Positions 1-64,000 of a DNA stretch of 64,000 bases are shown here, one piece after another. This DNA comes from Malania oleifera. Its lineage: Eukaryota > Streptophyta > Magnoliopsida > Santalales > Ximeniaceae. The position numbers and the translations under genes are program-made. Every line of letters starts with the position of its first letter. The stretch's first letter is position 1. A model generated the notes under the pieces. It did not search any database. It had not been told where the DNA came from and saw only the letters and a program-made list of their open reading frames with translations. The stretch lies in assembly GCF_029873635.1 (NCBI RefSeq), contig NC_080428.1:67389601-67453600 (forward strand), in the 5' to 3' direction.

Positions 1-111
1 ATTACGCAAAATAATTTTGGATATTTGAACTATATTTTTTGCCTTTCTTGTGTCTTTGGGGACAAAAGGGGGCAAAATAATTATTTTTTCAAAAAAATTG
101 CTTGCTACTTG
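1..111. repeat. 5' flank shared by two sister copia copies
   Basis: This stretch is nearly the same as about 14,297-14,409, with the same order of words (an ATATTTGAAC segment, a purine-rich AAAGGGG segment, then GCTTACTACTTG or GCTTGCTACTTG) running right up to the TGTTGGG start of each LTR. Shared sequence outside an LTR means either that the two loci are segmental duplicates or that this is the 3' end of an internal region preceding another LTR. The window edge hides how far it extends. Confidence 0.6.
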
Positions 112-759
112 TGTTGGGTCGAGCCTACATAAATAAATATGTATGTAAAAAAAAAAAAAAGGAAGCCCAAGTGTTTGAAGCCCATTAGGACAAATTAAAG
201 GAGGCGGCAATGTAGAGGAGCGATGACAACAGTGAGAAAAAAAAAAGTGTGTGGCAATGTGTGAGACAACAATAGTGTGTTGTGCAATTTTCATCAACTC
301 AACGATCGGAAGGTCTTTTGTGATCCTATTTTGCTAAAATTTGGAGAGCACATTCGGGATTTGTCGACCTTCGATCTGGATTGTGGAGATTTGATTCAAA
401 GCTTTGGAGGACCTGATTTTGTAGTACTGACAGTAACTACGTTCGGATGACTTCTTTCTGCTCATTCTTATTTTATCGCGATTCTTTTCGGAATCCTTTT
501 ACTCTAAGTTTGTGAACATTTTTTGTGATTGTACTATTGTAATTTTTGCTTCTATTATAGTGGAAATTTTATTGAGTCTCATAAGCCCCGTGCTTTTTAC
601 CCTTCACATTGGAGGAGTTTTCCATGTTAAAAAATCGTGGTGTTTCTATTGTGGTGTGTGATTTATTATTATTGTTGGTTGGTTATTTTTTCTTGTCACG
701 AATTTAATTTTTTGGAAAGAGTTATCTGTTATACTAGTTGTCTTGTTACTTTCCCAACA
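112..759 (+). repeat. 5' LTR of decayed copia element 1
   Basis: The LTR starts TGTTGGG and ends CCCAACA, a perfect 7-bp inverted terminal pair. It is followed directly by a tRNA-Met-type primer binding site. It aligns along its length with the LTR at 14,410-15,005 but carries an extra A-run segment near position 145-180. No 3' partner LTR is seen downstream. Confidence 0.8.
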
Positions 760-761
760 AG

Positions 762-775
762 TTGTATCAGAGCTT
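762..775 (+). other. Primer binding site of copia element 1
   Basis: TTGTATCAGAGCTT lies 2 bp after the LTR. It matches the usual plant initiator-tRNA-Met site TGGTATCAGAGC except for one G-to-T change. Confidence 0.7.
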
Positions 776-780
776 GGTTC

Positions 781-1530
781 ATGTCAAATATGGAAGACAA
801 TGTAGGTACTATATGCAAGCTCACAGCTTCAATTATTCAATTTGGAAACCAAAGATGGAGGATATTCTTTATTGTAACGATTTATTTGATCCAATTGAGT
901 TGGGTCGCAATAAGCCGAAAAAACAAACTGAAGCTGATACTGGAAGAAAATGTATAGGAAAACAGTTGGTAAAATTAGACAATGAGTAGATAATAATGTT
1001 TTTCATCATGTGGCTCAAGAGACAGATGCCCAAATACTTTGGAAGAAGTTGGGAAGTCTTTATGAGAGAAAGACTACTCATAATAATGCATTTGCAATTA
1101 GAAAACTTGTAAATTTGAAGCTTAGAGAAGGAAAATATGTTATTGAGCATTTGAGCGATTTCCAAAATTTGGTAAACCAGTTAACCAATATGAAGATAAT
1201 TTTAGATGATGATATATAAGTTTTGTTGCTATTAAGTTTTTTACTAGATAATTGAGAGACTCTTGTAGTATCTCTTAGCAACTCAGCCTCAAACGGTGTG
1301 TTGATCCTGTCGTTTGTTAAAGATAGCTTGTTTAATGAAGAAACCAGAAGGAAAGAAATGGGTACAGATAATACCCAGGTACTTGTTATAGAAGATAGGG
1401 AGAGAAGCCGATACAAAAATAAAAGGGGTAGAAGTAAAAGGAGAAGCAAGTCAAGGTCAAGATTTAAAAATATTAAGTGTCATTATTGTGATAAAAATAG
1501 TCATATCAAGAAGTACTGTCATAAGTAGAA
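781..1530 (+). pseudogene. copia gag remnant with CCHC zinc knuckle
   Basis: The pieces read as the gag of a Tork/SIRE-like copia element: MEDILYC and DPIELG near the start, then VAQETDAQILWKKLGSLYE, LVNLKLREGKYVIEHLSDFQ, SFVKDSLFNEE, a basic Arg/Lys/Ser stretch, and an intact zinc knuckle CHYCDKNSHIKKYC (about 1,480-1,521). The same order is seen in the better-preserved gag at 21,294-22,079. Reading is broken by a frameshift near 935 and by in-frame stops near 980 (TGG to TGA), 1,217 and 1,250. It cannot make a full gag. Confidence 0.85.
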
Positions 1531-1659
1531 GAGAGAAAATAAAAGTAACAATGACAAGCAAGAAAAGAAGGATCAGGATAATTATGATCATGTTGCGACT
1601 ACTATTGGAGATGATTTGGTTCTTGCTTATGATAATAATGCAATTAGTGTTGCCTATAA

Positions 1660-2250
1660 TGAAATTAGTTGAGTGGCTAACAGCGGTGCCTCTTTTCACG
1701 TGACATAAAAGAAGGATTTCTTCAGTTCATATACTTCCGATGACTTTGGAGTTTTGAAGATGGGAAACGATGTTGTGGTACCAATAGTTGGCACTAGAAC
1801 TGTTTGCTTGAAGACCAACAATGAAATAGATTTGGTACTCAATAATGTCAAGCATGCTTCTAGTGTTCATCTGCATTTGATCTCTATTGGAAGACTTGAT
1901 GATGATGGATATTTCAACTTCTTTGGTAATGAACAATAGAGACTTACCAGAGAAAATTTAATTGTGGCCCAAGGTAACAAATTTTCTTATTTATATTTTA
2001 TGAGACAATGGTGACTTGCCAAAGGAAATTTAATTGTGGCCCAAGGTAACAAATTTTCCAATTTATATTTTATGAATGCTTCTATTTTTTTGAATTTTGT
2101 GAATGCAGTTGATAGCGATATCACATCAGAGTTATGGCACAAGCGACTCAGTCACACAAGTGAGAAAGGACTCGATTGCTTGGCCAAGAAGAATTTGCCG
2201 TCAGGACACTTCGTGGTGCACTTTATTTTGTTACTTCTATTGATGATCAT
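1660..2250 (+). pseudogene. copia protease and GAG-pre-integrase remnant
   Basis: ANSGASFHVT near 1,677-1,706 is the retropepsin active-site region with the catalytic Asp changed to Asn (AACAGCGGTGCC). It is followed by a KMGNDVVVPIVG segment. An in-frame TAG near 1,936 sits where a Trp codon is expected, and the sister copy has the same TAG. The pre-integrase motif ELWHKRLSHTSEKGLDCLAKKNL is at about 2,128-2,200. A roughly 72-bp tandem duplication lies between the two parts. Confidence 0.8.
1938..2073 (+). repeat. 72-bp tandem duplication inside copia element 1
   Basis: The segment from GAGACTTACC to TATATTTTAT (about 1,938-2,001) is repeated at about 2,010-2,073 with a few substitutions. 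The second unit reads TGGTGACTTG at the point where the first reads TAGAGACTTA. Copy 2 has only one unit, so the duplication arose in this locus. Confidence 0.75.
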
Positions 2251-2710
2251 TCAATAAAACTTTGGGTTTATGCTTTGAAATCCAAAGATCAGGTGCTTGA
2301 TATGTTTAAATATTTTCAAGCTCTAGTTGAGAGAGAAACAGGAAAGAAGATGAAATGTATTCGCACTGATAATGGTGACAAGTATTGTGATCCATTTGAT
2401 GTGTACTATAAACAACAGAGCATCCGACATCAGAAGACACCTCCTAAAACTCCTCAGTTGAATGGTTTGGCAGAAAGGATGAACAGAATACTAGTAAAGA
2501 GAGTCAAATGTTTTCTTTTAGAAGAAAAATTACCTGGATCATTTTGGGGTGAGACATTATTTACTGTTGTTCATGTAATTAACTTATCTCCTACTGTTGC
2601 ACTACAGACTGATGTCCTTGACAGAATCTGAAATGGGAAGGATGTTTCCTATGACCATCTATGTGTGTTTGGCTGCAAAGCCTTTGTTCATGTGCCTAAA
2701 GATGAAAATC
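2176..2710 (+). pseudogene. copia integrase core, truncated
   Basis: The ORF reads FVTSIDDHSIKLWVYALKSK, then CIRTDNGDKY (second catalytic Asp), NGLAERMNR (catalytic Glu) and LPGSFWGE, all diagnostic of a copia integrase core. A frameshift near 2,590 moves the reading to the next frame. The similarity then fades at about 2,710 after a VFGCKAFVH-like segment. The zinc-binding N-terminal part is largely lost. Confidence 0.85.
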
Positions 2711-3290
2711 ATGAAATTTGATTTTCATTTTTTTTTTAGTAAACACCTAAAAACAAAAACTGACAACATAAAAAACCATGATTTTATAATAGAAAAACAA
2801 CAACAATACCAATAGACTCTAAACTAAAATATACTAGTGATAAAAAAAATATACTAGTGATAAAAGTATATTAAAAAATAAAAAATTGTATTTAATATGT
2901 AACTCAATCCCAATTAATTGAGTATTTCATTTGTCATATTCCACTACTTCCAAAGTGGATTCTACTTCAGGGTTCAACTGTGAGTCATTGTATTTTAACA
3001 TTCAGATACATAATTTCTCTCATGAATCATGATCGGTGTCACGCCCACTAAACCCTAAACCCCCCATACATATAATTTTTTCCCTTGACTTCTCAATAGT
3101 CTATCTAACAAAGTCCACTTAGAGTCATACAATTTCTAGTCCACCACTTCATCTACTATCCCACACAGATCGAGCCGCCCACACGAAGATGGCAATTAAA
3201 GAGACCAGTAAATTAATTACGCGTACGTAACAGTTACTCTTCCATATAATAATATCATATGTATATTTTACGTATGAATTACGATGAATT
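2711..3290. other. AT-rich intergenic stretch
   Basis: No gene or element is recognised. It contains a short direct repeat (AAATATACTAGTGATAAAA at about 2,826-2,865). It likely includes the distal promoter region of the small gene that starts at 3,464. Confidence 0.5.
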
Positions 3291-3296
3291 TAAAAT

Positions 3297-3313
3297 TTAG
3301 GGTTTAGGGTTTA
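3297..3313 (+). promoter_or_regulatory. Telo-box-like promoter motif
   Basis: TTTAGGGTTTAGGGTTT carries two AGGGTTT units about 150 bp upstream of the ATG at 3,464. Such interstitial telo-boxes are known in plant promoters. It is too short to be a telomeric array. Confidence 0.5.
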
Positions 3314-3358
3314 ATCATAACATGTGTGCCTCTGATGTTTCTGTGTGCCTATGTATAT

Positions 3359-3372
3359 GCATATATATAAGG
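3359..3372 (+). promoter_or_regulatory. TATA box of the 3,464 gene
   Basis: GCATATATATAAGG lies about 95 bp upstream of the proposed ATG, a typical plant TATA-to-start distance when the 5' leader is short. Confidence 0.5.
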
Positions 3373-3463
3373 GGCGAAGGAGCTAGAAGGACGAAATACG
3401 CATCCCAGAAAAATTAATGAGTTGAAGTGTCTGAAGATCGATCCACCGGTGCTGTAAGAAGAG

Positions 3464-3803
3464 ATGGAGATGATGGAAGGTGGAATATGGGAGGGTCGTC
3501 TTCGTCTTCGTCTTCAACTGCTTATTGTGATTCTTCTGAGTTTCTCTCACCTCATCTCCGTCATCAATGGCGTTCCACTCACAAGTACTGATCAATCTCC
3601 TCCCTTTTCCCTGCCCTCATCATTCATCTTCAAATCCAACAGCTTCAATTCATGTGTCAATATATATATGTAGTTCTGGGTAGACGATTTTCTTTTCTAA
3701 ATTGCTTTTGGGCGATGTCAAATTTACAGGGACAAGAAATCTGGAGAATCTGAGTGGAGATCATAATATTGTTCCACAATCTGGTATTCACAATGCCCCT
3801 CAG
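3464..3803 (+). pseudogene. First two exons of a small secreted-protein gene (3' end not found)
   Basis: Exon 1 (3,464-3,584) gives an Arg/Leu-rich N-terminus with a strong hydrophobic core (LQLLIVILLSFSHLISVI) followed by NGVPLT, which fits a signal peptide. A GT donor at 3,585 and a TTACAG acceptor at 3,729 join it in frame to exon 2 (3,730-3,803), giving RTRNLENLSGDHNIVPQ and ending CAG before GTATAC. The VPLTRTR pattern just after the signal peptide recalls a family of short secreted plant proteins, but this is from memory and uncertain. A TATA box and telo-box precede it. No third exon was found before the copia insertion at 4,362 or after it at 9,165, so it is either cut off or a fragment. 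Confidence 0.5.
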
Positions 3804-4361
3804 GTATACATGTGCATCAATTTACTCTCTCTCTCTCATGCATGTCAATATATATATATATACACACACATCAAAGAAAGATTTAATAAATATGTATAGT
3901 TTGGAGTATATTTTGAAAAAGAATTAAAATACTTTGTCTAATATAATGTTATATATTGATAAATATAATATTTCACTTAAATTAGGCTTATTAAGTAAGG
4001 GAATGATGTAGGTATTTGGTATGACCAAACTTATTAAGGTAAATGTTGAATCTAATATCATGCTTAGGGTAAGTTCAGGCAATGGAATAATTTATTCTTA
4101 TTTGTGAAGCATAATATTGTACTTAAGGTGGGCTAATAAAGGGTATTTTGTAAGAATAAATATATTTTTCCAACGTAGCATTTTATATATACTCACATAT
4201 ATATATCATTAACAAGGAATTGGGGAAAGGGGGAAAAGGCGTCAATGGCAATTATATAGAGGGGAGATTTTTAGAGCAACTTTTTGATTATTCAATTGAT
4301 GCTGACCAAAATACTCGTCATACAATCCCATGAGAAAAATGATTAATTAATTCATCTTTGG
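3804..4361. other. Intron or intergenic AT-rich sequence
   Basis: It begins with a good donor (GTATAC) and contains CT and AT microsatellites. No coding signal was found. If the 3,464 gene continues, this is its intron and the copia element at 4,362 sits inside it. Confidence 0.4.
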
Positions 4362-4491
4362 TATTAATGATATAAATACTTTTCATTTTAGTAAATTATT
4401 TATTTTTTTATTTTTTTTTATTTCTCTTATATATATATATAGTCTTATAATCCTTTAGTGTGAATAAATTATTCTTTTTCCAATTTTAACA
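4362..4491 (+). repeat. 5' LTR (130 bp), TA...CA ends
   Basis: It matches 9,014-9,164 through the shared words TAAATTATTTA, TTATATATATA, TGTGAATAAAT and TTCTTTTTCCAATTTTAACA. It differs mainly in the length of a T-rich run and a small indel. The ends are TA...CA rather than TG...CA. Confidence 0.8.
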
Positions 4492-4503
4492 TGGTATCAT
4501 AGC
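4492..4503 (+). other. Primer binding site
   Basis: TGGTATCATAGC follows the LTR directly and matches the tRNA-iMet-complementary site except for one base (CAGAGC to CATAGC). Confidence 0.75.
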
Positions 4504-4528
4504 AAACCTAATTGTTTTTCTCCCTTTC

Positions 4529-5592
4529 TTGCCTTGTCGCGCTGCGCCCACTGTTGTTGGTCTGTCTCTCTTTGCCGTCGCCCTCGCTGTCCTGCTGCCG
4601 CCACACCCTTGCCGCAGCCTTGCTGCTGCCACACACGTCCAACAAGTTCCCGTAGGTTCCAGCCTCAAAGACCACACTCTGACCGTTCCAACATATCTCA
4701 GTCACGGCTCCTCAGCGTCTTCTCTGGCGTGCCTTTTTTTGCGGCTCCTCTCACAGCTCGTCTCTCCGCTGCAACTCGGTACCCTCTCGTCTCACTCTCT
4801 CCGGCTCTCTCCGGCATTAGTCGTCTTTGGTTGTCCCGTTTTTCGGTCTCCGCAGCGTTTGTATTCTCCGCATCCGCCGCATCCGCAGTCGCTCATAGTT
4901 TCTCCGGCGGCAGTCTTCTTCTTTCTCAGTTCCATCTCTCAGATTCTCAAGTTCCGTTCTTCTTCTCCGGCGTTCGCACAGCTGTTCCGCCATCTCTCAT
5001 TATCCCTGCGGGTTTCTCCCTCAGCTCCCCTACTCTATCCCTCATTTTTTTTTAACAATCACTCCAGCAGTTCCCGAAGCCAGAACCCATCACCTGTTCT
5101 GCTGTACAGCAGCCTCCGTCCTTCATTCTGGCGAGCTACCGAGGCCCTCGGCTCCATAGCTGCACCATCTGCCCCGACCACCAGCAGCCACGCCCATCAC
5201 AGCTGCTGTGGCTGTTTGTTGTGCTGCACATCCAGCACCCGAGAAAACCCTTTTGTTCACGACCATTGCAGCTTCCCTGCTCCAGCTTTCACGGCTTTCC
5301 CACACCAGCGCAGCAGTCACACGCAGCAAAAGAGCAAACACCAACCCCCATGAGCTCCTCCTCCCAGCAAGGCCAAACCCAGCACGCCGTTAGCAGCCCT
5401 TTTTCACAGCCAGCTCGCCTCTGGCCTTCATGTCACTACAGCGTCGTCGCCCCAGCAGTCGAAAAATTGATTCCTCAGCAACTAGCTACTCCGGCCGTCT
5501 TCTCTAACGATCTCGTATCAGTTCAGTTCTTTGGCATTTTTTCGGTTGACCATCTCCGGTTTTCTCTCTCCTTAGTGGTCTCAACACTTTGA
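4529..5592 (+). other. GC-rich leader of the copia element, in place of gag
   Basis: About 1.1 kb of C/T-rich sequence carries long overlapping open frames (4,529-5,353, 4,534-5,055 and 5,221-5,592). The predicted peptides are Ser/Pro/Leu-rich with no gag, zinc-knuckle or other domain I can name. Overlapping frames this open follow from the scarcity of A on this strand, so they are weak evidence of coding. Base composition differs sharply from the AT-rich surroundings. It could be a long untranslated leader or captured host sequence. Confidence 0.5.
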
Positions 5593-5718
5593 CGGCACCT
5601 TCGGCTTCTCTGATTAAACTTCGAAGATTATCAAATCGAAGGTTTATATTTTTGGTCGTTGCAACATTCGGATCTGACCCAATTCAGCAATTTGATTCCT
5701 CTAAGTTGATCTGACATT

Positions 5719-6176
5719 ATGGAAGCATCTGGTTTTTCAATGGTGGCAAATATTATCACAAGTTCTTCAAATTCTTCTGAGATTGCAATCCCTCATCTCA
5801 CCGGCGAACAATGTCGTCGACTCTTAGATCCTTTATCACCCTTGAACACCAACTCTACTAATTTTGCTAGAAACCTCGCCTCTGTCAATCTACTTCGCTT
5901 TCTAACACTGAATGGATTGTTGATTCAGGTGCTTCCGATCACATGACTACCAATTTGTCTTCTCTTGATAATATTCAACTTCTCCATCAGTCATGCCCCA
6001 TTAAGCTTCCAAATGGTGACATTGTTCCTGTAACTCATACGGGCACTATGCAATTTTCTCCTGATTTCTCTCTTTCTAATGTTCTTTATGTGCCTTCATT
6101 TAAATTTAACTTATTATCCATCAGCAAACTTACCACTGATCTCAATCGTGTTACTATATTTTTTCCCACTTTTTGA
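5719..6176 (+). pseudogene. copia gag C-terminal tail and protease
   Basis: From the ATG at 5,719, HLTGEQCRRLLDPL resembles the LTPEQ linker that normally follows the gag zinc knuckle. After a frameshift near 5,910 the frame reads EWIVDSGASDHMTTNL (about 5,910-5,955), with the retropepsin DSGA active site intact, then LPNGDIVPVTHTGT and LSNVLYVPSFKFNLLSISKL. The upstream gag body is absent. Confidence 0.8.
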
Positions 6177-6289
6177 ATCTTTCAAGATCTATCAACGAGG
6201 AGGCTGATTGGAACGTGTGAAGTACATGATGGGCTTTACCACTATAAACCCCCCTCCGCCTCAGTTTTCCACTCTTAATGTGTTTCTGA

Positions 6290-7038
6290 CACCACTCTTT
6301 GGCATCAACGTCTTGGTCACCCTTCCATTTCATGTGTGCCAAAAACCTTAAATACTTCTTCTCCTCATTTGCGTTGTGATGTTTGTGCTAGAGCAAAGTA
6401 CACTCGTTTACCTTTTTTCCTTGAATACACAGAAGAACACATTTTGTTTGAATCGAATTTATTGTGATATATAGGGTGGTTATCCTACCACTTCACTCTC
6501 TGGTGCACATTACTTTTTAACAATTGTGGATGACTACTCACGTACTACATGGGTCTATCTTATGTGCATGAAATCTGATACTTTCACTTGTCTTAAAAAT
6601 TTTTGCGCCATAGTCAAAAATCATTTCAATTGCACTGTTAAGCAAGTACGCACTGATAATGGTCGAGAATTTCTATCCACGCCGCTTCAAACCTTTTTCC
6701 ATGATCAAAGCATTTTTCACGAGCGCACATGTGTGGATACACCACAGCAAAATGGTGTTGCTAAGCGTAAACATCGCCATCTTCTTAATGTGGCTCAGTG
6801 TTTATGTTTTCAAGACAATCTTCCCGTTTCCTTTTGGGGTGAATGCATTCTGACAGCCACCTATTTAATTAATCGTACTCTTTCACCTAGCCCCAATCAT
6901 AAGTCCCCTTATGAACTTCTTTTTCAGAAACCCCCTTTATATACACACTTGCGAGTGTTTGGGTGCTTGTGCTATGCCCAAACTACTCACCAACATCACG
7001 ATAAATTTTTCCTCGTGCTCTTTGATGTGTTTTCTTAA
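6290..7038 (+). pseudogene. copia GAG-pre-integrase and integrase
   Basis: TLWHQRLGHPS near 6,293 is the pre-integrase zinc-binding motif. The integrase core follows with VDDYSRTTWVYLM (6,526 on), QVRTDNGREF, DTPQQNGVAKRKHRHLLN and LPVSFWGE. The last catalytic region reads NGVAKRKHR where NGVAERKHR is usual, so the Glu of the D,D,E triad is replaced by Lys. In-frame stops lie near 6,280 and 6,466, and the reading ends at 7,038. Confidence 0.85.
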
Positions 7039-7539
7039 GTTATTCTACTCATCATAAGGCTTATCGTGTCTACGATTTTGAAAACAAAAAAATTTTCATC
7101 TCCCGTGATGTCACTTTTGAAGAAAATGTTTTTCCCTATTATCTCGTCTCTCCAACTCCCACATCTTCTCCAGTCCTTCATCTTCCTATTCTTGATATAC
7201 ATCCTTCCTACACTTTACCTTCTCCACCACCAACACCTAACCCTAGCCCCTCCTCTCTCTCTCTTTCTCCCTTGGTCCCCTCTCCGACACCCCCACCCTC
7301 ACCCCCTTCCCCTCCACCCCCCCCCCCCACCCCTTTTACCTCCCTTTTCACTGCCCAAACGAGCTGTCACACATCCCTCTCACTTAGCTGATTATATCTG
7401 CCCTACTTTACCAAAGTCATCCACAGCTTCACAAGTTTCAAGATGTCCCTCAGGTACGGTTCATTGTCTCTCCTCTTTTTTATCTTACCATCATTTCTCT
7501 ACACCACATTTGGCTTTTCTTTCTGTTATGTCCCAAAAT

Positions 7540-8520
7540 CCCGAACCCACCTCATATTCTCAAGCTGTGCTACACTCCCATTGGCGTGATGCCATGAATT
7601 CTGAAATCCAAGCCTTAGAAACCAATAATACATAGGTTCTTCAACCCCTTCCCCCTAGGAAAAAACCAATTAGTTGTAAATGGGTGTTCAAAACAAAACT
7701 CCAGGCCAATGGATCCATAGAGCGACACAAAGCTCGCTTGGTGGCCAAGGGCTACACTCAGGTAGAAGGTTTGGATTATCATGATACTTTTGCTCCTATT
7801 GCTAAACTCGTTACCGTCAAGTGTGTTCTTACAGTGGCGGCCGCTCAGAATTGGCATCTCCTTCAATTGGACGTCAACAATGCTTTTCTCCATGGTGACC
7901 TCGATGAGGAGGTTTATATGATCCCCCTCCCCCCTATGTTATTGCAAACAGGGGGAGACTCGTGTTTGTCGTCTTCAGAAATCCCTTTATGGCCTCAAGC
8001 AAGCTTCTCGCAATTGGTTCTCTAAATTATCTTTTGTTTTACTTGCTGCGGGTTTCGCCCAATTTCAGGTTGATCACTCTCTTTTCACGCGCTCTCAGGG
8101 TCAGTCTTTTCTTCTTATACTTGTTTATGTTGATGACATTTTCATGGCATGCAATGATCTCTCCGCTATTAGCACTTTCAAAGTCATGCTCGCTCAGAAA
8201 TTCAAACTCAAGGATCTTGGCAAATTGAAATATTTCCTTGGCCTCGAAGTTGCTCGCTCTCCCACTAGCATTTTTCTCAATCAACGCAAATATGCTCTTG
8301 ACATCCTCACTGATAGCGGTCATCTAGGTGCTCGTCCTACCCACTTTCCCATGGAACAAAATCTGAAGCTCAATAATACTGATGGTGCTCTCCTCTCCGA
8401 TCCAAGCTCGTTTCGGCGCCTCGTTGGATGTTTGATCTATCTCACCATCACTCATCCCGACCTTGTCTTTCCAGTCAACATTCTTAGTCAATTTACGCAC
8501 CAGCCCAAACAACCGCATTA
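7540..8520 (+). pseudogene. copia reverse transcriptase
   Basis: [53 protein letters not shown] and [18 protein letters not shown] mark the RT palm and fingers. After a frameshift near 7,925, the catalytic YVDD is at 8,126-8,137. The thumb follows (FKLKDLGKLKYFLGLEVA). A stop at 7,633 and the frameshifts break the frame. A C-rich low-complexity run (about 7,300-7,340) lies upstream. Confidence 0.85.
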
Positions 8521-9006
8521 TGATGTTGCTATAAGTATTCTAATTCGGATTGGGCTAGTTGTCCCTTCACTCGCCGCTCCACCACTGGTTTTTTCATTCA
8601 GTTGGGCACTAGTCCCATTTCCTGGTGCACTAAGAAACAAACTACCGTCTCTCGCTCCTCCGCCGAAGCTGAGTACTGGGCACTTGCTTCTACTACCTGT
8701 GAACTTACATGGCTCAAAACTCTTTTACATAATCTTGGCGTACCGCATTCTCAGCCTGTGCTCTTATATTGTGACAACCAAGCGGCTCATCACATTGCCC
8801 AAAATCTTGTTTTCCACGAACGTACCAAACATATAGAAATTGATTGTCATATTGTTCGTGAAAAGTTACAGGCTGAACTCTTCTTCACTAAGCATATTCC
8901 TACCTATAGTCAGCTTGCCGATATCTTCACTAAAGCTTTGGGTCGTGAACATTTTCAAAACTTATCATGCAAGTTAGGCATTACGGATCTCCATGCTCCA
9001 ACTTGA
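8521..9006 (+). pseudogene. copia RNase H
   Basis: SPISWCTKKQTTVSRSSAEAEY, LTWLKTLLHNLGV, LLYCDNQAAHHIAQN, HERTKHIEIDCHIVREK and LADIFTKALGREHF are the standard copia RNase H signatures, including the AEAEY Glu and the CDNQ Asp. The ORF ends with TGA just before the polypurine tract. The N-terminal part with the first Asp is frameshifted. Confidence 0.85.
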
Positions 9007-9013
9007 GGGGGAG

Positions 9014-9164
9014 TATTAATGATATATATACTTTCCATTTTAGCAAATTATTTACTTTCCCTTTTTTTTTTTTTTTTCCATTTCTCTTATGTATATATAC
9101 CCTTGTAATCCTTGTATTGAGTGTGAATCAATAGTGAAAAATTATTCTTTCTCCAATTTTAACA
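9014..9164 (+). repeat. 3' LTR (151 bp), TA...CA ends
   Basis: Partner of 4,362-4,491. It directly follows the polypurine tract TTGAGGGGGAG at 9,003-9,013 and ends AATTTTAACA before the flank TTTAG. Confidence 0.8.
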
Positions 9165-9364
9165 TTTAGGATTAATCTAAAGATTGTTTAGTTTTGTTTT
9201 TATGAAAATGACGTACCAAATAATTTTATGGGACTTTGGTTGTACCCTCACTAATAGTTTATATTAATACCCTATATATTGTAATGAGCCTTCACTAAGG
9301 GGATTTGAGTGATGAATAAAAAAAAATTATTATATTATAGCAAATTAATTATGAAAAGAATGAG

Positions 9365-9440
<76 letters not shown>

Positions 9441-10035
9441 GCTGTGGTGTTGTAGTTATAGTGTTGTTAAACATAAGCAAAAAAAAAAAGTAGTTTAATC
9501 TTTTCAATTTAAAATTTTATTTAATTTGGATATTAATTTAATACATTTATATATATATATATATATTGCATTCAATTTTTTTTTTTTTTTAAAAAAAAAA
9601 AACCACTCATTTTTCAATTGATTTTAAATTTTCAGCAATTATTCTTTAATTCAGATAAATTTTGATGACGTTAAAATTTGTTCGGTGAAAATCCATTAAT
9701 CCTTAAATCATTAACTAATGTGTGACCATACTACTTTACCAACAATCACAAAGAAAAAAGGTGTTTAGAAAACATGACTTCACCTTGACAATACTTAAGG
9801 AAGTTAAATTGAGAAAATGTAATTGAGATGTGTCAATGAGCTTTTGGGATCAGCTCTCTATTCTTCATAATGATCATACATTCTATTTTTATAAGCTCCG
9901 ATGGCATTTTTTCAATTATAAATGCACATTCAATGGATTTGTATTTAATTGAAATATGATAGTCAATTAGGTTACTTTTGGTTTGCAAATGCTTATTCCA
10001 AGGTTTGAAAACTATGCTCCCAGCAAACACAAGAT
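9165..10035. other. AT-rich intergenic stretch with trinucleotide microsatellites
   Basis: It holds (ATT)n at about 9,365-9,406, (TTG)n at about 9,408-9,440 and a short AT run near 9,550. I see no coding signal and no third exon for the 3,464 gene. Confidence 0.5.
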
Positions 10036-10039
10036 AAAG

Positions 10040-10041
<2 letters not shown>

Positions 10042-10097
<56 letters not shown>
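10042..10097. repeat. (TA)n microsatellite
   Basis: A run of about 28 TA units directly upstream of the LINE RNase H fragment. ORFs predicted here with poly-Ile/Tyr stretches are artefacts of this repeat. Confidence 0.9.
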
Positions 10098-10099
<2 letters not shown>

Positions 10100-10107
10100 A
10101 TTTGTAA

Positions 10108-10787
10108 ACATTTGGGTCATACTAGTATTGATATTGAATGTGATTCGAATATTGCAGTAAATTGGATAAGATTCAGTAGGTGCTTATGGTATTTGTGAGA
10201 TTTTTGGAAGCAACTTATTGGTTTATTGGAAGGAGTAGATTTTTCGATAAAGTATTGTTATAGAGAAGGGAACAAAGTGATAGATGTCTTGGCTCGACAA
10301 TGTGCTATGGGGAGGAATAGTTTGTTTACAAATAGTAGTCAAGTCCCTAAAGTTATCAATGGGTTGTATAAACTGGAGAAGATGGGTACGACTTATATGA
10401 GGTATGTTTAGCTGAACTCCCGTGGGTTTTTTTTTTTTTTAAATACTAAAATAGGCGGCACCGCCACTTATTTATTAATATACCCTCACTTTTGGCGGAG
10501 GAATATCGTGGTTACAAGTTAAAACATACCAACCAAACTAGGACTTGTAGGTTTTGGTTTATACTCTATGTTATTTATCTTTTGTTTGTTTTGTTGCGTG
10601 AGATTTGTTTTGTTTTGCTTGAACTTATAACCCTATTTTTTGGCTAGTTATTCGTATTGTTTTTTTGGGAGGCCTTTAATGTTTTGTCTTTTTTTCTCCC
10701 ATTGATTGTCTTGTAACCACAGTATTCCTCTACCAAAAGTGAGGGTTTATTAATAAATAAATGGAGGTACCGCCCTTCTTTTTTAAT
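10108..10787 (+). mobile_element. 5'-truncated LINE 3' end (RNase H and tail)
   Basis: The fragment reads IDIECDSNIAVNWI, then LLEGVDFSIKYCYREGNKVIDVLARQ, matching the RNase H end of the full-length LINE at 39,350-39,670 (IESDSRIIVDWL, EGNSAADFLARE). The 3' tail from about 10,546 to 10,787 matches that LINE's tail and ends with ACCAAAAGTGAGGG and GGAGGTACCGCCC. About 115 bp of the same family in the opposite orientation is inserted at 10,429-10,545. A stop at 10,198 interrupts the coding part. Confidence 0.75.
10429..10545 (-). repeat. Inverted LINE 3' tail nested in a LINE
   Basis: It starts with a T-run (a poly-A tail on the minus strand) and continues GGCGGCACCGCC, ACCCTCACTTTTGGCGGAGG and GTGGTTACAAGTTAAAAC. 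This is the reverse complement of the family tail and nearly the same as 55,787-55,871. With 10,700-10,787 it forms an inverted repeat. Confidence 0.7.
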
Positions 10788-11721
10788 ATTATATATATAT
10801 ATGTGACGCCCCAATTTTCGTAAAATTTTTTTTTTAAAAATAACAATAATAAATAAATATTCATTCATCATAAACAACATCTACAAATCGGTCACGTCAA
10901 CAATACTACTACCATTCATACAACACAACCCGCATTGGGTACCGGGTTAAAAATTATTTCATTATACAATTTAACAGCGGAAGACAGTATATACATATCA
11001 GTCAGGATACCATACCCAGAGTATCAATATACATCTATATACATCACCATAATAGACTCAAAAACAACTCAACTCTAGGGGAATTACACCTCCCCTAGTC
11101 TAGAAACTCACCCTAGGTGCCAGGGTTTCAGCTCCTTATGATCACGAAGCTCTATCACCTGATCTATCCCTATTCCCTGAAAAATTTAGATAATTTGGAT
11201 GAGACACATCTCAGTAAGAAAGAATAAATTATTTATGGTGTGCGGCCATATGAGTTCAGTTATAACATGTTTTACTTTTTTTTAAAACAATATTTCATCT
11301 GAGAAAATACACTGATATTCACATTCTTATAATCATATAGATATACAACACAAGCTTTTATAAGTTTTAAAATCATTTCTCAAGTTTATTCATTTCCAAC
11401 ACGCATAATTACCCGCGAAGTTCTTGAGAATAGCGAAGATTGCCCGCCCATACAGGTAGCTTCTTTCTGCTCTAACATATTATGCTGCCAGGAATGGTCC
11501 CATCTAGTACGTAACAGGGTACTCACCTTACTGAATAAGCCCTTAGGCGAAAAGTTTCACTTCGCCTCAATTATTTATTTTATATAACACACTCTTTCAT
11601 TTTTCATAATCATTTCTCATTTTAACTCATTACATATCTATGTATACATAAATTCACATTTATGTACTTTACATAATACATTAGATCACATGATTCCAAT
11701 TCTCAACACATTCACGATTTT

Positions 11722-12280
11722 CATACTGAGCATACCTCCCCAACGGCATCAGTAGGAATCTCACACACACACAGTCTCTATACTGAGCATACCTCTCCAA
11801 CGGCATCAGTAGGAACTTCACACACACACACACAATCTCCATACTGAGCATACCTCCCCAACAGCATCAGTAGGAACTTCGCACGCACACACACACAATC
11901 TCCATATTGAGCATACCTCCCCAACGGCATCAGTAGGAACTTCGCACACACACACAGTCTCCATACTGAGCATACCTCCCTAACGGCATCAGTAGGAACT
12001 TCATACACACAATCTCCCTACTGAACATACCTCCCCAATGATATCAGTAGGAACTTCATACACATAATCTCCCTACTAAGCATACCTCCCTAACGGCATC
12101 AGTAGAAACTTCACACACACACAATCTCCATACTAAGCATACCTCCCCAACGGCATCAATAGGAACTTTATACACACAATCTCCTTACTGAGCATACCTC
12201 CCCAACGACATCAGTAGGAACTTCACACACACACACAATCTCCATACTGAGCATACCTCCCCAACGGCATCAGTAGAAAA
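11722..12280. repeat. Minisatellite, about 9.5 units of 55-63 bp
   Basis: Each unit has the core ACTGAGCATACCTCCCCAAC, then GGCATCAGTAGGAACTTC and a variable CA dinucleotide run ending CAATCTCC. Unit length varies mostly through the CA run. The array is inside the large solo LTR. Confidence 0.9.
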
Positions 12281-13200
12281 GGAATACCACCCACCCGCAA
12301 TTATTGTGCGGTATTGGCTTATCATCAATCATATTTCAGTATATCTCAATTCAACTTAATATAAATATTCTCATCATTTTATGTGCACATTTTATCATCT
12401 CATAATTATATATATATATATCATATTTCACATATTTCCACATTTCCCAAAATACTCATATTAGTAATTTGTACAAACTCATTTTTCTTGCAAATAATTT
12501 TCGGGCAAAACACAAATACTCATTTTCATATATTAATTCAAACGGTAATTCTAAAAATACTGCTTAAATTTATTCCACTTACCTGGCTTACTGAGAGTTT
12601 TGTTAGGACTCAAATCCTGCGCCCTTGGCGCCCGAAATTCAAATCCTGAAATTTGCATTTTTTCCATATTAATTGATTCATTTCCCCAAAATAATACTCA
12701 TCTAACCTTTTCTAAGCTTCATATACCTCAAATTAACATTTAAACTAATATTTGACACTCCCACTTAATTTTCTGAATTTTTCCTGCAGATCCCAAAATT
12801 ACACCCTCGGCGCTCATCCAGACCCTAAATTCTGAAAATTCTGCTTCAACTCTAGACGCTCAACATTTTAGAATTTTTAAATTAATACTAATTAATTAAA
12901 AATAAGTCCCTTAATAACCCTCGTACCCCAAATTTGAAGTTTTGCCCATGACAACCCCACGAGAATTCCGTCCCGCTAGACTTGTAGAGAATCATCCCTA
13001 GATTCTCGTGGTGGTGTCTGTTCGTCAATTGGTCTTATAATTTGTAAGAAATTAAAGAAAAAGGAGAAATTGGCTTACCTCAGGAGATACATTTACGCCG
13101 CTCCTACCACCGATCCGCTCCGGTAGAAATAACGGTAGCGAAAAATGGAGTCCAACGGTATCTTCCTATTTTCGATCGGACTAAAATCCACTACGAAATC

Positions 13201-13203
<3 letters not shown>

Positions 13204-13241
<38 letters not shown>
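13204..13241. repeat. (GA)n microsatellite
   Basis: An almost pure run of about 18 GA units inside the solo LTR near its 3' side. The Ser/Leu-rich minus-strand ORFs here are its shadows. Confidence 0.9.
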
Positions 13242-13246
<5 letters not shown>

Positions 13247-13739
13247 AGGAGAGAGAGTGTCTGCGACAGTAGAAGAAAAGAAGAAGAAGAAGAAATAAAC
13301 AAACAAAAATGATATAAAAAAAAAAATCAAACCTCCTAAAGCTTCTAGCTTCAGGAGATTTACATTAATAATAATAATAATAATAATATATTTCATTAAT
13401 AAAAATTAATATAAAATTTAATTAATTTTTTTAAATCCGATTAATTAATTAATTAATTAATTTTTTTTTTTTTTGGAATTACTCTACTAATATTCTATAG
13501 CCTCTTTTGGGGTTATTACAATATATATAAGACCTTACGAGATGTTTCAAAATTTTTGATCTCTATCAATATATATTGCTAAACAACCAAAGAACTTGTT
13601 TTTAAAAATTAAGTATTCAGTCATTTTTTGCCCAAAACACACATTAAATTACATAATATAGTTGAGATGGAGTTTGCACTTTTTTAAGGATTATATAGTT
13701 TTACTTTTTGGTTGCTTGAAAGAAAGTCATTGTGGAGGA

Positions 13740-14265
13740 TAGGGGTGAGCATAAATGGGGGAAACCTGAATTAACCGATCGAAATTGGTCGGTTTGGTTC
13801 AGTTAAGAATATAGGATCGCTCGGTTCGGTTATGATTTTACAAAGTTTGATTAATCGGTTCGGTTAAGAGGAAAGTTAATTTGGTTAACCGAAATAACCG
13901 ATTTAATAATTAATTAAAATTTAAATATAAATTAGTATATGTTAATTTGTTAACATGTTAATTAATATATGCTAATTTGTTAATATGTTGATTAGTATAT
14001 GTTAATTTGTTAATATGTTAATTTTTTATATGTTAATTAGTATTTAGTAAAATATATAATTATATTATGTTTTTTGTTAATTAATTTCAAATTAATTCGG
14101 TTAAATTCAGTTAACTGAATTACCTGAAAAGATAATTTAGTTGGGTTTGGTTCGGTGAGGCCCCTCTATTCGGTCAGTTCGGTTAATAGTTTTCATCAAC
14201 TTAAAATTTTGGTTTATTCGATTAATTAACTGAATTTGACCGAACCGACGGTTTGCTCACCCCTA
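13740..14265. mobile_element. hAT-type MITE (526 bp)
   Basis: Perfect 12-bp terminal inverted repeats TAGGGGTGAGCA / TGCTCACCCCTA bound the element. The flanking 8-bp sequences GTGGAGGA and GTAGAGGA match at 7 of 8 positions, as expected for hAT TSDs. The interior is AT-rich, with GGTTCGGTTT-type motifs near both ends and short repeats of TATGTTAATTTGTTAATATG around 13,937-14,020. There is no transposase, so it is non-autonomous. Confidence 0.85.
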
Positions 14266-14409
14266 GTAGAGGACGCAGTTTGCACTTTGGAGGGGTTCGA
14301 TTACGCAAAAATATTTTGGATATTTGAACAATATTTTATGCCTTTCTTGTCTCTTTGGGGACAAAGGGGCAAAATAATTATTTTTTCAAAAAAAATTGCT
14401 TACTACTTG

Positions 14410-15005
14410 TGTTGGGTCCAACCTACATTAAATAAGGAAGTCACTAGGATAAATTAAAGGAGGCGGCAATGTGGAGGAGAGATGACAATAGTGAGAAAAA
14501 AAAAATGTGTGGCAGTGTGTGAGGCAGCAATAATGTGTTGTGCAATCTTCATCAATTCAACAATCAGAAGGTCTTTTATGATCCGATTTTTCTAAAATTT
14601 GGAAAGCACGTTTGGGATTTGTCGACCTTTGATCTGGATGGTGGATATCTGTTTCAGAACTTTGGAGGGCCTGATTTTGCAGTACTGACAGTAACTACGT
14701 TCGGGTGACTTCTTTCCGCTCATTCTTATTTTATCGCAATTCTTTTGGGAATCCTTTTACTCTAAGTTTGTAAGCATTTTTGGTGATTGTACTGTTGTAA
14801 TTTTTGTAAGCTACGTTCGGAGTCTCATAGGCCCCGTGGTTTTTACCCTCCACGTTGGATGAGTTTTTCATGTTAAAAAATCGTGGTGTTCCTATTGTGG
14901 TGTGTGATTTATTATTATTATTGGTTGGTTATTTTTTCTTATCACGAATTTTATTTTTGATAAAGATTTATCCGTTATACAAGTTGTCTTGTTGCTTTCC
15001 CAACA
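14410..15005 (+). repeat. 5' LTR of copia element 2
   Basis: It starts TGTTGGG and ends CCCAACA. It is 596 bp against 648 bp in element 1, mainly because element 1 has an extra A-rich stretch near its 5' end. Confidence 0.8.
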
Positions 15006-15007
15006 AA

Positions 15008-15019
15008 TGGTATCAAAGC
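15008..15019 (+). other. Primer binding site of copia element 2
   Basis: TGGTATCAAAGC follows the LTR after 2 bp and differs by one base from the usual TGGTATCAGAGC. Confidence 0.75.
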
Positions 15020-15029
15020 TTGATTCATA

Positions 15030-15775
15030 TAAAATATAGAAGGCAACGTAGATTTTATATGCAAGCTCACAACTTCAATTATTCATTTTGGAAACCAAAT
15101 ATAGAGGACATTCTTTATTGTAAGGATTTATTTGATCCGATTGAATTGGGTAGCGATAAGCCGAAAAAACAAACTGAAGCTGATACTGGAAGAAAATGCA
15201 TGGGAAAACAGTTGGTAAAATCAGACAGTGGGTAGATAATAGTGTTTTTCATCATGTGGCTCAAGAGACAGATGCCCAAATACTTTGGAAGAAGTTGGAA
15301 AGTCTTTATGAGAAAAAGATTGCTCACAATAAAGCTTTTGTAATTAAAAAAACTTGTAAATTTGAAGCTTAGAGAAGGAAAATATGTTACTGAGTATTTG
15401 AGCGATCTCTAAAATTTGGTAAACCAGTTAACCAACATGAAGATAATTTTAGATGATGAACTACAAGTTTTGTTGCTATTGAGTTCTTTGCAAGATAATT
15501 GGGAGACTCTTGTAGTATCTCTTAACAACTTAACCCTAAATGGTGTGTTGATCCTATCGTTTGTTAAAGATAGCTTGTTTAATGAAGAGGCCAAAAGGAA
15601 AGAAATAGGTATAGATAATATCCATATACTTGTTACAGAAGATAGGGAGAGTAGTCGATACAAAAATAAAAGGCGTAGAAGTAAAAGTAGAAGCAAGTCT
15701 AGGTCAAGATTTAAAAATATTGAGTGTCATTATTGTGGTAAAATTGGTCATATCAAGAAGTAATGTTACAAGTGG
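15030..15775 (+). pseudogene. copia gag remnant (element 2)
   Basis: It carries YMQAHNFNYSFWKPNIEDIL, DLFDPIELG, VNQLTNMKIILDDELQVLLL and SFVKDSLFNEEAKRKE, then a basic stretch and CHYCGKIGHIKK followed by TAA where the sister has an intact codon before the last Cys. A frameshift near 15,183 and stops near 15,370 and 15,762 break it. Confidence 0.85.
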
Positions 15776-15862
15776 AAGAGAGAAAATAAAAGTAACAATG
15801 ACAAGCAAGAAAAAAAGGATCAGGATAATAATGATCGTGTTATCACTACTGTTGGAAATGAT

Positions 15863-16186
15863 TTGGTTCTTGCTTATGATGATAATGTAATTAGTGTTGC
15901 CTATAATGAAATTAGTTGGGTGGTTGACAGTGGTGCCTCTTTTCACGTGACATCAAGGAAAGATTTTTTCAATTCATATACTTCCAGTGACATTGGAGTT
16001 TTGAAAATGGGAAACGATGTTGTGGTACCGATAGTTGGCAGTAGAACTGTTTGCTTGAAGACCAACAATGGAATAGAATTGGTACTCAATAATGTCTGGC
16101 ATGCTCCTAGTGTTCGTATGCATTTGATCTTTATTGGAAGACTTGATGATGATGGATATTTCAACTTATTTGGTAATGGACAATAG
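15863..16186 (+). pseudogene. copia protease remnant (element 2)
   Basis: ISWVVDSGASFHVTSRKDFF contains an intact retropepsin DSGA active site, unlike the NSGA in element 1. KMGNDVVVPIVGSRTVCLK and WHAPSVRMHLIFIGRLDDDG follow. A TAG at 16,184 stands where Trp is expected, as in element 1. Similarity ends about 50 bp later. Confidence 0.85.
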
Positions 16187-16233
16187 AGACTTAACAGAAG
16201 AAATTTAATTGTGACCCAAGATAACAAATTTTG

Positions 16234-17340
16234 TATTTTTTTTTTTTTTTAAAAATAAAAATGATTTTTTTTCACAACTAGATGTAACACTAGCTTTTTC
16301 TTCATGAAACATTGAATATGAAAGGGAGCTTGGCTTCCAAAATGGAATATAATAAAAATAAAATAAATTTTGTATTAAAATACAATAATTTATAAGATAG
16401 TATTATTTGTAGGTAAATATAGTCATGCAAAATTTAGTATTATTTCATAAATATGAAATAATATAAAAAAATAAATATTGACGTCATAAAAGCTTGAGAA
16501 TAGTTATTCATAACCTATTTTATACTAATTAAAATAACACCTAACTTTTTTATGGTCATTTGCCTCGCAATAGTTCTATTGTCTTTAAAAAAATTTCTTA
16601 CACAATAACTGTTTGGTTTGTTTTTAACTCATTAATGATAAGTTATAATGAAGCAAAACATCATCCAACAAAAAATAAGAATTTTTTTTCTTTTTTGACT
16701 ATTCATATTAATCTATTGAAAAACATGAATGGCTCATCATATAAGATTTAGAACTCATCAGTAAGATATCACAATAACTCCTATACTCATAAGTGAGAGG
16801 TTAAATTTCAATAATGTAAACTGCACAACTTTTTATTGATCCCGAACATTAATATAACATAGTATTATTGATGGGTTCTAAACCTTTCACAAAGCAATCA
16901 CCGTATATAGATAATAACATAAATATAACAACGTGTTTTAGTCTTGATTAACTGAGAAATTGCTTTAGGCGTGAATTGTTGTCAATGTCTTTACTATCGT
17001 GCCCAGGTCAAAACTGCCCGTCACTCGCACGATCATTGTCACCAAACCCCAATTCTCAGTGGGCAAGTCTTCCATGTGGATCATTTCAAGAGAACAGTCC
17101 AATAAGAATGAATATTTTAATTGCAAACTGACCATTGGGAATCTAAACGGTGAATCGCGGAGATGAGTACCTGCAGGAATCCCTGATTCGAGCATCGATT
17201 TGATTTCAGCATTCACCAAGGATAAATCTGGAAATCTCAACATTCCAGTTCCAATGACAGCCTTAAACCTCCAGGTGCAGTCAGCAGTCTTTTTGCCCTT
17301 TTCAGGTTGATCAGATGTTCTCTGTTCATGGATTCTGTTT
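16234..17340. other. Intergenic stretch, no gene recognised
   Basis: AT-rich and non-repetitive to about 16,960. A 92-codon minus-strand ORF (16,965-17,243) begins MLRFPDLSLVNAEIKSMLE and stays open upstream; I cannot assign it to a family, and it may be a gene fragment or chance. The inverted repeat begins at about 17,350. Confidence 0.4.
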
Positions 17341-17517
17341 AGTGGGTAGTTATCAATCAGTTATTAGCACAACCCAGCAGCTCGGCATTATTTCTGGGAA
17401 TCAGTGGAGTGATAAGGAGATCCAAAACTATTGGAGAAATAAGGATGGTTACTCCCAAAAATCTGCGTATATTAGTGGAGAGACATTGGAGGATGAAGGA
17501 GTTTCAATGGCAATAGA

Positions 17518-17990
17518 TGTTGGGATTTTTACCGATTGAGTAATTAATGGAGAAAAAAAAAACAAAGCGCGCGCGCACACAATTATTTACGCCAGAGTTA
17601 CGTGGTTCGGCCAAATTCCGGCCTACGTCCACGGGAGCGAGAGATTACTATTTACTGGGAAAAATACAGAGGAGGAGGAAGATGCAATCACTCAACTCTT
17701 ACAGCTCTCTCTCTACACAATCTCTCTACTTCACGCAGCTTACACTGCAACACACTCTCTCACACTCTGCACTCTTATGCACGCTGCAACACACCACACC
17801 ACCCTACACAACTCCACACACACGTGTATATATATATACACAAGGGGGAACAAAAATTCAACGGGCGGTGGCTTAATGTCAACACGTCCGGCAAAGTAGG
17901 TGGAGCAGCAAAGGGTGACGGAGGAGCAGTCGGCGCCGAAGATGTTGAAGGAGCAGCAGCCGTCTGCTTTGACTGGGTATGGATCCATCA
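17518..17990 (-). repeat. 3' LTR of the minus-strand copia element
   Basis: 473 bp, TG...CA ends, nearly identical to the right LTR except for the CG/CA repeat near 17,567-17,580 and short indels near 17,677-17,695. On its right is TTCTCCTCCTCC (17,992-18,003), which is the polypurine tract on the minus strand. Confidence 0.9.
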
Positions 17991-18035
17991 ATTCTCCTCC
18001 TCCATACCCATAAGAGGAGAATAATATGTTAATCT

Positions 18036-18386
18036 TCAATTGACGTCCATCCCAGCTATATCCCTACATAGCTGGAGCTTCTCATAAGTTACCCCCTTTG
18101 TTAACATGTCTGCCGGATTCTCTTTAGTATGAATTTTGACTAACTTCAACAGTTGTTGTTCCATCACTTCGTGTATCCAATGATAGCGAATGTCGATATG
18201 TTTTGTTCGGGAATGGTACATTGAATTCTTGCTCAAGTCCAGTGCACTCTGACTATCACAATGTACCTTGTATTCTTCCTGTTTGACTCCTAACTCTTGA
18301 AGAAACCGCTTTAACCACAACATCTCCTTCCCAGCTTCCGCTGCGGCAATATATTATGCTTCTGTTGTGAATAAGGCAACACACTT
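18036..18386 (-). pseudogene. copia RNase H
   Basis: After two stops (near 18,354 and 18,384) the frame reads EMLWLKRFLQELGVKQEEYK, VHCDSQSALDLSKNSMYHSR, TKHIDIRYHWIHEV and TKENPADMLTKGVTYEKL, the usual copia RNase H C-terminus, ending with a stop close to the polypurine tract. Confidence 0.9.
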
Positions 18387-19460
18387 TTACAATTTTGACT
18401 GCCATGATACAGCTCCCCCTGTAAAGGTGAATAAAAAACCTAATGTGGACTTTCTTCCATCAAGATCACCAGCCATGTCTGCATTAGTGTAACCCTCCAA
18501 GATTGGTTCAACTTCCCCAAAACATAAGCATAATTCCGATGTACCTTTCAAGTACTTGAGAATCCATTTCACAGCTTCCCAATGGTCTTTCCCTAGATTG
18601 GAAAGAAACCTGCTCACAACACCTACAGCGTGGGCAATGTCTGGTCTCGTACACACCATTGCGTACATCAAGCTTCCAACTGCTGATGAGTATGGAACTA
18701 TTGACATTTCTTCCTTTGATGAGTGAGACAACTTCTTGTTTAACTTGAAGTGATTAGCCAGTGGAGTACTTACTAGCTTGGCACTTTCCATGTTGAACTT
18801 TTTGATTACCCGTTCAATATACTTCTCTTGTGATGACCATAATTTTCTGGCTTTCCTATCGCGACTGATCCTGATGCCTAGGATCTGCTGAGTTAGGCCT
18901 AAGTCCTTCATTTCAAAAGATTTAGACAACTCCATCTTTAACTTGTTGATCTTGCTTGCATCCTAACCAATGATCAACATGTCATCAACATAGAGTAGTA
19001 GTATGACAAGATTACCATCAGGAAATATCTGAACATATGCACACTGATCTGTTGCAGTCCTCTTTTATCCGTGACTCACCATGAAAGAGTCAAATTTTCT
19101 ATACCATTGTCTCGGTGCTTGCTTAAGACCGTAGAGACTTTTCTTCAACCTGCAGACTTGTTCTTTCCCTAGAACTTCAAATCCTTCTGGTTGCTCCATG
19201 TAGATGTCTTCTTCCAAGTCTCCATGTAGGAAGGCTATCTTCACATCCATTTGTTCAAGCTCTAGATTTAACTTGGCTACTAATCCAAGTATAACTCGAA
19301 TTATTGTCATTTTCACTACTGGCAAAAATATCTCGTCAAAGTCAATGCCTTTCTTCAATTCGAAACCTTTGACGACTAATTTGGCTTTATGCGTCACAAT
19401 TTATCCACTACCATCTTTCTTAAGCTTGAACACCCATTTGTTCCTTAGTGCTCTCTTCCC
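18387..19460 (-). pseudogene. copia reverse transcriptase
   Basis: HKAKLVVKGFELKKGIDFDE, EQMDVKIAFLHGDLEEDIYM and [20 protein letters not shown] mark the fingers and palm, and the catalytic YVDD is at 18,981-18,992. KSFEMKDLGLTQQILGIRIS, SAVGSLMYAMVCTRPDIAHA and GDLDGRKSTLGFLFTF lead into RNase H. Stops near 19,064, 18,966 and 19,402 break the reading. Confidence 0.9.
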
Positions 19461-19946
19461 TTTGGGAAGTCTTACCAGCTCATACGTTTGATTCTTATGT
19501 AAAGAATTCACCTCTGCTTTCATAGCTTCCATCCATTTGGTTTTGTCAGTATGAGACTGGACTTCTTGAAAACTTTCTGGCTCCCCCTCATCAGTGAGTA
19601 AAAGATATTCTGATTCTGGATATCTTCTCGACCGAATCAGAACACGACCTCTTTCAGATCTTCTGGGCTCAACTTCTTCTAGAGGAGAAGATACTTCATC
19701 ATCTGACCGATGTGATGATTCTGTAATTTCTAGTGAAGGGGGTTGTTGCTCCCCCTACTCAACACTGTCTACATCTGTTTCCAAAGGATCATCCTATAAT
19801 TCTCCATGGTTTGTGGGAGAATATGATAGTGTAGGATCTGTTACAATGACTGGAGCACTGGAACTAGGCTGGTTAGACTTTGTTTGTGGTTCAAAGTCCT
19901 CAAACACCTGGTTTTCATGGAAAACCACATCTCTCGATCTGATGAC

Positions 19947-20831
19947 CTACTTCCTCTCTGGATCCCATAATCTGTAACCAAATTCATTATCTCCATAGCC
20001 AATAAAGATACATGGAATAGACTTCACGTCGAGCTTTTGCCTCTGCTTATTAGATATATATGCAAAAGCTTTGTACCCAAACACTCTTAGATGAGTGTAA
20101 GAAACTTTTCTTCTGGTCCATTTTTTCTCTGGAATTCCAAAATTAAGTGGTGCTGACGGTGATCTGTTGATAAGGTAACATGTGGCACGAATAGCTTTCC
20201 CCCAAAATGGCTTAGGTAATTTAGCCATACTAAGCATACTTCTAACTCTCTCCATAATGGTCCGATTCATTCTTTCAGCTACACCATTATGTTGTGGGGT
20301 ACGTGGGACCATCTTTTCATGCCTAATACCACATTCAGTACAGTATGCTCTGAACTCGTTGGAAGTATACTCGCCTCCATTGTCTGTCCGGAGGCACTTC
20401 AATTTCTTCCCTGTTTGTCTTTCTACCATAGCATGAAATTCCTTGAAATATTTAAATACCTGGTCCTTTGTTTTCAGAAAGTATACCCACACCTTCCTTG
20501 AAGTGTCGTCAATAAAGGTAACAAAATACCTGTTGCCGCCGATTGATTCTACTTCAATGGGTCCGCATACGTCAGAATGTACCAAACTCAATGGCTTTGA
20601 CTTTCTCTTCATAGAGGAACTAAATGAAACTCTATACTGTTTCCCAAATAAGCAATGATCACATGGGTTTAAGGCAATACCTTTTGTGATTTTGATAAAT
20701 GCCTTCTTCGCCAGTGTAAGGAGCCCTTTTTCACCCACGTGTCCGAGTCTCTTGTGCCATAGGTTTGGTGATGCTTCATCTTCCACTGCATTGATGGCAT
20801 CAGTACAAATCTTCACTTGCGTCTTGTACAA
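19947..20831 (-). pseudogene. copia GAG-pre-integrase and integrase (294 aa open frame)
   Basis: NLWHKRLGHVGEKGLLTLAK and PCDHCLFGKQYRVSF form the HHCC zinc-binding domain (residues about 20-70). The catalytic triad is complete: Asp in LVHSDVCGP, Asp in CLRTDNGGEY and Glu in HNGVAERMNRT. LPKPFWGKAIRATCYLINRS and RVFGYKAFAYI follow. The stretch is open for 294 codons with no missing catalytic residue. Confidence 0.9.
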
Positions 20832-21014
20832 TGTGTAGCAAATGCGTCCTCATGCTATTGTCAAATTACCTTTTGATAATTTCCAAGCACCTTTCCCAAA
20901 GTAGCTTTCATAGCCCTATTTATCAAGGGCTGCACCAGAAATAAGGTTGAGTCGAAGGTCTGGGACATGTCGAACATCCTTTAGTGTTATGGTGCAACCA
21001 ATATTGGTCACAAT

Positions 21015-21233
21015 CTACACGTCTCCGATTCCCACGATCTGAGAAGAACTAGTGTTCCCCATCTTTACTGTACCAAAATCTCCAGATTTATACATCGTGA
21101 AGAATTCTTTGTGGGGAGTGGCATGGTAGGAGGCTGCTGTGTCTACCACACATTCAGTGTCCTGGTTCCCAATATGACAACATGCATCTTCATCAATTGA
21201 AAAAACTGATATATCTTGGGTTAAGGTGACCAA
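21015..21233 (-). pseudogene. copia protease
   Basis: TECVVDTAASYHATPHKEFF holds the retropepsin active site as DTAA, a form seen in Tork-type copia elements. TVKMGNTSSSQIVGIGDV follows. A stop (TAG) comes directly after and separates it from the pre-integrase region. Confidence 0.85.
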
Positions 21234-21293
21234 GTTCTCACCTTCCTCTTTCTTTTGTTGCTGGCGGCTTTGACCATGATCCTACCGAAATTT

Positions 21294-22079
21294 TCAACAA
21301 TCTTTCTTCATGTGGCCTTCAATGCCACAATAGTAATAAGAGATTTTTCCCCTCTTCCAATTTTTACCATCACTGAATCTACCCCGATCTTGGGATCTTC
21401 CTCTAGATTTGCTTCTACCTCTGCCTCTACCTCGACTTATGGTACTGGTACTTTCTTGAGGTCGGCCTTTGGTTTCAGTAACAAAGGCTTGTGACTGATC
21501 TGCACCTGTTTCTTTTCTCCTAGCCTCTTCGTTGAATAAGGCATCTTTTACCATCGCCATGGTAAGTTTGCCGTCAGGAGCTGAATTGCTGAGAGTGATA
21601 ACCAATGTCTCCCAGCTGTCCGGCAAGGAGCTAAGAAGCAGCAATGCTTCTGCTTCATCACCAAGATCCATCTTTACTGATAAAAGCTGATTTACTAGGT
21701 TTTGGAACTCACTAGTATGTTCAGCTATAAAGGTCCCGTTTTTTAACTTCAGATTAACAAGCTGTCTCATTAACATGGCTTTGTTGCGAGCAGTCTTGGT
21801 CTGGTACATGTTTTCCAGCTTCTCCCAAAGACTATAAGCATCAGTCTCTTTTGCGACGTGATGATATACCTTATGGTCAATCCATTGTCTGATTTGACCA
21901 ATGGTCTTCCTATTCATTCTTCTCCAATCATCATCTTTGACGGAATCTGGTTTCATACCTTTATAATCCAAAGGATCCGCCAGATCCTTACAATTAAGGA
22001 GATCCTCCATCCGAGACCTCCACAGAGTGTAATTGGAGGCTGTAAGCTTGATCATATTACCCGAGTCTGACTCCTCCAT
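21294..22079 (-). pseudogene. copia gag (261 aa)
   Basis: Starts MEESDSGNMIKLTASNYTLW, the copia gag N-terminus. RMEDLLNCKDLADPL, LWEKLENMYQTKTARNKAML, HTSEFQNLVNQLLS and MVKDALFNEEARRKETG follow. A basic GRGRGRSKSRGRSQDRGR segment leads to the zinc knuckle, which reads YYYCGIEGHMKKDC: the first Cys of CX2CX4HX4C is Tyr, so one zinc ligand is lost. The frame then meets a stop. It is the best-preserved gag in the window and the reference for elements 1 and 2. Confidence 0.9.
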
Positions 22080-22249
22080 TGATTTTTAAGCACTAACTTG
22101 CTCGTACAGAAAAATTGGGATAGAATCTCGAGAAACCGAATATACAGTTGCGTCCGGAACGGTCGAAAACCCTAGAAATGGCTTAAGTTGTTTGAAAAAC
22201 GGACCTAGAATGGCCTTGAAAAGCCTGGTCAAAATTCGGTTAAACTAGT

Positions 22250-22500
22250 CAACTATGCTGACGTGGGTAGGGGCCCACTGCGGGTCCCAGGTGCTAACGT
22301 GGCACTGCCCATGTTGCTGACTAGGCCCATGTGTCGCTAACTGGTCGCGGGTCCCGGCTGACGTGGCCGCTGACTGTGCTACTGACGCAGCGCTGAAGTG
22401 GCTCGCTGACTGTGCAGCTGACGTGGTCTGGCGTTGGCTGACGCGGCGCTGACTCAGCGCTTACGTGGCCGCTGACGTCAGCATCTTCTTCCTGCGAATG
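22250..22500 (-). repeat. GC-rich leader with short degenerate repeats
   Basis: Between the primer binding site and the gag ATG the sequence is unusually GC-rich and carries many degenerate copies of a CTGACGTGG/GCTGACGCGG word. A 107-codon minus ORF (22,321-22,644) here has no family resemblance and is probably chance in an untranslated leader. Confidence 0.55.
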
Positions 22501-22764
22501 TGCGTCGGACTTTCGCTGGGGCGCGAACGCGGGTGACGATACTTCCTGATCAATAGCCGATGCGTATGGGAGCGTGCAAACGTCCCCTGGACGTTGGCAG
22601 CGCGTGCAGCGTCTTCTGAATTCGTTTGGAGCTCTAGTTGACACCGTTTGCTTCGTCTCGACGAGTGGAGTTTGATGGTAGCCTCAAAATTAAATTTTGA
22701 GCTACTGGACAGAGGCTCAAAATCTGAGAGTTTTCTCCGATCTGAAATTCTACTCCAATAATAC

Positions 22765-22777
22765 GCTCTGATACCAC
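22765..22777 (-). other. Primer binding site (minus-strand copia)
   Basis: Reads GTGGTATCAGAGC on the minus strand, an exact match to the usual plant copia primer binding site. Confidence 0.9.
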
Positions 22778-22779
22778 TT

Positions 22780-23263
22780 TGTTGGGATTTTTACCGATCG
22801 AGTAATTAATGGAGAAAAAAAAACAAAGGGCACACACACACAAATATTGACGCCAGAGTTACGTGGTTCGGCCAAATTCCGGCCTACATCCACGGGAGCG
22901 AGAGATTACTATTTATTGGGAAAAATACAGAGGAGGAGGAGGAGGATACAATCACTCAACTCTCACTCAACTCTTACAGCTCTCTCTCTACACAATCTCT
23001 CTACTTCACGCAGCTTACACTGCAACACACTCTCTCACACTCTGCACTCTTATGCACGCTGCAACACACCACACCACCCTACACAACTCCACACACACGT
23101 ATATATACATACACAAGGGGGAACAAAAATTCAACGGGTGGTGGCTAAATGTCAACACGTCCGGTAGAGTAGGTGGAGCAGCAAAGGGTGACGGAGGAGT
23201 AGCCGGCGCCGAAGATGTTGAAGGAGCAGCAGCCGTCTGCTTTGACTGGGTATGGATCCATCA
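22780..23263 (-). repeat. 5' LTR of the minus-strand copia element
   Basis: 484 bp, TG...CA ends. The adjacent plus-strand sequence GCTCTGATACCAC (22,765-22,777) is the reverse complement of the tRNA-iMet primer binding site, which fixes the element's orientation. Confidence 0.9.
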
Positions 23264-24071
23264 ATAGATTCAACTCAAGATGGTAGTTCAACAAGATAAG
23301 GAAACTCCAACAAAAATGGTAAATGAGCATATGTCGGATTCAAATCAAATCAGATCACCTTTGGTGGCGTTTGAAATCTGTCAAGATGTAGAGCATATCG
23401 TCGAGAATATTGTTCACAGATTTCATGCAATCTATTACTATGTTTTTATGTTTAAAAAAAAAGTCCTTTGTATTAGTTTAACAATGGGTAATAGACCTCT
23501 ATTTAAACATAAAAACATAGTAACAGATTGCATGAAATCCGTGGATAATATTCTCGATGATATGCTCTACATCTTGACTGATTTCAAACACCACCAAAGG
23601 TGATCTGATTTAATTTGAATCCAAGATATGCTCATTTACCATTTTTGTTGGAGTTTCCTTATCTTGTTGAACTACCATCTTGGGTTTTCATTTTGTTGCC
23701 ATTTGAAACTCCTTCATCCTCCAACGTCTGTCCACTAATATAGGCACATTTGTTGGAGTAACCATCCTTATTTCTCCAATAGTTTTGGATCTCCTTATCA
23801 CTCCACTAATTCCCACAAATTTTGCTAAAATGTTGGGTTGTGCTAATAGAATCTCTATCAGTATTCAAGTGGTAGCCAATAAATGTAAGTGTAGGCTCTG
23901 AGGGTTGAGAAATCCTGGCTATAGAACTTTTATTGGCAAATATTTTCTCAACTCAGTTTCTTGATTCCCTTGAGAGGAGTAGGGGTGGGACAATGCTAGG
24001 ATTGTTTATTGATTAAAAATTTCAATGTTCTAAAAGTGTACAAGTCTCATATATCATCTTACCCAAGTATT

Positions 24072-24440
24072 TATAAAGGAAATTGTATAATTTTCTAGCA
24101 AGTTGTCTACGGTTTCTATATACCCTTCAGCGGTTGGTTCGACGGTTTCAAACAGAATGTATTCAAGGAGAAACCGTCGAAAGTTTGTTGAAATCATCGA
24201 TGGTTACGCCTGTTGCTGAATTACGGAGAATCCTAGCGGTTGAAGATTTGCTAGTATTTGATAGCCTATGGTGATCTGGGATTTTTCAGTTGTATTGCTT
24301 GAATATTTGTTTGTATTTGATAGTCTAGGATCTTCTTGATTTGGTATTTAAAATTTTGTGAATTTGTAACAACTATACCTTGTATAATTCCTATATATAC
24401 GACATCTCTACATCAATGAAAGTGTTCTGCATTTTCTATA
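24072..24440 (+). repeat. 5' LTR, TATA ends
   Basis: 369 bp; aligns with 28,589-28,938 throughout, with scattered substitutions and a few indels in the first third. Confidence 0.85.
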
Positions 24441-24452
24441 TGATATCAGAGC
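24441..24452 (+). other. Primer binding site
   Basis: TGATATCAGAGC immediately after the LTR, one mismatch from TGGTATCAGAGC. Confidence 0.8.
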
Positions 24453-24486
24453 TCTTTCTCTAACGAGCTTTTTTTTTTTTTTCCTA

Positions 24487-25150
24487 ATGGTCGTTTCCTC
24501 TGAGCCCATTATTGTCAACATTCTTGAGCTTCCTAACAGTGGCAACTTTCCTCTTATTGCCATCAATGCAAGCTCCCAGCTTCCTTTGAAGTTGACCCCT
24601 TCCAACTTGCCTTCTTAGCGCGCCCAACCAACGTCATAGCTTATTGACTATAACCTCTAGGGCTCTCTTGACGGTACTACCGTATGTTCATCACAACCCC
24701 TTTCTAACAGCACCTTCTCTACCGATTCATCTTCTACAGGTGTCTCCAATCCGGCTTTCTGGCGTTGGCTCCGACAAGATAAGTTGATTCTTCATACCAT
24801 CCTTGCATCTGTCTTTGAACTGGTTATGTCGCTCCTTGCTGATTCAACCACTGCTCATGATGCTTGGTCCAAGTTGCAACGATTGTATATTAATCGTTCA
24901 CGCACTCGTGTTATGCAACCTAAGGAGGAGTTGACTCAGCGAGAGTCCCACTCGGTCTTGAAGTATCTCCATACCATCAAGGTTTTAGTTGATGAAGTTG
25001 GTGTGATTGACTCTCCCATCTCAACAGATGACATAACTTTGTATGTCCTCAGCGGTCTTGGTCTTGAATTCCGTGAAATTGCAGCCCCTATTCAGGCACA
25101 TAAGACTTCTCTTACGTTTGAGAAGCTTCATGACATGCTGGTTGGCCACT
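24487..25150 (+). pseudogene. copia gag
   Basis: It reads from ATGGTCGTTTCC as VNILELPNSGNFPL and later FWRWLRQDKLILHTILASVF, TTAHDAWSKLQRLYINRSRT and EVGVIDSPISTDDITLYVLS, the UBN2-type copia gag. Two stops near 24,618-24,650 and one at 25,150 break it. The zinc knuckle comes in the next segment. Confidence 0.85.
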
Positions 25151-25189
25151 AAAGTTACTTGCAACGTGTTGATGCTTCCAATTTCGTCC

Positions 25190-25720
25190 TAGTTGCCACT
25201 GCGAACACCACTCAGCGTCGTACTACCGCTTCCACATTCAACCACAACCAACGTTTCAGCCCTACTTCCTATGGTTAGCGTCACCCCAACTTTGGTCGCA
25301 CTAATCACAGGGAGCAGTCTGGTAAGCCCCGGATTATTTGTCAGTTGTGTGACAAAGTGGGCCACTCAGCCAAGACTTGTTACTCAGCTTCAATAGTGAA
25401 GTCTGTAAATTGTGCCTCTACCAATGCGTCCATTGACAAAAGTGGCTTGTGGATTCCGCTACTTCTCACAACATCACCTCTGATCTTGCCAATTTCTCTG
25501 TTCACTCGGAGTATGATGGCACAGATGAGGTTGTCATTGGCGATGGCTCAGGTTTGCGAATCACACGTGTTGGTTCTATGTCTCTTCCCTCTTCCTCAAA
25601 GATTTTTAAATTGTCTAATACTCTTTGTGTTCCTAACATTCACAAGAACATAATCTCCGTTCATAATTTCACTCGTAGCAATAATGTCTATCTTTAGTTT
25701 CACCCATTTTATTTTTTTGT
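25190..25720 (+). pseudogene. copia zinc knuckle and protease
   Basis: CQLCDKVGHSAKTC (about 25,340-25,380) is an intact CCHC knuckle. WIPLLLTT and, in another frame, DSATSHNITSDL (from about 25,452) show the protease site changed from DSGA to DSAT. VGSMSLPSSSKIFKLSNTLC and HKNIISVHNF follow. Confidence 0.8.
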
Positions 25721-26395
25721 GAAGGATCGGAGCACGGGGGCGACTCTTCTTCGCGGTAAATGTCAGGATGGTGTCTATCCAATGTCAATGACTTCTTCCA
25801 CCACCAAGTCTTTTGTTTTAGCACTTGTTGGTGAACAAACAACATTAGATACTTGGCATAGACGGCTTAAGCATCCATCAAATAAAGTAGTTGATTTTGT
25901 TATTTGTACTTTTTCCCTTCCAGTTTTAGTGTCTCGTGTCTCTTCATCATCTATCTGTAATGCTTGTCAATGCAATAAAAGTCACAAGTTGCCTTTCTCT
26001 TCCACTTCTCTTGTTAACACTCATCCACTTGAATACATTCATACTGATGTTTGGGGGCCTACGACTTCCACTTCACTTGATGGGTTTTGGTTTTATATCT
26101 TGTTTATTGATCACTTTACTAAATATTGTTGGTTGTTTCCCATCCGACGAAAAAGTGATGTTTTCTCCAATTTCTATCAGTTGAAATGGCTACTTGGAAA
26201 ACAATTTGGTTTTCACATCAAATGCTTGTACTCCGATAATGGGGGTGAATATTAAGCTTTTCGTCATTTTCTCTCCTCTAATTCCATTAGCTGGCTTACC
26301 ATTCCTCCTCATATACCTAAGCAAAATGGTACAAGTGAACGTCGGCATCGACACATTATCGAAACCAGTCTCACTCTATTGAGTTAGGTGAGTTT
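25719..26395 (+). pseudogene. copia integrase
   Basis: TLDTWHRRLKHPSNKVVDFV is the pre-integrase motif. EYIHTDVWGPTTSTSLDGFW gives the first catalytic Asp, IKCLYSDNGGEY the second. A TAA stop at 26,253 follows, and the Glu region appears only as a shifted NGTSERRHRH near 26,327. Confidence 0.85.
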
Positions 26396-27059
26396 TCCCC
26401 CATCTTATTGGTCCTCTACATTTCAGACAACAGTTATTTGGTAAATCGTATGCCCACTCCTATTTTGAAAAACAAATGTCCATTAAAATGTTTGTTTGGT
26501 CGTCATCCCATTTACAAAAAGTTGCACATCTATGGTTGTCAATGTTACCCATGGCTCAAACCTTATACTACCGGTAAACTTCAACCAAAATCTACGCCTC
26601 GTCTCTTTCTTAGTTACTCGAGTTCTCAAATTGCCTATAGGTGTATGGACCTTGTTACCTCTCGCATTTACGTTTCTAGGCATGTGGTTTTTGATGAATG
26701 TATTTTTCCCTTTTCTTCCTATGCCCATGTCGTTGTGCCTTCTCTGTCAGTTTCAAGTGCTAACACAAAGGATCTTGCTATATCAGAAGTGTCTTCCATT
26801 GGACGGATACCCTCCTCTCCTACCACTGTGACAGGCAGCGCTCCTGCAGCTCCGACTTCCCCTTCTCAGTCTTTATCACCATCCCTTGCACATTCTCCGC
26901 CAGAGGTAATCCCTTTATATCCACCACACTTACATCTCTGGCCCAGTCTACCCATACTCATGCTATGACTACCCAATCTATGAATAATATTCATAGACAC
27001 AAACATCTTTACCTTGCCACTAGACACACTCTTCCTCAACCTATTGAGCCCACATGTGT

Positions 27060-27830
27060 GTCCAGGCCTTGAAAGATCCCAAGTGGCGGCATGCTATGTC
27101 CAAAGAGTTCACTGCGTTAGTTAAACATGACACATGGGAGCTGGTTCAATTGTGCACTACAATCAAACTCGTTGGCTGCAAATGGGTTTTCCGTATTAAA
27201 TGAAATTTTGATGGTAGTATTTCTTGCTATAAAGCACAGTTAATGACCAAAGGTTTTCATCAACGTCATGTTTCTTATTATAATGAGACATTCAGCCCTA
27301 TTGTGAAGCCGGTGACAATTTGAGTTGTCCTCTCCATTGCTGTTCATAAAAATTGGCACTTTGACAGTTGGATATTAATGATGCATTTCTACATGGCCGC
27401 CATTAGGAGGATGTAGTCATGGTTCAACTTCCGGGTTTTGTTGATCCTAATCTGCATTCTCCTGTTTGCAAGTTAAAGAAGTCTTTGTATGGCTTGAAAC
27501 AAACACCTCATGCTTGGTATCAAGAACTCAATGCTTGTCTTCTTCAACTCGATTTTCAGCAATCTAAATCTGATTCCTCTTTTTTTTATCTACACTTGTG
27601 ATGATGTTACTCTCTATTTTTTGGTATATGTGGATAATCTCTTACTCACTGGAAGTAATTATGTTGCTATCTCAAAGGTTGTTCAACAGCTCAGTCATTG
27701 GTTTTCTTTGAAGGATCTTGGTCCCTTACATTATTTTCTTGGTGTCGAGGTTATTTCAGTTGCTCGTGTGCTGTTCCTCTCCCAACAAAAGTATATTCGA
27801 GATCTTCTTTCTTGCACCAAGATGGATGGT
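27060..27830 (+). pseudogene. copia reverse transcriptase with YVDN
   Basis: GCKWVFRIK, YNETFSPIVKPVTI and [20 protein letters not shown] identify RT. The catalytic box reads YVDN at 27,627-27,638, so the second Asp of YVDD is Asn. LKDLGPLHYFLGVEVISVAR follows. Stops near 27,200, 27,320 and 27,407 also break it, so this copy cannot reverse transcribe. Confidence 0.9.
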
Positions 27831-28506
27831 GCCCAGGCAGTGATGACTCCACTGGCCACAAAGGATCTTCTTCAGCTTCAATATGGCTCTTCTCCTGCTG
27901 ATCCAACTGAGTACCGGCGAGTTATAGGAGCTCTCCAGTATCTCTCTCTTACTCGGAATGACATTGCCTTTCTGGTCAATAAGTTAGCTCAATTCATGCA
28001 TAAACCATCTCAGCTTCATTGGATCGCTGCCAAACGCATTCTGCGATACTTGAAGGGCACTCTTCACCATGGCATCCTTCTCAAGCACACTGGGAATCTC
28101 ACTCTTCAAGGGTTCTCTAAAGTTGAATGGGCCAATGGTAGGGATACTAGATCCTTCACCTCTGCCTATCTTATTTTTCTGGGTGATTGTCCCATTTCCT
28201 AGAGCACGTGCAAGCAGCGTGCTATGGCTCGTTCCTCCACTAAGGCGGAATATAGGGCTCTTTCTTCAGCCACCTCCGAGCTTGTTTGGATTCACTCATT
28301 GTTTCATGAACTCAGTATTCCGATTACTAAGCCCCCACATTTGTTTTTGTGATAATATTGGTGCTACTCAGTTGAGTCTTAATCCTGTTATGCATTCACG
28401 GATGAAGCATATTGCTATTGATCTTCATTTTGTTTGTAATCTGGTCACCAAAGGTTTGTTGCAACTCTCTCATTTAGCACCCACAATCAATTTGCAAACC
28501 TCTTGA
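27830..28506 (+). pseudogene. copia RT thumb and RNase H
   Basis: EYRRVIGALQYLSLTRNDIA and AAKRILRYLKGTLHHGI precede RNase H. In a shifted frame MARSSTKAEYRALSSATSEL replaces the usual SSAEAEY with STKAEY, keeping the Glu. MKHIAIDLHFVCNLV is the C-terminal motif. Confidence 0.85.
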
Positions 28507-28588
28507 CTAAGACTCTATCTCGTCAGAAATTTCACTCTCTCTGCTCCCAGATCGGCTTATCTGATGGCATGCCTATCTTGAGGGGGCG

Positions 28589-28938
28589 TATAAAGGAAAT
28601 TGTATAGTTTTCCAGCAAATTGTCGACGGTATCTATATACCCTTTGACGGTTGCTTTGATGATTTTAGACAAAATGATTTCCAAGATAAAATCGTCAACG
28701 GTTACGCCTGTTGCTGAATTGTCGAGAATCCTAACAGTTGAAGATTTGCTAATATCCGATAGTTTGCGGTGATCTGGGATGCTTCAGTTGTATTACTTGA
28801 ATATTTGTTTGTATTTGATAGTCTAGGATCTTCTTGATTTGGTATTTAAATACTTTTGAATTTGTAACAACTATACCTTGTACAAGTCCTATATATAGGA
28901 CATCTCTATATCAATGAAAGTGTCTTACATTTTCTATA
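28589..28938 (+). repeat. 3' LTR, TATA ends
   Basis: 350 bp partner of 24,072-24,440, preceded by the polypurine tract at 28,578-28,588 and followed by the GTATT TSD. Confidence 0.85.
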
Positions 28939-28943
28939 GTATT

Positions 28944-31900
28944 CATGTTCAATCATTTATATTAATTATATGTTACCACACAAATAATGTTGAATTTCAA
29001 GGAATATAGAATAGATAAAGCTAAGTGAAAATTTTGGAGGCTTGCTTTGGCCAATAAGACTCCATAACTGCCTAAACAATGTGTAGCACAGGAAGGCCAA
29101 GTTTCCTTGGCATTGCCCAGACGCTTCCACGTTCTTTGCCAACAATGCATTTGTAACATAAATGACAGGATATGTCGTAATCTTTGAGTTGTTGTGTGAA
29201 AGGTATGGATATTGAAAATCTGGTCTCAAACTGAGGTACAAAGCAGCCTGCAATCCATCTTATTATGTGCTGTATGGACTTGATGCTGGGGTTCTGTGTT
29301 CTCTTGAACATGATCCTCAGTATCCAAACTGAACCTGGAACATACCATTGGAAAGTGATTTAATAATTAAAGGCTCATGAATCCATTTTTGTCACCTCTA
29401 TTGTGATCAAGTTAGCATTATGGTCTCAGGAATTGTGTTCTGGCTTTTTCCATAAATAAATTGTTCAAATATATGTGGTTGACTTTAAAATCAGTGGGAT
29501 GAAAATCTTAAATTGAAGCCATAAACTTACTTTTCAACTCCTAATATTGAGAAGTTCGTAATATATTTTCTCAATTTGTATGGATCTGCTTGGAATCTTT
29601 TCTGGAAATAAGCCTTGCTATGAAGCCTGAATCCTGATTAATGATATAGTAAAGAAAACTTGTCTTTGCTTAATATGTTTGTCGCCTTTAAACATCAAGG
29701 ATTCCGTATTCTCAATAATTCTTCCTAAAAAGAAGAATTGCATCATTGATTTCTTTAAATAATGTACATATGTAAGTGATGTAGGACAAAAAGCAAGACC
29801 TTGGGAGGATCCTTGCTGGAGAATAATTAATAAGAGTAGGGTTAAGGAATTATGAGGTTAAGCTAGTAGTTTATTATGTGTATTTAGTATTAGTTAGTAT
29901 AGGATTATGTATATTTGGGCATTGCTTGTAGTAATTGTGTATTCTAGGGGTATGTTCGTAATGTAATGTAGTTTTAGGGGTATGTTTTTAATTTCATATG
30001 TTTAGAGGAGAAAGCCATGATGTAGGCAGTTGTTGATGAATTTGAATTGAAGTGAAGGTGAGTTTTCCCCCTGGTATCTCTTCTCTCCTCCCTTCTCCTT
30101 CCTTCATCTCTTCTAATTTCTCTATGGCTGTAGAACCTTGATGCTGCCCCTGCATCAGTAAGTGTATATATATTCTTATGAGTAAGGACAACAGGAATAA
30201 AGGAAAGGAGAAAACTGCACACAAAGGAGAGTTAGAATATGTGCCAAGAAAGAGTTCACAATGAGTTTCTGCACCCTTTCTTGCTCCTGATTCCTGAGAC
30301 CTGCAAGCTCCACTTCCAAATTGGTGCTGCTATTATTTTGTTTTGGAATAATATTTTGAAACTATTTATGTGATGTAACAATTTTTCTAATTTAAATTAA
30401 ACAGAAAAAAAAAAAAACACACACATTAAATAAGAGTTAGCTTCTTAATATTAATATAAATGCATCCCCTGCTACTGTTCTAATCAGAACTGCTGCTTGA
30501 TGTCCTGCAACATCATCTCCTCATGCAGTTCCGTCATGCCATGTTCTTGTTTGAGTCATGTCAACCAAGAGGATGCCAAGGATTGGCTATATGTTGTATC
30601 AGAATGAGTCTGTCCTGGAAAAATTATTTGAGGGAATATTTTGGCGTGATACTATTTTGTCTTCATCAAACAAGTTGTGGGGTATTGGGCAAAGATTTTG
30701 TGCCTTATTCTAATTCTGGACTTTCAACATGCTGAATGGGCGATCTATGATATTCTGTCCTGGTGAAGACAATGTGGGTCATATTTCTAGATTATGAATA
30801 TTGTACGTGATATATATTTGCTTCCACAGGTACGAATATAAAATGAACCTGAAATGTACTATCCTCAGTTAGCCGTAATATGCATGTGAATATGCCTGAG
30901 AAATTCAATTTTTTTCAAATGCCTCACCAACTCTGTGAAGAACTTATCCAAATTAATCCAACCTGGCAAGTCTAAGCATAATTATCAGACTTCATTCCCT
31001 AGTATCCACCCACTCTTGATTCTGCTGGTTCTCAACACATCAAAGTGACCCTCCGGTTGGTAGTCCATTTAGGTTGAGTGAGCTTTTGTGTGAGTGTGTA
31101 TGCCCTTCAAATGGGGATAATAGGTTGGAAAACTCATCCAAATGAGTTTGATATGTTTTCTGCTGCGTTGGAAATGAGTATTATTTTTCTTTTTCTCTTT
31201 AATTATTGGCTTCTTTTTAATTCTGAAATGAAAATCTGCGCTTCCAACATGATGGGAAAAGAAAATGTAATCACGCCATGTTCATCTCATTTATGTAATC
31301 ACGCCATGTTCATCTCATTTAGCATTGCTCTCTCGCTCTCTCTCAACTTGGTTATTTACAAATGCTCCCCAAAAGGCATTATTTGATGGGAATGTTTAGT
31401 GTTGACAGTCCTACCCAAACCCCTCTCTCGTAATTGTGTTTGAGAAAGTGATAGATTTGATGGGAATGTTTAGTTTTTATACTCTGGAATATATGTTAGA
31501 TGCGTGGTTGACTACGAAGCATGGACATGGACCATGGAACATGGATACACCACGACACTGGACAAATCCTGCGCCATATACATATGCAACAAGGACGTGC
31601 TAATTAATAAATCTATTACGTATAAAAAATATTGAAGTATTTTAGGATTCATATATGATACAATAGGATGTATAAAAATATACAATATTAATATGTATAG
31701 TTAATTACGCTGCCGTTATAAATGTCAACAAGTGTATTATGATTTCGCAGAAGACCCATTTTGTTTGTTTCTTCTTTTCTATTTTATAAATATTTTTCAA
31801 TGTATTGCTTTGCCATGATAAATGTTAACAAGTTTATTTTAATTTTTAGGAAGATCCACGTTTGATTGTTTTTACTTTGTAATTACACTTTTTATGAGTA

Positions 31901-31980
31901 GAATAAACTAAAGCCTTATTACAATGTGTGATTATATCAAGTTTAAAGTATATCAAGAAAGTATTGGAGGAGTCTCTAGA
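28944..31980. other. 3-kb intergenic stretch, no gene recognised
   Basis: Base composition and lack of repeats suggest ordinary intergenic DNA or UTR. Minus-strand ORFs at 28,962-29,311 and 29,974-30,224 and a plus ORF at 30,523-30,735 are short, overlap each other in several frames and match no family I know. A 27-bp direct repeat (TAATCACGCCATGTTCATCT and neighbours) lies at about 31,269-31,321. Confidence 0.4.
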
Positions 31981-31993
31981 AAGTGTTTTGACT
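31981..31993. repeat. Left 13-bp target-site duplication of the full-length LINE
   Basis: AAGTGTTTTGACT, repeated exactly at 40,060-40,072. Confidence 0.9.
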
Positions 31994-32459
31994 AATCTTC
32001 TCGGGGTTTCTTTTCTCCTAACGGCGAGTTGCAAGCCTCCGTCTCCGGACGTCACGTCGTGCAAATCTCCGAACGGCGAATCTGAGAGAGGCATATCCGA
32101 ATGGCGAATCGGTGGAAGGCAAGCGTACACTGCTCAGGCGAAGAAACAACTGGCCGTTTCTGTGGAGACCTTGTGCTTGCCCAACGGTGAATCTAAGAGA
32201 GGGACGGTGATGCAAAGATACGGATCTCTGTGCAAATAAATAAATAACATATTGGTAAATACCGCCTAAGGTTGTTGGGAGGTGTCGTCCCCCTCCGATG
32301 GCCTCACCATTGGAGGGGAATGCCGTTCAGGCTAGTTCCAAGGTGCAGTCGTATGCGCAGGCTATGAATAAAAAAGTGGAGATACTTGCGTTCAAAATTC
32401 TTATGAGATTATCAGTTAATATCAATAGTGAATTATGATTTATTTTCTCAGAAGCAGAG

Positions 32460-33046
32460 ATGGTTAAGACTAAGGAAGAGTTTCGTTTTACTTTAGTGAT
32501 AAAATTTATGAGGAATCGGTCATCTATTGATAAAATTCGGTTATCGATTATGAAAATATGGTGCTTGACAGAAATTCCAACGAGTGTTATGGATGATTAC
32601 CATGTGTTAATTCACATGAAAAACGAAGATGAATTTTTGCATGGTTGGGCAAAGGAAGGTAGAACCATGGAAAAAAATTCATTTCAGCTAATCAAATGGA
32701 CAAAGGGTTTTGATGTCAAAAAGAATCTCCATTGGCTCCTCAATGGATTTTCTTACCGAGGTTACTAATGCATCTTTACCAAACAGATTTTCTACAAATT
32801 ATAGCGATTCGTTTTGGTCATTATCTTGGAATCGATAATGCAACAATCAATCATACAAAAGCCTCGGGGGCACGTATTTGCGTGGAAGTTGACCTAATGA
32901 TGGAGCCAATAAAGGGATTTCCTCTTATTTTATCTCCGAAACAATGTATTTGGCAAGAGGCCAAATATGAAAAGATGGGTTTTTCCTACTCTAAATGTTG
33001 CCGGCAAGGACATACGTCAATTGTTTGTAGGGAAGGAGAGAAGTGA
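32460..33046 (+). pseudogene. LINE ORF1 (DUF4283-like and zinc knuckle)
   Basis: The ATG at 32,460 opens MVKTKEEFRFTLVIKFMRNR, then IRLSIMKIWCLTEIP and WTKGFDVKKN, the DUF4283-like RNA-binding fold of plant L1 ORF1. A frameshift near 32,735 continues as APQWIFLP, ASGARICVEVDLMMEPIKGF and YEKMGFSYSKCCRQGHTSIVC. The knuckle has its first Cys replaced (FSYSKCC for the usual C-x-x-C spacing). An acidic region continues past 33,230. Confidence 0.75.
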
Positions 33047-33654
33047 AGGGATGATGGAAAATATAAAGAAAAAAAGATATGAAAACCAAAGACTAATGAT
33101 AGTGCAATGGAAACCAATACCGATGTGGATAAGGGGGCAAAGAAGGTGGAGTGGGAAGCAGGACCCAATAATGTGCCGATGACGAAGAGGACCATAGATA
33201 GGTGCCCTGTATTATAGGAAATTCATGTGGCTCAAGAAAAATGTGAACATGCAATGCAAAACTTTGATGTACCGCAAGAAGGCTTGGAAAATAAGGTAAA
33301 TGAAGATTCAACAGAGAGTGATGAAGAGGAGTGTGAGGAAGTCTGGTGTGATGATGATGCTCAAGTTTCATATGGTGAAACGATGTCTCAAGAGAAAGTA
33401 GATCATGCGGATAGTATTAAATTGACTAAAGGTGGGAACTAAGAATTGCATCAGGGGGAATTGGCTCTATGTTATTCATTCGAGGGTGAGGAAGGTGAAA
33501 TTTTAGTGTTGAAGGGCAAAGAAAAAATGTATGAGTCTAATACAGGCTAGAGATGGACTTCCAAAAACACTAAAACCATAAAGGAAAAATCTGTGAAGAA
33601 ATCCCATAGGGTTCACATCCGACCGCATAAATTAAATTCATGACTGATACAATT

Positions 33655-34280
33655 TCTTTTTAGAATATTATAGGGTTGGGTAGGTCTAGAGGCGGGTTAA
33701 AGAAACTGATTAATAAGTTTAATGTTAGTCTATTTGCTATTTCAAAACCTTTCGTGGTTGAGGAGAGGATGGTAATGCAAGGTAATTTTTTGAATTATCA
33801 CAATTTTATATCGAATGAAAATAAGGGCGGTAAATTGTGTCTGTTTTGGAAGGACATAAATGCCTTCGAGGTGATTTCAATCACGACTCAGAGGAATTCT
33901 GGGTGGTTCTTCAAGGACAACGAAAAGATGTTGGTGAGTTTAGTCTATACAAAATGTTTTTATGTTGAATGAAGAGAATTATGGCGGCAACTGGAGGAGT
34001 GCCAAATTTTGGATTTTCCTTGGTTGGTCTTGGGTGATTTTAATGTTATTCGAACAGATGCCGAAAGAATTAGTGGAAATCTAAGACTACTTTAACTATG
34101 ATGGTGTTTAATGACAGTTTACATCGTTGTGGTCTTTTTGATTTATCAAACACAGACCCTCATATGTCATGGTGCAATGGCCATGAAGGGGTGACTCGTA
34201 GCTGGGCTAAGCTTGATCGAGTTCTTATTAATAACGTTTTTTCCAACTCTATGGTTCGACTCAATTCAAATATTTAAGTC
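33655..34280 (+). pseudogene. LINE endonuclease domain
   Basis: GLGRSRGGLKKLINKFNVSL and GGKLCLFWKDINAFEV resemble the AP-endonuclease-like N-terminus of plant L1 ORF2. DFPWLVLGDFNVIRTDAER (GDFN at 34,032-34,043) is the catalytic GDFN motif, and SWAKLDRVLINNVF the C-terminal one. The conserved first part (N and E residues) is not clear, and stops lie near 33,970 and 34,094. Confidence 0.8.
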
Positions 34281-34303
34281 GTAAATCCTCATATCATAAT
34301 CTC

Positions 34304-36426
34304 ATGGTGGTTTATACAAATAAGTCATTCTCTTTGTATGGTCCTACTCCATTTCGGTTCTTTAATATGTGGAGCTCGTTGTTTTTGTCGTGTGTTAAGG
34401 ATGCCTGGATCAGGAATGACTTGGCTTCGGGTCTCTTAAAACTTGTTATTTGTCTTAAGAGAACTAAAGTTGCTTTACATGCATGGAATAAAAATGTCTT
34501 TGGGAGAGTGGGAGAAAACCTACAAGATCTTGAGGAAAGGATGGAATCTCTAGAAAATCAGCTGCAATCAGGTTTTTCTGAGGAGGTTGAAACCGATTAC
34601 TTGACTACTAAATTGGAGATTCAGGTGTGGGAGAATATGGAAGCATCTTGCCTAGGACAAATTGCGAAAAAAAAAAAAAAAAAAGATTTATTGAGGGGAT
34701 TCAAAACTTTAAATTCTTCAATTCAGTTATCAATCAGAGGCAAAATAAGGGTCATATAGACCGTATGGTTCTGAACGACGGGAGGATATTGGATGGTGCG
34801 GAAGTACTACATAATGAAGCTGCTGCTTTTTTTCAGAATTTTCTTTCAGAGTCTTTAGTGGTTGAACCTTCTGATCTCTCTGAGTTAATTCAAAGGCAGT
34901 TTTCAAATATTGATAATAATTTTCTCTGCGCCAAACTAACAGAATAAGAAATTAAAAGAGCGATGTTCTCTATTCCCAAAGAAAGCAGTCCAGGGCCAAA
35001 TGGATTTGGTTCTAAATTTTATATATCTTGTTGGGACATTGTAAAAAAAGATGTCTTGGATGCGTCAAAGAATTCTTTTCAGGGCACTCCTCTTTCCAGG
35101 TTGTTTTCCTCTTCATTTGTTGTCTTAATTCCAAAGGTGGACAATCCTTCTAACTTTGATAAATTTCGGCCTATTAGTTTATGCTTTTTGGCTTACAAAA
35201 TTTTTTCTAAGATTATTATTTTTAGACTAACTGAGGTTGTTGATAAGTTGGTATAGCATGAATAAGGTGCTTTTTATTCCTGGGCATAGTATTTTTGAGA
35301 ATATTACGCTTGCACAAGAAATAGTTCATTCTTTGCACAAAAAAATGGTTGGCGGCAATGTGATCATAAAACTTGATATGGCTAAGGCTTAAGATAAAAT
35401 GAATTGGAATTTTCTTCTAGAGATTCTTAATGCTTTTGGCTTCTTTAAGAGGTTTTGCAAGCTCATAAAAAATTGTGTGGATCCTCGAGGCTTTCCGTTA
35501 TGATGAACGGAACCTTTAAAAGGGTTTTTCAATCGACTAGAGGCTTGCAGTAAGGGGATCCACTTTCTCCTTATTTATTCATCATAATGGAGGAGGTTTT
35601 GACAAGCTTGCTTAGGAAAAATTATGAGACAGGTCATATTGGACAATTTAATCATCCAATTGGAGCCCCTTTGGTTTTGCATTTGCTTTATGCGGATGAT
35701 ATTCTTATTTTTACAAATGGTAGGAAGAGGTCTAATAGAAATTTGGTTTACACCCAGGAGATGTATGAGAAGTGGTCAAGTCAAAAAATCAGTAAGACAA
35801 AGTCAGCGTTATTCCTTTCGAAATACATTACTCCTGCTCGAAAACGTGATTTATTGAGAATCACGAGTTTCATGGAAGGTAAATTTTCAGTTACGTATTT
35901 GGGTGCACCTTTGGTTTCTGGAAAATTATCTTCTAGGATCTTAGAGCCTCTTATGGAGAAGATGAGGAAGAAAACTGTAGGGTGGAAATTTAAGTTGCTC
36001 TCGCAAGGTGGAAGATTGATTTTATTAAGACATGTGTTGTCTAATATGTCTATACATTTAATGTCGGTTATTAATGTTTTGCAGGTCACATTTTCTCACA
36101 TCAACTCTCTTCTTGCTAATTTTTTATGGGGAGAGGTGGAAGGTAAAAGAAAGATTCATTGGAGCTCTTGGGGGAAAATTTGTAAACCTACTTCAGAAGG
36201 GGGTATAGACTTAAGAGATCTTAAAGAAGTTCAAAAATCTTTTCTCATGAAATTTGCTTTCAGATTGCTCACTTCTAACAATCTATGGTCAGATTTTTTC
36301 AGGGCTAAATATTGCAGAAATGATAATTTATTAATAAGGAAGGGAAGACCAAATGACTCTCATTTTTTGAGATCAATGTTAGCCACTATTCCGAAAGTTA
36401 TGGATAATGTTAAATTTTTTTGGTGA
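34304..36426 (+). pseudogene. LINE reverse transcriptase
   Basis: FFNMWSSLFLSCVKDAW and a coiled-coil-like region (LEERMESLENQLQSGF) precede RT. SPGPNGFGSKFYISCW and FRPISLCFLAYKIFSK mark the fingers, and YADD is intact at 35,689-35,700. VTYLGAPLVSGKLSSRILEP, GGRLILLRHVLSNMSIHLMS and IHWSSWGKICKPTSEGGIDL form the thumb. A run of A (34,668-34,684), stops at 34,946, 35,255, 35,390 and 35,551 and a frameshift break the frame. Confidence 0.9.
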
Positions 36427-37340
36427 AAGGTGGTAACTTTTATTTTTGGTTCGATAGGTGGCTTATATCAGGCCCGCTAGCTGTGTGCATTGAGGATATT
36501 TCAAACAAAAAGTTGTGTATTAAGGATTGCTGGCTAAATAACAACTGGAACACTGATTTATTACTGGAATTGGTTGGGACTGACAGAACAATGGAAATCT
36601 TGCTTAATGTGCCGGCTGGTAAAAGTGGTTATGATATATTCATATGGAAGCCTGCTTCTTATGGTAATTTCTTTACAAAAACGGCATGGGAGGCAGTGAG
36701 GAGCAAAAGTGATAATTTTGAGTGGAATGAATGGTTTTGGCATTCTTTTTTTCCTAGAAGAATCTCAATATGTTTATGGAAAGCCTGATTCAGATGATTT
36801 ATAGTAAATGATAGAATTCATGTCAAAAGAATATCGATGGCTTCGACATGTGATTGTTGTGTGTAGAGAAGTCAGGAAAACATTGATCGCATTTTTTTCT
36901 TTAGGCGAGGTGGCTTCAGAGGTTTGGCATCAGGCTACTGTAGTGTTGGGGATTCCTTTCCAACAGTTCCTTTCCTAGAACATAATTCCAAACTAGTTCC
37001 ACAATGCTCGAAAATCGTCTATTAAAGGTACGTATTTTAATCGGACTGATTTTGTGTTTGATTATGTGGTGCCTCTGGAATCAAAGATGCAAAGAGAGAA
37101 TGGAAGGAGTTTATCAAAGTGCATATCAGATGTGGAGAAGTGTTCAATACTGGGTTAGTTCTTTAGGTGAGAGTTCTAATTCTTTTCGAAAATTGAAGAT
37201 GTCGGACATTACGATTTTGAAGGAGTTTCAAATTCAGCATCAAGGAGTTTGTGCCAGGCCTGAAAAAAGTATTTCGTGGGTTAAACCCCCAACAAGGTGG
37301 ATAAAATTTAATTGTGATGGGAGTTGTAGGGGTAATCCAG
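36420..37340 (+). pseudogene. LINE zf-RVT and start of RNase H
   Basis: FYFWFDRWLISGPLA and TAWEAVRSKSDNFEW, WFWHSFFPRRISICLWKA are the zf-RVT region. Stops lie near 36,786 and 36,865. WIKFNCDGSCRGNPG (up to 37,340) is the first RNase H strand with its catalytic Asp. The repeat inserted at 37,341 cuts the domain here. Confidence 0.85.
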
Positions 37341-39306
37341 GTTGAAACCTAAGGTGTAGTCCCAAGAGGGGGGGTGAATTTTGTTATTTAAAATTTCTTT
37401 GATTCTTTTTTAGAACTCTTGTCCCTTTTCACAATCTCTTAAGGATTACTTGTATTTATGTTAATGAGGCAATCCACACAAATTCCCATTTTCTAATTAA
37501 TCCACAATCAACTAATACAATCAATTAACTTACTATTCAAACACAATAACCACCCAACAATAAATCAATTTGAATCTTTAGAGTCCCTGTATATGAATAT
37601 ACAACTCCTATGTTGTCTTTTGAATTTGAATATTACAACGACATTCAAACACTTTTTCAATATCAGAACTTAATTAAACCTTTAGCTAATAAGTTTTTGG
37701 ATGTTAATCAATCAACGTACTTCCTTTCGGTTTCCGCAAAAGATCAATTAACCAACATACTCCCTTTCAGTTTCTACAAGCCCAAGAACAAATTAGTTTT
37801 TGGGTTTACTTAATTTCTAATATGTGTTTGCTTTATAATTAAAAGTATTAAACATTCACGCAGGGTATATCGTTACTGAAATTAAAAGTGAGTAAGGATA
37901 AGAGAGTGACGCCACCACTTTTACGAAGTTCAACTTATACCCAGCTTACGTCCTCGCCTTAGGTTAACCACCCAAGGAATTTATTATATCTTGTTCCTTC
38001 CAGGTGGAACAAAAACCTTACACAATTTACCCTCTTTTCAGGAAGAGAAACCTCTCCAAGCACCGACCTGTGCTTGGTCCAACGATCCAACAAACCTTTG
38101 AATTGTTCAAAGTATAAGAAGATAGAAGTAGATCTACGTACAAAAAATACTCTCAAAATTCAAAGCAGGTTGTACAAATTGAGTTCTAAATTGTACTTCA
38201 AAACACCAAAACTAAATAGAACATGAGAAGCTCTAAATTTTTAGAAGTCACCGTTGGTTCTTTAAAAAGAATTGAGTGCAACTCGGAACCAAGCTTTTGA
38301 TTTTTCAATCCACCAAAAACATAGAGTTTTCCTCCAATAAAATGATGTGAGCAAAGGAACTTAAGGAGAATTTCAGTGTATTGACTATTTGATCTTTTAG
38401 GCTTATCTTGCTTGTCTATTTCTCTCTTTTTCATTGCCCAAATGAGGTATTTATAGATTTTTCCAAAGAACAATTTTCTCATTTAATTAGGTAGCATTAA
38501 ATTATTGAATTAATTTTGAAATTCAAAATTTTTCCAAAGAACAATTTCTTCATTTAATTAAATTATTGAATTAATTTTAAAATTCAAAATTTTTCCAAAG
38601 AGCAATTTTCTCATTTAATTAAATTATTGAATTAATTTTGAAATTCAAAATTTTTCTAAGGAACAATTTCCTCATTTAATTAAATTATTGAATTAATTTT
38701 AAAATTCAAAATTTTTTCAAAGAACAATTTTGAAAACTCAGAAGGTTGGCAATCGCTTGCTAAGACTTGGCAGTCGTCTGACTTGACCACCCAGGCGCCT
38801 GTCAGTGTTTAGGCAGTCGCCTGGAATCCTACCGCCTCCTAAATTATTTCTTTTAAATTGTGGCAGTCGCCTGGCTCTCAGTGTTTTCCTTTTTTGCTTT
38901 AAAAACTTTCTTCTTTTGAGACCTTTTAATCAAAGACATTTTTTAAGGTCTTTCAAAAAAGTGTTTCTTAGTTTGTTTTGATTTATAAGAGTTTCACATG
39001 TATTTAGATAGTATGTAGCTTTGAAATACTTACAACAATCCTTCTAATCATGGTTTTCTTGAAACACTAAGTTCTTCAGCCTCTCGAGATTTACTTTTGA
39101 CTTTAAGAATTGTTTGGCATTTAACCTCTTCATTTGTTCTTTATTGACCTCAATATTCTGAGGAACTTCCATTAGATTGACATTGAACTTCAACTTATCA
39201 ACCGTGAGTGTCTTTTTACCTACATCAAATCACTCAACACAACATGTTAAAGCATCCTTCATTTTGTTATCATCAGAACAAGATTGAAAAGCTCAGTTAG
39301 GCCAAC
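37341..39306 (+). mobile_element. 2-kb repeat inserted in LINE RNase H (family X, copy 1)
   Basis: Begins GTTGAAACCTAAGGTGTAGT, then CCCAAGAGGGGGGGTGAATT, and ends near TTATCATCAGAACAAGATTG and GGCCAAC. It has the same kind of ends as 57,067-59,145 and the inverted piece at 60,815. The ends show a short imperfect inverted repeat starting GTTGA. It has no coding domains and contains a tandem array of an AT-rich unit. The class is uncertain, and I could not define a TSD because the LINE target is diverged there. Confidence 0.6.
38456..38727. repeat. Tandem AT-rich repeat, about 4 units of 60-70 bp
   Basis: Units share TTTTTCCAAAGAACAATTT, CTCATTTAATTAAATTATTG and AATTAATTTTGAAATTCAAA. The array is inside the repeat that splits the LINE. 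Confidence 0.85.
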
Positions 39307-39675
39307 ACGGATACTTCAGGAGGTAGAGGAATTATTCGAGACTGTCATGATATGGTGAAAGCAATTTTTTCAAGTTATTTTGGTAATGGTACGAACAATA
39401 GTGCGGAATTAAAAACAATTCTGGAAGGAATTCGTTTATGCAAACGACTTCATTATTTTAACGTGATTATTGAAAGTGACTCGCGAATTATTGTTGATTG
39501 GTTACGGAAAGGTAGATGTATCTTGTGGTATCTTTGGGATTTTTGGGAGGACCTCGTGGGGGAGTTAGAAGGAGTAAACTTCATGATAATCCATCAATAT
39601 GAGGAAGGCAATAGTGCAGCTGATTTTCTCGCTAGAGAAGGAGAAATGGGAAACAATATCATCTACGAAAAATAA
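39307..39675 (+). pseudogene. LINE RNase H, second part
   Basis: Resumes with the GGRGIIRDCHDMVKAIFSSY frame, then NNSAELKTILEGIRLCKRLH (catalytic Glu), VIIESDSRIIVDWL (catalytic Asp) and HQYEEGNSAADFLAREGEMG. It lines up with WIKFNCDGSCRGNPG before the insertion and with the uninterrupted RNase H of the LINE at 55,777-57,066. The last 107 codons are open. Confidence 0.9.
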
Positions 39676-40059
39676 CATCTTTTATCACGTTTTCTGAAAA
39701 GTATCCTTTGAATGGATAGGTTGGGTCTCACTTTCTTTCATCATTAGTTCAACCTCTCGATTTTTGTTTGGCGGGTTTAGGTTTGTTTAAATTTTATTTT
39801 ATTTTATTTTATTTTATTTTATTATTTAATTATTTTTTATTTTTATTATTTTTATTATTATTTTACCTAGACCTGTTTAGATTTGTTTCTTATTTAACCT
39901 TGTTTGGATTTGTGATCCTGATTTGGTTGGTAGTTGGTATTGTTTTTGGAAGGACTTTAATTTATTTATCTCTAGTCTCCCTTTGCTTATCTTGTAATTA
40001 CGATATTTTTCCGCCAAAAGTGATGGCATATCAATAAAGACTGTGTTTTTTTTTTTTTT
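39676..40059 (+). other. LINE 3' UTR and tail
   Basis: T-rich 3' region with (TTTTA)n near 39,795-39,830. The conserved family tail CCGCCAAAAGTGATGGCAT follows, then AATAAAGACTGTG and a T-run against the TSD. Confidence 0.75.
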
Positions 40060-40072
40060 AAGTGTTTTGACT
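40060..40072. repeat. Right 13-bp target-site duplication of the LINE
   Basis: AAGTGTTTTGACT, identical to 31,981-31,993. Confidence 0.9.
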
Positions 40073-40278
40073 GTGCAACATTAAAAACATATTTAGAATT
40101 ATCGACACATTTATGAACTGTCTGATGCGCTTCCAGAAAATGTCAATGTTGAAAGGGTCACGACACAGACTCGTCTCCTTTGTACATGTGTCTGTGCTAC
40201 ATAGATGGTTGTGATGGTCTGAAGCAAGAATGGTTGATGATGGACTTAGTAATGCAATACACATCATAATATTTCACT

Positions 40279-41165
40279 CATGGTTTTAAATCGCGGTAGC
40301 GGGTAGCATAACGTAACGGTAACAGGTGTAACGGGAAGCAGGAGTAGCGGATGTTACATAACGGGAAGCGGGTGTAACGGCCGTGAATTTTTTTGAAGCA
40401 CGCACAACTTTGTGCATATTAACGTACTTGCATGTTTTAAACTTTTAACCATTCTTAGAAAGGGTTTTAGTGTATTTTGGACCCTTTAGTTCGAGTAACT
40501 AAGTTATTTGGTAAGGGCAACAAGTTTACATTTGTTTTAAACCATCATTGATAGAAAATTACATGTGTGCGCGTATTTATACTTCTCATTGTTCTTATCT
40601 ATGATAAATTCTTATGTGTGCTAAATGAATTAATAAAATAAAATACATTATACACTCCATTAATCTATTAGACACATAAGACATACAAATAATATAAATA
40701 TAAAATAGCTAGAAAAGAAAGAAGGTTGAAGTTGAAAAATAAAGAACATAAATATCACATTACTAATATTATTAAAAAAAAAATTTCCTAACAAGTCAGT
40801 ATTTTGAATTTGTTAATTAATGCATCTATTGTGAGTATTTAAAGAAATAGTAAATTTTGCATCATTGTCATCCTCATTATAATCTTTTCCCCTTCTTGCA
40901 ACTTGGTATATTGAGAATGATATATGAAAGAGAGAGAAAAAGTGAGAAAAAAAAGTAAAAAATAAAATATTTTTTTGATGTAACAGTCTTGTAGCGGTTA
41001 CGTAATGGCCGTAGCGGCCTTTACGTAACGGTCGAGGTCTGTAACGGCCGCTACGGCCGTGATTTTTCTTCCCACCGATTTCGCGGTGTGTAACGGTATC
41101 GGTAACCCAAAAAACCTTTACGTAACGCTGTTACATAACGGTCGCGGCCTTTATTTAAAACCATG
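40279..41165. mobile_element. hAT-type MITE (887 bp)
   Basis: Terminal inverted repeats CATGGTTTTAAAT / ATTTAAAACCATG and a perfect 8-bp TSD ATTTCACT (40,271-40,278 and 41,166-41,173). Both ends are rich in GTAACGG/CCGTTAC-type words (GGTAGCGG, CGTAACGG, GGCCGTAGCGG). The middle is AT-rich with no transposase. Confidence 0.9.
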
Positions 41166-41173
41166 ATTTCACT

Positions 41174-43690
41174 GTACTTCTATTATCAATGTGTATGAAT
41201 TGGTTTGAAAAAGAAAAAATCGACAGACATGCGTGGCTGTTATCTGATGCTTTTTCTTTTATCTCCTTAAACCCCCAATTACTTAGATATTTGAGTTATA
41301 AAAACTGATATGCGTGACGCAGTGCTCATGTCATTTGAAGTAGGTTACTGTTAAATCCATAAAAATGCCGCAATAAATTTCAATTATTCTCTGGTGGGAT
41401 GGTGACTCGTTCCTTTTGTTTTGCTTTTCCCGATTCCTGTGGCCATATTCTTCTAATCTTCTTTCCATGCTTTTGGATTTGTTAGATCTCTTCTTATGGA
41501 GTCCCTTATGGAATATTAATTGATAAGGCACCTTTGTTTAATTGACTTTTGATTCACCGGACCTTCTCCTACTGATCTGAAAATATGAGGGGTCACCTGG
41601 CATAATCCCAGAATCTCCTTTACCTGTTATGGAATATATTAAAGCAGGAAAGTAACTTCAAGTACAGCAGCTGGTTAAAGGGAAAGGTACTTCAATAGCT
41701 CTTTTCTTTTCTTTTTTTTCAAACATTTGGGCCACATATATCATAGAGCTCATCAATAATTATATTCCTTTCTTTGAATTTGAAGTATAAGCTTGCCAGT
41801 AAGGAATCACAATTCAGGACAGATAGAAGAAGCCGATGCTTGCTGAGGAAGAACCTATTTCTTGCTTCCAATCCGGACCCACGGCTGGTTGGATCCACCA
41901 CTCATAATTATCGGGTAAATAATTTAACCAAGTAAATGACAAGGGTAATGATCTTACTGGTTGGCCTTGTCTTTCTTTGATTACTGTGTAAAATGATGTG
42001 GTATGTCAACTGATGGGGAACCCTTACCCTCAGTAACAACGATACATCTTCAAAGCTCAAAGAATAAAAAGATACACCCACGAATATGGCTTCTGGTTTG
42101 TCAAGTAAATGTTTCCCTTGTTAGCCTGGTTATAACAGTACTTAGTAATATGATATTTCTTTCTTGCCTTCGAATAATTGGAAATTATTATCGATGCAGC
42201 TGGCAGAAGTGAATCTGTGGCTTGAGATGGCAATGCTTTGGAGATCAATTATTGGATATTGATTCCTGTGATCAAGCTCCTGGCAGGAACCCGAGATGTC
42301 CGAAACTTGAAACATTTTTGTTGTTGGCCATTGTGGCCTTCCTTTCTGCTTTTTATTCTCTTTCTTTCTTCTTCATTTCTTTCTCTCCCTTGTGAAATTT
42401 AGCTTTCCTCTGTTCATTTTGGATATGGATTACAGACTAAAAGCTAACAACCCCTTTGGAATATGTTTCTTGAAGCTTTGTTGCTTGCTTTCTTATTAGA
42501 AGATTGTTCATAGCCATGAACTATGTGGAGCTTTTGTGTCATTTGACAGGGGTGTGTGTTTGTGTATGCCTGCATGAGAGAGAGAGAGACCTTTGCATCA
42601 ATCATTATGTCTGTTGGTTTATGTGGTGACTTTGATCTACTATAAGCATGGATTTTGCTCTTGAAAACATTAAGCAGAAGCATAAAATTCACCATTGCAT
42701 GGGTGATTGAGTGGGTACATCAGGATAGACATCGAATGGATGGTGGAGATTTCTCAATTCTCAGGCAGGGACCCACTGAATCATGACCCGTCTTTCTGCG
42801 TTAGGCGCCATCTCAAATAATAGACAATATGGTTTGTCTGCATTTGAAACTCAAACCCTAGATTCCCTTGTAGCCTTGTATTTGGATAATCTTCAGTTAT
42901 TATGGAACATGTTAACTTTTAATATTACATGTAAACACACACACTGAATATATTGAAATTTCTTCCTCATTTCAATGACCCATTTGATTTGCTTCTTTTA
43001 TATTTTCGTATGTATAAAATATTGCTGCAGAACAGAGGTGTGGTGAGTTTGGGTCCCAATATCTAGGGTTAGATTCTTTGATTCCTCCATTCCTACAAGG
43101 AACAAAAAGAATCTGCCAATCGCCCTACATGCTCCTCCAAAAAAAATTTAAAAATAAAAAGAAAATTAAAAAAAAAAACTAAAAGAGGGAAGGGAAGTCC
43201 TATATGGATTTCCCTTTCAGTCACTAAAAAGAAATATCCATTAAAGCATCCCCCATCATTTTTTCCCTCTTCAAAGCTTCTGTGTCATAAAAGTAGCACC
43301 CATTATTCATCATGGTGGGGCTGCCAAATTTCGCAGGGAATCAACCGCAGAGGCCACACACACACAGTTACAGAGAAAGAGAGAGAGAGATGTGAATAAA
43401 CAGCCGTGTAAAAACAAACCATACACTTTTCTTCTTTTCTCTTCTTTTGAGACTGGAATTGGAACTGTATTGCTTTCTCTGTTTTTGCTGCACCAGAGAT
43501 TCTCTCCACCCCTTTCAAGTCAAAGAAGTGGAATATATATATATTGAAACAAAAAAAGTTTGTATGAATGGGAGGATGGGAGAAAGGAAGAGCCACAGCT
43601 CATGGCATATATTCCCCCCCCCCCCCCCCCCCCCCACCATAACCCCACTTAGGTTTCCAGATATGGAGTGAGAAGGGTGGACACACCAAC
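41174..43690. other. Intergenic region upstream of the MYB-CC gene
   Basis: No gene or transposon is recognised. It contains short GA runs (42,579-42,590 and 43,371-43,392), an A-rich stretch near 43,140-43,190 and a run of 22 C at 43,614-43,635. The last few hundred bases are likely promoter. Confidence 0.45.
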
Positions 43691-43702
43691 TGCTCTGCTC
43701 CA

Positions 43703-43712
43703 AATTATAAAA
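43703..43712 (+). promoter_or_regulatory. Probable TATA box of the MYB-CC gene
   Basis: AAATTATAAAAG lies about 130 bp upstream of the ATG at 43,839, leaving room for a leader of about 100 nt. It is the clearest TATA-like element near the start codon. Confidence 0.5.
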
Positions 43713-43838
43713 GAGAACTACTGCTGCTGCATTTTGAAAGCAGAGCTGGAAAAGGATCATACCCCATATTTATGAACCACCCCTTCAAGCTGTCTCTCTT
43801 CCATAGAACACAACACAACAGAATTCCATCTCCAAAAC

Positions 43839-45415
43839 ATGCACAACCAAGATATGAGCAGCTTGGTTTTGTCCACTGATGCCAAGCCCAGACTGAGATG
43901 GACTCCGGAACTCCATCACCGGTTCGTCGAGGCTGTCGAGCAGCTTGGAGGGCCAGACAGTTGGGTTCACCAGTCCAATGATTATATATAAATTAGCCTA
44001 AAGTTAAATCTTTCATTATTTATGTGAAGTTGGTTTCTTGTGCTGTATGCTGATGGGTATGTTTCTATATGGGCAGAGGCTACACCGAAGACCCTGATGA
44101 GGGCGATGGGTGTCCCTGGACTCACCTTGTACCATCTAAAGAGCCATTTACAGGCATTTTCTGTTCACATTAAATTTTCCATTCGTGGGTTTGTTTCTTA
44201 TACCATGTAGACAAGGCATAATAAAATGTGGATAAAATGATATTCTTTGTTGCAGAAATTTAGGCTTGGGAAAAGCCAACATTCAGAATCCTGCAGTAGC
44301 AATAAACAAGAAGGTGAGTCTCAAGGATCACACAAGAAACAGTAGCTTGTTTTTGCATGCTTGGAATTTATACTTATGGAGCTTCATTGTAGATTTATTT
44401 GATTCAGAGTACAAGGAGAAGCAGAGGAGAGAAGGTCATTTCAATGGTGAAGTCAGTGATGGAACCCACAATCAAATCAAAGAGTAATAGCTATAAATAA
44501 ATCCCATCTCTTTGATGAATTTGGATGGAAAAGATAATAATTTCTTTAAAAAAATAAAAAAAATAAAAGAAAAAACCTTCTATTGATTGAACATTGTATT
44601 TATCAGAAGCTTGCAGATAGCTAAGGCCCTCCAAGTGCAAATGGAAGTGCAGAGGAAACTTCATGAACAAATTGAGGCAGGAACATATGAACCAAGCATA
44701 ATTATCTACTTCGCATCAATGGATCCTAATCTTGAGAGAGTTTTTTTTTTTCTTTATTCTTCAGGTGCAGAGACATTTGCAGCTGCGAATTGAAGCTCAA
44801 GGGAAGTACTTAGAGTCAGTACTAAAGAAAGCTCAAGAAACACTTGCTGGATATAATTCTGCTTCTGTTGGAGTGGAATTTGCAAGAGCTGAACTCTCCC
44901 AGTTGGTCTCAATGGTCAACTCCGGATGTCATACTTCTTCAATCTCAGAACTAACAGAAGCATTAGATTACAGCTTAAAGGATATCGAAAAGGATCCAGT
45001 AAAAGGCACTGGCTACTCCATGGAAAGCTCCATAACATCATCCGAAAGCTCCGGGAGGAGGGAGGAGAAGCAACTGACGCTTGAAAATGGAGACACGCAA
45101 GAGTGTATAAGAACTTCCATTGCACTTCCACTAGTGGATATCCATTTGGGACATGACCAACCATGGAAGAGGGGTTCGTGCAATCAGGCTAACGGCCGGA
45201 AGCGAAGCGGGAGCACGGTCTCGGATGGTGTCTGTGTGGAGCAAGCACCTAGTAAAAGATCTCCAATTCACAGAGACAGAATCGAAAACCCATCGAGAAA
45301 GTTGGATCGATCGGAGACGCTCGATCTGAACAATCAATACCAGAATGAAATGGATTCAGGTGCAGAAGCAATAGACTTGAATTGCAAGGGCGAGCAATTC
45401 AGTAAGCATCTTTAG
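43839..45415 (+). CDS. MYB-CC (PHR1-like/PHL) transcription factor, six exons, 350 aa
   Basis: Exons 43,839-43,959, 44,077-44,153, 44,256-44,313, 44,408-44,483, 44,607-44,676 and 44,765-45,415 join in frame (1,053 nt). The GARP/MYB domain (residues 15-74) reads KPRLRWTPELHHRFVEAVEQ, KATPKTLMRAMGVPGLTLYH and LKSHLQKFRLGKSQ. The coiled coil (about 111-160) reads SLQIAKALQVQMEVQRKL, the family motif LHEQIE, then VQRHLQLRIEAQGKYLESVL. The C-terminus is Ser/Glu-rich and ends with DLNNQYQNEMDSGAEAIDLN. Family members are nuclear factors; PHR1 relatives bind GNATATNC sites in phosphate and developmental responses, but which paralogue this is I cannot say (the KFRLGKSQ ending differs from PHR1). Introns 2 and 5 appear to use GC donors. 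The ATG is the first in this frame; an earlier ATG at 43,772 is out of frame. Confidence 0.9.
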
Positions 45416-46980
45416 AGCTTTGAGAACTGTATGCTGCAGGGGTTATGTGATCTACCAAGGAAACTGGGTTTGGTTCTTTGAAGCTAATTTTTTGTTCATA
45501 AACTATGTATATTGTTATATTATGAGGACCCAACGAACTTTTGAAAATATAGCCATATATATGAAAAGATATAATATATGTTGTGTGCATAAATCTCTCT
45601 CTCTCTCTCTCTCAAACACACACACACACACGCATAAACAGCTAGTAACCAATGAAGTCATTTAAAATTCAAATCAAGCTTTTTGTAGGTTAAGTCTCAT
45701 CAGGTTTTTCAGCTGTACTCAATTTTTTTTTTTCTTTTTTTGCCCTGGAGAGTTTTGCTTTATGAGGGAGGTAAAGAGGAATGTTTAGTCCGCAAGGTGC
45801 TCTGGATTTGCATATTCCCTACTCTATGGCTGCACGACCCACAATCCTGTGGCCATTTAAGATTGAGAAATGACAACTACGCCCATCAACCTACGCAAAA
45901 TTTGAAAACAAAAACAAAGGAACAAACAAAACGAAAAAAAAAAAAAAAATGAAAAGGAAGAAGGGAAAATGAGTAAAGTACAAAAGGAAAATAGTAAGTA
46001 ATAGTTCAGAAGGGCAAAATAATTGCAGCAGCAAAATTATTAGTTTCCCAAACAAGAAGCCAAGAATCAATTGATGACCAATGCAAATGGTTTGTTGATA
46101 TGAAAGCTAGAAAATTATTGGGGGATTGAAGAGCCAAAGAAGTACAAAACTAAAGCAAAAAATTAAAAGGAAAGGACAAGGAAAAAATAAGTAAAGTAAA
46201 AAGAAAATAATAATAATAATAAGGGTAAAAGACACTAACATATTCTAAGGTTTGACAAAAAGACAATGACCTTCCTGAGATTTCAAGAATTCCAAAAACC
46301 TCCTTAAGATTTGTTAAAAAGCACAAATCTCAAGAGAGGTTTATAACATTTTTAAAATCTCAAGGAAGGTGGGTGCCTTTTTGCCCTAATAATAATAGAA
46401 GAGAGGAGGAAATAATTGTAGCAGCAAAATTATTAGTTTTCCCAACAAAAAGCAAAGAATCAATTGATGGACAAATAATATGAAAGCTATATGTATATTA
46501 GGGACCCAACTTTGTTAGGTAATGGAGGTGGTGGACCACAACAAAGGACTATTTCTTATTGATTTGTGGAAATCAATAAGTGATGCCTTCTCAATATGAA
46601 TTACAACTCAACAATCTCTATCTTGACAAATATTCACCCCTTTGGAGCTTTCAAACTTGTAACTCCCCTTGAAGCTTCACGTAATTAATTTAGAAATTAG
46701 CAATATGGAGTAAGTTCAAGCAATGCAAAAAACTTATCCTTAGTAACAATTTTCTTCAACATGTCAGCTACATTTTCTTGTATAACTACCTTAACCAACT
46801 AAATCATATTTGTATCAATCAACTCTTATATCTTATGATATATAATTGCAATATGCTTTATTATAATACAATAGGCCTAATTCATTGCTAAGTAAATAAC
46901 ATTCTAATTATCGCAATGCAAATGAATAGTTTGTTGCTTTACGTCAAGTTCGGTTACTAATCCCTAAGTCATTTCATTTA
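45416..46980. other. 3' UTR and intergenic region
   Basis: Holds (CT)n at 45,594-45,613 and (AC)n at 45,616-45,631, then A-rich unique sequence. A diverged direct repeat lies near 46,015-46,090 and 46,410-46,480 (words such as GCAGCAAAATTATTAGTTTC and AATCAATTGATG). No coding sequence is recognised; the 45,740-45,952 ORF ends in poly-Lys from an A-run. Confidence 0.5.
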
Positions 46981-47302
46981 TGTTAGAGACTTATTCACAG
47001 CAACAACCAGCAGTTCTTCACAAAGCAGTTACACGAAGATCACGAAAATCAGTTCAAATATCTCCTAGGATTCTTGATATGCAGTTACACGAAGATCAAT
47101 TCAAATATTTCTCAGGATTCTTGATATGTTTGTTTAGATATGTAATCGGTTTCAATTCAAATGTTTAAATTCAAATGTATTCCTCTATTCCTATTTTTCA
47201 TGATTCAGTTATATCAAGAATATATTTTACATCTCTATAAATACACGCCTATACCTGTGTTTAAGGTAAGGCAACAATTCTCCAAATATTTGAGCTTTCA
47301 CA
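46981..47302 (+). repeat. 5' LTR
   Basis: TG...CA ends; the last 85 bp match 50,792-50,878 (CAAGAATATATTTTACATCT, TAAATACAC, CAATTCTCCAAATATTTGAG). Confidence 0.8.
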
Positions 47303-47338
47303 TGGTATTAGAGCCTAAGTGACCAACATCTGATCCCA

Positions 47339-48093
47339 ATGGCCTCCTCCTCCTCTGCTCTTGTTCCATCCCCACCCACCTCTCTTACTCCTCACTCCTT
47401 TATCACCGTCAAGCTAAGTTGTGACAGCTACTTACTCTGGCGTGCCCAAATTGTTCCCTACCTTAAAGGCACTCGTCTATTCGGCTATGTTGATGGCTCA
47501 CTACTGACACCACCTACTCATATTTTCAAATGTGACAACTCAACCCAAATCATTCCAAATCCTGCCTTCCACTCTTGGCACCTTCAAGATCAACTCATCC
47601 TGAGTGTCCTTACCTCCTCCCTCACGAAAAAAATTCTATCTCATGTAGTTAAGTGCACCACCTCGCGCGAAATATGGCTTGCACTAGAATGCATGTTTTC
47701 CTCCACCTCTCATGCCCAGATCACCAATATACACTTTTAGCTCGCTACTCTCAAAAAATCCAACCTCTCAATTGCTGATTATTTCCAGCAATTTACCAAC
47801 CTCATTGATACCCTTGCTGCTGTTGATCAACCATTAAACAATTATGAGCTTGTTTCTTTTCTTCTTGCAGGCCTTGGACCGGATTATGACTTCTTTGTCA
47901 CATCTGTTACCACTAGAGTTGAACCTCCTTCCATTGAAGACCTCTACGGTCATCTCCTTACTCATGAAAAGCGATTGGAGCACCATCAAGCCACAGTTGA
48001 TCTAACTGTCGCCAATGCCAATTTCACATCCCACAACACCACAAATCGTGGTGGTCATGGAAATCGTCAAATTTCCACTCCCTCACTTTAAAT
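47339..48093 (+). pseudogene. copia gag (UBN2 type), knuckle deleted
   Basis: Begins MASSSSALVPSPPTSLTPHS, then CDSYLLWRAQIVPYLKGTRL and WHLQDQLILSVLTSSLTKKI, IWLALECMFSSTSHAQI, then after one stop at 47,738 IADYFQQFTNLIDTLAAVDQ and LLAGLGPDYDFFVTSVTTRV. It ends with NRGGHGNRQ and a stop at about 48,090, joining directly to sequence that normally follows the protease. Confidence 0.9.
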
Positions 48094-48094
48094 T

Positions 48095-49250
48095 CAACTC
48101 AATAACGTGTTACATGTTCCCCATATTTGCAAAAATATGCTCTCTGTCCAGAGTTTCACCAAAGATACTAATACATTTTTTGAATTCCACCCATCTTATT
48201 TTCTTTTGAAGGATCGAGCTACAAGGAAGCTACTACTCCAAGGCCCGAGTAACCATGGACGCTATCAAATTTCAGCCACCAAAAATAAAAGTGTTTCGTC
48301 CGCTTTCTCAAGTGAACACTCCACTCTCTCCTTATGGCATGCTCGTATGGGTCATCCTTCATTTCAAATTGTTCATCGCATCCTTCGTCAAATGCAAGTC
48401 TCAGTACATCGCCTCTCCATCTCTCAAAAATGCTCTACTTGCTTGCCTTCAAAGAGTCGGCAATTACCCTTTTTCACTTCTTTAACTCAAGTTACAAAAC
48501 CTTTAGCATTGATCTATGCCGATGCATAGGGCCCTGCTCCTATTTGTTCAAACACTGGCAATAAATATTATGTTTCTTTTTTGGATGCATTTAGCAAATA
48601 TTCATGGCTTTATCTGATTCCTTTAAAAAATGATGTTAGTCATATTTTTCTCAAATTTCAATCATATGTTGAACGATATTTTAACACCAAAATCAAAGCT
48701 GTGCAATCTGATTGAGGCAGTGAATATTGCTCGCTTCATAAAAAAATTTTCAAGATCAAGGTATCGTTCATCGTATTCTTGCCCTCATACGCACCAACAA
48801 AATGGTGCTATTGAGCACGAACATCGCCACATAGTGGAGACAGGCCTTGCCTTATTATCCCAAGCAAACGTTCCTCAACATTTTTGGGACGATGCCTTTC
48901 TCACAGCCTGTTACTTAATTAATCGAATGCCCACTCCCACACTTCAAAATCGTAATCCATATGAGGTTCTTTTCAAATCGCCACCCGACTACATTTTCTC
49001 AAGATATTTGGTTGCACTTGTTGGCCTAACCTCTGGCCATACAATGCAAACAAATTCCAACCTCATTCTCGCCCGTATGTCTTCCTTGGATATAGTCCTT
49101 TACACAAAGGATATAAGTGTCTCCATGTTCCCTCTCGTTGTGTTTATATCTCCCATGATGTGCAATTTGATGAATTTAATTTCCCTTTCAAAAACAGCAC
49201 AGTGTGCCACTTTCCTCCATCTCAATTCCATTATGGTCATCTTATGAGTC
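48095..49250 (+). pseudogene. copia pre-integrase and integrase
   Basis: LNNVLHVPHICKNMLSVQSF, LWHARMGHPSFQIVHRILRQ and CSTCLPSKSRQLPFFTSLTQ are pre-integrase. ALIYADA then TAG, FLDAFSKYSWLYLIPLKND, AVQSD then TGA at 48,713, and NGAIEHEHRHIVETGLALLS mark the broken core. The Glu region reads NGAIEHEHRH. Frameshifts occur near 48,640 and 48,750. Confidence 0.85.
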
Positions 49251-49659
49251 TATTGGATACAAGGGTCTCTACAGCAGCAGCTCCTCAAAGTCATCCCTCA
49301 ACGGACCATACAGACACTCCTCACCACAGCCAGCTCCCAAGCGAAACAAACACACCCAGTCCAGAGCTCTCCGTAACCTCACCTCATGCCACCGACCCAA
49401 CCTCTTCTCTGCACTCAGAAAAGTCCGACAATTTTATTTTAGAAAACCCAATCTCTTCTTTGCACTCTAACAACTCTCCTCCATCCACCATTGATGCCTA
49501 AATATCCTCAGTACACCCAATGATCACCCGGTCCAAAAATAATATCCAAAAACCCAAACATCTTCATGAAGATATGATCTGATACCCAATCCCAAGAGCT
49601 CTCCTTACTGAATCATCCCAACAACCTACTAAACCTACCTGTTATACCACATCCATCAA

Positions 49660-50817
49660 AGATCCACTATGGCGCCAAGCAATGAACGTAGAATTTGATG
49701 CATTGCTTCATAATCAAACATGGACACCGATTCCTCCTGATTTAGCTTCTAACATAATTGGCTCCAAATGGGTGTTTCGAATCAAAAGAAATGCGGATGG
49801 TACTATCGAACGCTATAAAGCGCGTCTTGTCGCCAAAGGCTATCACCAACAACCAGGTTTTGATTTTGGTGAAACATTTAGCCTTGTTGTCAAGCCTACA
49901 ATAGTACGTACTGTTCTTTCCTTAGTTATCTGGGCTGGTTGGGCTATGCCTTCTTACATAGGAATTTATCGGATGAAGTATATATGTCTCAGCCTTCTGG
50001 TTTGTTTCATCCCCAGTACCCAAACCATGTATGTAAATTACAAAAAGCTTTGTATGGTCTCAAACAAGCCCCCCGAGCTTGGTTTGCTAGACTCGGCAAC
50101 AAGCTTCTTGATCTTGGTTTTAAAGGTACTTGGTCCGACACTTCCTTGTTTGCTTATACATCCTCCATCGTCAGAATATTTATGCTTATATATGTGGACG
50201 ATATTCTCATCACAAGTAATAAATGGTCAGCTATTGATGATTTGCTATCCGCTTTACACAATGACTTTTCTGTTAAAAATTTGGGTCCTCCACATTTTTT
50301 TCTTGGTGTTGAAATGATTCAGAATTCCAAGGGCTTCATTCTATCTCAACATCAATATATCATGGATATCCTAAAATGTACCAATATGCTAGAAGCAAAA
50401 CCGATTCAAACTCCTATGGCCATAGCAACAACACTCTCGGCTTATGAAGGTGAAGCATTTCTGGACCCAAGACTTTACAAAAGCACTATTGGTGCTCTTC
50501 AATATCTCTGCATTACCAGACCAGACATAGCATTCATGGTAAACAAGCTCTCTCAGTTTCTTCACAAGCCCACAATCCTCCATTTGCGGTCAACAAAGCA
50601 CTTGCTGCGCTACCTCAAGCACACCGTGGATTTTGGTCTCCAATTTCACAAGTTGCACTCGCTTTCACTACAAGCCTACTCCGATGCGGATTGGGCTGGA
50701 AGTAGGGATGATCAACGCTCCACAGGTGGCTACTGTGTTTTTCTTGGGGGCAATCTAATTTCTTTGAGTTGTAAGAAGCAAGCTACTGTAACAAGAATAT
50801 ATTTTACATCTCAATAA
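49660..50817 (+). pseudogene. copia reverse transcriptase and partial RNase H
   Basis: NVEFDALLHNQTWTPIPPDL, KWVFRIKRNADGTIERYKAR and LVAKGYHQQPGFDFGETFSL are the RT start. A deletion or frameshift near 49,945 loses part of the LDVNNAFL region, and the reading resumes at AFLHRNLSDEVYMSQPSG. YVDD is intact at 50,191-50,202. YLCITRPDIAFMVNKLSQFL and AYSDADWAGSRDDQRSTGGY lead into RNase H, which is cut at SCKKQATVTR by fusion to the LTR. Confidence 0.9.
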
Positions 50818-50878
50818 ATACACACCTATACTTGTGTTTAAGGTAAGGTAGCAATTCTCCAAATATTTGAGCTTCACA
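50792..50878 (+). repeat. Partial 3' LTR fused to RNase H
   Basis: Only the last 87 bp of the LTR remain. The preceding polypurine tract, the rest of RNase H and the first 235 bp of the LTR are missing, so a single deletion between RNase H and mid-LTR is the simplest explanation. Confidence 0.8.
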
Positions 50879-51046
50879 ATTTCTAACAACCATCAAGTGG
50901 ATATCATCTGAATATAAGCCACAATTCAACACCTTCTCTCGTCTTTTTGAGTAGAATGGTAGACAAAATGCTTGACAAGGGTCTCATGAAAGGGTTGTGG
51001 GCAGGTTGAAAGAGGTTGTTCTGTTCAGCTTTTAATTTAGCAATGA

Positions 51047-51048
<2 letters not shown>

Positions 51049-51103
<55 letters not shown>
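51049..51103. repeat. (TA)n microsatellite
   Basis: About 27 TA units upstream of the decayed LINE fragment. Confidence 0.95.
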
Positions 51104-51105
<2 letters not shown>

Positions 51106-51980
51106 TGGTGATTCTTTTTTGAATGTTATGATTCTTGCTCAAACCTTTGAATTAGTGGGCTTTTGAGATTAAAACTAATTTACCCAAGAGTGTTATTGTT
51201 ATTATTAACCCAAGTTTTAGTAAATATAGGGAGTTGGCTTCATTAGAGGGTTGTGATGTTTCAGAATTTGGATGCCTTTGTCCTATAGAGGGGTCCCATT
51301 GGGCGGTGATCTTAGGCCTGTGGGCTTTTAGGATCTAGTGGTGGAGAGAGCCTTGAAGCATTTGGTTGTGCTGAAAGGTAAATTATTTCTTCTAGGGACT
51401 AGGTGACTATATTACTTTTATTTACGCTTCTCTTGCTAATAGACCTCTGTATTATTTGTTTATTATAAGGATTTCAATAAAGGTAGCTAACAAAAACTAG
51501 AAATAATTATGAAAGATTTTGTTTGATTTGGAATAAGGGAGTAAAGGCATCATTTGATTAGTTGGAAGGTTCCGTGAAGACAATAGTTAGATGGTAGTTT
51601 AGGTCTTAGAAAGTTTGGTATCTGAAAATACCACCCTTATGGCTCAATGGCTTCAACGATTTTTAAGAGGAATCCTCTCTTTGACATAGTCATTAGAAAT
51701 AAATATAGCTTGCCTATGAATGAGTAAGATGCTAACTCAAAAAGCTCTTGAAGTGTATCTCTCATATTTAATGTCTTCCTTTCTTAAACTAACTTTATTA
51801 TTTTTTGTTATGATTTTTAAGTTCATTTTTGGAAGGATATCTAAAGGTGTAAACTACATTTTCCAGTTCTTTTCCTCCTCTTTACCACTTGACTTCGAGG
51901 CATAATAATGTTATTTCCTCTTTTAGATTTTGATGGTCATATTCGTGGAATTCTAAATGATAGGGAGGTGGAAGAGCTTT
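51104..51980 (+). pseudogene. Decayed LINE reverse transcriptase thumb fragment
   Basis: Frames near 51,266-51,390 read PLSYRGVPLGGDLRPVGF, a stop, then DLVVERALKHLVVLKGKLFL and LGTR, close to the thumb pattern of plant L1 RT. MKDFVWFG follows at about 51,508-51,540, and later TTLMAQWLQRF near 51,630-51,665. Many stops and frameshifts. It is not closely related to the LINE at 31,994. Confidence 0.65.
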
Positions 51981-52680
51981 CTTCTTTGATGTTATTGGAG
52001 GATTGTGACATTTTTGGGAATACGATGTCTATGATATCTCATTTTTACATTTATTTTAGTATTGGAATCTAACGTGACAGGAATGCTCACATTTTTGAGA
52101 ATGTAAGGATTCTCATGAAATAGAGGCATCTTATTCTCATCTCTTTTCATGGATAAGTTTTATGACAATCCTACTTTTTGAACCAAATTGCCCTCACTAT
52201 ATCGATTTTTGGACAATAATGCTCCTATAATATAATATAATATAATCATGCTTTATTATTCAAATTAAAATAACAAATTATTGATAAAAAAATTAAATTA
52301 AAATTAGCATAAATATTAATTATTTTAATAATAAAATATATATAATGTTAATTAAAAATATTAAATTTAGAGTTTTTCTTAAAACTTAATTAATTATTAA
52401 TTAGGAAATATTAAAATTTTAACTAGAAAATATTTAAATGACAATTAAAAATATTAATTAACATAAAATTTAGTTAATGTTTTAAATTAGAAATGTTAAA
52501 AATGTTTATTACAATTATTAATCAAGAAATTTTAATTAATTTTTTTAATTGAACAATATTTAAAACATCTGTTAAAAGTATTAATATTTATGTTAATTTT
52601 TAATTGATATTTTTAATTAACTAAATAAAGTAAAATTGTTATTATTTTTAAAAAAAAATTCATATAATAGTTAACATATA
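51981..52680. other. AT-rich intergenic stretch
   Basis: Very AT-rich with many ATTAAT/TTAATT words. No gene or element ends are recognised before the solo LTR at 52,686. Confidence 0.5.
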
Positions 52681-53193
52681 GACAATGTCGCGACGTCCCG
52701 GGAGCGCGTGTGCCCCGGGCAGCGAAATTAGAAATCATTTTAATATTTCAAGGAAAACATGGAATTTTGGAGTCGCCACTAACCTTTAGTGCGGTTAGAA
52801 CACATGATTACTACCCTCTCTACGCGTCCGTTCTTACGAACGGTACCTAATTAATTTGAAAGTATCCCTAAGTTAATCTAATAAGTCTTTAAATTACTCT
52901 TTTTAATGAATTTATAAATACCTATGAAAAATAAATAAATATATACATATATTCCCTCAAAACTTTAAGGTACGTGAAGCCCGAAGGCTCATACCCCCCG
53001 CATTAAAATCATAGGGATTAATAAAAATCAATAAAATATCTAAGAAAAAACCCTCCCAAATTTTGAAATTGTATATAAAATTTTTATAGGAAAATACTAG
53101 TATGAGAGGTTTTAATATATGGTAATAGAGTAATAAGCAACTCACTCTTACTAAAATATCATGAATGTCAAAATAAGTAATTAGATACCATAT

Positions 53194-53230
<37 letters not shown>

Positions 53231-54124
53231 TACTAAGGATACTATAATACATCTCATCACATGTAAACATAATAGCAATACTATAATACTATCACTATAT
53301 ATATCAAAATACTAAAAAAAAAATACCATATATGCTTAGATCCTAAAAATTCTAAAAATACCATAAACAGTATGAATTAATCAAAACCCTAAGATATATA
53401 CGTAATTAACATAGCAATAGGGAAGAACCTAAGGTATACGGTAGTAATGCTAAAAAAATCATAATAATAGTTCAAAACATACCATATTAACATGAAGTAA
53501 CCGAAGCCCTAATATATTATAATAATAATACACTACTTGTACCAATAATACTACTATAAAAATAACACAACCAATATGTATATATGTATATATATCATAG
53601 CACATAATTACCAATGATAAATGCTACTAGAATAAAAAGGTGTATACATCATAATATTAATAACAATATAGGCCCTATATAACTTTAATATGATCATAAA
53701 CAATAATATCCAATAATAGGGAAGAAATCAAACCCTAAAAAGGAAATCAATGTGTAACAATATGAAAACAATAAATACATATATATGATAATATAGAAAT
53801 AGTCAAACTATGGAAATCAATACGTGATAAAATGGAAATTCTGTAAATCCAAATAAGGAAACCCTAAAAATGAATATGAAATTTAATACACACCCTAAAT
53901 ACAACAAAAGTATAAACTTGAAGGTTAAAACAAATTTTAATTGTAACACTTCTACAACAATAATAATGTTCATTAAATAATATGCACCACCAAAGTACCA
54001 ACAAGAACATCAACTAACAAATTTTACGAACCCTACAATAATGGGAACAAATCAATTAATATTCACAATAAAAAATATAGACATGGGTATTAAATATGAA
54101 AACAATTAAAAATATGGACATGGG

Positions 54125-54160
<36 letters not shown>

Positions 54161-54247
54161 AATAATTACAACCCTAAACAAATTTAGACCTAAAATAATC
54201 GACATCCTAAAGTAAAGAAAAATCCTGCAATAAAAACAAATTGATGT

Positions 54248-54283
<36 letters not shown>

Positions 54284-54414
54284 CTAAATTAATATTATAG
54301 CCAAAGGTGGAAAAATCCTGTAAAAAAACATATTAATGTTAGATATACAAATATACAAAGCTCAATTTAAATGTACAAGAAAAATAAAAAAAGTAAGAAA
54401 TAAATAAACTTCAT

Positions 54415-55070
54415 GTGTATACATGCATGTGTGTGACAGTGTGTGCTTGTGGTCGTGGACTACATGCAGTGGGGCTTACAGAGGGGGCCGGAGATGGGAG
54501 TCGTGGCTGGAGGGGGCTCAGTTTGCCTGTGAGATGGCCGGAGATAGCTGCGGCTGGGACTGGTGCTGGAGTGGTCGCCGGAGAGAGTTGCAGAGGCTGT
54601 AGGGTGGTCTGTGGTGAGGACGGGTGACGGCCGGAGTTGGAAGAAGTCGCCGCTGCTGCTGGGTTGGCCTGCTGGAGGCTCTGCGGGTAGCTGCTGTGTG
54701 GACGGAGTTGCAGCAGATGGCCTTGTTCTGCTGTGGAGGCTGGCCGTGAGCTGTTGCAGGGGTATCCTGGTGCCTCGGTTTGCTGTGGAGTTGAGGATGG
54801 GGCGAAGGTTGTTAGAGAATCCTGCTGGTAGAGGAGTAGAGGAGGGGATCGACTAGGCTGGATTGCAGGGAAAGGGGGCGGTGTGTGTGAGAGAGTGGGG
54901 AGGTTGATGATGGAGGCTGTGCGGCTGGGTGGTGGGTGCGGCTATTGCCCAGCCGTGAAGGAAATTAGAGATGGAGAGGAGAGGTAAGGGTTTTTTTTCT
55001 TTGGCTGGCTCCCGGGCTGTGCCCCCCCCCCCCCCCCCCCGGGGCCCCTTAGAAGAGAAGAAAAGGGTCC
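54415..55070. other. GC-rich segment within the solo LTR
   Basis: A G-rich block of about 650 bp with ORFs in several frames (for example 54,415-54,627 and 54,563-54,856) but no recognised domain. It ends with 19 C followed by GGGG (55,022-55,044). It probably holds the LTR promoter or leader; coding is doubtful. Confidence 0.45.
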
Positions 55071-55197
55071 TTTTATAAAAAAAATTAGAAACCCTAACTC
55101 TCTCCTTTCCTTTTTGGTTTATGGTATTTTAATTATATTTTTTTCTTTTGGAAATAATATATATGAGTATAATTACTAATATGGTAATAAGGATATA

Positions 55198-55612
55198 CTA
55201 AAAAATAATAATAAGGTAAAAATAATAATAAAGTGAATATAGAAATAAAAATAATAAATAATAGCAAGAGTAATAAAAATTAATAATAATAGCCAAATAA
55301 TAATGTTAATAAAAATACTAATAATAATAATAATAATAATAATAATGGTAAATATAGTGGTAAGAATAACAAATAAGAACAAAAATAATAATAATTAAAA
55401 TAATAGTGATAATAATAAGTCACTTATAATACTATAGGAAAATAACAATAATATAATAATAGTAATAATAATAAATTAGTTATATCAATATAGGAAAATA
55501 AATAATAATAATAAAATAATAATAGTAATAATAATAAATTACTTATATCAATATGGAAAAATAATTAATAATAATAATAATAATAGTGAAAATAAAAATA
55601 ATAAAGATATTG
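55198..55612. repeat. AAT/ATA-rich low-complexity tract
   Basis: About 400 bp of degenerate AAT/ATA triplets, with a roughly 65-bp direct repeat (GTAATAATAATAAATTA then ATATCAATA near 55,460-55,560). It lies at the 3' side of the solo LTR. Confidence 0.85.
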
Positions 55613-55776
55613 GGCCTGGGTAAAAATGGGGTGTCTACAGACAATATATTGCCTTCAATTATTTTGGTTAATCAATTATTAAGTGTTAAATGTTTAAAAT
55701 TTATAGGTATTGAAAATCTTAGGATATAGATTCAATTAAATATACATTCTTACTTGATTTTTATGTTGAAAACTAC

Positions 55777-57066
55777 TTTTTTTTTTTTTTGGTAAAAGAG
55801 GGCGGCACCTCCATTTATTTATTAATAAACCCTCACTTTTGGCGGAGGAATACCGTGGTTACAAGTTAAAACCAACCAACCAAATTAGGACAAACAAAAT
55901 TAAACGTAACTAACAAAGGAGATAAAAACATAAAAACAACCAAAAACAAAACGAAATACACCAAACGAAACTCTAGAGATGAACTAACGACGAACGAAAA
56001 CAAGACCCCACCTATTCATCCGAAGGATACCTTTCAGATAACGTCGTATATTACATTGTTTCTCATTTCTCCTTCTTTAGCAAGAAAATCAGTCGCACTA
56101 TTGTCTTTCTTATATTGATGCATCACCATGACATTCACTCCTTCTAACTCTGCCACGAGCTCCTCTTAAAATTCTCAAAGCTACCACAAAGTACATCTAC
56201 CTTTCCGAAACCAATCAACTACAATTCGCGAGTCACTTTCAACAATCACATTAACATAATGCAAACATTTACACAAACGAATTCCTTCCCTGATTGCTTT
56301 TAATTCTGCACTATTATTCGTACAATTGTCAAAATAACTTAAAAAAATCGCTTTTACCATGTCATAGCAATCCCGAATAATTCTTCCACCTCCTGAAGTA
56401 CTCGGATTGCCCCTACAACTCCTATCACAATTAAGTTTTATCCACCCTGCTGGAGGTTTAACCCATGAAATAATTTTTACAGGCCTATCGCAAACTCCTT
56501 TATGCTTAATTTGAAACTCATTCAAAATCTTAATGTTCGACTTCTTCAATTTTTGAAAAGAAATGGTGCTCTCAGTAATAAAACTAACCCAGAATCGAAC
56601 AATTCTCCACATCTGATCTACACTTTGATAAACTCCTTCCATTCTCGCTTTACATTTTCGATTCCAGAGGCACCACGTAATCAAACATGGAATCAGCCCG
56701 ATTAAAATACCTTTAATAGACGATTTTTTTGCATAGTGGAACCAATTTGCCATTTTATTTTTCCAAGGAAGAGATCGTTGGAAAGAAATCCCCAATGCCA
56801 CACTAGCCCAACGCCAAACCTCTGAAGCCACCTCTCCCAAAGAAAGAATATTATCAATATTTTCCTGGCTTCTCTTAACGCAGCAATCACAAGCCGAAGA
56901 CATCAATATTCCTTTGGTATGAATTCTATCATCTATAGTCAAGCATCTAAACCAGGCTCTCCATAAACGCATTGATATTCTTCTGGGCAATAAAGAATGC
57001 CAAAACCAGTCATTCCACAAAAAATTATCACTTCTGCTCCTCACTGCCTCCCAAGCTGTTTTTGAA
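55777..57066 (-). mobile_element. 5'-truncated LINE, minus strand (same family as 31,994)
   Basis: The plus strand begins with a T-run (poly-A tail on the minus strand), then the tail words GGCGGCACCTCC and CCCTCACTTTTGGCGGAGGA. On the minus strand, zf-RVT and RNase H follow. Similarity to the full-length LINE stops at about 57,066, where family X copy 2 begins; no further LINE sequence is found beyond that copy. Confidence 0.9.
56181..57044 (-). pseudogene. LINE zf-RVT and RNase H (287 aa open frame)
   Basis: NFLWNDWFWHSLLPRRISMR, FRCLTIDDRIHTKGI and CDCCVKRSQENIDNIL form zf-RVT. WIKLNCDRSCRGNPSTSGGG is the start of RNase H, with the usual DG changed to DR after the catalytic Asp. NNSAELKAIREGIRLCKCLH and VIVESDSRIVVDWFRKGRC follow before a stop. 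It is the longest uninterrupted LINE frame in the window and shows what the split copy lost. Confidence 0.9.
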
Positions 57067-59145
57067 TGTTAGCTTTGGTGTATTCCCAAGAGGGGGGATG
57101 AATTGGAATTTAAAACTTTTTCTCCTAAGTTAAACTAGTTTAGCAACAGTACATTCACAACCTAGGTCTATCTACCCAAATGCGCAGATAAGTATAATAT
57201 GCAAAATTTAAATCATGTGCATCATTCACACAATAACATGCACGTGCGATAAATATGAAGTGCAGAAATATAAATAGACAGATGATATGTTATCTGGGTT
57301 CAACCAACTGTACCTACGTCTCCGTCTCTAGCTCGCAAGCCCGAAAATTCTACTAATGCTCACTTAACGGGTGGAGCGGCACCGATTACATTCAGGTCAA
57401 TTAGCATAGGGCTGACCTCAACCTTTACAAATTCTCGTTGCGGGGCGAAGAAGGCCCTAGGTTAAATTCACAAGGTTGACCCCAAATTGATCCTTCCAAG
57501 CTAGATCAAACCCTCTCAGGCCACACCTGAAAATACAACAGTATTTTTCCTAAAGTAATCAGTACAGTGATTATGCTTTCATGTAAAGCAAATATGTACC
57601 CAATACGCGCAATCGCATACACATCAACAATGTAGGTCATGTAAGCTCAGCAATGCAAATAGTTGTGCTAACAACACTCAATATGGTGTAATTAGTAGGA
57701 TGCTCAAGAGTGTTCAATGCAAGCAATATCTTGAAATCTAGACAAGGTATTTCAATAGCAAATCAATATTCCAAAGATATGAATCAGATAATCAAACTAG
57801 TTCAAAAGAATTTTCCTCAATGAAATAAGCACATACTAGTTTGAAAATGTTTTGCTTGTTTAACAGAAATCTTTGCGCAACCAAAATCCAAGCTATTGGA
57901 CACTTGGAATAATGATGCAAATATTCTAAGCTTACTAGATTATCCCAACACAAGATCTATAGTATGAAAATCTGTGTAATAAACCCAAGCTAAACTCTCT
58001 AAAAATAATATCTCAATCACACAAGCAAGTGGGAGTATTAGCAACCTAAGATACACTAGCACAATCAATATACTCTCACAATACTAAAATGTATCAAGGG
58101 AATAGAAATTTGAGAGTATTTTGGCAAAATGTGATTTTGAGATAGAGATGATTTTTACTAATGATTTTCGCTAATCTCTCCTTAATTTTGCAAATGAGCC
58201 CCTATATATAGAGAGTGGCAAAATTATAGCCATTGGGGACTTTTTGGGTATTATTAAATTTGTTTTAAAACCAATTAGGAAAATTAACCCACTTTACTTA
58301 ATTTTAACCCATGTAAAAGTTAATTTAACCCAAGAAGTTCGGGTGTCCAATCTGAGGTTTGGGTGCCCAAATAGACTCAGTTAAAAAAGTATTTTTAAAT
58401 AGTTCGGTCACCCGGGTCTAAGTTCAGTTGCCTAAACAAAAGTCAAAAACATTTGCCGCACGGTTTGGGTGCCCGAAACAAAGTTTGGTTAACCAAACTA
58501 ACAAGTTCGGTCACCCGAGCCCTTTTTGAACTGAAAAGTTCGGCAGCTCGAGTTGGTGAAAAGTAACCTTCTAAGGGTTCGGTCACCTGAGGGCAATAGA
58601 GTTATTTTATGTTCGGTGGCCCGAAACCTGGTCAAACTGCTAACTTTCCAACAATTCGGGCGCCCTAGGAGTTTTAAACTTCAAGGGTTCGGTCACTCGA
58701 CCTCTCTTAATTTTTGCAATTTTGCTCAATTTTACTTTAATTAATTCTCCAGATAAAATATGTGATTATGGGGACTTTGTGCACAATGTATAGGAACTCA
58801 GGGTCTTTTCAAGTATGCCCAAAAAAATGGCGTCGATCAATCGAAGGTCGATCGAAAGGTGCCCTAAAGTCATTCGGTCTCTATGGTCAATCTACGGTCA
58901 TTTTGAGCTTACAAAACGTACATGCATGACATGCAGAGATTATTATAGATCGTTCCTACTTAAATATTACATACCCAATAATAGTGAAATGAATTACACC
59001 ATGAAGTCTTCAAGGTCTTCAGGCTTCACTTCAGGTTGCTGTATGTCATTATATGAGTATTTACCCATAAGAACCTGCACACAAACTTGGTAATCATTAA
59101 ATACCTGAGTATTTGTCATAATCAAAACAAGGTATGACCCATGGG
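57067..59145 (+). mobile_element. 2-kb non-coding repeat (family X, copy 2)
   Basis: Begins GTTAGCTTTGGTGTATTCCC, then AAGAGGGGGGATGAATTGGA, and ends near TTGTCATAATCAAAACAAG and GGGGTCAAC, the same start and end words as 37,341-39,306. The interior differs and carries many degenerate GTTCGGTCACCCGA words (58,340-58,700). No protein domain is seen. Like copy 1 it abuts LINE sequence of the same family. Confidence 0.6.
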
Positions 59146-60814
59146 GTCAACATTAAATACCTACCAGAATTCCGATGTTGAATCTGACACTGATATAGAA
59201 ATCCTATGTATATTCCTGAAAATCTTACAATACAAATCAAATAAAAAAATTCTCAGGAGAGAAATATCTTATTCTTAAGAGTGAGATTTCAAAAATTGTC
59301 ATTTCAAGGGAATATTTTTTTTTATTTTGCGAATCAAACAACCCCTTAGAAAGATAGTCACTCTTGGTTATTAAATTTTTGGGTAAAATCCAGCAACACC
59401 CTCTAAATTTTCAAAAACAAAATGACACTTTACATCTTGTTTTATTTTCAAAAATAAAAATACTAAAGAACCCCTTGAATATTGATTTTATTGATAAAAT
59501 GAACCTTCTATTAGTTGACTATTAGACAACCATTATGTTTATGTAAAAAAAAAAAATAATTTTAGTCATAATAAAATGATATTTTAAAATGGCATATGTT
59601 TAATAAATTAAATTGAAAGAATTGATCAACATCTTGAGAACTAAGGATCTATTGGGTATCATTGTTATTTCCTGTTTTCTATTTCTATTTCTCCACAGTG
59701 AAAAGATATATTATAAAAATGCGTTTATTTCCATTGTCAATTTTATGTTTTCATTAGTGGTTTTCAAATGTTTATAAAAAAAAAAAAAAAAACTAAAAAC
59801 TAGATTTTATGATTTTCAGTTTTTTGGCAACCTGTTACCAAAAATTTTAATATTCAAAAATAATTTTTTTAGATTAAAATTTTCATTTAATACACTTTTA
59901 AATTAAAATAAAAATTAAATGATCATATAAATTTAAATATAATTAAAAGAAAAATATACATAAATTTAAAAAAAATAGTAAATCCAATTACAAAATAATT
60001 TTACTATTTTTCAATTGTCATGTCAAATAAAATTTTTATTATAAACTAAATTTTGAAAGTAGAACAATTAAGTAAAATAATTATAATTTATTTTAATTAT
60101 AGCAATTATTTAATGTGTATTATTTGTAATTTTATTATTTTTATAATATTTTTATTTGAAGATGAAAATGAGTATTTTTTTTTAATTAAGTTTTTTATTT
60201 GTATTAGTTTAATAAATGGTAATCAAACAGGTTGTTGTTTTCTAGTTTTTAATTTCTATTTTTGATTTTTGGTTTTTGTTCCTCTAATTTTTTATAGTGA
60301 TACGAAATGACCCCTAAATAAGAGATTTGAAGATCTAATAGATTTTCAATTAACTAGTCTAGCCTGTCCAATTGCCTTAGATCAACCATTTTACCTAATA
60401 ATTATAATACTAAAAATATTTATTAGATTTAATTTTTGAATAAATTTAAAGACTAAACACTTCATTAAACATAATTTAATACTTTTAAATTCAAGTAACT
60501 TATTAAACTAGTGTTAAAAATAAATAAACTAAAACTTTAGATTTGATTTTTTATAAATTAAAAATTTAAAATTGGATGTTAGTTTTTTTGTGTGTAAAAT
60601 ATGAATGCCAAATAGATAAAGAATCTCAAATTCATATTAATTGGTTGACCATTGTTCAAGACAATTCACCAACTTTTCCTAATTTTATTCAAGTTAATAT
60701 ATTATTAAATATGATGTTCAATTAGATTCAGAAAAAGTAAGCAACAATTCAACCAACTATCCAATCCAAGCTAATTTTTTAAATTATATTTTATTTGTTG
60801 AAGATATATTTGTT
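59146..60814. other. AT-rich intergenic stretch
   Basis: No gene recognised. The first bases repeat ATTAAATACCT, also found 50 bp earlier inside the repeat. The rest is AT-rich single-copy-looking sequence. Confidence 0.45.
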
Positions 60815-61740
60815 GACTTTTTGATTCCGATCCATATTTTGATGATGACAAAGTACAAGTTTCTTATTAGTGTTTTTAGCATTTGAACGTGTCTATTAAT
60901 TCAACACACGCATAAAGGAACAGAAATGGAAGTCTTAAGAATGTAAAATTCACATCATCTGGCGTATTCCATGAAGACTGAAGAGTAAAGAAAAAGAAGA
61001 AAACATCTATTTTAATTTGTATTGCATTTATTTTTTATATTTGGTCTGTAATAATGCATGCATCTGCATGATATGAATACCAAAGCTCAGACGACCTTAG
61101 ATTGACCTTAGGGGGACCTAACCTTTCAGGAAAAACCTATTTCATAATTGCCTAAATCTAACAAAGGTTTTTGAAATAGCTTTAGGGTCAAATTGAAGTC
61201 ACAAACTGAGGTATTCAAGGACCTCTGTTGACCGAACCCTTCCAGTTCAAAACTGCTCAATTGACGGACCAAGGCTAGAAGTCAAACCTTGATAAGGTTC
61301 AGTTGAACGGCCATTTTTGAACATAGTATCCTCAGTCAACCGACACTAGGGTAAGCTAACTAAACCTCTCGGGTTTCAGTAATTTTTCAACGCTAATCGT
61401 GTTTAATTTTTAATTAAATATTTCTAAAAATACCAAATGTGTTCCTCAACGGTCAAAAATTCCAGAACACTATATATACCCCTCCATAAGTTTAATTAGT
61501 AACTTTGATTAGCCAAAAAAAATTTCTCAAATTTATTTAGGCTTTTTTTTTTTTAATCAAAGTTCCCTCAAACTATTTTTTATTGCAAAAATCCTTTGGG
61601 ACAAATTTTTTATACTCTTTCCAAATCTCTTTCACTTATTGGTTTTGAAAAATATTTATGAAAGGAGAGCATTAATTTATGGGCTTTTATTTTTACATCC
61701 ATAGCATTTACTATCATTTGTTCTTTATTTTTGAAAATCA

Positions 61741-62165
61741 TTCTTTTTTTTTTTTTCTTTTTTTGATTACATAGGAACTCCAGCCACCAACGAGCCCTTC
61801 GGACCCCCTCATGCGGCACCAAACCTACGGATCAGCGTCCTCCACCCCCAAGTCTGACTAATCAGGGCAAAGTCCAGATGCAGATATGGCTTCTGTGCAT
61901 CAGTTGGACGTTTGGCCAACCCAACCCCCGGGACACATCTCCATTACCATCCACGGTCCCTACTAACTCATAGAGAACTCTCACTATCCACAGTCTCTGC
62001 TGGCTCATAGAGCGAACTCTCACCATCCACAGTCCCCGCTAGCTCACAGAGTAAACTCTCACCATCCACAGGTACCGCTAGCTCCGTGAGTGTATCTACC
62101 TAGAATTGAACCTCCGATGCTCTTTCTTACTTGCTGATGTCTTTCGACCGTGCCATGCCCATGGG
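61741..62165 (-). mobile_element. tRNA-derived SINE-like element
   Basis: On the minus strand, an A-box-like TGGCACGGTCGA (62,144-62,155) is followed 31 bp later by a B-box GGTTCAATTCT (62,102-62,112). A body with three tandem units comes next, then a 3' end reading GGCTCGTTGGTGGCTGGAGT and an A-rich tail (the plus-strand T-run at 61,741-61,764). This is the expected SINE layout. No TSD was identified. Confidence 0.55.
61945..62092. repeat. Short tandem repeat, about 3.3 units of 43-46 bp
   Basis: Units share ACTCTCACCATCCACAGTC and GCTAGCTCATAGAG with scattered changes. The array is inside the SINE-like element. Confidence 0.8.
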
Positions 62166-62652
62166 GAACATATGCTTAAGTGTTTTTCCCATACGTTTTT
62201 CTTGATAAACATTTTTAGGAAAAACCAAATTCTTACTTTTGAATCTTTTGCACTTACATTGCAAGATTCATAAGCTCATCTTAATTTATTGCACAAATAT
62301 TTTTGAGTTTAAATCTTAATTTCTCCAAATAATTTCTTTTTGCAATATCTAATTTCTTTTTGCAATATCTTTATTGGAGAACCTAAGTATCACATTCAGA
62401 TCTTTGAAATGCTTTATTGCTTACTCCATATTTTAAATCAAATATCATATATTCTTATTTGTGCAAAATACCTTTAAAAGCAAACCCTAAGTTCTCTTGA
62501 TTTTTATTTAAAAATATTTTTAGAGAAAATTTTATTAGGGTCAAATCTTTTAGTATTTTTTATATACATCATATTTCAAAGATTGAAAATATTACTTTGA
62601 GAAAAACACTCTTACTCTCTTGAGCATATTTCATATCATACGAGAGTGCATT

Positions 62653-64000
62653 TGTAGCGCCCCGACCCGCCACGTGGGCCCGGGAAGCCACATAAGTGAT
62701 GTCTGTGTACCTAATACCACAATCATTATATAACTACAGTGGAAATAAATGAAATAATCTCCTCAATCTTTTACCAGAGTTCTATACTATTAGATTACAT
62801 CAAAGTCTCTAAACTCATAATACAAACCATAGTACAATACAAAAACTAACTCAATATATACACCCATAATACATACTCCGGCTTCAACCCAACTTAATTA
62901 CAAAAGTATTCTTACTAATAACACTCACAAAAATCTAACTGGCTATCAACCGCCCCGGAGTTCAGTAACCTCGACCTCAAGATGGTCTTGAAAAGATAAT
63001 TTATATAATAAGGTAAGACACCTCTCAGTAAGGAAGATTAAGTTAATGTCAGTGTGTGGTCAACATGCTACCATGTTTACAGAAAACATTCATCTTTAAT
63101 TTCACCGAAAATAGCATTTATATATACATTATATTCACTCTATACCACTGAAAATATTCATCTCGTTTCCATGGTATAAATAGGTTAGTAATCAAATAAT
63201 ATCATTTACATAAATCTACAAATATGCATAAAAGACACTCTCTGGGACTAACTCCATTTACTTCCCCGATGGCACGGGTTGTGCAGCCCGAAGGCTGGAC
63301 TTATGCCCTAGGGGATATCAACCCAAACTAAGTCAAAACATACATATGCATCTAATCTCCGATTACGTAGGCATCCGCAACTTGCTTGGGGGAATTCGAT
63401 TGCCCTACCACATCCTGAAAGTCTGGACTTCCAGGGAAGGTACCCCCTACTAAGGCTAATCGGCTGAGACCACCCAACACCTCCTCGCAATCATTGTGGG
63501 CGCACATGGTCTAAAACTAAAACTCAGGCAACGATACCATGCATATAATATAACTGGTCCTCAAGATTCCTAAAGCATATCATGCAATTCAAGTAATAAA
63601 AACTATATTTCAAATCATTTCATATAAAACCTATCATATTACAAAACTTGGCCTTTGTGATCATCATATAAAACAAGGCCCTCGCGGCCATCATGTGATG
63701 ACCCAAAAATATATATATGATTAAAATACAATAATAATAAAATAATAAAAATAGTCATTAAGTTAATATCAATACAGAAGTGTTTTTCTGTAGGATCCTT
63801 GATTCCATGTTTGATGCCTAAGAAAGACCTTGTCTTAGCGAGTGCTCAGAGACCATTGCGGCTCAGTCGCTCCCTGGAGGTCGGCCTGGTCAAAATGGAA
63901 TTTCATAGGATAAACAAGATAGACACTATTTGTACACGTAAATAAGTATATATACATAAAATAGTGTTTTGACAGACATAATTTGTCGAAATACATAATA
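62653..64000. mobile_element. Large LTR (start), Ty3/gypsy-like, runs past the window
   Basis: Starts TGTAGCGCCCCGACCCGCCA, then CGTGGGCCCGGG, similar in kind to the TGTGACGCCCC start at 10,802. No end or TSD partner is seen before the window edge. Another LTR-like start lies inside at 63,694. Confidence 0.5.
63694..64000. mobile_element. Possible nested LTR start
   Basis: TGTGATGACCCAAAAATATA resembles the beginning of large plant LTRs, and the sequence turns AT-rich there. The rest is outside the window, so this is tentative. Confidence 0.3.

Follow-up and report, generated by a model that had tools for sequence, protein, structure and literature searches.

A large imperfect palindrome, one arm of which is interrupted by a Copia retrotransposon, was identified in the analysed window, a 64-kb stretch of Malania oleifera DNA. 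Excluding the retrotransposon, the palindrome has a total length of about 736 bp. Its arms, its loop, the inserted element with its target-site duplication and the relative divergence of these parts are read directly from the DNA. We consider it likely that the locus as a whole is an ordinary old inverted duplication, which drifted and was later entered by the Copia element.

The palindrome was recovered by a mechanical repeat search covering positions 16800–24600, which returned eight inverted pairs, including the two pairs that constitute the palindrome. The inner pair, 23272–23456 and 23502–23686, comprises 185 nt that are 94% complementary and separated by 45 nt. The outer pair, 17362–17507 and 23703–23848, comprises 146 nt at 90%. 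The left arm lies on the plus strand and was rebuilt by joining the flanks of the element, the outer part 17362–17517 and the inner part 23269–23456, with one ATAGA copy retained. The resulting 344 nt were aligned with the reverse complement of the right arm, which runs without interruption from 23502 to 23848 (minus strand, 347 nt; repeat search, arm alignment and blastn). Identity was found in 314 of 347 columns, and three of the remaining 33 are gaps. The score of this alignment is 526, while none of 200 single-base shuffles of the right-arm side scored above 30. This clearly indicates that the pairing of the arms is real and not due to chance. The large imperfect palindrome described in an earlier note on this DNA is thus borne out, with the alignment score of its arms far above those of all 200 shuffles. 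Its limits had been drawn slightly too wide. The right arm, placed at 23,503 to about 23,876, is present and ends at 23848, 28 bases earlier; the two left halves do join into a single arm, of 344 nt instead of about 360 bp; and the short loop (23457–23501) measures 45 nt by the repeat search and not 47. Among the 25 longest of the 72 inverted pairs in the window, the palindrome is the only one with arms of more than 100 nt and a spacer of less than 1 kb. No further copy of the arm unit was detected by blastn (E 1e-3) elsewhere in the 64-kb window.

The element in the left arm occupies positions 17518–23263 on the minus strand and is recognised by its identical LTR ends, its target-site duplication and its Pfam matches. 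Both LTRs start with TGTTGGGATT and finish with GGATCCATCA, and exact ATAGA copies are located on either side of the element, at 17513–17517 on the left, and at 23264–23268 on the right, as seen from the arm joining and the end comparison. LTR ends of the TG...CA type together with a 5-bp target-site duplication are also found in Ty1-copia. The stretch TGGTATCAGAGC, which we take to be a putative primer site pairing with a tRNA, adjoins the right LTR just inside the element in the minus-strand reading, and a purine-rich stretch adjoins the left LTR. The element therefore points to the left, with the 5′ LTR at 22780–23263 and the 3′ LTR at 17518–17990, the latter delimited by the repeat search, the LTR alignment and the end comparison. 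Nine stop-bounded pieces of at least 90 codons were listed on the minus strand of the element and eight were searched in Pfam. Five of the eight gave matches: Retrotran_gag_2 (21297–22085), the integrase core rve with an SH3-like domain (19950–20849), and RVT_2 as three pieces within 18390–19754, one of which scores below its cut-off; the other three had no Pfam match. Gag and integrase are located upstream of RVT_2 on separate minus-strand pieces, as in Ty1-copia elements, and on the basis of this domain order and these families the element is assigned to Copia. No intact reading frame was found within 17518–23263, where the domains are split over several stop-bounded pieces. The term "complete", previously applied to this element, is therefore valid for its structure only, since the coding region is in pieces. 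The decayed copy is still a member of Ty1-copia (Pseudoviridae), with which it shares the TG...CA LTRs, the 5-bp target-site duplication and the order gag, integrase, RVT_2; apart from its broken frames, nothing about it is unusual. Nested Copia elements are an everyday feature of plant genomes.

The window is rich in decayed and broken retroelements, as seen by blastn and Pfam. A second Copia element, more diverged than the first, is located on the plus strand at 24072–28938 and begins 223 bases past the palindrome. It is flanked by GTATT on either side (24067–28943), and its LTRs, 24072–24440 and 28589–28938, show a K2P divergence of 0.142. These LTRs start with TATAAAGG and finish with TTTCTATA and not with TG...CA; such non-canonical ends are known. 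Two direct copies of a roughly 2-kb repeat, with 87.7% identity, are located at 1–1999 and 14300–16245, the first copy starting at the edge of the window. Copia-type integrase and reverse transcriptase pieces (6526–7038 and 8144–8836; two of the four pieces searched there matched) and a tandem array (11722–12276; period 55, 9.6 copies) lie between the two copies. LINE-like inverted pairs, 16–20 kb apart, are found within 36676–39837 and 55892–57064, with zf-RVT and RNase H matches at 56181–57044. When ten further pieces of the window were searched in Pfam, five matched retroelement families, four matched nothing and one carried a MYB-CC LHEQLE motif. The frame with this motif, 44732–45415 (E 1.9e-10, above the cut-off), may belong to a transcription factor gene of the host. 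The types of element present, together with this motif, point to a plant.

The order of events at the palindrome was assessed by comparing the divergence of the arms with that of the LTRs. The LTRs of the inserted element differ at 18 of 472 aligned sites (K2P 0.039) and the arms at 31 of 345 sites (K2P 0.096). The divergence of the arms is the greater (Fisher P 0.003, in a test that assumes independent sites and a single evolutionary rate for LTRs and arms). Because the arms are more diverged than the LTRs, the palindrome is probably older than the Copia insertion, provided that arms and LTRs drift at the same rate. The apparent age of the arms would be lowered, not raised, by gene conversion between them. 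Some clumping is seen among the arm mismatches (run-length variance P 0.013; longest run 57, P 0.063), and either gene conversion or local constraint could account for it. A faster drift of the outer half of the arms than of the inner half was considered and rejected (17 of 156 versus 14 of 189 sites, Fisher P 0.26). The insertion of the Copia element into one arm of an already existing palindrome, as the earlier note had it, is thus well supported by the contiguity of the two halves, the target-site duplication and the greater divergence of the arms relative to the LTRs.

The origin of the palindrome itself is less evident. It might be a DNA transposon of the foldback or MITE-like type, whose very long terminal inverted repeats (about 347 bp) enclose a short middle and which was later entered by Copia; we regard this as the foremost alternative, though an improbable one. 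Both arms share the same outer and inner limits around the 45-nt middle, so that inverted repeats are present at both ends as in MITEs and foldback transposons. The total of about 736 bp falls inside the MITE length range of about 100–800 bp given in a review (PMC10004981). The 6-bp sequence ATCAGT occurs near both outer ends of the palindrome. Its second occurrence, however, lies 8 bases outside the right end, and common stretches of at least 6 nt are found in 5.6% of 2000 random 20-nt pairs drawn from the window. The arm ends are not bordered by a target-site duplication: where both sides lie no more than 3 bases from the ends, the best match measures 4 nt. For this reason the palindrome was not filed as a MITE. 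Its outer ends are not known to match any terminal inverted repeat. In contrast to MITEs and foldback transposons, it thus has neither an abutting target-site duplication nor a recognised terminal motif nor a second copy in the window. Since no target-site duplication longer than 4 nt is found at its ends and the window holds no other copy, the palindrome is best called an inverted duplication.

We propose that the palindrome arose within retrotransposon-rich plant DNA by inverted duplication of a unit of some 347 bp, with 45 nt between the two copies. The two arms would then have drifted apart, apparently without coding constraint. The Copia element would later have entered the left arm, giving rise to the 5-bp ATAGA duplication, and would itself have decayed afterwards. 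We infer this order of duplication, drift and insertion from the features described above. Imperfect inverted repeats number about 134,000 in Arabidopsis, and rice has about 410,000, according to the review PMC10004981.

It is very unlikely that the inverted duplication was made from a gene fragment and represents a young hairpin or MIRNA-type locus silencing its parent gene, an origin for which PMC3237417 is cited. The best of the six frames of the left arm contains one stop in 344 nt, fewer than most of 2000 dinucleotide shuffles (P 0.0175), whereas the best frame of the right arm contains two stops (P 0.13, 2000 dinucleotide shuffles). Stops are present in all frames of both arms. The substitutions between the arms are distributed 10/13/8 over the codon positions of the best frame, without a third-position bias, and so give no sign of coding constraint on the arms. 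In Pfam the arm-frame pieces and their read-through versions reached best E values of 0.05 to 0.08, all below the cut-off, and a single read-through peptide of the right arm had no match in PDB up to E 5. An exact 24-mer of the arm gave no match in a collection of viral contigs, a weak result, since the collection is not one of plants. The signal of the left-arm frame is too weak to carry a claim of gene origin. A similar open frame in both arms, as described earlier, is present in part, with one stop on the left and two on the right in the best frame. The suggestion that the repeat was made from a gene is not established and cannot be accepted as fact, given that no family matched above the cut-off, the codon positions show no bias and stops occur in every frame; such an origin is weakly supported at best. 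A permissive Rfam search of 17300–24000 gave six matches with E values up to 1, all six far below their gathering scores. Two of these lie inside the Copia element. The other four are located at the centre of the palindrome and belong to the miRNA families mir-2831, mir-9243, MIR396 and mir-308 (E 0.00012 to 0.0047). They would favour a MIRNA-type locus, but their 29 to 36.5 bits compare with gathering scores of 60 to 90, and any long hairpin may score in this way. A known miRNA precursor was rejected, as the gathering search of the window returned no match. Just outside the left arm, an open frame of 131 codons is found on the minus strand (16968–17360). For this frame a known family or viral origin was rejected: Pfam gave nothing for it up to E 10, PDB gave a single match at E 0.74, and none of its 15 candidate stretches in the viral contigs collection was confirmed.

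That the two arms are independent insertions, or fragments, of a single repeat family that came by chance to lie head to head is very improbable: opposite-orientation repeat pieces do occur elsewhere in the window (within 36676–39837 versus 55892–57064), but both copies here have equal inner and outer limits just 45 nt apart and no third copy accompanies them in the window.

The inverted duplication has a strong predicted potential for folding. The joined 736 nt fold with −521.3 kcal/mol, compared with a mean of −163.3 and a lowest value of −180.2 in 40 dinucleotide shuffles. The inner half of the hairpin, 23272–23686, with arms of 185 bp, is uninterrupted at present and folds with −286.8 (40 shuffles: mean −81.4, lowest −90.9). 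Exact partners in the right arm are found for 75 of the 324 21-mers of the joined left arm, and for 40 of 165 in the inner arm alone. Since 23272–23686 still folds, the hairpin that could form was made shorter by the insertion but was not lost. The long hairpin postulated for the time before the insertion stands by calculation (−521.3 against a mean of −163.3), and its restriction to that time is too narrow, as the inner 185-bp half is intact today. Judging from the fold alone, a transcript across 23272–23686, if made, would form a 185-bp stem that could be cut by Dicer-like enzymes into siRNAs, and the palindrome is possibly an siRNA source if transcribed. By calculation it has the long stem-loop of an endoIR-siRNA locus. 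Loci of the IR71 and IR2039 type give rise to DCL4-, DCL2- and DCL3-dependent siRNAs of 21, 22 and 24 nt without an RNA-dependent RNA polymerase, as reported in PMC4687873. The palindrome resembles these Arabidopsis loci in its long, nearly perfect stem-loop, known here from sequence; it differs from them in that an insertion divides one of its arms, which leaves a contiguous stem of only 185 bp. A lineage-specific long-hairpin locus producing siRNAs against a host gene, its stem reduced from 347 to 185 bp by Copia so that empty-site and filled alleles differ in silencing, would be a most improbable outcome.

No result obtained here shows any activity of the repeat, which looks ordinary, and the locus is most likely without a selected function at present. 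As it stands, the significance of the inverted duplication is little. It would gain importance only if the hairpin were transcribed and the arm matched a live gene, in which case the Copia insertion would constitute a natural before-and-after test of stem length.
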